Of a stretch of DNA of 64,000 nucleotides, positions 1-64,000 are shown piece after piece. The stretch covers positions 34,888 through 98,887 of the forward strand of contig JAHLKC010000147.1 in assembly GCA_025449115.1 (NCBI GenBank), in the 5' to 3' direction. Each line of letters begins with the position of its first letter. The stretch's first letter is position 1. This stretch comes from Chytridium lagenaria. Taxonomy: Eukaryota; Chytridiomycota; Chytridiomycetes; Chytridiales; Chytridiaceae. The translations under genes were made by a program, and so were the position numbers. The notes under the pieces are model-generated. The model saw only the letters and a program-made list of their open reading frames with translations. It did not search any database and was not told the DNA's origin.

Positions 1-14
1 GTCCAATTGCCTTT

Positions 15-3000
15 ATGGCTATTGTGCGTCAGGTTGACGCGGAGGCTGGGGAAGCCTTGTCGGTTAAGCTGGAGAAGCGGGATAACCGATGGATTCTGGA
101 CTCTGGAGCCACTCACCATATGACCTTCTCGAAGGAAGGTTTGCGGGGTTACCGCGCCGCGAGCAGCCGCGTAAAAACTGCAGAGCACGGCGAAGGAATA
201 CGCGTGGAGGGAGTAGGAGATTTAACCCTCAGCATCAAGGTCGGGAAGGCCACGCAAACGATCACGCTCAAGAACGTACTCTATGTGCCGGAGCTCACGC
301 GTAATCTCATCTCCTGGGTGCAGCAGCGTCGCGTGGCGTTGTTTTGGAGTCATCCAGCGGCAAGTATCGCCTCAGACACGTCGGATCGAACGACGTGACG
401 GCAGAGTTCAAGGTTGAGGACAACCTATTTTATCTGGTGCAGCCAGACACCGCAGCAAACACCACGATGGGTGTGAAAAGCCAGTCGCTCAACAGCGCGC
501 AGATTTGGCATCGACGGATGGGTCACATCTCGATGAAGGCGGTGAAGAAGCTTGAAAAATCGGCAACGGGTGTACGCATCACGTTGTATAACGACGACGA
601 CGACGTGCTGTGCAAGGGATGCATTGAGGGGAAGCTTACGCGCTCCTCTCACCCGGAGAGAGTTGAGAAGGACTACAAAGTCTTGGAACGCGTTCACGTG
701 GATTTGGCGGGACCCATGAAGCGGAAGAGCTTGGGAGGGTCGCGTTACTTCATGGTGGTTGTGGACGCGTCAACGGGTTACTGCAACACGTACATGCTCA
801 AGGAAAAGAAGCAAGCGGTTCAGTACATCAAGCAGTACAAGAGAGAGGCCGAGGCACTCACAGGTCGACGGATTGACGCGTTGAGATACTCGGAAAGGAA
901 CCCTGAGGAGATGGAACGACTTCGAGAAAAGCCGCATCTCCTGGAGATTGTTGCAGATAACGGTGGGGAATTTAAGAACAAGCAGCTGGAGGCATGGTGC
1001 CTGGAGGAAGGCATCAAGCTCACGTTCACCATGCCCTACACGCCTCAGCAGAACGGTGTCGCGGAAAGAATGAATCGGTCGCTCATTGAGAAGGCAAAGT
1101 GCATGCTTAGCGACGCGAGTCTTGACGACAAATTCTGGGGAGAGGCCGTTACGTGTGCCACGTACTTGTACAATCGATCTCCTCGTAAGGATGGGATTTC
1201 ACCTCTGGAAGGCTTCACGGGAAGGAAGCCTAACTGAAACGCGTTGAATCTTCGGTTACGCGTGTACGCGCACGTCCAAAGGAACGACGGAAGAAGATGG
1301 AAAGAACGCTTGCAAATGTGTTTTCTTGGGATATGAGGGATGGGGTATCGCCTTTACAATCCAGTCACGAAGAAAGTAGTGCGCAGCAAGACTGTTGTGT
1401 TTGACGAGTTGAACACTGGAGTGTGGGAAGGACACGACGCAGACGTGTCCACCTGGAAGGTACACAGGAAGCTGCTGGACAAGGTGGGAAGCGATTCAGG
1501 GAGTTGGGGGAGCGATGAAGACTCCGAGGATTCCGAAGATGAGTCATTGAGCTCTGAGGATGATGGAGATAACGCGTCACAGGTCAGTGAAGACAGCGAA
1601 GCGTTGGAGGATGATGTCGAGGATGCTCAGGAAGAGAACGACGCGTCAGAAGAGTTCGAAGACGCGCCAACCTCGCCAAGAAGGACTCCTCAACGCGCTA
1701 CACGCAGCGTTTCACGTCTCCCGGTACCAGCAACACCACCAGCAGAGGAAGGCACTCGTCGTTATTCCCTGAGAGAGAGGAGGCCAGCAAACGCAGAATG
1801 GTTTAAGGCTCAAGCTCCAGGAAAGCGCGCTCCTGCTCCACGTAATCCTGCAGCACACACCGTTACCGTGATGAGTGACGAGGACGTGACAGATCCAGCA
1901 ACCGTTGAGGACGCGTTGGGACGTGTCGATTCAGAAGAATGGTTGAAGGCGCTCCAGGAGGAGTACCAGTCGTTGCTGGAGCATCAGACGTGGCGTCTGG
2001 TGCCTCGACCAAAGGGCAAGCACATCATCAAGAGTGGATGGGTGCTCCGTTACAAGCGAAAGGAAAACGGCTCCGTGGAAAGAAGAAAAGCTCGATTCGT
2101 TGCGAAGGGATATTCGCAGAAAGAAGGCGTGGACTACTTGGAGACTTACGCGCCAGTGATGAAAGGGGCGACCTTTCGGACAGCACTCGCGGTGGCAGCT
2201 CACGAGGGGATGGTGTTACGCCAATACGACGTCAAGACGGCGTTTCTCAACGGCAATCTCAAGGAGGAGATATACATCGAGCAACCAGAGGGTTTTGTGA
2301 TTGTTGGGAAGGAAGACTGGGTTTGTCTTCTCTTGAAGACCTTGTATGGTTTGAAGCAATCACCTCTTGGATGGAACGAGGTGTTGGATGAGTTTCTCAT
2401 CTCGATAGGCTTCACACGTTCGCTCTCGGATCCCTGTCTTTACTACCGACGCAACGGCGAGAGGTTATCGTTACTGGTTGTCTATGTTGACGACCTAGTG
2501 CACGCGTGTCCTGATCAGGAAGAGGCAGACGCGTTTCAAGACGATCTCAAGCGTCGGTTTACGGTCACAAGCCAGGGGGAGCCAAGATACGCGGTTGGAA
2601 CCCAAGTTCGCTACAATCAACACGAGAGGCATGTGCGTATCAAGCAGGAGGCCTATATCATCTCGATGATGAAGAAGCTACGAGTGCCAGAAGGACATCT
2701 CAAGAAGCTTCCGCTAAGGCCAGGAACGCGTCTCAGACGCGTTGAAGACAACGAGACTCCATTGGAAGAAGTGGAGGGACTAGCCTATCGAACTGTGGTC
2801 GGTTCATTGATGTACGCGATGGTTAATTCGCGTCCCGACGTGGCATTTGCAGTTGGAATGCTGGCGCGCTACCAGGCGCGTCCTGGACACGAGCACTGGG
2901 AGTGTGCTCGTGATTTAGTCGGGTATTTACAGTTGACGCGTAGCTTGGGCATAAGCTATTCGCGTCAAGGGAACAAGTTGAAGCTTGAAGGATTCAGCGA

Positions 3001-3413
3001 CGCGGATCTTGGGAACGATCCGGACGAGAAGAAGTCAATCAGTGGATTCGTCATCATGCTGAATGGAGGAGCTGTGATGTGGGGTGCGCGTAAACAAGCG
3101 TCAGTAGCTGTTTCCAGCGCAGAGGCCGAGTATGTCGCGTTGAGTGAGGCATCGTCGGGCTCATCTGGTTGAAGCAGCTCTGGAGGAGATAGGATACTCC
3201 TTTGACGATCCACCAACGCTTTGGTGTGATAACACGGCAGCAGAGGCCATTGCAAAGAACCCCATCATCAGCTCGAGGACGCGACACGTGGATCTTCGGT
3301 TCCACGCGGTTAGAGATCGCGTTGCCAAGCGTTTGCTTCAGGTGAGCACATTGGAACCAAGGAACAGCCTGCAGACATGCTCACGAAAATGGCTGGGGGT
3401 AGAGGTGTCGTGA
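15..3413 (+). pseudogene. Copia A pol polyprotein (PR-IN-RT-RH), frameshifted
   Basis: The protease active site is seen as WILDSGATHHMT (about 90-125). The integrase has the GAG-pre-integrase HRRMGH motif, the catalytic aspartates in HVDLAGP and VADNGGEF, and the glutamate in NGVAERMNRS. An acidic Ser/Glu-rich linker at about 1490-1680 leads to the reverse transcriptase, with YDVKTAFLNGN and the catalytic YVDDLVHA (about 2480). RNase H ends the protein (SSAEAEYVALSEA, then WCDNTAAEAIA). Reading frames break near 320-345, near 1235-1340 and near 3150-3172, so it is not translatable as read. Some breaks could be consensus indels, since they are single-base in kind. Confidence 0.9.
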
Positions 3414-3486
3414 ACGTGGGGATCGGATGATATCAGAGATGGGGGAGCCAGAGAAGTCGTGAGTAAAGTTCACGAAAGGGGGAGAA

Positions 3487-3975
3487 TGTTGGGTTTCGCT
3501 CACTTGACTCACAGGACGCGTCAGGATCACTCGCACCATTAGTCCGCGGCGTCGGGCGCAACTAGAGTGCTCTGGAATTTACGCGTCGTTAGAGTTGAGC
3601 GCGAACGCGCCCACTGGACTTCTAATTTACATTCTGGACTCATTTGAATTTCCACTTTGATTTACCTTCCTTGATTGGTTTATTTTCTTTATGCCAGTTT
3701 AATTATAACTCTACCTGTTTGTGATTGGACATTCTCTTCTAGCCTTTATTCCCTTTGTTCCCGTCAAGGATCTCTGATTTGTTTATCTTTGTAGTGGAGA
3801 GTTTAACGCGTGAGTGTACACGTCTCCAATAGGTTTACCTTTGTGTTGTGTTCCTCTTTACTTGTTCCTTTTGTTTGAGTATTTAAGGACTCGTGTGTTG
3901 AGTCGAAATAAATCAAGAAAGTTGTTCGAGCCAAAGTGCATTTAACTTTGTTTTAATTGAGCCCCGTGAACAACA
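3487..3975 (+). repeat. 3' LTR of copia A
   Basis: Starts TGTTGGG directly after the purine tract and ends in CCGTGAACAACA, giving TGTTG...CAACA termini. It holds three ACGCGT hexamers (about 3513, 3579, 3805). A TATTTAA box lies near 3880. A partial second copy of this LTR family is at 11810-12141. Confidence 0.85.
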
Positions 3976-4061
3976 AGTATTCAACAAGAGGAGCGTAAGA
4001 GTCTTGTCTACTTGTCTTTGGTCTTTGTCTTGCCTCTGTCTAAATGCCCGCAGGTTTGTTT

Positions 4062-4425
4062 TCTTGGGGTTACAGGGCTCTTTGTAATTATAGTAATAAG
4101 CTTAATAAATATATAATGAACTGGTAAACGAGGACTCCAGAGGTGACGACTAATTAATACTGATGACAACTAACTTATATTAATATAGCTTAAAACAATA
4201 CATTATGATATGTGGGTGGCACTCCTAGCCTTAAGGTCTTCTGACTGTGCATCCCTCATTGTCCCAAACTTAACAGAATAAAAAAACTACGGGCGGGGTT
4301 TGGAACATATCAAACTGACAATTTTTAACTTAAGTAATGAAGGCAAGAATTTAGACGGGGCAACAAAAGACTTAGACAAATTTAAATGCGGGTGAGTAAA
4401 CAAAATAGAAAGTTGAAACCCAACA
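4062..4425 (-). repeat. 3' LTR of element I/D (left piece)
   Basis: Reverse-complement LTR. On the - strand it begins TGTTGGGTTTCAACTTTC after a purine tract (AGGGGGAGAA) and ends GAGCCCTGTAACCCC. It is the same family as the LTR at 13244-13600 (shared GGACAATGAGGGATG and AAGACCTTAAGGC blocks) and differs from the E/K/J LTRs. Its outer end (near 4062) is degraded, so the last four bases are uncertain. Confidence 0.82.
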
Positions 4426-4456
4426 TTCTCCCCCTCAGCTTTCTAAACGTGCAGTT

Positions 4457-4991
4457 TTACTCAGCTACTTTAACCATCCCAAACTTAGCGCGTAATTCTT
4501 CAAACTGAGTTCGCGGTAATGCTTTCGTAAACAAATCCGCAGGTTGTAACTTCGTGTTAAGGTATTCAACGCGTATCTTCTTCGCGTTAACTCTGTCTCT
4601 GATGACGTGAAACCTTCTGTCCACATGGCGAGAACTCAGTGAAATGATTGGCGTGCTGGCTAGCGCGTTTGCCGTCGTGTTGTCGCCATAAATGACTGGT
4701 GCGTCGTTAAATGAGTATCCTAGCTCCCCCAGAAGCTGACTAACCCAAATCATATGTGATGATGCCTCACTCAAGGAGACATATTCAGCTTCGGCAGTAG
4801 ACTGAGCCGTTGTCGCTTGCTTCTTAGTTCCCCACACAACAGCTCCCCCATTCAAAGTGATCACAAATCCACTAGTAGACTTCATGTCTGCCGGGTCCGT
4901 TCCCATGTTGGCATCGGCATAACCCACCAATTCCAGTTTCTCTCGACGTGAGTATTGAATCCCCAGCTGCTTCGTTTGCTGAAGATATCCA
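4457..4991 (-). pseudogene. Copia I/D RNase H domain (C-terminal fragment of pol)
   Basis: Translates as a copia RNase H: GYADANMGTDP, STAEAEYVSLSEASSHM, YGDNTTANA and the terminal KFGMVKVAE. It stops abruptly at 4991, where element E begins. On the - strand the piece starts at TGGATATCTTCAGCAAACG (pol residues GYLQQTKQ). The + strand pol fragment that ends at 22287 stops at exactly this place (CTTGTGGAT), so the two are halves of one element, now 17 kb apart and oppositely oriented. Confidence 0.88.
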
Positions 4992-5390
4992 TGTTGGGTC
5001 TATTTCATCTTTCTATTTTGTTTCACTCACCCACATTCGTTATTTTGTCTAAGTTATTTTTCCCCCGAACCTATTTGTTTACGCGTTATTTTAAGTTTTG
5101 AGTTGATCAGTTTATTGAGCTCCTCATTCCATTTGAGGAAGCGTTAATCCCTTTAACCTTATTACTTTATGTTTTATTTATGATACGTAATTGGAGGGAT
5201 TTACGGGTCATGAGTTCTGGTGTAAATCCCCACCCTCTACATGTATTGCGAAAGTAGTTAACATTAATATATGGAAGTTTCGTAGTAATTACCTCCCTGT
5301 CACCGCTGGAGACTCCATCACTATTCTTTATAGTTTAATTCCTTTATTAATATTATAATTTAATTACAATTGAGCCCCGTAACCCCTACA
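4992..5390 (+). repeat. 5' LTR of copia E
   Basis: TGTTGGG...CCCCTACA, 399 bp. It carries the variant ATATATGG...ACCTCCCTGTC, as in the LTRs of J. The other three E/K LTRs carry ACATGG...ACATCTCTGTC. One ACGCGT is present near 5090. Confidence 0.93.
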
Positions 5391-5392
5391 AG

Positions 5393-5404
5393 TGGTAGCA
5401 CTTC
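5393..5404 (+). other. Primer-binding site of copia E
   Basis: TGGTAGCACTTC lies two bases after the 5' LTR. TGGTAGC complements a tRNA 3' end of the form GCTACCA. The same sequence follows the 5' LTRs of I, J and K. The primer tRNA is not identified; an initiator Met tRNA ending GCTACCA is plausible. Confidence 0.65.
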
Positions 5405-5507
5405 ACCTGGTTGGAAGGAGGAGTGAATCGATCCATTTGAGGGCCGAAGAGTAAAAGAGAAAAGAGCGTTTATCCCAAGAAAGAAAGCAAGCTGTCAACA
5501 CGAGAAG

Positions 5508-8500
5508 ATGACGAAAGAAAACGACGACAAACCGGTGATGTTTGATGGGACACAGTTCCACATCTGGAAGTACCGCATGATCGGGTACTTGAAAGGCAAA
5601 GGCCTTTGGAAGATCGTCGAGAAGGGCTGGACGCCCTATGCAGTCGTTGACACGCCTACAAATGCCGAAAAGAAGACTAGGTTAGAAGAAGAAGACCTGG
5701 ACATGAAAGCAAAAGAGAATCGAATCAAGAGTTCACGACATCATCTTACCGTTGAACAGGATGAATCCACGGCAAAGGCGACGTGGGATAAAATATCGAG
5801 ACCTATGAGAGAAAGGCTCAGACGAACAGAAACGCGATTAGACGCAAACTCACGAACTTGAAGATGAAAGAAGAAGACGACTTAAAGACTTACATCGCGG
5901 AGGTCTCGTCAACCATTCAGCAACTGAAGGCAGCGGGGGAAGACACGGCAACCCCGCAACACATCTCCATCCTCTTGACGACCCTCCCGGAAGCATACGA
6001 CATCATAGTCAATCTCCTCGAGAACGAACCCAAAGCCGAGGCTGACTATGCCTATGTCGTTGGAAAGCTGTTAGATCATGAAACGAAATGAAAGAGAGAA
6101 AGAAAGAAAATGAAGAGAATGAAGGCGCTCAGGCTCACGCTGCGGGACGCTACAATAATCAACAACAAAGACACCGCGGCGGCGAGGACCGAGAATGCTA
6201 CAATTGCGGAAAGAAAGGCCACTTAGCAAGAGACTGTTGGAGCGCGAGAAGAAATAACGACAACAGAAATGAAAGAGACAACGAACCCAAGCTCAACCTG
6301 CGGCTGCAGGAAGAGGCTTTTACCGAGGAAGAGGTCGCGGTGGTTTCCGTGGTCGAGGAGGACGCGGAAGAGGAGGTCGAGGCCGAGGTGGTTGGAATCG
6401 AGGACCTAATGCAAACCTGGCAAACCAAAACAACAATCAGAACATCAACAACGGAGGAAATCCTGTGGTATTCGTTGCAGCAGTACCTACCGTCAACATG
6501 AGCTCGGAAGGCGGTCCGCAGACTAGAGACACCAGATGGATGTTAGACTCTGGAGCCACTCACCACATGACGTTCCAGCGCAACATCCTGTCGAACTACC
6601 GCTCCATCCAGTGCAACATCAGCACTGCCGACAACAACAGCAATCTTGAATCCCGTGGAGTTGGTGACTGTGAAGTGAAGATTAGAAACGGTGAAAGAAC
6701 AGGAACGTTAATACTCAAGAACGTGTTATACGTACCAAACATCGGACGGAACCTGATCTCGCTTGGGATGGCGAGAAAGAAGGATCTTGACATATTCCCG
6801 AAGGACGACGGATACGACCTTAAACCAAAGAAAGAACCGTCAGCACAAGCACTTGCAACGTTCACCTACAGCAGCAAAGAGAACTCATTTACCTTGATCA
6901 AGTCATCGAATTCAAGCCAAGCACCCTCAGCAAAGGCGAGAAGCTCTGACACCGCACCAGTGGCACTTGCGGATGGGTCATCTAGGAAAGAAGGGAGTGA
7001 AGAAGTTAATGAAGGTAGCGAAGGGAGTCAAGATGACGAATGAAGACGACACTTACCTGTGTGAGGGTTGTGTTGATGGGAAAATGACAAGGACATCATT
7101 TCCTGACAAACCCGACGAGTTGAAAGCCAAGGAGCCTCTCGAGAAAATCCACGTTGACATCGTTGGACCTATGAAGACCGCGTCAAATGGCGGCGCACGT
7201 TACTTCCTCACCATCGTCGATAGCGCGACAAACTACGTTACCGTTTACCTGTGCAAGAAGAAGAATGAGTCATTCAAGTTCATCAAAAGTTTTAAAGAAG
7301 AAGCCGAGAAGAAAATCAAAAGGAAGCTCATTGAAATCGTGGCAGACAACGGCGGCGAATTCAACAACAAACTAATGAAGGATTGGTGCTTAGAGCATGG
7401 GATTCGACTTACGTTCACCATGCCGTACACACCGCAACAGAACGGTGTTGCCGAACGGATGAACAGGACCTTGAACGAGAGGTCTAAAAGCATGTTAAGT
7501 TCTTCAAAACTCGAAACGCGTTTTTGGGGTGAAGCCGTGATGGCTGCAGCTTACCTCATTAACCGATCACCAACCCGAACGAACGAACAAGATGCAACGC
7601 CGCTTGAGAGATTCGCTGGAGTGAAACCTGACTTGTCGAGACTTCGTGGTTGGGGTTGCCTGGCACTCGTCTTGATACCCAAGCAGCAACGAAAGAAGGG
7701 AGATTTAACGCACGACGGTGTGCTCTCGTTGGGTATGAGCCGCTGGGCTATCGCCTTTGGGATTTGCAAACGAATAAGTTGGTTAGAAGCAAGTCAGTGA
7801 TTTTTAACGAGGGAGTAATGGCGGCGGAAGCAGAGAAGGGAGAATCAAAGTTTGAAGGGGAGGTTCAAGAATGGAAAAACGACTAGACTTACCGGATTAC
7901 TCTACAGACTCGTCAAGCTCTGGTGGAGTGAAGTTGACACGGCGATAATGACGAAGAGTCTGAAGATGAAGATGATAATGTTAGTTATCATACACCCGAT
8001 CGCGACGACGATGAAGATGAAGAAAGAGAGGAACCTCACTCACCTACGGTTCGTCGATCCGGTGGAAGAAGAGTTCCAAACTTCCGTGAAGACCTGGATG
8101 AGCCATACGAAACATCCCTTCGAAGGTCATCACGGAACAAGAAGAAGCCTGGAGAGTTTTGGACGGTTAGACCATCAGCAAACACGGCATCGTTAGAAGA
8201 TGACGACGAACCAAAGACCTACCAGGAAGCGATGGGTAGGAAGGAGAAGGACGAGTGGAGGAAAGCGATGGAGGAAGAAATGAAAAGTTTGTTGAGATGG
8301 GAACATGGAGGTTGGTTCCCCGACCTAAAGGGAGAAAGATTATTAAATCAGGATGGGTGTACAAAACAAAGCGAGATGAGTTGGGAAATCTCGATAAACG
8401 AAAGCGAGATTTGTTGCTAAAGGCTACTCGCAGAAACAAGGAATCGACTATGACGAGAAATTCGCACCCGTCATCAAGCAAGCACGTTGAGAGTGATGCT

Positions 8501-9773
8501 TGCGGTCGCTTGTCAAGAAAACATGGAGATTCGACAATACGACGTCAAGACCGCGTTCTTGAATGGGAAGTTGGAAGATCATGAGATATATATTGAACAG
8601 CCTGAAGGATTCGTCGTTGAAGGGAAGGAGACTGGGTGTGCCTGTGCATGAAGAGTCTCTACGGACTCGTTCAAGCACCAATGTGTTTCAACACCGACTT
8701 GAACACGTCCAAGTCGACGAGGAGAAGTTTACTCGGTCAGCGGCGGATCCATGCCTTTATTACAAGCGAAACGGCAAGGATCTCACCTTGAAGGGAGTTT
8801 ACGTCGATGATATCATAGAAGCGTCGACGAGCAAGGAGGAATTAGATCGATCAGAAAAAACGATTCATGAGACGTTACCGAGGTACAAGAGCATCAAGTT
8901 TTCGATACGTCCTGGGGTGGCAATGTCGATATGATCGTGTAAAAGGGAAGATTGTGGTGTTCCAGCAGAGATACATCGAAACGATGGGTCAAAAGCTGGA
9001 ATTACCGAAAACTCTTTTACACTATACTCCAATGGACGCCGTGAAGAAACTCCTGAAGAACATGGAAGGGGAGATAATGAAAACGAACGAGAAGAATCAA
9101 GGATACCGACAGTACACTGGATCTTTAATGCATGCGATGATTGGAACTCGACCTGATATAGCATTCGCGCTTGGAATGAGCGCTAGGTTTCAAGAGAACC
9201 CTTACCCAGCGCATTGGGATGCGCTTTTACCGAACTTGTGGATACTTACAGCAAACGAAGCAATTGGGTATTCAGTATACTAGAAAGGACAAGCTGGAAT
9301 TGGTGGGATATGCAGACGCCGACATGGGAACGGATCCAGACGACATGAAGTCAACGAGTGGTTTTGTGATCACGTTAAACGGGGGAGCTGTGGTGTGGGG
9401 AACGAAGAAACAAGCAACGACGGCCCAGTCTACCGCAGAAGCTGAATATGTTTCACTTAGTGAAGCATCGTCACATATGATATGGGTTAGCCAACTTCTG
9501 GGGGAGTTGGGTTATACGTTTAATGACCCCCCGGTGATTTACGGCGACAACACGACAGCAAATTCCCTCGCCAGCACGCCGATAATATCGCAAAGTTCAC
9601 GACACGTGGATAGAAGGTTCCACGTCATACGAGATAGGGTTAACGCGAAGAAAATACGCGTGGAGTACCTGAACACGAAAGAGCAACCTGCAGACTTGTT
9701 TACGAAAGCTTTGCCGCGAACGAAGTTTGAAGAATTACGAGCAAAGTTTGGGATGGTTAAAGTGGTTGATTAA
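5508..9773 (+). pseudogene. Copia E gag-pol, many frameshifts
   Basis: Gag begins ATGACGAAAG at 5508 and carries a CCHC zinc knuckle, CYNCGKKGHLARDC, at about 6195-6237. Protease DSGATHHMT is near 6550. Integrase shows HVDIVGP, VADNGGEF and NGVAERMNRT at about 7150-7470. RT YVDDIIEA is near 8800-8825 and RNase H STAEAEYVSLSEA near 9430-9470. The frame changes at least eight times (near 5860, 6090, 6440, 6930, 7710, 7880, 8300-8640, 9230). Nearly all steps are single-base gaps relative to K, for example GATTTAACGC at 7703 against GATTTCAACGC in K. Not translatable as written. Confidence 0.9.
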
Positions 9774-9804
9774 AACTGCAAGGTTAGAAAGCTGAGGGGG
9801 AGAA

Positions 9805-10205
9805 TGTTGGGTTTATTCATCTTTCTATTTTGTTTCACTCACCCACATTCGTTATTTTGTCTAAGTTATTTTTCCCCCGAACCTATTTGTTTACGCGTTA
9901 TTTTAAGTTTTGAGTTGATCAGTTTATTGAGCTCCTCATTCCATTTGAGGAAGCGTTAATCCCCTTAACCTTATTACTTTATGTTTTATTTATGATACGT
10001 AATTGGAGGGATTTACGGGTCATGAGTTCTGGTGTAAATCCCCACCCTCTACATGTATTGCGAGAAGTAGTTAACATTAATACATGGAAGTTTCGTAGTA
10101 ATTACATCTCTGTCACCGCTGGAGACTCCATCACTATTCTTTATAGATTAATTCCCTTTATTAATATTTATAATTTAATTACAATTGAGCCCCGTAACCC
10201 CTACA
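9805..10205 (+). repeat. 3' LTR of copia E
   Basis: 401 bp, TGTTGGG...CCCCTACA, preceded by the polypurine tract GCTGAGGGGGAGAA (9791-9804). It carries the ACATCTCTGTC variant shared with both K LTRs. The right flank AAGAC (10206-10210) is the reverse complement of the right flank of K. Confidence 0.93.
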
Positions 10206-10280
10206 AAGACAAATTAGTAGGTTCACTTTCATTAACAGAAGAGAAGTAACGCTACGATCAAGAAGAAACGAAAACTCACC

Positions 10281-10785
10281 CATCAAGAGCCCTCAAAACA
10301 CTCCATCCCATCTCCACTGACCCCTCTAATATTCTTCTCCTTCGCAACTGCATCCATCATATCCTCAAGCTGCTCATTTGTCGGCACCTTCCCATCCACA
10401 AGTGCCTTATAAGCCGCAATTAATCTCATAAAAACAGGTGGCTGCTCAAGCATCGACGACCTCCTATCAAACGCAGGAGCTCTTTGTCTGACTGTGCCCG
10501 GGGAAGGGTAATGCAGAGCAACGCGAGGGTCATGCGGAAGACGGGACTAGGACTCGCTGAGATCTCCACCGGTCCTTGTTGGGCCGAGGTAAGGTTGAGT
10601 GACGCGGCATCCCGATGGACCCGAGGAAACAGCACCAGTGATGTTTCCACCAACATTTCGGGAAAACTGGGAGGTATGAGATGGGGAAGAAGAATTGAAT
10701 ATGCACTTACAGCTTCGAGACGGTCTTTCAGGCTTTGAGTGTCAGCGGTGTGAACCCCACTCAGTTTGTAGTCTGCGGTAGGCAT
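10281..10785 (-). pseudogene. 5' exons of a host gene split by inversion (unknown function)
   Basis: Exon 1 (10711-10785) begins MPTADYKLSGVHTADTQS and ends at GCT|GTAAGTG. A 164-nt intron (10547-10710) ends CCTAG. Exon 2 (10281-10546) continues in phase with VALHYPSPGTVRQRAPAFDR and ...MLEQPPVFMRLIAAYKALVDG, and ends at a good donor, GG|GTGAGT. A one-base frame change is needed near 10329-10345 (AAGGAGAAGAATATT) to keep the exon open to that donor. The intron that starts here runs into element E. Its missing 3' half (branch site plus acceptor) lies right of K at 27516. I do not recognise the family. A TATAAAA box sits about 56 bp upstream of the ATG. Confidence 0.68.
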
Positions 10786-10840
10786 GGCAATGAAATTATG
10801 AAAAGAAGCAACAAGGGGATAAAGAAGCGGACGGGACAGC

Positions 10841-10847
10841 TTTTATA
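10841..10847 (-). promoter_or_regulatory. TATA box of the split host gene
   Basis: TATAAAA on the - strand, 56 bases before the ATG at 10785, in otherwise non-repetitive DNA. Position and sequence match the TATA boxes of the two secreted-protein genes at 56.2-56.7 kb. Confidence 0.45.
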
Positions 10848-10954
10848 AAAAACGTTAAAGCCTAAGTGGTGGTTGGCCGTCCCCCGGGCTCTCCCGTCAT
10901 GCATGATGGATGGATGCCTCCAACTGGGTGACAATTTGGTGGAATTGATAAATG

Positions 10955-11548
10955 GGCAATGCTTTCGTAAACAAATCTGCAGGTTGTAACTTCGTGTTAA
11001 GGTAATCAACGCGTATCTTCTTCGCGTTCACTCTGTCTCTGATAACGTGAAACCTCCTTTCCACATGGCGAGAACTCTGTGAAATAATTGGCGTGCTGGC
11101 AACAGCGTAGGCGGTAGTGTTATCCCCATAAAATACTGGTGGGTCATTGAACGAATCTCCCAGCTCCCCCAAAAGTGGACTAACCCAAAACATATGAGAC
11201 AACACCTCACTCAGCGGAACGAATTCTGCTTCAGCTGTAAACTGAGCCGTCGTTGCCTGTTTCTTAGTTCCCCACACAACAGCTCCCCCATTCAGTGTGA
11301 TCACAAATCCACTGGTTGACTTCATCTCTGCCGGATCCGTCCCCATGTTGGCGTCCGCATATCCCAACAATTCTAGTTGCTCTCTTCTCGATACTGAATC
11401 CCCAGTTGCTTAGTTTGTTGAAGATATCCTCAAGTGCGGTAAAGCGCATTCCAATGCGCAGGGTAAGGGTTCTCTTGGAATCTTGCGGCCCTACCCAGTG
11501 CAAACGCGATATCTGGTCGCGTTCCAATCATGGCATGCATCAAGATCC
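10955..11548 (-). pseudogene. Truncated copia RT/RNase H fragment
   Basis: RNase H motifs are visible: GYADANMGTDP, TAEAEFVPLSE, YGDNTTAYAVA. Upstream is a short RT remnant matching the K region around GTRPDIAF. Both ends stop abruptly with no LTR, and several substitutions alter conserved residues (for example SHMFW for SHMIW). It is an old, dead fragment, most similar to D. Confidence 0.85.
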
Positions 11549-11591
11549 AGTGGAACGCTTCCGAAACCCCCTAATGTCCGGGTTTGTCAAT

Positions 11592-11623
11592 TTTGCAAAC
11601 GGTTGGTCAAACACGTTTGCAAA
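11592..11623. repeat. Inverted repeat (10-bp arms)
   Basis: TTTGCAAACG at 11592-11601 is the exact inverse of CGTTTGCAAA at 11614-11623, with a 12-base loop. Confidence 0.8.
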
Positions 11624-11657
11624 GATATTTAGCACTCATTTTAAACGGATCGTCAAA

Positions 11658-11690
11658 GTTTGCCGAGACCAAAAAACGATCTCGGCAAAC
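11658..11690. repeat. Inverted repeat (11-bp arms)
   Basis: GTTTGCCGAGA at 11658-11668 is the exact inverse of TCTCGGCAAAC at 11680-11690, with an 11-base loop. It shares GTTTGC with the neighbouring repeat. Confidence 0.8.
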
Positions 11691-11809
11691 TCGAAATTTT
11701 CAAATACATTTGCAGATTCTGGTCTTGCCCACGTTAAAAGCATCCCTTGTACGAAAGTGTCCGCCTTCTCAAAGATGCCGCCGGAACCCGTCACTTCCAA
11801 ACTAAAAGG

Positions 11810-12141
11810 TGTTGGGTTTCGCTCTCTTGACTCACAAGGACGCTCAGGATCACTCGCACCATTAGTCCGCGGCGTCGGGCGCACTAGAGTGCTCTGGAAT
11901 TTACGCGTCGTTAGAGTTGAGTGCGAACGCGCCCACTGGACTTCTAATTTACATTCTGGACTCATTTGAATTTCCACTTTGATTTACCTTCCTTGATTGG
12001 TTTATTTTCTTTATGCCAGTTTAATTATAACTCTACCTGTTTGGGATTGGACATTCCCTTCACCCTTTTTTCTCTTTGTTCCCGTTAAGGCTTTTGGATT
12101 TGTTTACCTTTATCTTTGGAGAACAAAACGAGTGAGTGCAC
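11810..12141 (+). repeat. Partial LTR of the copia A family
   Basis: Starts TGTTGGGTTTCGCTC and matches the first two-thirds of the LTR at 3487-3975, including CGGCGTCGGGCGC and TTTGATTTACCTTCC. It breaks off in GTGAGTGCACGC, where a pol fragment of another copia family begins. Confidence 0.85.
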
Positions 12142-13243
12142 GCAACAGGCAGCAGCTTACCTCATTAACCGTTCCCCAATCCGTACAAATGAAGTGACGC
12201 TACACAGCTTGAAACATTCGCCGGAGTCAAACCGGCCTTGTCGAGATTGAGGGGGGTGTGGATGCTTAGCACTTGTTTTGATTCCCAAGCAGCAGCGGAA
12301 AAAAGGGCGATTTTAACGCGCGACACTGCGCTCCTGTTGGGTATGAACCGTTGGGTTACGCCTGTGGGATTTGGAAACAAACAAGCTGGTCAGAAGCAAA
12401 TCCGTCATCTTTAACGAAGGGGTGATGGTTGCTGAATCAGAGAAGGGAGATTCAAAAGTTTGAAGGGGAGGTTCAAGAGTGGAAAGCCGACTTGGTTTTA
12501 CCTGATTATTCCACAGACTCGTCAAGCTCTGGTGGAAGCAAAGCGGATACGGCAGTGGATGATGAGGAATCTGAAGATGATGAAGATGATAATGTTAGTT
12601 ATTGTAGGGGTTACGGGGCTCAAATGTAATAAAATATAATGAATTAATAAAGAGAATTAAACTATAAAATGGTGATGGAGTCTCCAGAGGTAACTTAAAC
12701 CTACTTACGATGAAACTTCCATGTATTAATATTAACTACTTTTCGCAATACATGTAGGAGATGGGGATTTACACCAGAACTCATGATCCGTAAATCCCTC
12801 CTTTTACGTGTCATAAACTAAACATGAAATAATAAAGTTAAGTGATTAACGCATCCTCACATGGAATGAGGAGCTCAATAAACTGATCAAATCAAAACTT
12901 AAAATAACGCGTAAACACATAAGGTTTGAGGAAAAATAACTTAGACAAAAAAAACGAATGTGGGTGAGAAAACAAAATAGAAAGATGAATAAACCCAACA
13001 GTTATCACACTCCTGACCGCGGCGAATTTGAAGAAGAAGATAGAGAGAACCCGCTCACCTACTGTTCGACGTTCTGGTGGTCGTCGCGTACCAAACTTCC
13101 GTGAAGACCTGGATGAACCACACGAGACATCTCTTCGAAGATCAACACAAAACAAGAAGAAACCTGGAGACTTTTGGACGGTCAAGCCATCGGCAAAACG
13201 CCATCGGAGACGCGTATACTCACGCGTTAAACTCTCCATTACA
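12142..13243 (+). pseudogene. Truncated copia pol fragment (integrase end and linker), interrupted by a solo LTR
   Basis: Corresponds to integrase residues from AAYLINR through the KQQRKK, GYEPLGYR-like and acidic linker region, then VPNFREDLDEP-like sequence. A solo LTR (12603-13000) interrupts it; removing that LTR and one target copy rejoins GTTAGTTATCACAC as in the related elements. It ends at 13243 against the 5' LTR of element I. Frameshifts abound. Confidence 0.85.
12603..13000 (-). repeat. Solo LTR (E/K/J family) with target duplication GTTAT
   Basis: TGTAGGGG...CCCAACA, 398 bp, - orientation, no internal region. GTTAT occurs at 12598-12602 and again at 13001-13005. This proves insertion into the older pol fragment followed by LTR-LTR deletion. 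Confidence 0.95.
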
Positions 13244-13600
13244 TGTTGGGTTTCATCTTTCTATTTGTTTACTCACCCGCATTTAAATTTGTCTAAGTCT
13301 TTTGTTGCCCGTCTAAATTCTTGCCTTCATTACTTAGTTAAATATTGTCAGTTTGATATGTTCCAAACCCAGCCCGTAGTTTATTTATTATGTTTTGGGA
13401 CAATGAGGGATGCAACAGTCAGAAGACCTTAAGGCTAGGAGTGCACCCACATATCATAATGTATTGTTTTAAGCTATAATAATATAAGTTAGTTGTCATC
13501 AGTATTAACTAGTCGTCACCTCTGGAGTCCTTGTTTACCAGTTCATTGTATATTTATTAAGCTTATTACTATAATTACAAAGAGCCCCGTAACCCCTACA
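13244..13600 (+). repeat. 5' LTR of element I/D
   Basis: TGTTGGGTTTCATC...CCCCTACA, 357 bp. Same family as the LTR at 4062-4425 over its whole length and unlike the E/K/J LTRs. Confidence 0.92.
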
Positions 13601-13748
13601 AGTGGTAGCACTTCGGCTGGTTGGAAGAAGGAGTGAACAATCCATTTGAGGACTAAGGAGTAGAGAACAGCAGAGAAGAGTGTGAGCATTGCAAGAAAGA
13701 AAGAATCAGTCCCAAGGCACCAAAGAAAGTAACCAGTCAACACGAAAG

Positions 13749-16700
13749 ATGACGAAAGAAAAGGACGACAAACCTGTGATGTTTGATGGCACACAGTTCC
13801 ACATCTGGAAGTACCGCATGGTCGGTACCTCAAAGGCAAGGGCCTTTGGAAGATTGTGGATAAGGGCTGGACGCCCTATGCAGTCGTTGACACGCCTACA
13901 AACGCCGAGAAGAAAACTAGGTTAGAAGAGGAAGACCTGGATATGAAAGCAAAAGCGAGAATTGAATCAAGAGTGCATGATATCATCTTACCGCTAATCC
14001 AGGATGAAATAACGGCGAAAGCAACTTGGGATAAAATTGTCGAGACCTATGAGAGAAAGGCTCAGACAAACAGAAACGCGATTAGAAGAAAGCTCACCAA
14101 CTTGAAGATGAAAGAAGAGGACGACTTAAAGACTTACATTGCAGAGATCTCGTCAACAATCCAGCAACTAAAGGCTGCGGGGGAGGACACTGGAACCCCG
14201 CAGCACATCTCTATCCTTCTGACCACCCTACCAGAAGCGTATGATATTATCGTAAATCTCCTCGAGAACGACCAAAGCAGAGAATGACTATGCCTATGTG
14301 GTGGGAAAACTGTTAGATCATGAGAAAATTAAGAAAGAAAAAGGAGAACAGAGGACAGGTGCTCAAGCTCATGCTGCAGGGAGACATAACAATCAGCAGG
14401 CAACGCGGAGGTGAAGACCGCGAATGTTTCAATTGTGGTCGAAGAGGACACCTGGCTAGAGATTGCTGGGGTGCTAGACGAAACATCGAAAATAGATACG
14501 ATGGAAACAACGAACCTCAAGCTCAACCAGCAGCAGCTGGAAGAGGTCATTTCCGTGGACGAGGACGTGGTGGATTCCGTGGTCGGAGGCCGCGGAAGAG
14601 GTGGTCGAGGCCGTGGTGGTTGGAACCGTGGCCCTAATGCAAACGTAGCGAATCAGAACAACAATCAAAACAACAACAACAACGGAGGGAATCCAGTAGT
14701 GTTCGTTGCCGCAGTGCCAACAGTCAACATGACTGGGGATGGCATGCTGCAAGCGAGAGACACTAGATGGATGTTAGATTCAGGAGCTACTCACCATATG
14801 ACGTTTCAACGCAACATCCTGTCAAACTACCGATCCATTCAGTGCAACATCAGCACGGCGGACAGCCAGAGCGAGCTGGAATCGAAAGGGGTCGGAGACT
14901 GTGAAGTAAAGATTAGAATTGGGGAAGAACAGGAACGCTAATACTGAAGAATGTGTTATATGTACCGAACATCGGACGGAACCTATCTCGCTTGGGATGG
15001 CGAGGAAGAAAGAACTGGACATCTTTCCAAAAGATGATGGCTATGATCTGAAACCGAAGAAAGGACCATCAGCACAAGCGCTAGCAACATTCACATACAG
15101 CAGCAAGGAAAACCTCATTTACCTTGATCAACGTCGGAGTCTAAACCCAGCACCTCCGTTGCAAAGGCTGGGAAGCCACTATCGCCACATCAGTGGCACC
15201 TGAGGATGGGTCATCTAGGAAAGAAGAGTGTGAAGAAGTTAGTGAAGGTTGCAAAGGGAGTCAACATGACAGATGAAGAGGACACTCACCTTTGCGAAGG
15301 GTGTGTTGATGGAAAGATTGTTGGGTTTTACATCTTCACTTATATTCACGTGTTAGTTTTCGCTATTATGTTGGTTAATGACTCTTGGTCTTTCTACTGT
15401 TTGTTTAGTTACTTGGTTTTTGTTCTTCGTGTTATTCTCCATGTCATCGACTGTGCGGGAACTGTGCTGCGACTGTGCAGGCACAGTGATGACAACAGCG
15501 GCTTTGCCGACTGTGCTACGACTGTGCCGACTGTGCCAGCTCTTAGTATAAGAACTCAAGGTTTTCCAATGTAATAAAATAAGTGATCATATATATACAT
15601 TTGTCTTTATTGAGCTCTAAGTACGCGTCAGGATCCAACAAAGATGACGAGAGTTTCATTCCCTGACAAACCCGACGAAATCAAAGCTAAAGAACCTCTT
15701 GAATGGATTCACGTCGATATTGTCGGCCCTATGAAGAATGCGTCAAACGGCGGCGCAAGATACTTTCTCACAATCGTGGACAGCGCCACAAACTACGTGA
15801 CCGTGTATCTGTGCAAGCAGAAGAGCGAGTCAGTAAAGTTATTAAGAGTTTTAAAGAAGAAGCCGAAAAGCGCATCAAGCAGAAATTGAAAGAGATTGTG
15901 GCGGACAACGGTGGGGAGTTCAACAACAAAATTATGAAGGATTGGTGTTTGGAGCATGGAGTACGACTCACCTTCACCATGCCGTACACACCGCAGCAGA
16001 ACGGTGTTGCTGAGAGGATGAACAGGAGCTTGAACGAGCGATCTAAGAGCATGTTAAGCTCATCAAAACTGGAAACGAGATTTTGGGGAGAAGCTGTGAT
16101 GGCTGCAGCTTACCTTATCAATAGATTGCCTACGCGCACCAACGAAGAAGACGCCACGCCACTTGAGAAATTTGCCGGAGTCAAGCCTGATCTCTCGAGG
16201 TTGCGTGTCTGGGGATGCCTCGCGCTTGTCTTGATCCCAAAGCAGCAGAGAAAGAAAGGCGACTTTAACGCTCGCCGCTGCGTGCTTGTGGGATATGAAC
16301 CGCTTGGATACCGCCTGTGGGACTTGCAAGCAAATAAGCTGGTTAGAAGCAAGTCTGTTATTTTTGATGAAGGAGTTTTTGGGGGGAAGAGAAGAGAGAG
16401 ACAGAAGTTTGAAGGGATGTATCAGAATGGAAGAGTGATCTGGACTTACCAGATTACAACACGGATTCGGCAAGTTCTGACGGAAGCGAGGGCGAAACCG
16501 CTGTAGATGACAACTCCGATGAAGAGGAAGATGATAATGTTAGTTATCACACACCTGATCGTGAAGACTACAACGAAGAAGATAGAGAAGAACCACGTCA
16601 CCTACGGTTCGTCGATCAGTGGAAGAAGAGTGCCAAATTTCCGTGAAGACCTGGATGAACCGTACGAAACATCCCTTCGAAGGTCAACAAGGAACAAGAA

Positions 16701-17228
16701 GAAACCTGGAGAGTTTTGGACGGTTAAGCCATCCGCCAACACCGCATCATGGGAAGAAGATGATGATGAGCCAAAAACTTACTTAGAAGCGATGCAGAGG
16801 AAGGAGAAGGATGAATGGAGGAAAGCAATGAAGAGGAGATGAAGAGCTTGGTCGAGATGGGGACTTGGAGGCTGGTGCCCCGACCAAAAGACAAGAAAAT
16901 AATTAAATCTGGATGGGTGTACAAAACTAAGCGCGATGAGTTGGGTAATTTGGACAATGTTGACGATATCATTGAAGCGTCAACAAGCAAGGAGGAACTG
17001 GACAGATCGGAGAGAAGATTTATGAGACGTTACCTTTGAACACGAGCTGCAAGTTTTCGATACGTATTGGGCTGGCAGTGTCGCTATGATCGTGTGAAAG
17101 GGAAGATTGTGGTGTTCCAGCAGAGATACATCGAAACGATGGGTCATAAGCTGGAATTACCGAAACCCTTTTGCATTACACGCCAATGGACACTGTGAAA
17201 AGCTGTTGAAGACAATGGAAGGCGAGAT
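13749..17228 (+). pseudogene. Copia I gag-pol (interrupted)
   Basis: Gag starts MTKEKDDKPVMFDGTQFHIW. The zinc knuckle is CFNCGRRGHLARDC (about 14427-14468). Protease DSGATHHMT is near 14780. Integrase shows HVDIVGP, VADNGGEF and NGVAERMNRS (15700-16030). The linker has VPNFREDLDEPYE. Beyond 16930 the RT is damaged: the conserved block before VDDIIEAS is deleted, so GNLD runs directly into NVDDIIEAS near 16960. Frames shift near 13830, 14285, 14940, 15130, 15840 and 16840. The RT tail resumes at 22116-22287. Confidence 0.88.
15319..15640 (+). repeat. Solo LTR of a third copia family, target duplication AAGAT
   Basis: TGTTGGGTTTTACATC...GGATCCAACA, 322 bp, with perfect 6-bp inverted ends TGTTGG/CCAACA. 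AAGAT stands at 15314-15318 and 15641-15645. Inside, at about 15448-15540, GACTGTGC-type units recur at least five times. One ACGCGT lies near 15624. No internal region is present. Confidence 0.93.
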
Positions 17229-17626
17229 TGTAGGGGTTACGGGGCTCAATTGTAATTAAATATAATGAATTAATAAAGAGAATTACTATAAAGAATGGTG
17301 ATGGAGTCTCCAGCGGTGACAGGGAGGTAATTACTACGAAACTTCCATATATTAATTTAACTACTTTTCGCAATACATGTAGAGGTGGGGATTTACATCA
17401 GAACTCATGATCCGTAAATCCCTCCAAATTACGTATCATAAATTAAACATAAAATAATAAAGTTTAAGGGATTAACGCATCCTCAAATGGAATGAGGAGC
17501 TCAATAAAACTGATCAACTCAAAAACTTAAATAACGCGTAAACGAATAGGTTCGGGGGAAAAATAATTTAGACAAATAACGAATGTGGGTGAGTGAAACA
17601 AAATAGAAAGATGAATAAACCCAACA
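17229..17626 (-). repeat. 3' LTR of copia J
   Basis: TGTAGGGG...CCCAACA as read on +, 398 bp. It has the GACAGGGAGG variant also seen in the 5' LTR of E. The polypurine tract beside it reads AGTGAGGGGGGAA on the - strand. Confidence 0.93.
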
Positions 17627-17655
17627 TTCCCCCCTCACTTTCTAACCTTGCAGTT

Positions 17656-20600
17656 TTAATCAACCACTTTAACCATCCCAAACTTTGCTCGTAATTCTTC
17701 AAACTTCGTTCGAGGCAAAGCTTTCGTAAACAGGTCTGCAGGTTGCTCCTTCGTGTTCAGGTACTCCACGCGTATTTTCTTCGCGTTAACCTATCTCGTA
17801 TGACGTGGAACCTTCTATCCACGTGTCGCGAACTTTGCGATATTATCGGCGTGCTTGCGAGGGAATTTGCCGTCGTGTTGTCGCCGTAAATCACCGGAGG
17901 GTCATTAAACGTATAACCCAACTCCCCCAGAAGTTGGCTGACCCAATCATATGTGACAATGCTTCACTAAGTGAAACATATTCAGCTTCGCGGTAGACTG
18001 AGCCGTCGTCGCTTGCTTTTTCGTTCCCCACACCACAGCTCCCCCGTTCAAAGTGATTACAAAACCACTTGTTGACTTCATGTCGTCCGGATCAGTTTCC
18101 CATGTCTGCGTCTGCATATCCCAACCAATTCCAGCTTGTCCTTTCGAGTATACTGAATTCCCAACTGCTTCGTTTGCTGTAAGTATCCACACGTTCGGTA
18201 AAGCGCATCCCAATGCGCAGGGTAAGGGTTTCTTGAAATCTAGCACTCATTCCAGGCGAATGCTATATCAGGTCTTGTCCCGATCATCGCATGCATCAAG
18301 GATCCAGTGTACTGTCGGTATCCTTGATTCTTCTCTTGTTTTCGTTATCTCCCCTCCATGTTCTTCAGGAGTTTCTTACGGCGTCCATTGGGGTATAGTG
18401 TAAAAGGTTTTCGGTATTCCAGCTTTTGACCCATCGTTTCAATGTATCTCTGCTGGAACACCACAATCTTCCCTTTTACACGATCATAGCGACATTGCCA
18501 CCCCAGGACATATCGAAAACTTGAAGCTCTCGTACTTCGGTAACGTCTCATGAACCGTTTTTCTGATCGGTCTAATTCCTCCTTGCTCGTCGACGCTTCT
18601 ATGATATCATCAACGTAGACGCCCTTCAAGGTGAGGTCCTTGCCGTTTCGCTTGTAGTAAAGGCACGGATCCGCCGCAGAGCGAGTAAACTTCTCCTCGT
18701 CGACTTGGAACGTGTTCAAGTCGGTGTTGAAACACATTGGTGCTTGAACGAGTCCGTAGAGGCTCTTCATGCACAGGCACACCCAGTCTTCTTTCCCTTC
18801 AACGACGAATCCTTCTGGTTGTTCGATATAGATCTCATGATCTTCAAGCTTGCCATTCAAGAACGCGGTTTTGACGTCGTATTGTCAAATCTCCATGTTT
18901 TCTTGACAAGCGACCGCAAGCATCACTCTCAGTGTTTTTGCTTGATGACAGGTGCGAACTTCTTGTCATAGTTGATTCCTTGTTTTTGCGAATAACCTTT
19001 AGCGACAAATCTAGCTTTGCGTTTGTCGAGATTTCCCAGCTCATCTCGCTTTGTTCTGTACACCCATCCTGATTTAATAATCTTTCTCCCTTTAGGTCGG
19101 GGAACCAACTTCCATGTTCCCATCTCAACCAAACTCTTCATTTCCTCCTCCATCGCTTTCCTCCACTCGTCCTTCTCCTTCCTACCCATCGCTTCCTGGT
19201 AGGTCTTTGGTTCGTCGTCATCTTCTAACGAAGCCGTGTTTGCTGATGGTCTAACCGTCCAAAACTCTCTGGGCTTCTTCTTGTTCCGTGATGACCTTCG
19301 AAGGGATGTTTCGTATGGCTCATCCAGGTCTTCACGGAAGTTTGGAACTCTTCTTCCACCAGATTGACGAACCGTAGGTGAGTGAGGTTCCTCTCTTTCT
19401 TCATCTTCATCGTCGTCGCGATCAGGTGTATGATAACTACATTATCATCTTCGTCATCTTCAGGCTCTTCGTCGTTTACCGCAGTATCAATTTCACTTCC
19501 ACCAGAGCTTGACGAGTCTGTAGAGTAATCCGGTAAGTCTAGGTCGTTCTTCCACTCTTGAACCTCCCCTTCAAACTTTGATTCTCCCTTTCTGCTTCTG
19601 CCGCCATTACTCCCTCGTTAAAAATCACTGACTTGCTTCTTATCAACTTATTTGTTTGCAAATCCCACAGGCGATAGCCCAGCGGCTCATACCCAATGAG
19701 AGCACACCGTCGTGCGTTGAAATCTCCCTTTTTTCGTTGCTGCTTGGGTATCAATACGAGTGCCAGGCAACCCCAACCACGAAGTCTTGACAAGTCAGGT
19801 TTCACTCCGGCGAATCTCTCAAGCGGTGTTGCATCTTGTTCGTTCGTTCGGGTTGGTGATCGGTTAATGAGGTAAGCTGCAGCCATCACGGCTTCACCCC
19901 AAAAACGCGTTTCGAGTTTTGAAGAACTTAACATGCTTTTAGACCTCTCGTTCAAGGTCCTGTTCATACGTTCGGCAACACCGTTCTGTTGCGGTGTGTA
20001 CGGCATGTTGAAGGTAAGTCGAATCCCATGCTCTAAACACCAATCCTTCATTGGTTTGTTGTTGAATTCGCCGCCGTTGTCTGCCACGATTTCAATGAGC
20101 TTCCTTTTGATTTTCTTCTCGGCTTCTTCTTTAAAACTTTTGATGAACTTGAACGACTCATTCTTCTTCTTGCACAGGTAAACGGTAACGTAGTTTGTCG
20201 CGCTGTCGACGATGGTGAGGAAGTAACGTGCGCCACCGTTTGACGCGGTCTTCATAGGTCCAACGATATCGACGTGGATTTTCTCGAGAGGGTCCTTGGC
20301 TTTCAACTCGTCGGGTTTGTCAGGAAATGATGTCCTTGTCATTTTCCCATCAACACAACCCTCACAAAGGTAAGTGTCATCTTCATCGTCATCTTGACCC
20401 CCTTCGCTACCTTCATTAACTTCTTCACTCCCTTCTTTCCTAGATGACCCATCCACAAGTGCCACTGGTGCGGTGTCAGAGGCTTCTCGGCCTTTGCTGA
20501 GGCGGTGCTTGGCTTGAATTCGATGACTTGATCAAGGTAAATGAGATTCTCTTTGCTGCTGTAGGTGAACGTTGCAAGTGCTTGCGCTGACGGTTCTTTC

Positions 20601-21595
20601 TTTGGTTTAAGGTCGTATCCGTCATCCTTCGGAAATATGTCAAGATCCTTCTTTCTCGCCATCCCAAGTGAGATCAGGTTCCGTCCGATGTTTGGTACGT
20701 ATAAAACGTTCTTGAGTATTAACGTTCCTGTTCTTTCGCCGTTTCTAATCTTCACTTCACAGTCACCTACTCCACGGGATTCAAGGTTGCTGTTGTTGTT
20801 GGCAGTGCTGATGTTGCACTGAATGGAGCGGTAGTTCGACAGGATGTGGCGCTGGAACGTCATGTGGTGAGTGGCTCCAGAGTCTAACATCCATCTGGTG
20901 TCTCTAGTCTGCGGACCGCCTTCCGAGCTCATGTTGACGTAGGTACAGCTGCAACGAATACCACAGGGTTTCCTCCGTTGTTGTTGTTCTGATTGTTGTT
21001 TTGGTTTGCCAGGTTTGCATTAGGTCCTCGATTCCAACCACCTCGGCCTCGACCTCCTCTTCCGCGTCCTCCTCGACCACGGAAACCCCCGCGTCCTCTT
21101 CCACGGAAAAAGCCTCTTCCTGCAGCCGCAGGTTGAGCTTGAGGTTCGTTGTCTCTTTCATTTCTGTTGTCGTTATTTCTTCTCGCGCTCCAGCAGTATC
21201 TTGCTAAGTGACCTTTCTTTCCGCAATTGTAGCATCTTCAAGTTCGTGAGTTTGCGTCTAATCGCGTTTCTGTTCGTCTGAGCCTTTCTCTCATAGGTTT
21301 CGATGATTTTATCCCATGTCGCCTTTGCCGTAGATTCATCCTGGATTAGCGGTAAGATGATATCATGAACTCTTGATTCAATTCTCGCTTTTGCTTTCAT
21401 GTCCAGGTCTTCTTCTTCTAACCTAGTCTTCTTTTCGGCATTTGTAGGCGTGTCAACGACTGCATAGGGCGTCCACCCTTTCTCGACGATCTTCCAAAGG
21501 CCTTTGCCTTTCAAGTACCCGATCATGCGGTACTTCCAGACGTGGAACTGTGTCCCATCAAACATCACAGGTTTGTCGTCTTTCTCTTTCGTCAT
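17656..21595 (-). pseudogene. Copia J gag-pol with internal gag deletion
   Basis: Gag begins MTKEKDDKPVMFDGTQFHVW at 21595. Just before the zinc knuckle, 332 bp present in K (26308-26639) are missing. The junction is GTAGCAT|CTTCAAG with a 3-bp CAT microhomology, and 332 is not a multiple of three. Protease DSGATHHMT (near 20880), an open integrase with VADNGGEF and NGVAERMNRT (19900-20300), RT YVDDIIEA (near 18600) and RNase H to KFGMVKVVD follow, with several frameshifts. Confidence 0.9.
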
Positions 21596-21713
21596 CTTTC
21601 TCGTGTTGACAGCTTTCTTTCTTTCTTGGGATAAACGCTCTTTTCTCTTTTACTCTTTGGCCCTCAAATGGATCGATTCACTCCTCCTTCCAACCAGGTG
21701 AAGTGCTACCACT

Positions 21714-22115
21714 TGTAGGGGTTACGGGGCTCAATTGTAATTAAAATAGAATGAATTAATAAAGAGAATTATACTATAAAGAATGGTGATGGAGTCTCCA
21801 GCGGTGACAGGGAGGTAATTACTACGAAACTTCCATATATTGATTCTAACTACTTTTCGCAATACATGTAGAAAGTGGGGATTTACATCAGAACTCATGA
21901 TCCGTAAATCCCTCCAAATTACGTATCATAAATTAAACATAAAATAATAAAGTTAAGGGATTAACGCATCCTCAAATGGAATGAGGAGCTCAATAAACTG
22001 ATCAACTCAAAAACTTAAATAACGCGTAAACGAATAGGTTCGGGGGAAAAATAACTTAGACAAAATAACGAATGTGGGTGAGTGAAACAAAATAGAAAGA
22101 TGAATAAACCCAACA
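21714..22115 (-). repeat. 5' LTR of copia J
   Basis: 402 bp, TGTAGGGG...CCCAACA, followed on the right by the target copy GAGAT. Confidence 0.94.
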
Positions 22116-22287
22116 GAGATAACTAAAACAAACGAGAAGGGACAAGGATACCGACAGTATACCGGATCGTTGATGCACGCTATGATTGGGACGCGACCAG
22201 ATATCGCGTTTGCACTGGGAATGGCGGCTAGATTTCAAGAAAATCCTTACCCATCACATTGGGACGCGCTTTACCGCACTTGTGGAT

Positions 22288-22687
22288 TGTAGGGGTTACG
22301 GGGCTCAATTGTAATTAAATTATAAATATTAATAAAGGGAATTAATCTATAAAGAATAGTGATGGAGTCTCCAGCGGTGACAGAGATGTAATTACTACGA
22401 AACTTCCATGTATTAATGTTAACTACTTCTCGCAATACATGTAGAGGGTGGGGATTTACACCAGAACTCATGACCCGTAAATCCCTCCAATTACGTATCA
22501 TAAATAAAACATAAAGTAATAAGGTTAAGGGATTAACGCTTCCTCAAATGGAATGAGGAGCTCAATAAACTGATCAACTCAAAACTTAAAATAACGCGTA
22601 AACAAATAGGTTCGGGGGAAAAATAACTTAGACAAAATAACGAATGTGGGTGAGTGAAACAAAATAGAAAGATGAATAAACCCAACA
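22288..22687 (-). repeat. 3' LTR of copia K
   Basis: 400 bp, TGTAGGGG...CCCAACA; carries the ACAGAGATG variant. It abuts element I RT sequence ending TGGAT. Confidence 0.94.
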
Positions 22688-22718
22688 TTCTCCCCCTCAG
22701 CTTTCTAACCTTGCAGTT

Positions 22719-25700
22719 TTAATCAACCACTTTAACCATCCCAAACTTTGCTCGTAATTCTTCAAACTTCGTTCGCGGCAAAGCTTTCGTAAACAAGTCT
22801 GCAGGTTGCTCTTTTCGTGTTCAGGTACTCCACGCGTATTTTCTTCGCGTTAACCCTATCTCGTATGACGTGGAACCTTCTATCCACGTGTCGTGAACTT
22901 TGCGATATTATCGGCGTGCTGGCGAGGGAATTTGCTGTCGTGTTGTCGCCGTAAATCACCGGGGGGTCATTAAACGTATAACCCAACTCCCCCAGAAGTT
23001 GGCTAACCCATATCATATGTGACGATGCTTCACTAAGTGAAACATATTCAGCTTCTGCGGTAGACTGGGCCGTCGTTGCTTGTTTCTTCGTTCCCCACAC
23101 CACAGCTCCCCCGTTTAACGTGATCACAAAACCACTCGTTGACTTCATGTCGTCTGGATCCGTTCCCATGTCGGCGTCTGCATATCCCACCAATTCCAGC
23201 TTGTCCTTTCTAGTATACTGAATACCCAATTGCTTCGTTTGCTGTAAGTATCCACAAGTTCGGTAAAGCGCATCCCAATGCGCTGGGTAAGGGTTCTCTT
23301 GAAACCTAGCGCTCATTCCAAGCGCGAATGCTATATCAGGTCGAGTTCCAATCATCGCATGCATTAAAGATCCAGTGTACTGTCGGTATCCTTGATTCTT
23401 CTCGTTCGTTTTCATTATCTCCCCTTCCATGTTCTTCAGGAGTTTCTTCACGGCGTCCATTGGAGTATAGTGTAAAAGAGTTTTCGGTAATTCCAGCTTT
23501 TGACCCATCGTTTCGATGTATCTCTGCTGGAACACCACAATCTTCCCTTTTACACGATCATATCGACATTGCCACCCCAGGACGTATCGAAAACTTGATG
23601 CTCTTGTACCTCGGTAACGTCTCATGAATCGTTTTTCTGATCGATCTAATTCCTCCTTGCTCGTCGACGCTTCTATGATATCATCGACGTAAACTCCCTT
23701 CAAGGTGAGATCCTTGCCGTTTCGCTTGTAATAAAGGCATGGATCCGCCGCTGACCGAGTAAACTTCTCCTCGTCGACTTGGAACGTGTTCAAGTCGGTG
23801 TTGAAACACATTGGTGCTTGAACGAGTCCGTAGAGACTCTTCATGCACAGGCACACCCAGTCTTCCTTCCCTTCAACGACGAATCCTTCAGGCTGTTCAA
23901 TATATATCTCATGATCTTCCAACTTCCCATTCAAAAACGCGGTCTTGACGTCGTATTGTCGAATCTCCATGTTTTCTTGACAAGCGACCGCAAGCATCAC
24001 TCTCAACGTGCTTGCTTGATGACAGGTGCAAATTTCTCGTCATAGTCGATTCCTTGTTTCTGCGAGTAGCCTTTAGCAACAAATCTCGCTTTTCGTTTAT
24101 CGAGATTACCCAACTCATCTCGCTTTGTTTTGTACACCCATCCTGATTTAATAATCTTTCTCCCTTTAGGTCGGGGAACCAACCTCCATGTTCCCATCTC
24201 AACCAAACTTTTCATTTCTTCCTCCATCGCTTTCCTCCACTCGTCCTTCTCCTTCCTACCCATCGCTTCCTGGTAGGTCTTTGGTTCGTCGTCATCTTCT
24301 AACGATGCCGTGTTTGCTGATGGTCTAACCGTCCAAAACTCTCCAGGCTTCTTCTTGTTCCGTGTTGACCTTCGAAGGGATGTTTCGTATGGCTCATCCA
24401 GGTCTTCACGGAAGTTTGGAACTCTTCTTCCACCGGATCGTCGAACGGTAGGTGAGTGAGGTTCTTCTCTTTCTTCATCTTCATCGTCGTCGCGATCAGG
24501 TGTATGATAACTAACATTATCATCTTCATCATCAGACTCTTCGTCATTAATCGCCGTGTCAACTTCACTACCACCAGAGCTTGACGAGTCTGTAGAGTAA
24601 TCCGGTAAGTCTAGATCGTTTTTCCATTCTTGAACCTCCCCTTCAAACTTTGATTCTCCCTTCTCTGCTTCCGCCGCCATTACTCCCTCGTTAAAAATGA
24701 CTGACTTGCTTCTAACTAACTTATTCGTTTGCAAATCCCAAAGGCGATAGCCCAGCGGCTCATACCCAACGAGAGCACACCGTCGTGCGTTGAAATCACC
24801 CTTCTTACGTTGCTGCTTGGGTATCAATACGAGTGCCAGGCAACCCCAACCACGGAGTCTTGACAAGTCAGGTTTAACTCCAGCAAATCTCTCAAGCGGC
24901 GTTGCATCTTGTTCGTTCGTTCGGGTTGGTGATCGGTTAATGAGGTAAGCTGCAGCCATCACGGCTTCACCCCAAAAACGCGTTTCGAGTTTTGAAGAAC
25001 TTAACATGCTTTTAGACCTCTCGTTCAAGGTCCTGTTCATACGTTCGGCAACACCGTTCTGTTGCGGTGTGTACGGCATGGTGAAGGTAAGTCTAATCCC
25101 ATGCTCTAAACACCAATCCTTCATTGGTTTGTTGTTGAATTCGCCGCCGTTGTCTGCTACGATTTCAATGAGCTTCCTTTTGATTTTCTTCTCGGCTTCT
25201 TCTTTAAAACTTTTGATGAACTTGAACGACTCATTCTTCTTCTTGCACAGGTAAACGGTAACGTAGTTTGTTGCGCTATCGACGATGGTGAGGAAGTAAC
25301 GTGCGCCGCCATTTGACGCGGTCTTCATAGGTCCAACGATGTCAACGTGGATTTTCTCGAGAGGCTCCTTGGCTTTCAACTCGTCGGGTTTGTCAGGAAA
25401 TGATGTCCTTGTCATTTTCCCATCAACACAACCCTCACACAGGTAAGTGTCTCTTCATTCGTCATCTTGACTCCCTTCGCTACCTTCATTAACTTCTTCA
25501 CTCCCTTCTTTCCTAGATGACCCATCCGCAAGTGCCACTGGTGCGGTGTCAGAGTCTTCTCGACCTTTGCTGAGGCGTGCTTGGCTTGAATTCGATGACT
25601 TGATCAAGGTAAATGAGATTCTCTTTGCTGCTGTAGGTGAACGTTGCAAGTGCTTGTGCTGACGGTTCTTTCTTTGGTTTAAGGTCGTATCCGTCGTCCT

Positions 25701-26997
25701 TCGGGAATATGTCAAGATCCTTCTTTCTCGCCATCCCAAGCGAGATCAGGTTCCGTCCGATGTTTGGTACGTATAACACGTTCTTGAGTATTAACGTTCC
25801 TGTTCTTTCACCGTTTCTAATCTTCACTTCACAGTCACCAACTCCACGGGATTCAAGATTGCTGTTGTTGTCGGCAGTGCTGATGTTGCACTGGATGGAG
25901 CGGTAGTTCGACAGGATGTTGCGCTGGAACGTCATGTGGTGAGTGGCTCCAGAGTCTAACATCCATCTGGTGTCTCTAGTCTGCGGACCGCCTTCCGAGC
26001 TCATGTTGACGGTAGGTACTGCTGCAACGAAGACCACAGGATTTCCTCCGTTGTTGATGTTCTGATTGTTGTTTTGGTTTGCCAGGTTTGCATTAGGTCC
26101 TCGATTCCAACCACCTCGGCCTCGACCTCCTCTTCCGCGTCCTCCTCGACCACGGAAACCACCGCGACCTCTTCCTCGGTAAAAGCCTCTTCCTGCAGCC
26201 GCAGGTTGAGCTTGGGTTCGTTGTCTCTTTCATTTCTGTTGTCGTTATTTCTTCTCGCGCTCCAACAGTCTCTTGCTAAGTGGCCTTTCTTTCCGCAATT
26301 GTAGCATTCTCGGTCCTCGCCGCCGCGGTGTCTTTGTTGTTGATTATTGTAGCGTCCCGCAGCGTGAGCCTGAGCGCCTTCATTCTCTTCATTTTCTTTC
26401 TTTCTCTCTTTCAGTTTCGTTTCATGATCTAACAGCTTTCCAACGACATAGGCATAGTCAGCCTCGGCTTTGGGTTCGTTCTCGAGGAGATTGACTATGA
26501 TGTCGTATGCTTCCGGGAGGGTCGTCAAGAGGATGGAGATGTGTTGCGGGGTTGCCGTGTCTTCCCCCGCTGCCTTCAGTTGCTGAATGGTTGACGAGAC
26601 CTCCGCGATGTAAGTCTTTAAGTCGTCTTCTTCTTTCATCTTCAAGTTCGTGAGTTTGCGTCTAATCGCGTTTCTGTTCGTCTGAGCCTTTCTCTCATAG
26701 GTCTCGATGATTTTATCCCATGTCGCCTTGCCGTAGATTCATCCTGGATTAGCGGTAAGATGATATCATGAACTCTTGATTCAATTCTCGCTTTTGCTTT
26801 CATGTCCAGGTCTTCTTCTTCTAACCTAGTCTTCTTTTCGGCATTTGTAGGCGTGTCAACAACTGCATAGGGCGTCCAGCCCTTCTCGACGATCTTCCAA
26901 AAGCCTTTGCCTTTCAAGTACCCGATCATGCGGTACTTCCAGATGTGGAACTGTGTCCCATCAAACATCACCGTTTGTCGTCGTTTTCTTTCGTCAT
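22719..26997 (-). pseudogene. Copia K gag-pol, few breaks
   Basis: Gag at about 26997-26040 has the zinc knuckle CYNCGKKGHLARDC (near 26270-26310) and an RG-rich stretch. Protease DSGATHHMT is near 25940. An open stretch 25415-24003 (470 codons) covers integrase (HVDIVGP, VADNGGEF, NGVAERMNRT), the acidic linker and the RT N-terminus. A second one, 24006-22762 (414 codons), covers RT (YDVKTAFLNGK, YVDDIIEAS) and RNase H (STAEAEYVSLSEA, YGDNTTANS). The two are offset by one frame at 24003-24006. Further single-base breaks are near 26970, 26730, 26040, 25570, 25450 and 22815. A working copy would need only a handful of corrections, so recent activity of the family is likely. Confidence 0.9.
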
Positions 26998-27114
26998 CTT
27001 CTCGTGTTGACAGCTTGCTTTCTTTCTTGGGATAAACGCTCTTTTCTCTTTTACTCTTCGGCCCTCAAATGGATCGATTCACTCCTCCTTCCAACCAGGT
27101 GAAGTGCTACCACT

Positions 27115-27515
27115 TGTAGGGGTTACGGCGCTCAATTGTAATTAAATTATAAATATTAATAAAGGGAATTAATCTATAAAGAATAGTGATGGAGTCTCCA
27201 GCGGTGACAGAGATGTAATTACTACGAAACTTCCATGTATTAATGTTAACTACTTCTCGCAATACATGTAGAGGGTGGGGATTTACACCAGAACTCATGA
27301 CCCGTAAATCCCTCCAATTACGTATCATAAATAAACATAAAGTAATAAGGTTAAGGGGGATTAACGCTTCCTCAAATGGAATGAGGAGCTCAATAAACTG
27401 ATCAACTCAAAAACTTAAAATAACGCGTAACAAATAGGTTCGGGGGAAAAATAACTTAGACAAAATAACGAATGTGGGTGAGTGAAACAAAATAGAAAGA
27501 TGAATAAACCCAACA
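27115..27515 (-). repeat. 5' LTR of copia K
   Basis: 401 bp, TGTAGGGG...CCCAACA, nearly identical to 22288-22687 and to 9805-10205. Confidence 0.94.
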
Positions 27516-27531
27516 GTCTTTCTGTTTCTAG

Positions 27532-28550
27532 GTTGCTTCAGACTGTTAAAAAGATTGTGCATGAACGGAACCAGCTACCACTTACGCCTGGCGACGGGAT
27601 CTATCGCCACGAAAGGAGCTGGGGCTGTTTCAGAAGCCTCTCCGATTGCTAAAGACGGAATGTCATCCTCCTATTTTCTTATTTTTCTCGCGTTTAATTA
27701 TTGTTAATGTCTTGGATTCTATTTATCTTGCTAGCCATGTCAAAGATGTTTACCCTTGGCAAGGCGCTCGTGTGAACACGGATCCGAAATTCAGAAACTC
27801 GATGAAGACTTTGAACGAGTTGTTCCAAGAACTAACTTCTGCGGCGCGCGAGGAGGGGAAGAGCCTGGGAAGGCGTTTGCTGAGGTTTTGGGTCGCGTTT
27901 GCGGAGATGTGAAGGGATATCTTAAAGGCGCTAGGAAATGGGAGGCTGAGGAGGAGGAGGAGAGCGAATAGCAGGCTGAAGAGTATGGAGGGGAAGAAGA
28001 GGGGGGGAGGATCAGGAAGTCCCATTGAGAAGTAGTCGACGCAAAGGAGTTACTGCTGGAAGGCAAGCTTATATTTCCTTTTTTTTCCGTACTGTCTTTT
28101 TTTTAATTTCCTAATGCATTTGAATTGTTAAAGGGAGGAGAAGGCGTCTGAGAAGAAGCCAAGGATTCATGCACAGGCTAAGGTTAAGTAAGTGCCATTT
28201 TTTCTACTTAATATTTGCTTTAGATCGTTTATTGCGCTTTCTCTTGTTGACATTTGCCTCTTTTTTAAATATCAGGACTCATTCCCGATCAAAAGAAGAC
28301 CGTCGAAGCACCTGAGCCCAGCAAGTCCAAGTCCAAGCAAATGGTTCTCGGAGCTGAGACCTGTCCTAGCTCCACAATGTCTGGACCGGCTGCGATGGAT
28401 GCTCCACGTCGCCCTCACGCTAAGGCTTCACCAAAGCGCTCCGGATACAAGACCGAAGGTCGCCAAAAAGAGGCCAAGTTGCCCCCAAGTGAGGCCCCAG
28501 GCGAGTGGGGAGAGACTCCTATCAAACAGCAGGAGTCTCTGAGCGAACTC
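27532..28550 (+). pseudogene. 3' exons of the split host gene
   Basis: Begins right after the acceptor TTTCTAG (ending 27531). The entry frame from the donor at 10281 gives LLQTVKKIVHERNQLPL. Further coding blocks are VKDVYPWQGARVNTDPKFR...SMKTLNELFQELTSAAREE (27740-27860) and, one base off, AFAEVLGRVCGDVKGYLKGA. An Arg/Lys-Glu-rich exon then ends at donor GTAAGTGCC (28188), and an exon after ATATCAG (28275) has KSKSKQMVLGAETCP and Lys/Pro/Ser-rich sequence to 28550. Single-base frame changes are needed near 27590 and 27870. A copia fragment truncates the end. The basic, low-complexity C-terminus hints at a nuclear or scaffold role, but no family is recognised. Confidence 0.55.
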
Positions 28551-29056
28551 AGTTTGAAGAACTATGCGCTAAGTTTGGGATGGTCAAAGTAGTCGAGTAA
28601 AACTGCTCGTTTAGAAAGCTGAGGGGAGAATGTTGGGTTTAATCTTTCTAGTTTGTTTTTACTTACCCGCATTCTTTATGTCACTAAGTTCATTTATGCC
28701 CTCGCACTGTTTCTTGCCTGAATTTCTGAGTTTAAATTTATTATTCGTTTTGCTGCTCATACCATTTATGTCAGCGTTAATCCCCGCACGTTAATCCCCG
28801 CGCGTCATTTGGTTAAGTTACTTTACATGTTTGTTTGTGACAATGAGGGATGAACGGGTCATGAGACCTTGTTAGCTTGGAGTGCCACCCTCATATATAC
28901 CTGTAGTGTTTTTGAAAGCATTTAATTATAAGAAGTTAGTTGTCATCAGTATTATTCAGTAGTCACCTCTGGAGACATCGTCACCAGTTTACACATTTGT
29001 TATTATTAGTTTAATAGTTATTCCGTATTATTACAAGAGCCCCGTGAACCCTTACA
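28551..29056 (+). mobile_element. 5'-truncated copia: RNase H tail plus 3' LTR
   Basis: TTTGAAGAACTATGCGCTAAG matches the end of copia RNase H (KFEELRAKFGMVKVV), followed by the polypurine region and an LTR at 28631-29056 (TGTTGGGTTTAATC...CCCTTACA, 426 bp). The LTR is related to the I/D LTR (GACAATGAGGGATG, GTTGTCATCAGTATTA) but diverged. The left edge is fused to the host exon, so host-frame translation reads into it and stops at 28592. Confidence 0.85.
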
Positions 29057-29246
29057 TCTTGCCGTGCATCAAAACATCTACATTTTCCGTTACAAGCTTA
29101 CTGTTAGAACTGTAAGATAAAACTTCTTCTTCCAGCATGATCGTAATGAAATCCGCTATTTGAGAAATTGTTTAGTCTGTACCAACTAGCGAGCTGCTAT
29201 AAAGGACAAGGATAATGGGCCTTATCTTAGGACATTTTAACCTCAT

Positions 29247-30114
29247 TCAGTCAAGTGACATTATTTGAGTCAACAAGGCAAAATTCTTCTCTTGAGTGGT
29301 CCTATTGTTCTTCTTAATGTGTACTTCACATACCTCTTTAAATCTTGTAAAAAAAGCCTCATGCAGCTCAATTGGGTCAGCTTTATTATCTGTCCACAGA
29401 AAATGGATGTTCTCTTTGTATTGTTTGTGGTTAAATGACAGTCCCACCAGTATCATGAAACAGTTCTTGTGCGGGTTCCATTTCTTCGTAGCATTTCCTG
29501 AAAACTCATCACTGAATAAAGCACCAGCACATTCATGACGGGACGGCTGCCTGCCTTCACAAATGAATGATGACGTGAAGTCATTTAACACTCTACGTTG
29601 AATGATTCCAGTGGTATCCAGAATTCCCACAATCTCTATTTTTGTAGACCAGTCATTCCGTTAGAAAGTGTGCCTTCCAACCACGTCACGTGAATGTGGG
29701 ATATGTCTTGTAAAGTAGAAGGTCGCTCCAGTTGAGAGTCCAAAACCCAAGCACCGTGTAACTTTATTGTACGACAGTAGCAGATGGCACATTAAGACTT
29801 CAGCCCCAAATTGATCAACGTCCATTCTCAGTATTCAGCCATAGACACCAGAAATGCAAATATAATCCCCAACAAAGTATTTTATGCTCATATATAAAAC
29901 CATAGGGCAACTGAGCTGCTCCAAACTTCTCTACATTTGAATCAGAGCCAAGTGTGTCACCTCTAATCCACCAGCTTTGCCAATAGAAGTCAACTACTCT
30001 GCAATGTGGACTTTTGAGAGCTCTTGCCAAGTTGTTTGGCAAGGGCTTACAAATTAATATATCTTCCAGTCTGTCTTTCTTTTTGCCTTTGATATAGGTG
30101 CTGTCTGTCTTCAA
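29247..30114 (-). pseudogene. Relic of a basidiomycete-type DNA transposase
   Basis: The - strand frame 29630-29247 contains FSDEFSGNATKKWNPHKN and NIHFLWTDNKADPIELHEAF. These resemble the DDVSGN-x-SK-x-WNKH and HFVSTSPHA...PQE blocks of a transposase-like protein family that is abundant in fungal genomes (resemblance recalled, not searched). Upstream, 30114-29815 (VDFYWQSWWIRGDTLGSDSN) may belong to the same protein. No terminal repeats were found and the frame is broken. Confidence 0.45.
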
Positions 30115-30732
30115 CCAAGCTCGTTGACCATAAGGTGTTTTTCAGTAAAGACACGGTTAACTCCAAGATCTCGCAATGGGGAGGGTTACATTTCTGAGGG
30201 TTACAATTCTGAGGGCAACAAAGATGAGGGTTCTTAAAAGTATCTGACCCATTTTTACGTCGTCAAAGAAAGTCGTGCTGTCACTTGGATAAGTTCCAAA
30301 CAACCCCTGTGGTTGTTGGTGTTTGTATTGGGCGTGAAAGCGGTGCTGACTTGCCCATGAAAGCCACTGTTGTTGATGGAGCAACTTTTGTCATCACAAT
30401 TACTTTCTTTGCTTGTAAGCCATTGTGAAGTCCGAATTCCACATCGGAATCCGTATTTGAATCCAACAAGTCACCCTCCACTTAGTTTTCCGGCAATTGT
30501 TGATATGAGTCACCCTCCTCACAACATTTGGATTCATTCACAGACAAACCCTTCCCATGAAACTTCCTCCAGCTCCTGTCTCAGCCAGATTATTGTTTCC
30601 ATTCCCGTAAGCCAAAATACTTATTACTTGCACGTTTTTAGATATGCTGTTTAATGCAATAAATAATTGTGAAAATGAGGCCCACACTGACTGAACTCTC
30701 CTCCTCCCTGCAACCGATCTGAAAAATATCCT

Positions 30733-31190
30733 GCATATCCCCTCCAGCATCACCTCTCCCTATGAAGCGTTTCATGAGATAGCACCATTCATCAAGCACC
30801 TGCATGTTGCCGGTTGTGAGTGTGATTACTTTTTGCCTAAGTCACAACATAACTCTAAGCTTGGTTCTCACACTGCAGTCGCCGTTCACATAGGTGCTTT
30901 GCCAAAATTCCTAGCTAAACTTTTAGATCTACATACTAATAGGCTCATTTACAGCCGCCACACAGATGTTACCTTTCACAAGACCACTTTTCCTCCCCTT
31001 GCTGCCTGTCCCTTCCTTCCTGATGCACCATTATCCTCCTTCATCCCACCTTCAACCCTACTGAACGTTCTTCACTTGACAAGGTCATACCAAATTACCT
31101 GTCATTTGTTTCCAAACATCGACATACCTTTCCACCTCCACCTCCTACCATTGACAATTTGCCTCTACCACCCACTGCAGCTCTCTTGTG
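30733..31190 (+). pseudogene. Copia integrase C-terminal fragment, L lineage
   Basis: The translation resembles the L element at 45108-46223. The SPYEAFHEIAPFI block, LLDLHTNRLIYSRHTDVTF, and a Pro-rich tail (FPPLAACPFLPDAPLSSF) match L's SPFESFFQIAPFV, LLDLRTNRLITRRLKDVIF and FPPVILRPPIPSAPLSL. No LTR is attached and it is far diverged. Confidence 0.75.
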
Positions 31191-33249
31191 CTGTACAGCT
31201 CTGCTGTTCTTGCAAGGTTTTATTATGGAAAAGGAAGAGAAATAACGAAGAATAATGAAAAGAACCTACGCAAGGATCACACTTTCCTAGGTAAAAAGGG
31301 CTACAAGGAGGGAGTCTATCCTTCTCCATGGAGTATCCTGGACCTTCCACAATCATCTGTAAGCTGTTAAACCTCCTTCCTACTTGATCCTCTCTGGTCG
31401 CACTCCCTGTTGAGGACAAGTAGACAGCCCAGATCATCGTAAAGAAAGCAGTAATAGAGTGGTTTATCTGAGCAGGTGTTTCTAAGAGGTTGTGCCATGA
31501 ATTCTCAATAACTCTGGTTTACCATTCCTTAGAACTTGGTTGTCTTGACCTAGCATTGCGGCACCCTCTGGCAATGTCCCATCCTTGAACGCCTCACAGG
31601 ATACTCAAAAACATTGTGTAATAAAAGGGTAGGGAGAGCACAGCACAGGGCTGGCCTAGAACGAGGTCTTTATGGGTGTTATAAACAAATCAAGTTTTCC
31701 TCAATCTCTAATTTACAGAATACAATCAAGGGGGATATGATATGTACACAAACACAACAAAACACACACAACATAAACACAAGCCCGCCGTCAACTCCGC
31801 ACACATAATAGATCTCCATGCACCTAGACAGGAAGGGGAGAGACAAAGGGTAATGGGAGGTAAAATATTTAACAAACAATTTAAGAGCAAGTACTTACAC
31901 ACTTGTGCCTGTTCAGTGGAGTTCCTTCATAACTTCACACCTACTCCTAGCTCAAGAGTCAAGCCCTATTCTGTCTTTAGTGACAGCGGGGAGTTAAGTT
32001 GCAGTGGATCTAATGGTCAATAAGAGAGGGAAACAGAGATAACCCTAGTGATTGGATCCAAAGAAACTAGGGGGAAGGGGTCTATGATAAGGGATTCCAC
32101 CCTGCTCCAAGGATTGAAATAGGTCTCTAGATTGCTGCAATAAGCTGTTTTAGCATGTTTCTATCTCAAGCGCGTTCATCCAGGACCCTGCCCATGCAGC
32201 ACTTCCACTGCATGCATGATGATATTCTCTCTGGTGGCCTCCTCTGCTAAGCCTTGACATACGGAGGTAGAGATCATATTGAAGGTGACTCTATTAACTC
32301 TCTGTATGTACTCCAGAGTTGAGAATAAAGCCCTACACATTTGTTAAGGGATGCAAGAATTTGTTGTGACGAGGGTTTCATTTGGTCGTTCTTGTGTCAG
32401 TACTAAGGGGAGTAAAGAAAAAAGTGCCTCATAAGTACACTACCATTTTTGTGCCAGGCTAAAATCAGAAAATTGACTTTTTGTCAAAATTCACAAATAA
32501 GATTGGTATAAATTCAGGTTGATTTTAAAAAATGATGGATTTTGCTTGACGGAACTCATCTGATATAAAGCAAAAACATTGTAACACATAATTAATATTT
32601 TCTTCACCTCAATCCACACACCCAAGGTAATACCACAGGAAAAGTCATTATATTGTGAGGAAAAATCCTTGATTCTTATTGGACAAGCTGTGTCATGGCG
32701 TGACGACCAAATCCCCATCAACATTAAGAAATTCTTTATGTCCGCAACAATACGGCACAAACGAAGTTACAAGAGCCATCACTGCACCATCTGCAATAAA
32801 AGTGTGGTAGGGACAAAGTCCCATGTTGTTTGACATGAGAAAACGTTCAAACATCAAGAGGCTTTCAAGCGGTGGTGTATCCTCTAAGAGTCAGCAAAGC
32901 AATAGCCATACCATGGTAACAGCTTTGCAATGAAAGAAGCATTTTTATTAATGGCATTAATAGGGTTATGCGCGGCGCTCCATTGAGTCAAGACCAAATG
33001 GATGCTATAGACTTTGGACAGTAATCAAGGGCTGGTCAGTGGATCAGCCAATTACCTATTCAGAAACTTCAAACTCGATCCCCCAGGCTGAAACAGAGGT
33101 TTTACTTTATGGTTCCTCCAGCAAGCTCACATCGGACTACCTTGGAATAAGGGTTAATCACCGAGAATTACAGCCATCACAAGGTAATTGTTAGGGTATT
33201 TTTAAAAAACCGTATCTCACAATTAAATGTAAGGCTGCCCCTTCTTGTA
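31191..33249. other. No recognisable gene
   Basis: AT-rich DNA with short unsupported reading frames on both strands (for example 31614-31808 and 32760-32491). No conserved motif, repeat boundary or RNA gene was recognised. Probably decayed transposon sequence. Confidence 0.6.
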
Positions 33250-33870
33250 TTGAATAGCTTGCGGGTGTTTGCCAATTTTGTTGATTTATCAAATAACGTC
33301 GCCATCACCGCGGTTAATGTTCAACATCGTTGCCTAAACCATTGCATGCAGACTGGACAAAAGGAGATTCTTACTGAACGCCAACGAACAGGCACATTTT
33401 CTCGAGTAATTGAGCATGGAGATGATAAGTTTTTTATTCTAATTCATTTGCCCACGGCAAACAGGACGTATGCAAATAAGCTGTCGCGATTTGACAACGC
33501 TGAGGATACTAATGTGGGTGTGATCCTACTTCAATCTCAGCACACAGCAAACGCAACCCCGCCACCAACATCTGCCAGAGGTAGTTCACGATTCAATTAA
33601 TATATTTGACACCTGATAGTGAACCAACCTCCGCCAGTTTCCACGATAAGGGCCACCCCCCAACTTTCTCTCTGCAAGTTAACGTTGAGAGTGTGATCCC
33701 ATCACAGTCTCAACACACATAAAACCTGATCCCACGACCAACATCTGCCAGAGGTAAGTCGCAATCCAATACATATTTAACACCCCTTAGTGAACCAACC
33801 TCCTCCAGTTCCCACGTTAGGAGCCATGCCGTCAACTTCTTCTCAACCCCTCACGCTGAACACCATCGAA
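33250..33870 (+). pseudogene. Unknown gene relic with a duplicated exon-intron module
   Basis: An open frame (about 33250-33600) contains CLNHCMQTGQKEILTERQR and ends NVGVILLQSQHTANA. The segment 33518-33690 is repeated at 33691-33850. Each copy has a coding block (SVI-x-x-QSQHT and PPTSARG or similar), a mini-intron (GTAGTTCACG...CTGATAG, 39 nt; GTAAGTCGCA...CCTTAG, 37 nt) and an EPTS-rich block. The protein family is not recognised, and copy 2 has a stop after QSQHT. Confidence 0.4.
33518..33850 (+). repeat. Two-copy tandem repeat, 173-bp period
   Basis: GTGTGATCC starts both copies (33518 and 33691). CCAACATCTGCCAGAGGTA and AGTGAACCAACCTCC recur at the same offset. The copies are clearly diverged, so the duplication is old. 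Confidence 0.8.
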
Positions 33871-35499
33871 GACGTGAACCAATGCCGCACAACATAAGCT
33901 ATAATTTTATTATCAGCAGACTTTTCTAAAGGATTTTGGTACTTGGTGGTGTATTACATTAGTAGGGATGACCAACATGGTGAAGACAGTACAGGGGACT
34001 CAGATGATGAGCCGTCACGTACCAATATGCTCAGCCGGAGAAAAAAACCACTAACCTCTAACCCAAAATATGTTTAAAGTCGTCTTTAGCGTCTCTTGCA
34101 AACGCTTTTGTTATCTACGATCCCACTGCTGCCCCAAACAACCTAGTAACGACACAGGGTATACCTGCCTCTCAGGCTGTCATATACCTACAGCAAATAA
34201 AGTTAATTCCAAGTGATTGGCCGTCAGAGGACCCTCACTTGACGAACTCTGTTGGTAAGCTTTTGAACAATTGCTTGACTCATTCCAAGTCAACGTTGAA
34301 GCGCAAGGTGTATTCAGTTTTTTGCAAATTACACTTACAAAACTTTTCCGCAGATTAAAGAAGGTTGTAAAAAGCATTTCTGGGCAAGAGCATATCCCCA
34401 ATTGCTTCTGTTCTTGCTAGCTGTAATGGCCAGGAAGTCACGGAACACACAAGTTAACGAGCGGCTCGTCTTATAAGTAAAAAGTTCTGACTTTCTCAAT
34501 ATAACACAGTAAAAGATGATTACATTGTGTATATTGCAAAACTCGTAACTTGCGAGAACCCTACGACTCGAATCCTGGATAAAGACATTGACCTTGACGA
34601 ACTAAGTCTTTGCATGGAAGCAAACTGTAATGTGCATTCTTGAACAGGTCAAATCATTATTTATTCTTTTATTTATTTCTATTGACTGATGGACCTTTTT
34701 GCATTTAGGATTCTTATAAATTTCAACACTTACCTTGCAGAACCAACCCCAAACGCACCTCACCATCCCCAAACACTATCCGTTGCAATACCGGCAAAAT
34801 CGGAAAGCATGATCCCTGTTGTCACCAAAGGCAGAAGTGGGCATGACTCTTGACTTACGAGTCACCTTTTATGTTGTTCTCTACCAACTCTTAGCAGAGG
34901 GGTGCCATAGAGAAATTTACAATACGCTAACTTAGTATGTGTTTAACTCATTTATAGGTAGACTCATTACCCTAATTTTTATTTGATAAGCAATGACATC
35001 TTGTGATCTCCTCCTGTGGACACAAGTCTTGGCAGTTCACCCAGAGATTTCACATGAACAGCTCATACGACTACATTGTTCAGTTGAGCAAAGTATACTG
35101 TTGTAGATTCTCTGACAATATATAGGGACGTTAGTTGTTCTGTGGAATAGTTGACAATATATAGGGACGTTAGTTGTTCTGTGGAATAGTTGACATATTA
35201 AATCCAAAACCTTTGTTACAGCGTCAACGATTGTATTGATAACGTATTTTTCTAGCTTGTCCATTGTCGTGTTTTGTTTTTTTGTTTATAAATTGGAACA
35301 TGGCACGCTATCTGCCGTCCACATTGTTATAATTGTATTTCGTCAATGTTTTAATATGATAATACAGGACTGGTATAAAGACAAAATTGGGCCAGCCAAG
35401 TGTAACCCTAATAGAAAAGTAAAAAAAAAAACATAAAAAGGCTACACCCATATCCACAACATTAAAAAGCGCCTAAGCACTCACAAGACCATCCAGTCA
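33871..35499. other. Gene-poor stretch
   Basis: No supported gene. A + strand block near 34190-34330 translates to IPSDWPSEDPHLTNSVGKLL and SKSTLKRKV, which looks like protein but cannot be placed and soon meets stops. It also contains the 39-bp tandem repeat. Confidence 0.5.
35113..35190. repeat. Perfect 39-bp tandem duplication
   Basis: The unit starting TGACAATATATAGGGACGTT at 35113 is repeated exactly at 35152. Confidence 0.95.
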
Positions 35500-37384
35500 T
35501 CACCCTACAATCCCAAACGCATTTCTCACGCAAATAGGACACCGTCCCTCCGTCCCTCAACACGTTCCTTTACAATCCATTCATCGACACACTCAACATG
35601 AAACATATGTCCACACACCAACTCTCGAACCCGTTCACCCTTCTCCATCTCCCCCAAACAAATCACACACCCCGTCACATCAAACACGGGTGCAAGTGTA
35701 TCATGTTGATGATGATTAAAGACTTGAAGGATGAGTTCCATGGCAGGTGAATCGTCGGATTGGTCATTGCAGGCCGTGTCTTGGGGTTCGTCGATGGTGA
35801 AGACGCGGGAGAATCTGTTGAGAAGGAGGTGGGTGTTTGAAGCGCGGACGGATTCTTTTGAGGCGCTGATGGTGCTTGAGGAGGAGACGGTGTCGGAGAA
35901 TGGTGTGGAGAAGGGGTCTTGGAGGGTTGTTGTTGAGAGACGGGAACGGCGGAAAGCGGATTGGTCGATGGATGTTCGGGGGTGGGGAGGGAGGTCTGGA
36001 GAGAAAGGGGGTGGTGTTGAGGGTGGTTGGATTGGGACAAAGTAGGAACCGTGGGAGAGATGACGTTGATGAAGGGGGTGTTGAGGGATTTGAGGGAGGG
36101 TAGGGGAGGGCATGAGGGGTGTAGAGGTACGTTTTGTTTCAACGGTGGATGATGGTGGTTGGGAGGTTGGACGGGTTGGTTGTTGACGAGAGGAAGCGAC
36201 AGAGATCATGGAAGATCGGAAAGGTGTTTCATTGCTGACGCGAGATGCTGGGAAATTGTTTTCTTGGTCCGTGTCGCTGTCTTTGGGTTGATGGAACAGC
36301 ACAGTAAGGTTGATGGAGGCAGGATGTGGAATACAAGGCATGCAGGGGTGGAGGATGTGGTAGATGGGCCAGTATAGGATGTAGAGGATGGTGAAGACGA
36401 CTAAACTTGCGATGCAGATGCTGACAATGTCAATGATCGCGACGGCGAATGGTCCGGAAAGAACTGGATTACCAAAATAGCATATTTTCATGGTTAACAT
36501 CAAAGTTGGGCGCGTCAAGACTTAAACATGAAAACTTACAGAGATGGACCATGAAGGTATTCCAGAACACGGGATCGGCGGTTTTGCAAATGGAGGGTCG
36601 TGAAAGAATAATGAACCCCAGGATTGTACTAATGCTACGGAGAAAATCGATAAATACCATTATAATACATCTTCAATGGATTCATAAACAACGATAATCA
36701 TCATAACGAAAAGAATCCTTACCATTCAACCACAACCGCAAATCCCACAACAACTGCCCAACCTTCACCCACCGCCCAGCCGCCTCCCCACTCACTCTCT
36801 CCAACACCTTCCCAAACCTCTTTCCCCCTTCTTCACCTCCCCTCTCCCACCACACAACCTCTCCAAACCCATGCACCACAACCACCAGATACAACACATG
36901 GCACCGACCGCCATGCCGAGGTTAATGAAATAAGGGATTCACAGCGCGGTGAGGCTGGTGTATCGTCGGGGAGCGAGAGATGACGGGATAACATGAGGGG
37001 AAGGATGAGAAGCCAGGTGAGGTTTGGGATGCTAGGTTTTGTTAGGGATGTGAGGAAATCAGCAATGGTGACTTTACCCTAAACAAAGATACTCATAGGG
37101 AAGAGTGAACGAAAGAGCTTGGAAGGAGTGGTGGATGACCGTAATGTGGATAATGTTGGTAATGGAGTGTAGGATGATGTACAGTGATTTCTGGGACTGT
37201 GGGGTTGGTGATCATGTAGAGGGAGAGGAGGGAGAGGACGTTCGGTAGTGGCATTGTTGTTGTTGGTTGCGGGTAATGGTGAATGATGGTATGAATGGTG
37301 ACTTGTGAGTGCTGTTGCTGTTGAAGAGGACGATGAAAGTGGTGCCGAGGATGCCCATTCCGTCATTCCTCCTTTGATGTTCAT
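35500..37384 (-). CDS. Membrane-anchored RING-H2 finger protein (putative E3 ubiquitin ligase)
   Basis: The C-terminus has a RING-H2 core, CVICLGEMEKGERVRELVCGHMFHVECVDEW. The last zinc pair, CPIC, is present but one base out of frame, at about 35525-35545, leading to a stop at 35500. Upstream exons give hydrophobic stretches (AIIDIVSICIASLVVFTILY and FIDFLRSISTILGFIIL) consistent with several membrane segments. An intron at about 36473-36541 (donor CTCT|GTAAGTTTTC, acceptor AATCCAG) joins them in phase. The middle is Pro/Ser-rich. The N-terminal part (37079-37384) is Ser/Thr/Pro-rich and followed by an in-frame TAG at 37079-37081, which may belong to an intron ending TTTGTTTAG. The family transfers ubiquitin at membranes; the substrate is unknown. 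Exon borders upstream of 36660 are uncertain. Confidence 0.68.
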
Positions 37385-37779
37385 GCATTGGAGAGGCCGT
37401 CATTGCATGATCGTTCCTCTTGCAGTCTAATCTCAAACGGCCACTTGGCGAAACCAGCAAAGAAAAGAAAAAAATTAACGAGCATGTGACACAAAATGAC
37501 GTTGCACAACGTGTACCAAGACTCAGTCACCATCTCTTAATTCCGTTCAACAAAGATAAACCCAGATGGCTGGATCATAAGAATGAAAAACTTCGTTCTT
37601 CCTTGGCTTTTTTGGACCAGAAAGCAAGTAAAGCGATAAAATAATAACTCCAATCATCAAATAAAAAGACTCAGCGGGATAAAATATGGTTTTTTCTTTA
37701 GAAAAAAAAATCCAGAACGACTTGCTCAAAAGTTAACCCAGTTATTCAGAGAAACACACACATCCAAAAACAAAAATCC

Positions 37780-39037
37780 TCACCCCCTCCTCTCCACATC
37801 ATCCTCAATCTCAATCCCCTGTCCCAACAACGGTCTCCTCTCCCCCTCCTCCGGTACAATCGGCGGGGCACCCGCATCCGGAATCCTCACATACCCCTCC
37901 CTCTCCGTGACCGAATAAAACAGACACAAAAGGAGCAGCAGAAACTGAAACGACCCACTCGCAAGGAACGCGATCCATGACGTCCAATCGGTTCCAGGTT
38001 GCAACGAAATGGAATAGACAAGAATAAAGTTTCCTATAACGTTACATGAGAAAACGACGCGCAAGACGAGTGGGGGGGTTACCTGGACATTGCATGATAA
38101 GAGTAAGAACACTCAAAGCTCCAGGTGCCTAACGAAAAAAAAAAAAAACACCATCAATACATCATCACCTATATCAACACCTACCCTATCCTTCACCGTC
38201 CTCCAAATCTGCGGCAAATACTGTACAAGCGTCATCCCAAGACTCACCATCCCCAACCCCCCATCGTCCCCACCGTCATCGTCTCCCACTGCATCACCAA
38301 ACACGCTACAACGAGTAGCGCCACAGCAACCCCCCAGTAAATCATGAAACGGAGGACTTGGAGGTTCGCACGAATTCAGGGTCGTGGAGGAGAGGCGTGT
38401 CTGGTTGTTTTGGGTGGTAGATGAAGAACAGGGAGATGCTTTTGGCGTTAGAGAAGGGAGGGATTGGGGGGCTTACAGGTAGTGAAGCAGAGGAATTGGA
38501 CAAAGATTTGGGTGAAACCGAGTGTGTTTTGGATGCATGAGAAGAGGGTGGACTGGAGAACATGTTTAGACGTCTTTTTAAAGTTCGTTATTACCTCTGT
38601 AAAGCAACAAGCAATCTATCAAAAAAAAAACATCTAATCAGCATGATACCAAAAAAAACACCACTCACATTCCCAGCCTGCTGCAACACAATTGTCGCTA
38701 TAATTGCTACATTCCCAAAACTTCCTAAAAACAAAAACCACACCGAAAGTCCAAGGCTCGTCTTTGACTTTATGATTTTCAGGAACTGAGCGGTTTAGAA
38801 GGGGGATAAGGGGGAGCAGTACCTGTGGAAGATAGGATACAAGTAGCCCTGTTATGATAAAGGCACCAGCCCCAACTTTAATGCTGCATCTTCATCGTCG
38901 TCGGTTGGGCATGTGGAGGTGGTGTTGTGGGAGGTGATGGGGTGGGGTGTCCATGCGGAGAAGGGGTTGGACATTATTTTTTGAAGAGACAAATCTTGAA
39001 TTTGTGATGGGTCGGGTGATGGAGGCGTTTTGGACAA
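37780..39037 (-). CDS. PQ-loop repeat membrane protein
   Basis: Two PQ-loop repeats are readable: VGAGAFIITGLLVSYLPQFL followed by SKTSLGLSVWFLFLGSFGN (38700-38890), and LGMTLVQYLPQIWRTVKDR followed by APGALSVLTLIMQCPG across an intron (38090-38260). Exons also encode CIQNTLGFTQIFVQFLCF and VLRFMIYWGVAVALLVVACL, so six to seven membrane spans are likely. Introns are short: GTACTG...CTCAG, GTAAGCC...AAAAG, GTAGGTG...CGTTAG, GTAACCC...TATAG. The C-terminus has RRPLLGQGIEIEDD, a cytosolic acidic tail. The family includes vacuolar/lysosomal amino-acid exporters and KDEL/SWEET relatives; the substrate here is unknown. Two single-base frame changes (near 38880 and 38360) are needed. Confidence 0.78.
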
Positions 39038-39368
39038 ATTGGTATGTTTGTCACATCACTGACATCTGGATATCCTTCAAGACATCATAACGTGATCGTA
39101 TACCAACTACTTTTTTAAGTCGATGAAAGAGTTACGATGAAAGACCATCCCCATAGCACTTGGCTTGGCCACCTGCACTAAACCAAAACTACAATACATC
39201 TACAAACACGACTGCACCTCAAGCCCATCGTCAACATCAAAACCAACTATATTGACCATCTTAGCCAAGGCAAAAACATATCAAGAACAACAACAAAATC
39301 CAGGGGGGCAAAAAAAAAAAACACACATAAAACACAAGAGATACGTTTTCCCAAAAAAGAATATACAA

Positions 39369-42205
39369 TCACTCTGGCCTCAACACAATCGCCGTCCTGC
39401 AAGGCACATAAACCTGCAAAAACCTCGGTCTCCCACTCCACTCCTCCCCCGTCGTGAAATACGGGATAGTCTCATCAATCCTTCCTTGTCCGCCAAACGT
39501 TTGTTATCCGTGTTGAGTACAATTTTATGTCTAAAGGGGAAAAGAAGAAGAAAAAGGTGCGCCGTTGTTAACGAAAAAAAAAAAAGAAGGAAAGAGGGAT
39601 TCAAAAGAAACAATGTGGACGAATATAGGTAGTTATGCTTACGCTTCAGCCCAAGGTGTTCCAATCCTGTAATCCGTGAAGACTTTGTGGGATGAAAGTT
39701 GAAAATCCATAAAAGACCACCACGTTCAAACGCAATGATTTTATCAGACTCGTGTTTAAGGCTCACAAACTAACAAACAAAAAAAATTAGTCGGGAAACA
39801 AAGAACACAAGGGTATCTTACCTGTCCCGTCGTCAACCACTCAAACCTCGACTCAAGTTCATGCATCGCCGCATCAAACTCATTCAAATACTTGTATCTC
39901 AACAAATGATCATCCGCAAGATTAAACTGTCTCCTCGCATAATGAAAGCTGCTGTTGTTCCCAGCCCTCGGGAAATCCAACCACTCGGGGTGTCCAAATT
40001 CATTCCCAATGAAATTCAGGTACCCCTCGCCTCCAAGTCCATACGTGATAAGTCGAATCATCTTGTGGAAGAGATAACCCGCGTTCAATGATGGGGGTCA
40101 TGGGACTGAGGTCGGACATGTAGTCGTACATTTCCTTGTCCATGAGCCAGAAAGCGAGGGTTTTATCACCGACTAGAGCTTGGTCGTGGGACTCGGCGTA
40201 GGCAATAGCAGGTTCCTTGGCAAGGAGTGTTAATTGAGTGGAAGGAATAAGGAACAGAGATAATGAATATTTACCTTCCATCTCCTGTTGGTCAACGTGT
40301 GGGTGATGTTGCCCATATCCCACTCATCGTCCTACCAACATCCAATTAGATAAAACAACAAACGAAACGTGAAAAGGTTTACGCACCGAAGTCTCCTTCA
40401 AAAGCTTAATCCACATATCGGGCACAGCCATCGCAAGACGATAATCAAACCCAACACCTCCGTCCTCAATAGGACGACAAAGGGTAGGCATCCCAGACAC
40501 ATCTTTAACATAAACTCAATCAGTATCCCCACATCACAAAAACTTCCAAAAACAAGCCTACCTTCAGCAATTGTAATGATATGCGGGTGAAGCTCATGCA
40601 TGATATGGTTCGCCTAAACCAAAAAAAAGGGTGGTCAATCCCCCACATTCTCTAAACCAACAAAAAAAAGACGGAACCTTACCAGCATGAGATAAATCAC
40701 CGCCTCAAGATCGACACCTGCATTAAAGTACTCATCGTAATTGGCCGCTGAAGCCCGTCCCAATCCCATGATGCACGTAAAGCATGCTCGTGACGCCATC
40801 AAAACGGAACCCGTCAAACTTGTATTCCCTCAACCAGTAGCGAAGGTTGGAAAGAAGGAAACGCAGACTCGTAGTGAGAGTAGTTGAAAAGCCTGCAATT
40901 AAGGCGTAAGTAAATCAGGGGGGGTTAAAGTAGAATTCCTAACCTACTATCCCAGAGTTCATGCCTTCCCTTTGCACCCTCATGGAAATACTGATGATCT
41001 AACACGCCACGCAAAAAGGAAAGGAAAGGAAAGAAAAGGACGAAAGTCAGCACCCACTTCCATCTCCACAAACCAAAACACTCACCTGTCCCATCAAACA
41101 TATTCAATCCATCCAACACATTCTTACTCGCATGCGAATGCACCACATCCAACAACACGGTAATTCCCATACCATGCGCCTCATCAATCAACGCCATAAG
41201 CTGCTCTGGTGTCCCACATCGACTGCTCGGCGCAAAGAAGTTCGTCACCTGGTATCCAAAACTCGCATAATAAGGATGCTCCATCACAGCCATCAACTGA
41301 ATCACATTGTATCCCAGTTTCTTGATGCGTGGAAGGACGTTGGCTGTGAATTCAGGGTACGTCGAAACACGGCCTTCAGGGGATGAAATGCCGACTATAT
41401 CATTCCGAAAATTCAGTACATCATGTTGATTGAGATGGTGGGGAAAGGAATCTCACCATGAGCTTCGTAGATACGAAGAGATTTGGGACGAGCCGGTTGC
41501 GCATGCTTGAAGACATACTTTGTGGGAGGGTTCCAAAACACACCCTCATAAACGGGGCTTACATCCAGATTCTGTGTCGCCCTCCTGATATAAGCGGGGA
41601 TCCGTTCAATCCGTTCTCCCGAAGGCGTGACCATGGAGATCTTGACTTTGGTATCATGCGGGATGACGGGGACACCACCCACATGCAAAAGCTCCACCTC
41701 CCACACCCCAAACTCGTTCTTTTTCAACGGATGAGCTTCACGGTTCCAATCGTCTACAAAAGAATATCAGCCATTGAATATGGAGGTGGGGAAGACTCAC
41801 TAAACTCTCCAATGAGACTCGCAGAAACAGCATTGGGAGCCCCATTCTCTGTAAGTGATGGACTTTTCAGTGACGTTGAATCCGAGCTTTTCGTAGCCAA
41901 GAGTGTAGTTGTCGAGACTCTGTTCTCCTTGTTCAATCTTTGAGATCCAGTCGCTAAAGAGACGGTGTCTGTTGTGTTGTATGTGATGTTGTTGTGGTTA
42001 TAAAGGGTGGAGTCAATGCTGTGGTTATGGAGAGTGGAGATGGTATAAGTGTTTACCTGTACTCAATGGCACCCTTGTAAGGGGTGAGGTAAGGATCGTC
42101 AACGATCACAGGCAGTTCCTGCACAGCCTGGGTTGCCATCTTTTTGAGAGTAGTAGAAGTGTTGGAGGATGGCGCGGGTGCATGATGAGTCATTGCAGTA
42201 AGCAT
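39369..42205 (-). CDS. GLC3: 1,4-alpha-glucan (glycogen) branching enzyme, GH13
   Basis: Moves alpha-1,4 chains to alpha-1,6 positions on glycogen in the cytosol. An N-terminal CBM48-like region ([16 protein letters not shown]) is followed by the GH13_8 barrel with all signature regions. These are [12 protein letters not shown], the YYASFGYQV block, region [12 protein letters not shown] (near 41110), region [14 protein letters not shown] (near 40800), region III IITIAEDVSG (near 40580) and region [14 protein letters not shown] (near 40190). [14 protein letters not shown] follows near 40000. The C-terminal beta domain ends [14 protein letters not shown]. There are about ten short introns. One frame break is clear: the conserved REWAPNAV reads REWG then shifts, because of an extra G in the run complementary to 41840-41843. 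Start is the ATG at 42205 or 42193. A copia element begins 335 bp upstream. Confidence 0.92.
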
Positions 42206-42534
42206 TTGATACGCCAATAATGAATGATGTGTAGTATGTGGTAGTATGTAGTATGGATAGATAGATAGAATGGATAGAGGGTGGGATAGAAAGAGGATAA
42301 GGAGCAATAAAAGTAATTAATCAATGGGGATGGGGCAGTAAATAAATTCTTATAATAATAATAATACACACTACTACTATATACTCTCTCATAATAAAGT
42401 AATAACAATACAGTATTTATGTATTATTTACTTAATATGTATATAGGGTTATAATATTTATATAACAACTTTGTGAATAATTAACTTTATGTACATATTT
42501 ATTATCGATGGATGTATTTATTTGTATATTATAA
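42206..42534 (-). other. Upstream region of GLC3
   Basis: AT-rich, with short ATA and GATA microsatellites (TAGATAGATAGAATGG near 42255; ATAATAATAATA near 42355). It is bounded by the ATTAC target copy of copia L. It must contain the native promoter, but no TATA box stands out. Confidence 0.5.
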
Positions 42535-42539
42535 ATTAC

Positions 42540-42772
42540 TTTTGAGATTTGTTTCTGCAAAGGTAAAGATTTATTACTGACGACTGCAGTCGCCCTTTTA
42601 TACCCGCGTGGTTCCCTCATATCAACCTTGTAATAAACCACAACACAATAAACAGAGGAATACTGCGGTATGCCGCAACCCTCAAATTGATAACCAATTA
42701 ACCGTTTCATCCTCCAATCTCACGGTTTCACCGAAACTCTCAGCCTTATGTCCCACCGACATATTCTCAACA
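42540..42772 (-). repeat. 3' LTR of copia L
   Basis: 233 bp, TTTTGAGATTTG...ATTCTCAACA as read on +. Near-identical to 48294-48525 with a few one-base differences. Confidence 0.93.
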
Positions 42773-42804
42773 CTCCCCTCGACTGCTGAAGTCAGTTCCT
42801 GAAT

Positions 42805-45800
42805 CTACTCCCCTGACGCGAAGCCACTGGAACCCACTGTCGCATTCCTAACTGTGTGCGAAACTTGACGAACGTAGGCTTGACGAGACCTTTCGTAAAG
42901 AAATCCGCATTTGTTCATGACTACGAACATCGTTGACCGTGACCACGCCGTTCTCGACAAGACTTCTAATGTAATGATGTCGAGGTTGATGTGCCGTTTT
43001 TTTGGTATAAATGTCGCTAACACACATTGCAATCACCCCACGATTGTCTTCATAGATGCGAATAGGAAGGTCAAGCTTGATGCTGAGCGCAAGGTATTAT
43101 TGGCGAGAGCTTGGATTTCGCGTCCTAATTCGCTAATGGCCATATACTCCGCCTCCGTTGCCGAGAGTGCGACAGAAGACGTTTTCGTCGATCTCCAGAC
43201 GATAGGCCACCGGCCAAAAGAATACAAAAACCAAGTTGAGAACACCCCGAGATGAACATTATAAGCACGTCGGCATAAGCAACCGGACTTGAAGATCCTG
43301 CGCAGAGAAGAAGATGCCGACATCGGGTTGTGACTTGAGGTACTGCAGAACGCCAAGAGCCGCTTGCCAGTGTGAAACTGAAGGAGCTTTCGCAAATCCA
43401 GAGGGTAACTTACTGCCACACTTAAATCTGGTCGTGTATTCATTGCCGCGTAATTGATGCAACCGATAATCTCAAGGTACTGTCGTGTTGAGACTGGTTC
43501 GTCGACCAATGCATCGAAAGCAGGATCACCTGGATCTCGTCGTTCTTGGAGTCGTAACTGTGCAGGTAGTGGAGTACTTTTGGGTCGTAAATTGGCGAGG
43601 TATCGTTCGTAGCGATTCAGGAGCTTCTTGACGTAAGCGGTTTGATGAAGAAAATGCCCTCACTTGTACGTTGGACTTGAATGCCAATACAGATGTGATG
43701 GAACCAACCTCGGTAATTTTGTAGAGCGTCTTAATGTATTCAATGGCTTCCTCGATGAGATCCAGGGGTCCAAGAAGGTTATATCATCCACGTAAATGGC
43801 GATGATGATAAGGCGTCCTTAACGAAGAGGTAGAAAATACATGGGTCGGCGCGAGATTGCTGGTAACCTTTCGTTTAAGCGATGTCACAAGCGTCTTCCA
43901 CCAGCACCGACCTCCTTGCCGGAGACCGTAGAGCCCCTTAAGCAGCCGCAAGACCTTCTTGGCGTATTTTGGAGATGCGTAGCCGGCCGGTTGTCGCATG
44001 TAGATTTCTTCATCGAGGTCACCGTAAAGGTAAGCCGTACTCACGTCAATTTGTCGTGTTTCCCAACCAAGTACCGCTGCCATTGCTAAGAGCCAACGAA
44101 AGCTTGCCCTCGCAGAACCGGTGAATAGGTTTCAAAGAAGTCAACCCCGTAAACTTGAGTGAAACCACGTGCCACCAAGCGTGCCTTGAACTTATCGACG
44201 GTCCATCCGCTTTGAGCTTAATTCGATAAACCCACTTGTTATCAACGATATTCACACCAGGCGGCGGGTCAACTAGTTCAAAATGTCCCATTGTCCAGGA
44301 GACTATTCCACTCCTTTTCTTCAGCCTCAAGCCACTGCGCCCGGTATTGTGAGTTCATGGCGGCATCACGATTTGGTGGGTCTGTGTCGCTAGGATCCAC
44401 TGTCAAGCCGAGGAAAGCCAAGGAGCGCGAATCAACATTATCGAAGGATATATCGAAGGTATACCCTGCTGCGTAGGGGTGAAGTTCTGAAATTCCCAGA
44501 CCCTATGGAACGTTTTGGCAGGCTGGGTGATTTGAACCAAGATAAGATTTGAAATGTTAGCAATTAAGAACCCTCCCTGAACTTGTCAGGTTGTCATCAT
44601 CAAAACTACAGCGTCGACAGGTATGTGCCTTCTGTAAAGCGCCCCCTTATCATATCACATAGATGCTTCGAACTATTCTCCCTACTATGCCGCTCCGCGC
44701 ACATAAGTAGTGCCTGGGGGTGGACCTTCATTGTACCCTAATGAAGGTTGGCCAAGCCGGCGCACTAGATGGGGAATGCCCTACCCATGTGCGAGAAGTT
44801 CAACGACGTCTTATGTAGGCGCATCCAGCATGAGGCTTCCCGACCCCATGCGCGCGTAGATGGGATTGGGTGGAGAGGGTGTAATTGGAAGAATGAGGGT
44901 CTTCGAAGAAGGTAGATAGATATGTGATATGATCATACTAAAAGTAAATGTAGACGTACCTTTATTGCTTCTTGTGCTTGCATAAGAGCGTCGTCAACAT
45001 TTTGTGGAGCGGGGTTGGTTGAAGAGATGTCCATGGGACCGGGGACTGGGTCGGTGGGTTGTGTCTCTAGTTGAACGACGGGGTCGACCTCCATGGGTGA
45101 TGGCGTATCATACTTCCGGGTCTGGTTGAGTGGGTTGACATTTGCTTGAGGAGGAGCTTCCTTGGGTAGTCGGGTTTTTTCGGGTACGGGCGGTCATCTT
45201 GTGTTGTGGTCCTATTTTTGGGGTGGTGAAGGTTTCAATAGGCAACGGAGCCTTAGGGATGTTGGGAACCGAAGGAAGGTTAGCAAGAGGATTTTGTGTA
45301 TTCGACGTAAACGGAGGTAGACGGGATGGGAAGGGGAGAGGCCGTAGACGGGAGAGATGCTGAAGGTACTCAGAGGTTGTTTGGTGAAGTTGTGAGAGAT
45401 CGTCTTTAGTATAAAGAGTGGGAGAGAGTGAGAGTGGAGCGGAGGGGATAGGAGGCCTAAGTATGACGGGAGGGAACGATGACTCGTTAAAGATGACGTC
45501 CTTCAGCCTTCTGGTTATTAATCTATTGGTTCGGAGGTCCAGCAGTCGAACTAGGGATTTTCCTTTGGGTGGATATACAACGCTGGGGAACTTCTGGCAC
45601 TGATCTTGAAGTTCCGTTCCTCTTTTGGAAGAAAGTACAGGCAACCTGAAACCGAAAACGCGAATATGAGAAACGAAGGGTGCTATCTGGAAGAAAGATT
45701 CGAAAGGAGAGTTAATGCCGCGGGAAGGGATAGGGAGGACGTTTTTGATTATGAGTGAGATGGGTAACGCCAGTATCCAATCACATGGAGAAAGGTTCGT

Positions 45801-47167
45801 CGCGTGCGCCAAGATGGGGAGGAGGATATTCAGCAAGGAACGATGGTGCCGTTCGGATAAACCATTGAGTGCTGGAGTACGAGGTGGAGTTGCTTCAATG
45901 ATGATGGTCTTCGCGTCGCAGTAGAGGTCGAATGCATGACTGAAAAGTTCTCCCCGATCCATGCGGATGACGAGTACCGTCTTTCCCTCGTGTAGGGTAA
46001 GGCGTTCAATGAGTCGGATAGCCCAAATGAAAGCCTCAGCCTTGGAACGAAGTGGGAAAGCCCATGAGTATCGGCTTTGCCAGTCGACGACGTGGAGAAT
46101 GTATTCGAAACCGTCTCGCGAAGGCGGTGTCATGGATAGCACATCTAAGTAAAGGTGAGAACCAGGGGAAACATTCTCCTTCGGAGTTGCATGTTTATTA
46201 TCTGCCATTCGAGATCTTTTCACAACAGGACAGGTACTACAAGTTTCACCTGGGACCAGGGTGTTATTGGGAGGTCTGCTGTTGTCCTGTCTCGTATCAT
46301 TTGTTCCATTTTCGTAATGGAGGCATGGCCAAGTCGGAGATGTAGAAGTTGAGTTTCTTTTGCTGCATCTTTTGCGATTGTTGCTAATATGCGTCTAGCG
46401 TCAGGTGGAAGGGTTTGGGGACATTGTTTGAGGAGAGTATTTGAAAAGAGTGCGAGTGAAGAGATTGATTGATGATGGGTCTGGGAAGTTGGTAGGTAAT
46501 GGAGGCCAAAGCGTTTTAAGCAAGTAATTAAGATTGTGTCGTTGCTTGGGTTCGGTGCACTTGTAGGGTCTCGTCTTTGGTAGATTCGACCAGGCTTCAG
46601 GTCGGTTGACAGGAAATACATTCCTGAGCGCTCGAGGTCATTCTGGGCAAGTATGTTGAGTGGAGCTGTTGGGGAGTATCTGGCGAAGGGGATAGTGAGG
46701 GTTTGGGTGGGAAAGTGCAGCTCTAAGGGGCCTGAGTGAGAGGAGGAGAGAGAAGCGAGCGAAGAGGAAGTTCCAATTTGCGAGGGGTGGGAGGAAAGGC
46801 TAAGAAATGGTGACTTATCTCGGAACACGGTTACGTTGGCTCCGTTATCTATGATGACTGGGTGAATTTTAGACGTTGCTGACGGAAGAGTTGCTGGTGA
46901 CGAGACTGTGAGGCCGGCGAATTCAGCAATGATTGACATGGGGAATGCCCGGCTTTGTTCCGGCTTAGTAAAATCCTCTCCATCCAGTTCTTCATCGTAG
47001 AGTTCTTCGAAGTCTTCTTCGGCTGCATCATGGTTGTCGAATTGGTCTCCTGTATCATCAGCCGTAATGTGTACCCTTTCGGTTCCTCGAGGATCAGGAG
47101 TTGCGCAATCGTTCGCAAAGTGTCCTCGCCCTCCGCACCTGAAGCAAGTGAGGGTACTTGCATCCAT
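42805..47167 (-). pseudogene. Copia L pol (zinc knuckle, PR, IN, RT, RH)
   Basis: A zinc knuckle CFRCGGRGHFANDC (near 47110-47150) opens the frame 47167-46220. The protease motif reads IIDNGANVTVF, with DNG in place of the usual DSG/DTG. Integrase (46223-45108) has HLYLDVLS, VIRMDRGEL and NGLSERHHRS. RT fragments cover NKWVYRIKLKADG, QIDVSTAYLYGDLDEEIY and IYVDD (near 43777-43800). RNase H has SSVALSATEAEYMAISELG and ends at a TAG near 42805. Breaks lie at 46220, between 44990 and 44480 (a roughly 470-bp insertion), and near 44170, 43700 and 43060. Confidence 0.88.
44480..44945. other. Structured non-coding insertion inside copia L
   Basis: Between the linker coding for ALMQAQEAIK (ending near 44960) and the RT N-terminus (HPYAAGYTFDISF near 44475) lie about 470 bp with no open frame. 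They contain a perfect 9-bp hairpin (44724-44732 with 44740-44748) and, directly after, a second stem (CGCAC...ATGGG with CCCAT...GTGCG, about 44760-44795). The flanks look splice-like (AAG|GTACGT, TTTCAG), but the phase does not fit. Boundaries are approximate. Confidence 0.5.
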
Positions 47168-47196
47168 CGGTTGTTGAGGCTCTACGTCGTTGTCGT

Positions 47197-48229
47197 TTAC
47201 TTCCCTTGGTTCGCGTGGGGCTGGGGGTTGACGAGGTGGTTGACGCTGGTAATCACGTGCGTTCCTTGGGCGGGAGCTTGGCGAGGAGGTGGTCGTTGTA
47301 ATTCCTTGGAATCGATTGTTTGTACGAGAGCAGGTCGGATGACGTTGCGTCGTTGTTGCCCTTGTTGCCTTATTTCCTGTCGAGCTGGACCACCTCGTCC
47401 TCGAGGAGCATTGAAACGATCTTGGCGCCTGGCAGGAGGATTATGGGGCGGTTCGTGTACAATCATGGCTTGCTGGTTGTCGATGGAAGATCCGTGGTAG
47501 TTGATGTCGCGTGCAGCGTTCCTGAGGGCATTGATGGCATGATGTATGGTTCTAATGTCGGTGCGGTTGCGGTGCGAGTTTCGAATTTGGCCGAAAATGG
47601 AAGCTGGCAATCCGCGGTATAAGACGTGGACGGCGGATTCAAAGGTCCTTAGTCAGCGTATTGTGGACCGGTTGGTGTTGGGTTATTGACGAGATGGAGG
47701 ACTTTACTATGGAGTCTGTAAAGCGGTCGATGTAGTCGTCGAGGGATTCACCGTCGCGCATGGTGAGGGACGTGAAGTGTCGATAACTGATTGTCGTTGT
47801 TCAATTGTGTTAACACCGTAGTGTTCTCGAAGGAGTCGAAAGGCGTCATAGGCAAAGTACAGTTGTTCATTATCGAGGATGCTTTGAGCGCCAGTCGTGA
47901 GGTATTGGCGATTGTCTTTATGGCCAAGTCGTTTTCAGCACGAGTTCCTGGGGAAAGGGGTTTGACGGTTCCTGTCCCATGGTGCGAAGGTGTAATGAGT
48001 TCCTTGAGTTGTCGTGACGAAGTCTTGGAGGCCGTTTGGAGTTCGGGCGGTTATGGCGGCAACCGCATCAGGGACTCCGGGATTGATGTTTTCGTCGACG
48101 TAGCTTGTGTGATAGTTTGAGCGCTTTATCGGCGCCGATGAGTCCGGTAACGAGGTTTTCCCAGGTGCCGTAGTCGGTGTCATGGCCCAAGGGTGTGATG
48201 TAGTTGACAGTGGAGGGGCGGGAGGTCAT
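47197..48229 (-). pseudogene. Copia L gag
   Basis: Starts MTSRPSTVNYITPLGHDTDY at 48229, 64 bases inside the 5' LTR edge, and runs through a gag_pre-type region (WENLVTGLIG). It is rich in Arg/Gln/Pro toward 47200 (NAPRGRGGPARQ), joining the zinc-knuckle frame at 47167. Three single-base breaks (near 48120, 47800 and 47640). Confidence 0.8.
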
Positions 48230-48293
48230 TTTTGTAGTGTCAAGGAATTTGAGAATAGTAAAGCGTGTTTTAGGCGTATTCAGACTCTTAATC

Positions 48294-48525
48294 TTTTGAG
48301 ATTTGTTTCTGCAAAGGTAAAGATTTATTACTGACGACGCAGTCGCCCTTTTATACCCGCGTGTTCCCTCATATCAACCTTGTAATAAACCACAACAACC
48401 AATAAACAGAGGAATACTGCGGTATGCCGCAACCTCAAATTGATAAACCAATTAACGTTTCATCCTCCAATCTCACGGTTTCACCGAAACTCTCAGCCTT
48501 ATGTCCCACCGACATATTCTCAACA
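48294..48525 (-). repeat. 5' LTR of copia L
   Basis: 232 bp, same ends as 42540-42772, followed by the ATTAC target copy at 48526-48530. Confidence 0.93.
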
Positions 48526-48530
48526 ATTAC

Positions 48531-48994
48531 AGACTTCTCTGCTTGGAATGAACTATAATAAAAATATATTTAATTGATGCATAATAACAATACCTTTTCA
48601 TGCAGCATGTGCTTTGCCTTTTCAAATAATAATTAACGCAACTCTGACGGACTGACTGACCTGCAGGCTGACCGACTTAACCTGACCTGACTGTATCACC
48701 TTGTGTCACCACCATCTCATGCTTTAAATATGTACAATGAACCACGTCAAAGCCCACAATCGATGGCCTATTATATATTAACATTATTATATAATGCTAT
48801 AATATATGTATTATTCACTGATGCAGATCAATGAATAAATATAAGTTCAAAAAATAGTATTAATTGCCATCCATCACGTACGTACTATGTATGTCATACA
48901 TAGAAAATCAATGTATTCACTAATAAAACGCTTATATTCACTTCACTCCATCACACCTTCCTCCTAATCACCGTATCCCCCTTCCCCCTTCCAG
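48531..48994. other. Intergenic, 3' of MCM4
   Basis: AT-rich. CTGAC-type short repeats (CTGACGGACTGACTGACC near 48645) and a CGTACGTA/TATGTATG stretch near 48880. No gene seen. Confidence 0.6.
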
Positions 48995-52798
<3,804 letters not shown>

Positions 52799-53014
52799 GA
52801 TGGGGTGAGTTCAGTTGATTCGGACAAGAGTAATATTTTTGACCTTGACACTTATTCTTTTTTTTTTTTTTGAGATGGAGAGCACGTTTCTATATTCTTC
52901 AACAGACTCCGAGCGAAAGGAAAAAATAATACATGGCCGCATTTCGTTATCAAAAAAAACATAAAATGTCTATCATGTATTATTCTAAAAGTAATATTTT
53001 GAGCTTTAACAGTC

Positions 53015-54905
53015 CTACCCCATATAAGGCGGCGGTGGCATATCAGCTGCATCACTCTTACTTGCCGCCCCGGCCCCAGCCCATTCCACATCACCTTCTC
53101 CTCTCTATTCTCAACAACAACCATAGATTTCTGCAAAGAAGAAGATGCCCCTAACTCGAGAGGTGTGGCGGTTTTCTCGTTTGGATATAAGAGTAGGTCT
53201 AGAGACATTGTTTGACGTATACATGTTGTCACCGGCGTAGACGTGGCCGTTGTAGCCTTGATGACCGGCATTCACAAAACTTCCAGCATGAGCTTCCAGA
53301 GATTTTGACGATCCATATAACCCCCGTCCCGCGTTCCTCTCAATCAGATTCGTTCCCGGGTACGCACTATTCCGACCCTTCTCACCCACATACACATCCC
53401 CACGTTCCACAATGACTCTCCTAGGAGGCGGGACAAGCGGGACGACAACAGGTGTTGGTGGCGAAGGTTTCGTTGCAAATCCATCGTCCGATCAGATTGG
53501 GGATGGAGTGTGGGTGGAGCGAGTTTGACGTCATTTGGTGGATGCTTTCCGCGACGACGGATAAAGACGATGAGGAAGGCGGCGCCGAGGAGGGCGAAAA
53601 CGCCTGTGATGGAGCCGCGATGATTGGGGTGGTGGAAGAGGATGATGGTGGATGGAGTAGAAGATGGGAGGGAGGGGGTGGTGGGACGGAGGTGGGGTTA
53701 GAAGGGAGGGGGGGTCAGTGGGCATGTCGGTTGGGATGAAAGTTGGGACGTCGATGGGAAAGGGTGAGGGAAGAGAGTTAGGAAGGGTTGAGAGGTGGTA
53801 GACCTAGTAAGTAGAAGTTTAGTGATCAGGTTACGTGGGTGAACGGTGGATAAAGTTGAGATTACCTTGTAGATTCTCCACTTGTAGTTGTGGAAGCCTG
53901 GTCAGTGGACGATTTGGTCCGGCTGCGGAGGAGGGGACGCGTCGGACGGTGATGGATCCTCCGGTGGTGGGTTGGAACTTGTTGCTGTGGACGAGGGACG
54001 GTGAAGGAGAAGGAGAAGGAGAAGGTCTTGGGGTGGAATTGGAGCAGGTGGGGAGGTGGGAATGGAATTACGGTGGGAGATCCACGAACAGTGCGGTAAC
54101 GCCGTCTGAAAGAAAAGAGAGTAGAGAAAGCATGGAACGAGAATGGAAATGAAATTGAGACAGCAAGAGAGAATGATGGGTGGTAGAACGTCAAATATAG
54201 AAACGAACGAAGCAGCGACCCTATGTGCCATATCTAATAATTGAGAGCCAAAAAAAAAACTCAAATAAACAGCTGGAACGTTGACTGGCAAAGAACAAAA
54301 CTCACATTTGACCCATCCTATCTGTTGAGGAATCCATTAGTCAGTTGCGGTTGGGGGAGGGTGAGGGATTGCTAAAGAGGTAGCAATCGGTGCTCGTAGG
54401 AAACGCCTGCTTATTCCAACTACATGAAAAAGTTTAATAAAACCAGATGTGGGAAACAGAAATAGGTTTCATTGGAACACGCAGCTATTACGATGCATTT
54501 AAAGGAAGGGAAAGCGGTGATTCTGACGGATTGCATCCAACTTGCACACCCGCCCCTTTTAAAGACACCGTTTTCTGTCCAAAAAAAAAAAAGTTTAGGA
54601 GATCGACGCTCACCACACGATGGATGTGCACTGTGACAATGAGTTGCAGATGGCGATACCAGCGTCCAGAGACCTTACAGCGCACCCACCACCGACGATG
54701 GTAGCAGCGCACCTTGGTCAGGAAGGTCTCCAGTGTTTGGAGTATCAGCATAACACCTTTTGAGTAGAAAAGTAAGTAATCGATGAATGAATGAGATGGA
54801 ATGATAGAATGGGATGGAATGGCTATAGGTAGGATATAAAATAACCTTATACTTACGCTCCAATTACCCATAACCAGAGATGACGGTCGTTGGAAGGGAC
54901 ATTTT
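53015..54905 (-). CDS. Putative single-pass surface protein with PPxY tail
   Basis: The clearest parts are a membrane span SITGVFALLGAAFLIVFI followed by the stop-transfer RRRGKHPPNDVK (about 53540-53620), and a cytosolic tail of about 150 residues with YPNEKTATPLELGASS and a C-terminal ADMPPPPYMG. PPPY can bind WW-domain proteins such as Rsp5-type ligases. Upstream, a Ser/Thr/Pro-rich stretch and, near 54690-54770, a Cys-containing block (CYADTPNTGDLPDQG, AICNSLSQCTSIVW) would form the ectodomain. This layout is that of fungal wall-stress sensors, but that is inference. Start, signal peptide and exon borders are unclear, and the N-terminal part may be a separate gene. Confidence 0.42.
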
Positions 54906-55336
54906 GGAGAGAGTGATGGGTGAGTAAATATTATATATTCCTTGAGGTTATACAAGGATACACAAGCTAAAATATTTTAGTCGTCAAGCTTTGTTCTACG
55001 CATGCAGTCTGTGTAACATTGTCGTGGATGCCTAAAAGACGAAGAAAAAAAACAATTTAAATAATTTTGCTTATGAATTGTCAACTTGACCTTGTTCGTT
55101 TTGCTTATATATTTATATGTACCAGTTTACATAATGGTTGAACTGAACTGAATTAACTATATACCTAGATACCTATATAGGCATATAGTCCCAAGAGAGA
55201 GTATTTATATAGAGAGTAAAATGACTATTATTAAATTTTGAAATTTATACGACTATACACACACAAAAAGATTACATGAAACAATTCATATCAAACAAGG
55301 GAAACTAGAAAAAACAGTGCAGCAACAAAGACAAAC
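54906..55336. other. Intergenic
   Basis: AT-rich, with CCTAGATACCTATATAGGC short repeats near 55165. No gene seen. Confidence 0.6.
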
Positions 55337-56162
55337 TTAAGCCACAATGTTCTTGCTCACATCAACTTGGAACCCTGAACAGCTCCCAAGTTTGACACAA
55401 AGTTCATTCCATTGCTCTGCGCAAGGCTTGCACCGTTCCCAACAATGGACGCGCCAGTCAACTGGTTGTTGACACCAACGTTTCCAGCAGCGTTGATCCC
55501 GTTGCCTGAACACCCGCAATGTTGGATCCAATACCAAACATGTTCTGCTGGTTGGTTGCAGCGTTTCCAAGAGCGTTGACGTGTTCTGTTGACCGAGCGC
55601 GGCAACGTTGCCAAGGATGGAGCCGGTGTTGGCCTGGTTGACGGCCTGGTTACCTTGGAACGCGACAGTGTTGCCCTGGTTCACGGCGAGGTTGTTTCCG
55701 ATGCCCCGTGCTGAACTGGTTTACACCAGCATTTTGGTTGAACAACACGTTGTTGGACTGTGCCGCTGCAACGTTCCCAACGACCGCACCGTTGAGGTTC
55801 TGGTTTGTGGCAGCGTTCCCACTGAAGACGGCCTGGTTGGCTTGAGTGAATGCCGTGTTTCCTTGCACCTGCAGCAATGTTCTGGGTGCCGCTGTGTTGC
55901 CGAGAGCAAAGATGCTGTTGCCTTGGGTGATGGCGGTGTTGCCGGAGATGCCAAGAGCAGCGTTTTGGGTGTTGGCGGTGTTGCCTTGCATGGCGATTTG
56001 GTTGACTTGAAGACCTTTGGCGGCGTTGCCGGCGATGGAGGCTTGGAATTGTTGTAGACCCCCGACGTTGCCGGCGAAGTTGATGGAGTTGCTCTGTTGT
56101 TGGGGGAGGGGAGCCGCGGAGGCGCTGAGGGCGAGGAGGAGAGTGGCGACGGTGAAGAGCAT
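55337..56162 (-). CDS. Secreted 14-residue-repeat protein, curli-like
   Basis: Begins with a clear signal peptide, MLFTVATLLLALSASAAP. The mature chain is nearly all tandem 14-residue units of the pattern GN-(T/V/A)-A-x-x-Q-x-N-x-x-x-(hydrophobic)-x, for example GNTAITQGNSIFAL, GNTAFTQANQAVFS, GNAATNQNLNGAVV and GNVAAAQSNNVLFN, at least ten in a row. Strict Gly-Asn and Gln-x-Asn spacing predicts a stacked beta-solenoid. Bacterial curlin repeats (GNxA...Q...N) share this logic. Cys is absent from the repeat frame. The frame slips near 55890, 55725 and 55590, and the end is 55357 or 55337 depending on the last slip. A TATA box lies 76 bp upstream of the ATG. Likely an extracellular, wall or zoospore/cyst adhesion component (inference). 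Confidence 0.72.
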
Positions 56163-56237
56163 GTTGAGAGATGTAGAAGTGTTTTCTAGGTGGGGAGTGA
56201 GAATTGTTGAATGATATTTTACGAGGTAAACGTTCTG

Positions 56238-56244
56238 TTTTATA
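56238..56244 (-). promoter_or_regulatory. TATA box of the repeat-protein gene
   Basis: CCTATAAAAC on the - strand, 76 bases before the ATG at 56162. Confidence 0.55.
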
Positions 56245-56697
56245 GGCGAGCATCCAAATTTTTATTATTTCTCTCGCCAAAAACATTAGTTGAACCAATT
56301 GTTTACGACGGCAAGTTTTAAAGTTTTTTTTTCAAAGTTTTTTTTTTTTTTCAAGTGCAGACAATAAAATAAACCATCTTTACACTACAAATCAACATCG
56401 CACGTCAGATGATGGAGGCGCATTGCATTTTAGACACTTCCACCGCAGAACACCACTGTTGATAGTCCATTTTGAAATCCATTGGTCGTTATCATCACGG
56501 TCGTGAGCTGAAACGCTTTATTGATGAACGGGGAGGATTCAATATTCCGTTTCACACAAGATTAAGGACCGCGCATAACCAATCGCAAATTTCTGTACGC
56601 CCTTACGACGTAATGCTTACTCTTCCTACTGAAGACCAATGAACTTTGTCTTGGACACGCCCTGAAGCGATCCTTCAAAAAATGAAGTTCGTTCGAG

Positions 56698-56704
56698 TAT
56701 AAAA
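56698..56704 (+). promoter_or_regulatory. TATA box of the VWD-protein gene
   Basis: GAGTATAAAATGCAG, with TATAAAA 95 bases before the ATG at 56799. Confidence 0.55.
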
Positions 56705-56798
56705 TGCAGCATTGGCATTCAAAGTCAAGCAACAACTTCCTCTATTTACTAGTGTACATATACTAGACTTTAATCTGTACTATAATTTACTTTTCGCC

Positions 56799-58501
56799 AT
56801 GCTCAAGTCATTCGCTCTCATCGTTGCTCTCGCCCAGGTCGCGCTTTCAGCACCTACTTCCCTTGTCGCTCGCCAGTCTCAACACATTGTCTTTGACACA
56901 AAGTCTTTGACCATTGAGGACGGAAACGTAGGCGCTGAAGTCTCTGTCCGTCTTGCCGCTGCACCCACATCAGCTGCAACTATCTACCTCGACGCTCCCG
57001 GTCTCAAGCTCACCGACTGCTCGTTCAAGTTTACTCCTTCTGACTGGCAGACCCCTAGAAAGGTCCGTCTCATTGGCGGTGGTGACGCAAGACTACTTCG
57101 TACACGCTCAATGCCAGTCTTTGCTCCTGGTTCTGGTTCGCACCTTGCCAAGGATACGGTTGGTGACAGGAAGCAAACCCCAGCGCTGAATGTTCTCACG
57201 GTGACCCCACTACAAGACTTTGACGGGAGGTACTACGACTTCCAGGGACAGGGTGTCTTTTACCTTCTCAGGACCCCGACCCTCGTCGTTCAGGCAGACC
57301 AGAGGACTGTGAGTTATTACCGTACTTTTTGTGCTTTCATCATATGCTTATTTTTTTAGTGCGCAAACAGAGTCACCTGCAACACTGCCATCGCATCCAG
57401 TACGGCTCCTCCGTCATCACGCTGACCGCCGCTGCAGGCACCAAGAACCGTCTCGCCTTGAGCTCCTTGACTTCCAAGACGGACGGAATCTCCGCACAGC
57501 CAACAGCGCCGCCAACCAGTACCGTATCGCCATCTCCGATGGCAGCAGAATCACTGTCAGCATCTACCCGTGGAACGGCGTCTACTACATGGACGCGTCC
57601 ATCACCGTCGCCGGCACTCACATGGGCAAGACTGACGGTCTTTGCGGTTCGTACAACAACAAAGTCGGTGACGACGTCCCCACCCCTGCCAACTTTGCTG
57701 TTTCCAACCATGAGAACATCTTCACCACTGGAAAGGGTCTCGCCATCTCCATCCCCGTTCCTCCTACCACCAGCACCTGCAAGATCCCGGCTCTCGGTGG
57801 TGCCGCCCCTCCCTCCACTGACGGTGTGGACCCTCTTAAACCCGGTGGTTTCACTCTGTCGACATCCCCGTCCCCGCCACCTCTGTCGTGAACGATTTCA
57901 TCGCGTCGCCCTTGCCTACGCTGAAGACAGCACAAAGGTCACCACACACAGCCGCTATTGACGCCACCCTCGCTAAATCGTTCTGCGAGTCCCTCCGCTC
58001 CTTTGACAGCTGGTGTGCCGCCAACATTGACATCAACTTTATCATTGGCGCTTGCACTGTGGACGTTGCAAACACGGGTGACAGAAACATTGTCACCAAC
58101 GCTCAACGCACCCTCGCCGCAACCTGTGCCGCCAAAGCCGCACCCTCGCCGAGTTCACTGCCGACGTCACCGCCGCAACCCAGCTCATCAACAAATCCAC
58201 CGACATTGCCTCCAAAATTCAAGGTGACGCGCTGCGGCTGTTGGAAACATTCAGATTCCTACCTTCAACACCCCGCGTTCAAGCCCCACAGGCTCCGCGT
58301 TCCAGATGCCGCGTCTCAGGCTCCTGCTTTCCAGATGCCGGCGTTGCAGGTGCCTGCTGCTCAGGGTGGTGCGTGGCAGGCTCCTGCCGCTCAGGCTCCG
58401 GCTTGGGCGGCTCCCAGATGCCGGCTTTCCAGATGCCTGCTCAGCAAGGCGCGCAGCCGGCTGTGATGCCAAACTTGGGCAACTGGAACTTCAAGTTTTA
58501 A
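56799..58501 (+). CDS. Secreted protein with von Willebrand factor type D-like domain
   Basis: Starts MLKSFALIVALAQVALSAP, a signal peptide; the longer frame upstream lacks one. Next is SLTIEDGNVGAEVSVRLAAAP with CSFKFTPSDWQ, a Calx-beta/Ig-like fold by appearance. An intron at about 57309-57360 (GTGAGTTATT...TTTTAG) precedes the VWD-like region: YGSSVITLTAAAGT, ITVSIYPWNGVYYMDASITV and the hallmark THMGKTDGLCGSYNNKVGDD (near 57620-57680). A Cys-containing segment (SFCESLRSFDSWCA, IIGACTVDVA) follows, then a low-complexity tail of QAPAFQMPALQ-like units to NLGNWNFKF. Role: extracellular adhesion or matrix (inference). Single-base slips near 57400, 57890, 58140 and 58415. Confidence 0.75.
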
Positions 58502-59094
58502 TGTAATAGCCTATTTGTGATTAATGATTATGTGAATGTAAATATATGAACAATATCTATTTTAGCTGGTTTTATACATTTTTACAGTTAACTTCCCAAT
58601 CCTCAAAGTTAACTCTGTCTTAGTCCATTAACCATCAAAGTGAAGAAGAATTAAGCCACTGAGGAGTAGGAAGAATAGTGCGTGGTTTTAAGCAAGGCAA
58701 AGATGGAAAGGATACCTCTGAGAGCAATGCATATACGGAAGCAAGTGGCAGCTTATGTTTTCAGGTCAGAAAAAGTCACTGCAGTAATGATGAGACGGCT
58801 AACAAATAGGCCGTTAGATGAATTTTCGGTGTTATATATTGAAAAAGCCATTGGTCAAGTTGAATTTGGTTAAACACGTTGCTTACATGCTTTTCGGGGG
58901 TTGAAATGGGTTTAACTTTAACGTTTCAGTGTATCCAGATTATGTGTTGACGGTGAGGTAGATACTTTCGATGTCCAGTGGGATATGGAGCGGGTCTTCC
59001 ACTGAGTAGACTTTTTGAAGGATCAGAGCGCGTTGTTTGATGGCAAAGCCAGTGACAAATGTCCATAACGATTTGTCCGAAAGAAGTATCACTC
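58502..59094. other. Intergenic, no supported gene
   Basis: A 63-codon frame at 58682-58873 has no recognisable motif, no intron signals and no clear start context. Nothing else seen. Confidence 0.5.
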
Positions 59095-62019
59095 ATGCTA
59101 AAGAGACCAACACCTCAGCCACCGTCAACGCAAAGGCAACCAAAGCGGATCAAGCCTCACTGCCCATACCCAGACTGGTCTCTCTACTTTCAAGAGGGTA
59201 AAGCATCTCGCTCACCTCACATCATTCTAAACCCGTCGTTATCCTAGAGTACAGAGACAACCATGACCTCATCCCTCTCATCAAAGCCGCCAAAGAATAC
59301 TTTTCAAAATACAGCACAAAGGTACATGCCCTTCAAAAACTTTCCATTGATGCATGAAAAAGGATCAAGATCTGAATGGGGATATCATTTTACTGAATTA
59401 TCAACACCTAAAACGGTTTTGCGGGTTTGATGGGCTCGTTGAGGATTTGGTGACGAGACCGCAGATTTTTTCAATGCATCGCTTTAGCGGCTGTCGCTGT
59501 ACGTATTTATTATAGTTTTTTACGAAGTTAAACGAAGTCCAGGCACTCGCTGAAGAAAACTGGGAAGCGCATCTTGTAAAACGGAAAAATCAGTTCGGCT
59601 TCTCGAGTATGATGTGATCACACCGTTGAAAGCTTTAAAAGCCAACTTGATAGGTAAAATATTATTAATGTATGGGATATCTCATATCACTTAGGACGGT
59701 TTATATCGGTGAAGGGTACGATCGTACGAGTATCATCAATCAAACCCATGATCACAAGGATGGTTTTTCAATGTCAAACCTGCCAACGTCAATTCGAGGA
59801 AGAGCTAGCAGATGGCAAGCATTCAGCCCCAAAACGATGCGTGATCATCTCGTGTCGTGGGAAAATGTTTCAGCCGATTCTTTCAGGGAATGGAACAGTC
59901 GCAGTGGATTGGCAGAGGATAAGGTATTTGATGATATCGTAGAGGAAATGGGACCCTAATTTGGTGTAGGATTCAAGAGAAACTTGCTGATGATCAGTTT
60001 GATTCTGGACGGATCCCGCGAACGGTTGAATGTGAGATGATGGATGATCTTGTGGATAATGTTGTGCCGGGGACGTTGTCTGCGTTACAGGTATAGTTCA
60101 AGCGCTCGCTATAGAAGAAGGTACACCTTCCAAGAAACCCCTATTCATCTAACAATATGTCAGGCAAAATGAAATCGTCGAAAACGACATCCATGTACTC
60201 GTTGTATATATCAGCAAATTCCCTTATTAAGGCTTCAGCGAAATCGGCGGATGTGGGGGAAGGCTCTGAAGAGGCGGATGCACCACTTCAAAAGATTTTG
60301 TGCAGTTTTCAAGAAAGGATTTGTACGGGATTCGAAAGATTCATGAAGATCAGGAGAACATTTTTCGGTTGTTGGTGAACTCGTTATGTCCAACCATATT
60401 CGGGCACGAACTCGTAAAAGGTTCATCCTTTGTTTTCCAATGATTAACATTAATGCAGCTGGCATTCTCCTTACTCTCTTTGGTGGTCGCAATCGAAGTT
60501 CCGATGACAACAAATCTTTAACCATCCGCTCCAACCCCCACGTCCTTATCGTTGGTAAGATCATTATTCACGCAAATCTAACCGCCTTTAAAAAGGCGAT
60601 CCCGGTCTAGGCAAATCCCAAATGCTCTCCGCCACACCAAAGTCGCCCCGCGGCGTCTACGTCTGCGGCAACACCGCCACCACAAGCGGTCTCACCGTCA
60701 CCATCTGCAAAGATGGGGATACAGGCGACACGGCGTTGGAGGCTGGAGCGTTGGTGCTTGGTGATAAAGGTGTCTGTTGCATTGATGAGTTTGATAAGAT
60801 TACAGAGTATCATGCGTTGTTGGAGGCTATGGAACAGCAGTCGATAGTATTGAAGGCGGGGATTGTGTGTACGCTTCCAGCGAGGGCGAGTGTGATTGCA
60901 GCGGCGAACCCCGTAGGAGGGCATTACAAGTACCTTATTTTCTTTCATAATCACTATTTTCATAGTAAAGCCAAAACCGTTTCGGAGAACCTGAAAATGA
61001 ATAGCGCGTTACTTTCTCGGTTCGACCTTATTTTCATTCTCCTCGATAAACCCAACGAAAACATGGATTTGTTTCTGTCAGCATATTGTCAAGGTTTTTT
61101 GTCTTTGTCATTCACTTAACTGATGTGTTTTCAGCTTCATTCCAATAAGAAAGTGGCCGAAGGAAAACGTGTTTTCCATCATCATAATGACAACGCGAAT
61201 GAGGGAGAAGATCTTTTAGGGAGATTGAGGTTGGGGGCTGCGGAGGAGTTTGATCCGGTTCCGCATTCGTTACTGAGAAAGTATATTGCTTATGCGAGGA
61301 AATATGTAGATCCTGTGTAAGTCTATTCGTGTTTTTTTGGAGATGCTGAACTCTTGCAGATTGACGCCAGAAGCTGCGGTCGCGCTTCAAGAATTCTATT
61401 TGAATCTTCGAAAGTGCGTATTCCAGATATTTATAGTTTGAGACAATACCTTATTATTTTCAAAGGACCCATCGTTCCGGAGATGGAAACCCCATCACCA
61501 CGCGTCAACTTGAGTCCCTGATCCGTCTCTCCGAAGCCCGTGCGCGTTCCGAGCTCCGTCAAAAAGTGACCAAGGAAGATGCCGAGGACGTGATCTTTAT
61601 CATGAAGTCTTGTCTTTGGGGAACGTTTGAGAATGAGTTTGGGGATGTTGATTTTCAACGGTCCAGAATGGTATTTGGATTTTGAGTGGGAATGGAGTAC
61701 TCATTTTTGTGGAAAGGCACGGGGATGAGTAGGAAGGGAGACCCGAAACGATTTATTGCGGGGTTGAGTCAACGGGCGGAGCAGTCGGGGTGTAGTCAGT
61801 TTACGTACAATGAGGTATATATAGCATGCTGTATATAAAACGCTTACTAACGTACTTTAAAGCTTTTAACAATAGCGAAAGGTAAGGGCGGTTCCAAAAC
61901 TATACTTATTGTGTAAAGAAATGGGGTTGAAGGTGGATAAGTTTGGAGATATGCTGGATTCTCTCAAATCAGGGGTATTGCTGAAAAAGGCAAACAGGAT
62001 GTATGCGTTGAGCATGTAG
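59095..62019 (+). CDS. MCM8: MCM8 DNA helicase (homologous recombination)
   Basis: MCM8 works with MCM9 in recombination and crosslink repair in the nucleus. The N-terminus has [13 protein letters not shown] zinc finger follows: [26 protein letters not shown]...C (near 59770-59860). [23 protein letters not shown] (near 60010-60070) matches the MCM8-specific block. The ATPase has Walker [12 protein letters not shown], split by a 41-nt intron (60555-60595) after the first base of the Gly codon. It continues with [19 protein letters not shown], Walker [11 protein letters not shown] (near 60780), [20 protein letters not shown] (across an intron at 60926-60967) and [17 protein letters not shown]. 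The C-terminus has [21 protein letters not shown], the [12 protein letters not shown] block and [15 protein letters not shown]. Each motif fits MCM8 rather than MCM2-7 or MCM9. About twelve introns; a few single-base breaks. Confidence 0.93.
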
Positions 62020-62082
62020 ACCTCAATAAACTCCTCAAACCTTTATTATTTATTTCTAGACAACTTTTTGATCTCGTGCAAC

Positions 62083-63280
62083 ATGCCTCTGCAGGCCGTC
62101 CATGTCTGCTCTCAAGTGTTCTTTCTCCTCACCACCTATGCTCTTTCAACAGGTACCTCACCCTTCCATCCTCTTCAAGAGATGCATTCATATCCAACCT
62201 ACTTCTAACCCTCTCATACAGAAAAGGAAGAAACGCTTGCCATGCTGATGGGGAGGTTCGAGAACTTACCATCAGGCGTCATTGGCATTGTAGAGAGATG
62301 TCTGTTTTGTCCGCGAAAGGATAAAAGAAAGGATCGTGTGGTATGTTTCTGATTTTGATTCTGTATGTTAATGGAGTATAGGAAATTAGCTCTGAACAAG
62401 TGGGTTTGAAGGAGTGACGTCAATCGAACTTAACGTTTTCTGTATGCAGTTAAGCCAGGCTATTTCATACGCTGAACAAACTCACACTACAGTCGTAGGA
62501 TGGGGTATACTTCTTTTTTTAAAAACATTTGATCCTCATACTTGGAAAAATCATACTCACTCATTACTTTCCCATTTCTTGAATTAGCCCACTCTCACCC
62601 TCACATCACCGTCTTCCCCAGCGCCGTCGATCTTCGCTGCCAAAGCGACCAACAGATGCTCGCGAACATTTTTTCGGACTCATCGTCTCATGTTTTGACG
62701 AAAAAAACTTATCTCAACGTCTCCAACTCACCTGTTTCCAAGCTCTCCCCAACGCCGATGGGATCCTCACGTAAACAATGACCCGAAAACCTAAAACTGA
62801 CTTTTTAAAGCCGCGTTGAAGTTCCTGTATTGGTTCGACCTTCGGAGACTGGGTTATCTTTGGAAAACTTAAGGCAGTATGTTCGGATCCCGAGATTTTC
62901 TTGAATGAGGAACGGGAGTTATTTCAGAGCGTGACGAATATCGAGGGAGATACGTTGGCGGAACGGAAGCTGGTTGAGAGTTATCATAGTGGACCTTACG
63001 TGAGGGCTTTGGTGTCATTATGTAAGTTTTTATAAATTTTGGAATGTTTATTTATATGTATGGGATTTTTTTGGAAGTGGATAAGTTGTGTATACCCATG
63101 ACGCAGATGTGTGAGGAGAAGACGGAGAGGAATAAAAAGGAGGTGAGCGGCGGGGTTTCTGTCGCGAGATTTATTGTTAACGTGAAATCATGATCCTTCC
63201 TTTCTTTTCCGGTTTAGATTCAAAGATTACGGAGCTTAATCCAGGAGAATTCGAATTCGTCGTCGATGTCGTGGAGTTGA
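62083..63280 (+). CDS. BRCC3: BRCC36-type JAMM/MPN+ deubiquitinase
   Basis: K63-linkage-specific metalloprotease of the BRCA1-A (nuclear DNA damage) and BRISC (cytosolic) complexes. Starts MPLQAVHVCSQVFFLLTTYALSTEKEE. The family signature DKRKDRVEIS...EQ spans an intron near 62341-62382. The zinc-binding JAMM motif is complete: HSH at 62590-62598 and S-x2-D in HPHITVFPSAVDLR (62620-62631). FVGLIVSCF and a C-terminal coiled coil (EEKTERNKKE-IQRLRSLIQE) to the stop at 63280 follow. The catalytic Glu expected in an MGE motif reads MGR-F-E beside a four-G run (62250-62253). The gene starts 63 bp after MCM8. Partners (Abraxas/KIAA0157-like) are not in the window. Confidence 0.88.
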
Positions 63281-63543
63281 TGAAATACATAGTCATTGTT
63301 GTTTATTGCATATCAAGAATACTGTTTCCGTGTCTATACTATATGTGACTGTCTTACGTTTTTAATTACGAACAAAGAAAAGAGGAAAGAAAGCAAAACC
63401 TTAAAAACTCACTGACTTTGAGCACATTCAGTTATCTTGGAATAAGGTGAGGTGAAGAAGATCTTTGAAGAAATATATTGTAAATTGGACATTATTAGCG
63501 GCGAAACCTTTTTGTCGGACTTACAACGAAAAGTTGAAGCAAA
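63281..63543. other. Intergenic between BRCC36 and DNAAF11
   Basis: 263 bp of AT-rich DNA; no motif recognised beyond poly-A-like stretches. Confidence 0.6.
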
Positions 63544-64000
63544 ATGAAGAGTGAGTTTGTCAACCATAACAAAGGCTAAACGCAATGCCTAGTCGACGAA
63601 CACCTCATCCGCAAACGAGCCGAACACAACGACGGCGAACTCTCAACCCTCCGAGAGGTTACCCTCCACCAATTCGACATTGAAAAGATTGAAAACCTGG
63701 ATGTGTACTGCCGCAACCTCGAAATCCTGTTTCTCCAAAACAACTTGATATCAAGGATAGGTTTGTCTCTCACTTGTTGTTACCCAGGAAAAACTGATAG
63801 GGGATAACAGAGAATGTGGGGAAGTTGAAGTCGTTAAAATATTTGAACCTTGCTTTGAATAATATTAAGGTGATTGAGAATTTGGAAGGTTGGGTCGGCT
63901 TTTGGTCTTTTTGTTATGGAGCTATTAAGATGGTTTAAATAGGTTGTGAATCACTCGAGAAACTGGATTTGACGGTTAACTTTGTGGCGAATCCTTTGGA
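63544..64000 (+). CDS. DNAAF11: DNAAF11 (LRRC6/TILB/Seahorse), 5' part
   Basis: Cytoplasmic factor needed to preassemble axonemal dynein arms. Exon 1 is ATGAAGA, spliced to an exon giving [21 protein letters not shown] (intron 63551-63592, GTGAGT...CCTAG). Leucine-rich repeats follow: [54 protein letters not shown]. These match the LIRRNAEHNDC start and LNLALNNI...LDLTVNF blocks of the family. Introns at about 63762-63810 and 63890-63942. The gene runs off the right edge. Confidence 0.93.

Follow-up and report, generated by a model that had tools for sequence, protein, structure and literature searches.

Probable inversion by recombination between two opposed copia elements in Chytridium lagenaria

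Two copia elements in opposite orientation, E and K, bound a segment of about 12 kb in the Chytridium lagenaria assembly (41.9 Mb, 356 contigs), and neither element has matching flanks at its own two ends. The locus thus raises the question of whether the segment was turned over by recombination between the elements, or whether chance, separate exchanges or an error of assembly could have produced the same pattern. The window analysed here is a stretch of 64,000 nucleotides (C147:34888-98887), and nested copia sequence fills most of its left 29 kb (Table 1).

Exchanged target duplications and a split older element

The assignment of E and K to Ty1/copia follows from the K frames, which match gag, zinc knuckle, Pol beta-barrel domain, integrase and RVT_2 in copia order, with integrase ahead of reverse transcriptase and the zinc knuckle accompanying gag, and from LTRs of the form TG...CA with a 5-bp duplication. 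Other repeats were also seen in the window. Positions 1-3986 hold a different copia element, and at least 23 other places match nearly all of 1-3387 at 97-99%. Frames at 45108-47167 on the minus strand, resembling integrase, zinc knuckle and gag-pre-integrase weakly, mark a further diverged copia, and a direct repeat of ~235 bp (97%) lies at 42539-42772 and 48293-48525. Of two frames compared with protein sequences, one had no match at E <= 0.001 and turned out to belong to a diverged copia; the other had 4442 matches, the 120 listed being at 33-43% identity.

Table 1. Features of the locus, in window coordinates
Feature	Position	Strand	Description
P, 3' part	4066-4991	-	includes 3' LTR (4066-4425, last 4 bases missing); outside inverted segment
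ATCCA	4987-4991	+	E 5' flank, site 1
E	4992-10205	+	copia element, 5214 bp, hybrid
E 5' LTR	4992-5390	+	ordinary type
Switch interval in E	8558-8894		K-private variants start in E (E positions 3567-3903)
E 3' LTR	9805-10205	+	type of both K LTRs; 0 substitutions against K 3' LTR
AAGAC	10206-10210	+	E 3' flank, site 2 inverted
Inverted segment (probable)	10206-22287		without the element parts that moved along
S	12603-13000	-	solo LTR, duplication GTTAT intact
P, 5' part	13244-17228	+	5' LTR (13244-13600) and most of body; inside inverted segment
T	17229-22115	-	copia element nested in P, duplication GAGAT intact
P, fragment	22116-22287	+	between T and K
TGGAT	22283-22287	+	K low-side (3') flank, site 1 inverted
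K	22288-27515	-	copia element, 5228 bp
GTCTT	27516-27520	+	K high-side (5') flank, site 2

E and K are 98.5% identical across 5.2 kb. An earlier note on this DNA had held that their flanks do not match within either element and that flipping the intervening segment gives both a perfect 5-bp duplication at once; all four flanks read as it said, and the flip does restore both duplications. Two homologous copies, opposed and standing at both ends of a segment, together with exchanged target site duplications, are marks of inversion by ectopic recombination, and the E/K pair carries both.

Copies of the family elsewhere in the genome, drawn from the listed genome matches rather than from every copy present, served as a control. 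Target duplications were kept in 19 of the 22 copies with both ends readable, exactly in 16 and, if one single-base change is allowed, in three more (on C78, C24 and C111); only C36a, C36b and C142 had none. Left outside this count were nine of 22 short-window pairs with one end not found, the C99 copy, whose 5' end runs off the contig, and four copies truncated where their contigs stop. Contig C18 holds another close inverted pair of copies, and both of its duplications are intact. As a separate observation, C142:85961-105700 and C24:~81955-101687 carry the same sequence by comparison beside the element and ~18.5 kb away, meeting at a copy of the E/K family.

An older copia element, P, is split by the proposed flip. 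From its 5' LTR P runs to T, which interrupts it; a fragment of P follows on the far side of T, up to K, and the rest lies on the minus strand from 4991 to 4066. On E, window 22116-22287 aligns with 4080-4252 and window 4991-4356 (minus) with 4248-4888; the two stretches are neighbours, and their overlap is exactly the 5-bp duplication. That the flip rejoins P in frame was confirmed, as the 180-base join (90 + 90) is one open frame reading GYLQQTKQ. The further proposal that rejoined P gains two LTRs of one family stood at 94.8% identity, with a corrected boundary: the distal LTR is 4066-4425, not 4062-4425. This LTR is without its last four bases, and with them the end beside which P's own target duplication could be read.

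The unflipped order elsewhere in the genome

Both ancestral joins were found in the genome. We scored a join as spanned when a match extended at least 30 bases on both sides. The unflipped join at site 2 was spanned in five loci representing two places, C67 (L002, L006 and L007, 94.9-95.3%) and C58 (L003 and L005, 92.6%). At site 1, all 14 close P-family loci cut out (L020-L033, 94.7-96.3%) spanned the unflipped join, L029 (C106) and L030 (C72) scoring alike and perhaps being a single sequence that both contigs carry; copia copies of greater divergence (78-85%) spanned it as well. The present joins were spanned in 0 of the 33 loci compared. The non-inverted order with single targets is thus found elsewhere, at site 1 through P copies only, C67 not being among the 79 matches listed there (40 of 452 candidates scored).

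C67 matches the window in reverse from 11752 to 10207, then from 27516 to 30471, and the match continues at 33037-38000 and, at 94%, at 50000-55000. Because it is collinear over these four stretches, the first of them flipped, we read C67 as a second copy of the region, allelic or duplicated, that is unflipped and has no element at site 2. On C58 the match stops at window positions 10956 and 28541, and C58 is therefore taken to be a dispersed copy of lesser length. A match of 94% to ~50280-55000 is found in C189 too. More broadly, window 27516-55000 has copies at ~92-98% in C67:149182-184444 and, in part, in C189:56221-61047.

A hybrid element and the proposed exchange

The earlier note had suggested aligning E and K to find where diagnostic variants switch, and half of what it looked for appeared: E switches and K shows no detectable switch. 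Of the variants private to K, E has 1 of the 40 that lie no further than position 3567 and all 9 that lie at position 3903 or beyond, E 788-2230 being a silent stretch without K-private variants (Fisher P = 5e-9, with the sites linked and so not independent). The switch was kept when one copy was dropped (2/43 versus 10/10) and when T was added (1/26 versus 8/8). Aligned differences between E and K number 20, 1, 28 and 2 in E 1-810, 810-2230, 2230-3570 and 3570-5214, and E 3570-5214 differs from six other copies at 26-58 sites. In this 3' part E and K are each other's best match. Among the ordered pairs that eight copies can form (56 in all), K-E gave the sharpest switch (0.975). Four others, one being the same pair reversed, exceeded the 0.6 needed for printing, and the next in rank reached 0.75.

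Up to E position 5118 no switch was found in K, which keeps its private variants to ~100 bp from the site-1 flank. The last 100 bp are without a private variant, and a crossover there would leave a hybrid state of K invisible.

The LTR pairs differ by six substitutions in E, by one substitution and several single-base gaps in K, and by 12 substitutions in T. K would therefore have inserted recently relative to T, and a flip later than the insertion of K would also be recent relative to that of T. Pairing LTRs to see which ends belong together was uninformative, the 3' LTRs of E and K being the same. Between themselves, the LTRs at 9805-10205, 22288-22687 and 27115-27515 differ mostly by single-base run lengths, which looks like uncorrected sequencing error. 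Reverse transcription yields two identical LTRs, whereas those of E differ, so a template-switch hybrid formed before insertion was rejected.

We consider it likely that the segment was inverted by ectopic recombination between two inverted copia copies, A and B, accompanied by a conversion tract. Copia A would have inserted at ATCCA within P, and the related B, facing the other way, at GTCTT ~12 kb off. If A then broke within its 3' third or close by, and B served as the template for repair, a crossover would have flipped the intervening DNA, leaving E as the 5' two-thirds of A with the 3' third of B, and K as the body of B joined to A's former right flank. An exchange in chromosomal DNA between A and B is needed because the two LTRs of E differ in type. 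K carries the B type to ~100 bp from its 3' end, so A's 3' third would have been lost, which points to a crossover and, next to it, a conversion tract; with no switch in K, a simple reciprocal crossover within the element bodies does not fit. The tract, ~1.2-1.6 kb of A replaced by B sequence, would run from E position 3567-3903 to within ~100 bp of the LTR end, or to its end, and the crossover would fall somewhere from E position 3567 to where the 3' LTR ends. A single event would have made both flip and conversion, in the direction B to A, given a correct assembly. The earlier note had called the inversion proven. Recombination is indeed supported by the swapped duplications, the split P, the uninverted C67 and the switch in E; "proven" is too strong with a misjoin possible.

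A misjoin, which we judge unlikely though deserving of serious weight, would mean that the segment is truly unflipped and that the assembler crossed between the near-identical inverted elements in their shared 3' third. E and K align there over ~1.6 kb with single-base gaps and no substitution, the single-base length differences suggest unpolished repeats, and five contigs (C99, C128, C171, C309 and C90) run out before a copy is complete. The C142 copy, moreover, has unmatched flanks, and its 5' flank matches C24 both beside the element (~400 bases compared, one 2-base difference) and ~18.5 kb away (all 1201 bases agreeing), these two stretches alone having been compared; the C24 copy carries a near-matching duplication. 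By these matches C142 probably holds a misjoin, or is a redundant contig, at a copy of the E/K family. Against an error at our locus stands the K-type LTR at site 1's far flank, with K-private variants within ~100 bp: a real exchange is therefore needed anyway, and a misjoin would require conversion as well as error. The inverted pair on C18, moreover, came through assembly with both duplications intact.

Two or more separate exchanges, with the 3' third of A converted once by B or a B-like copy and the flip made another time, seem very unlikely. Other possible donors do exist, namely the C215 copy, which is 99% like K in the middle and, in the 3' part, 99% like E, and the C36 copy, 99% like E in its 3' part; yet E and K best match each other there, and one repair event is simpler. 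That decayed duplications of two elements happen to match crosswise is extremely unlikely: we found no point in its favour, both swapped 5-mers would match by chance with a probability of ~1e-6, and both ancestral joins exist.

Recurrence and comparison with known systems

Recombination between A and B, which we favour at this locus, may have a parallel. C36:32931-47413 (L120, L123 and L124) holds a second candidate rearrangement between opposed copies, in which TTATT stands at the 5' flank of a plus copy and again at the 3' flank of a minus copy ~14.5 kb away. The joined C36 flanks are contiguous in at least 38 dispersed places at 82-85% (40 of 229 candidates scored), 36 of them matching over bases 8-283 or 8-284 of 400, one over 17-284 and one over 44-284. 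The remaining ends, CTTTC (beyond an older joined element) and TTAAT, do not match each other, so the C36 case is more complex. From the contrast between C147 and C67 and this second rearrangement, we tentatively raise the possibility that the E/K family repeatedly makes small, young inversions with one-sided end conversion, which differ between co-existing copies of a region.

Swapped duplications with a mapped switch would document, at the level of single bases, an inversion made by LTR retrotransposons, the unflipped order persisting in the same genome. They also suggest a simple screen, for unmatched duplications that match crosswise, which here yielded the second case on C36 and the probable assembly error on C142.

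Unlike LTRs such as those of E are known from crapaud, an LTR retrotransposon of Podospora anserina, in which 7 of 150 full copies carry them and the authors invoke gene conversion or ectopic recombination (PMC10787394). The passages of that report available to us show no inversion between crapaud copies, in contrast to the one probable here. Closer in kind is inversion 2z3 of Drosophila buzzatii, made by Galileo, which according to the passages available shares opposed copies, exchanged target duplications, hybrid structure and a single target in non-inverted chromosomes (PMC2775673). Galileo is a DNA transposon with 7-bp duplications, whereas an LTR retrotransposon with 5-bp duplications is involved here, and both Galileo copies were reported as hybrid, whereas only E is so by the markers used (PMC2775673). 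By this comparison the E/K inversion would be a new case of a kind of event already known, as from Galileo and 2z3.
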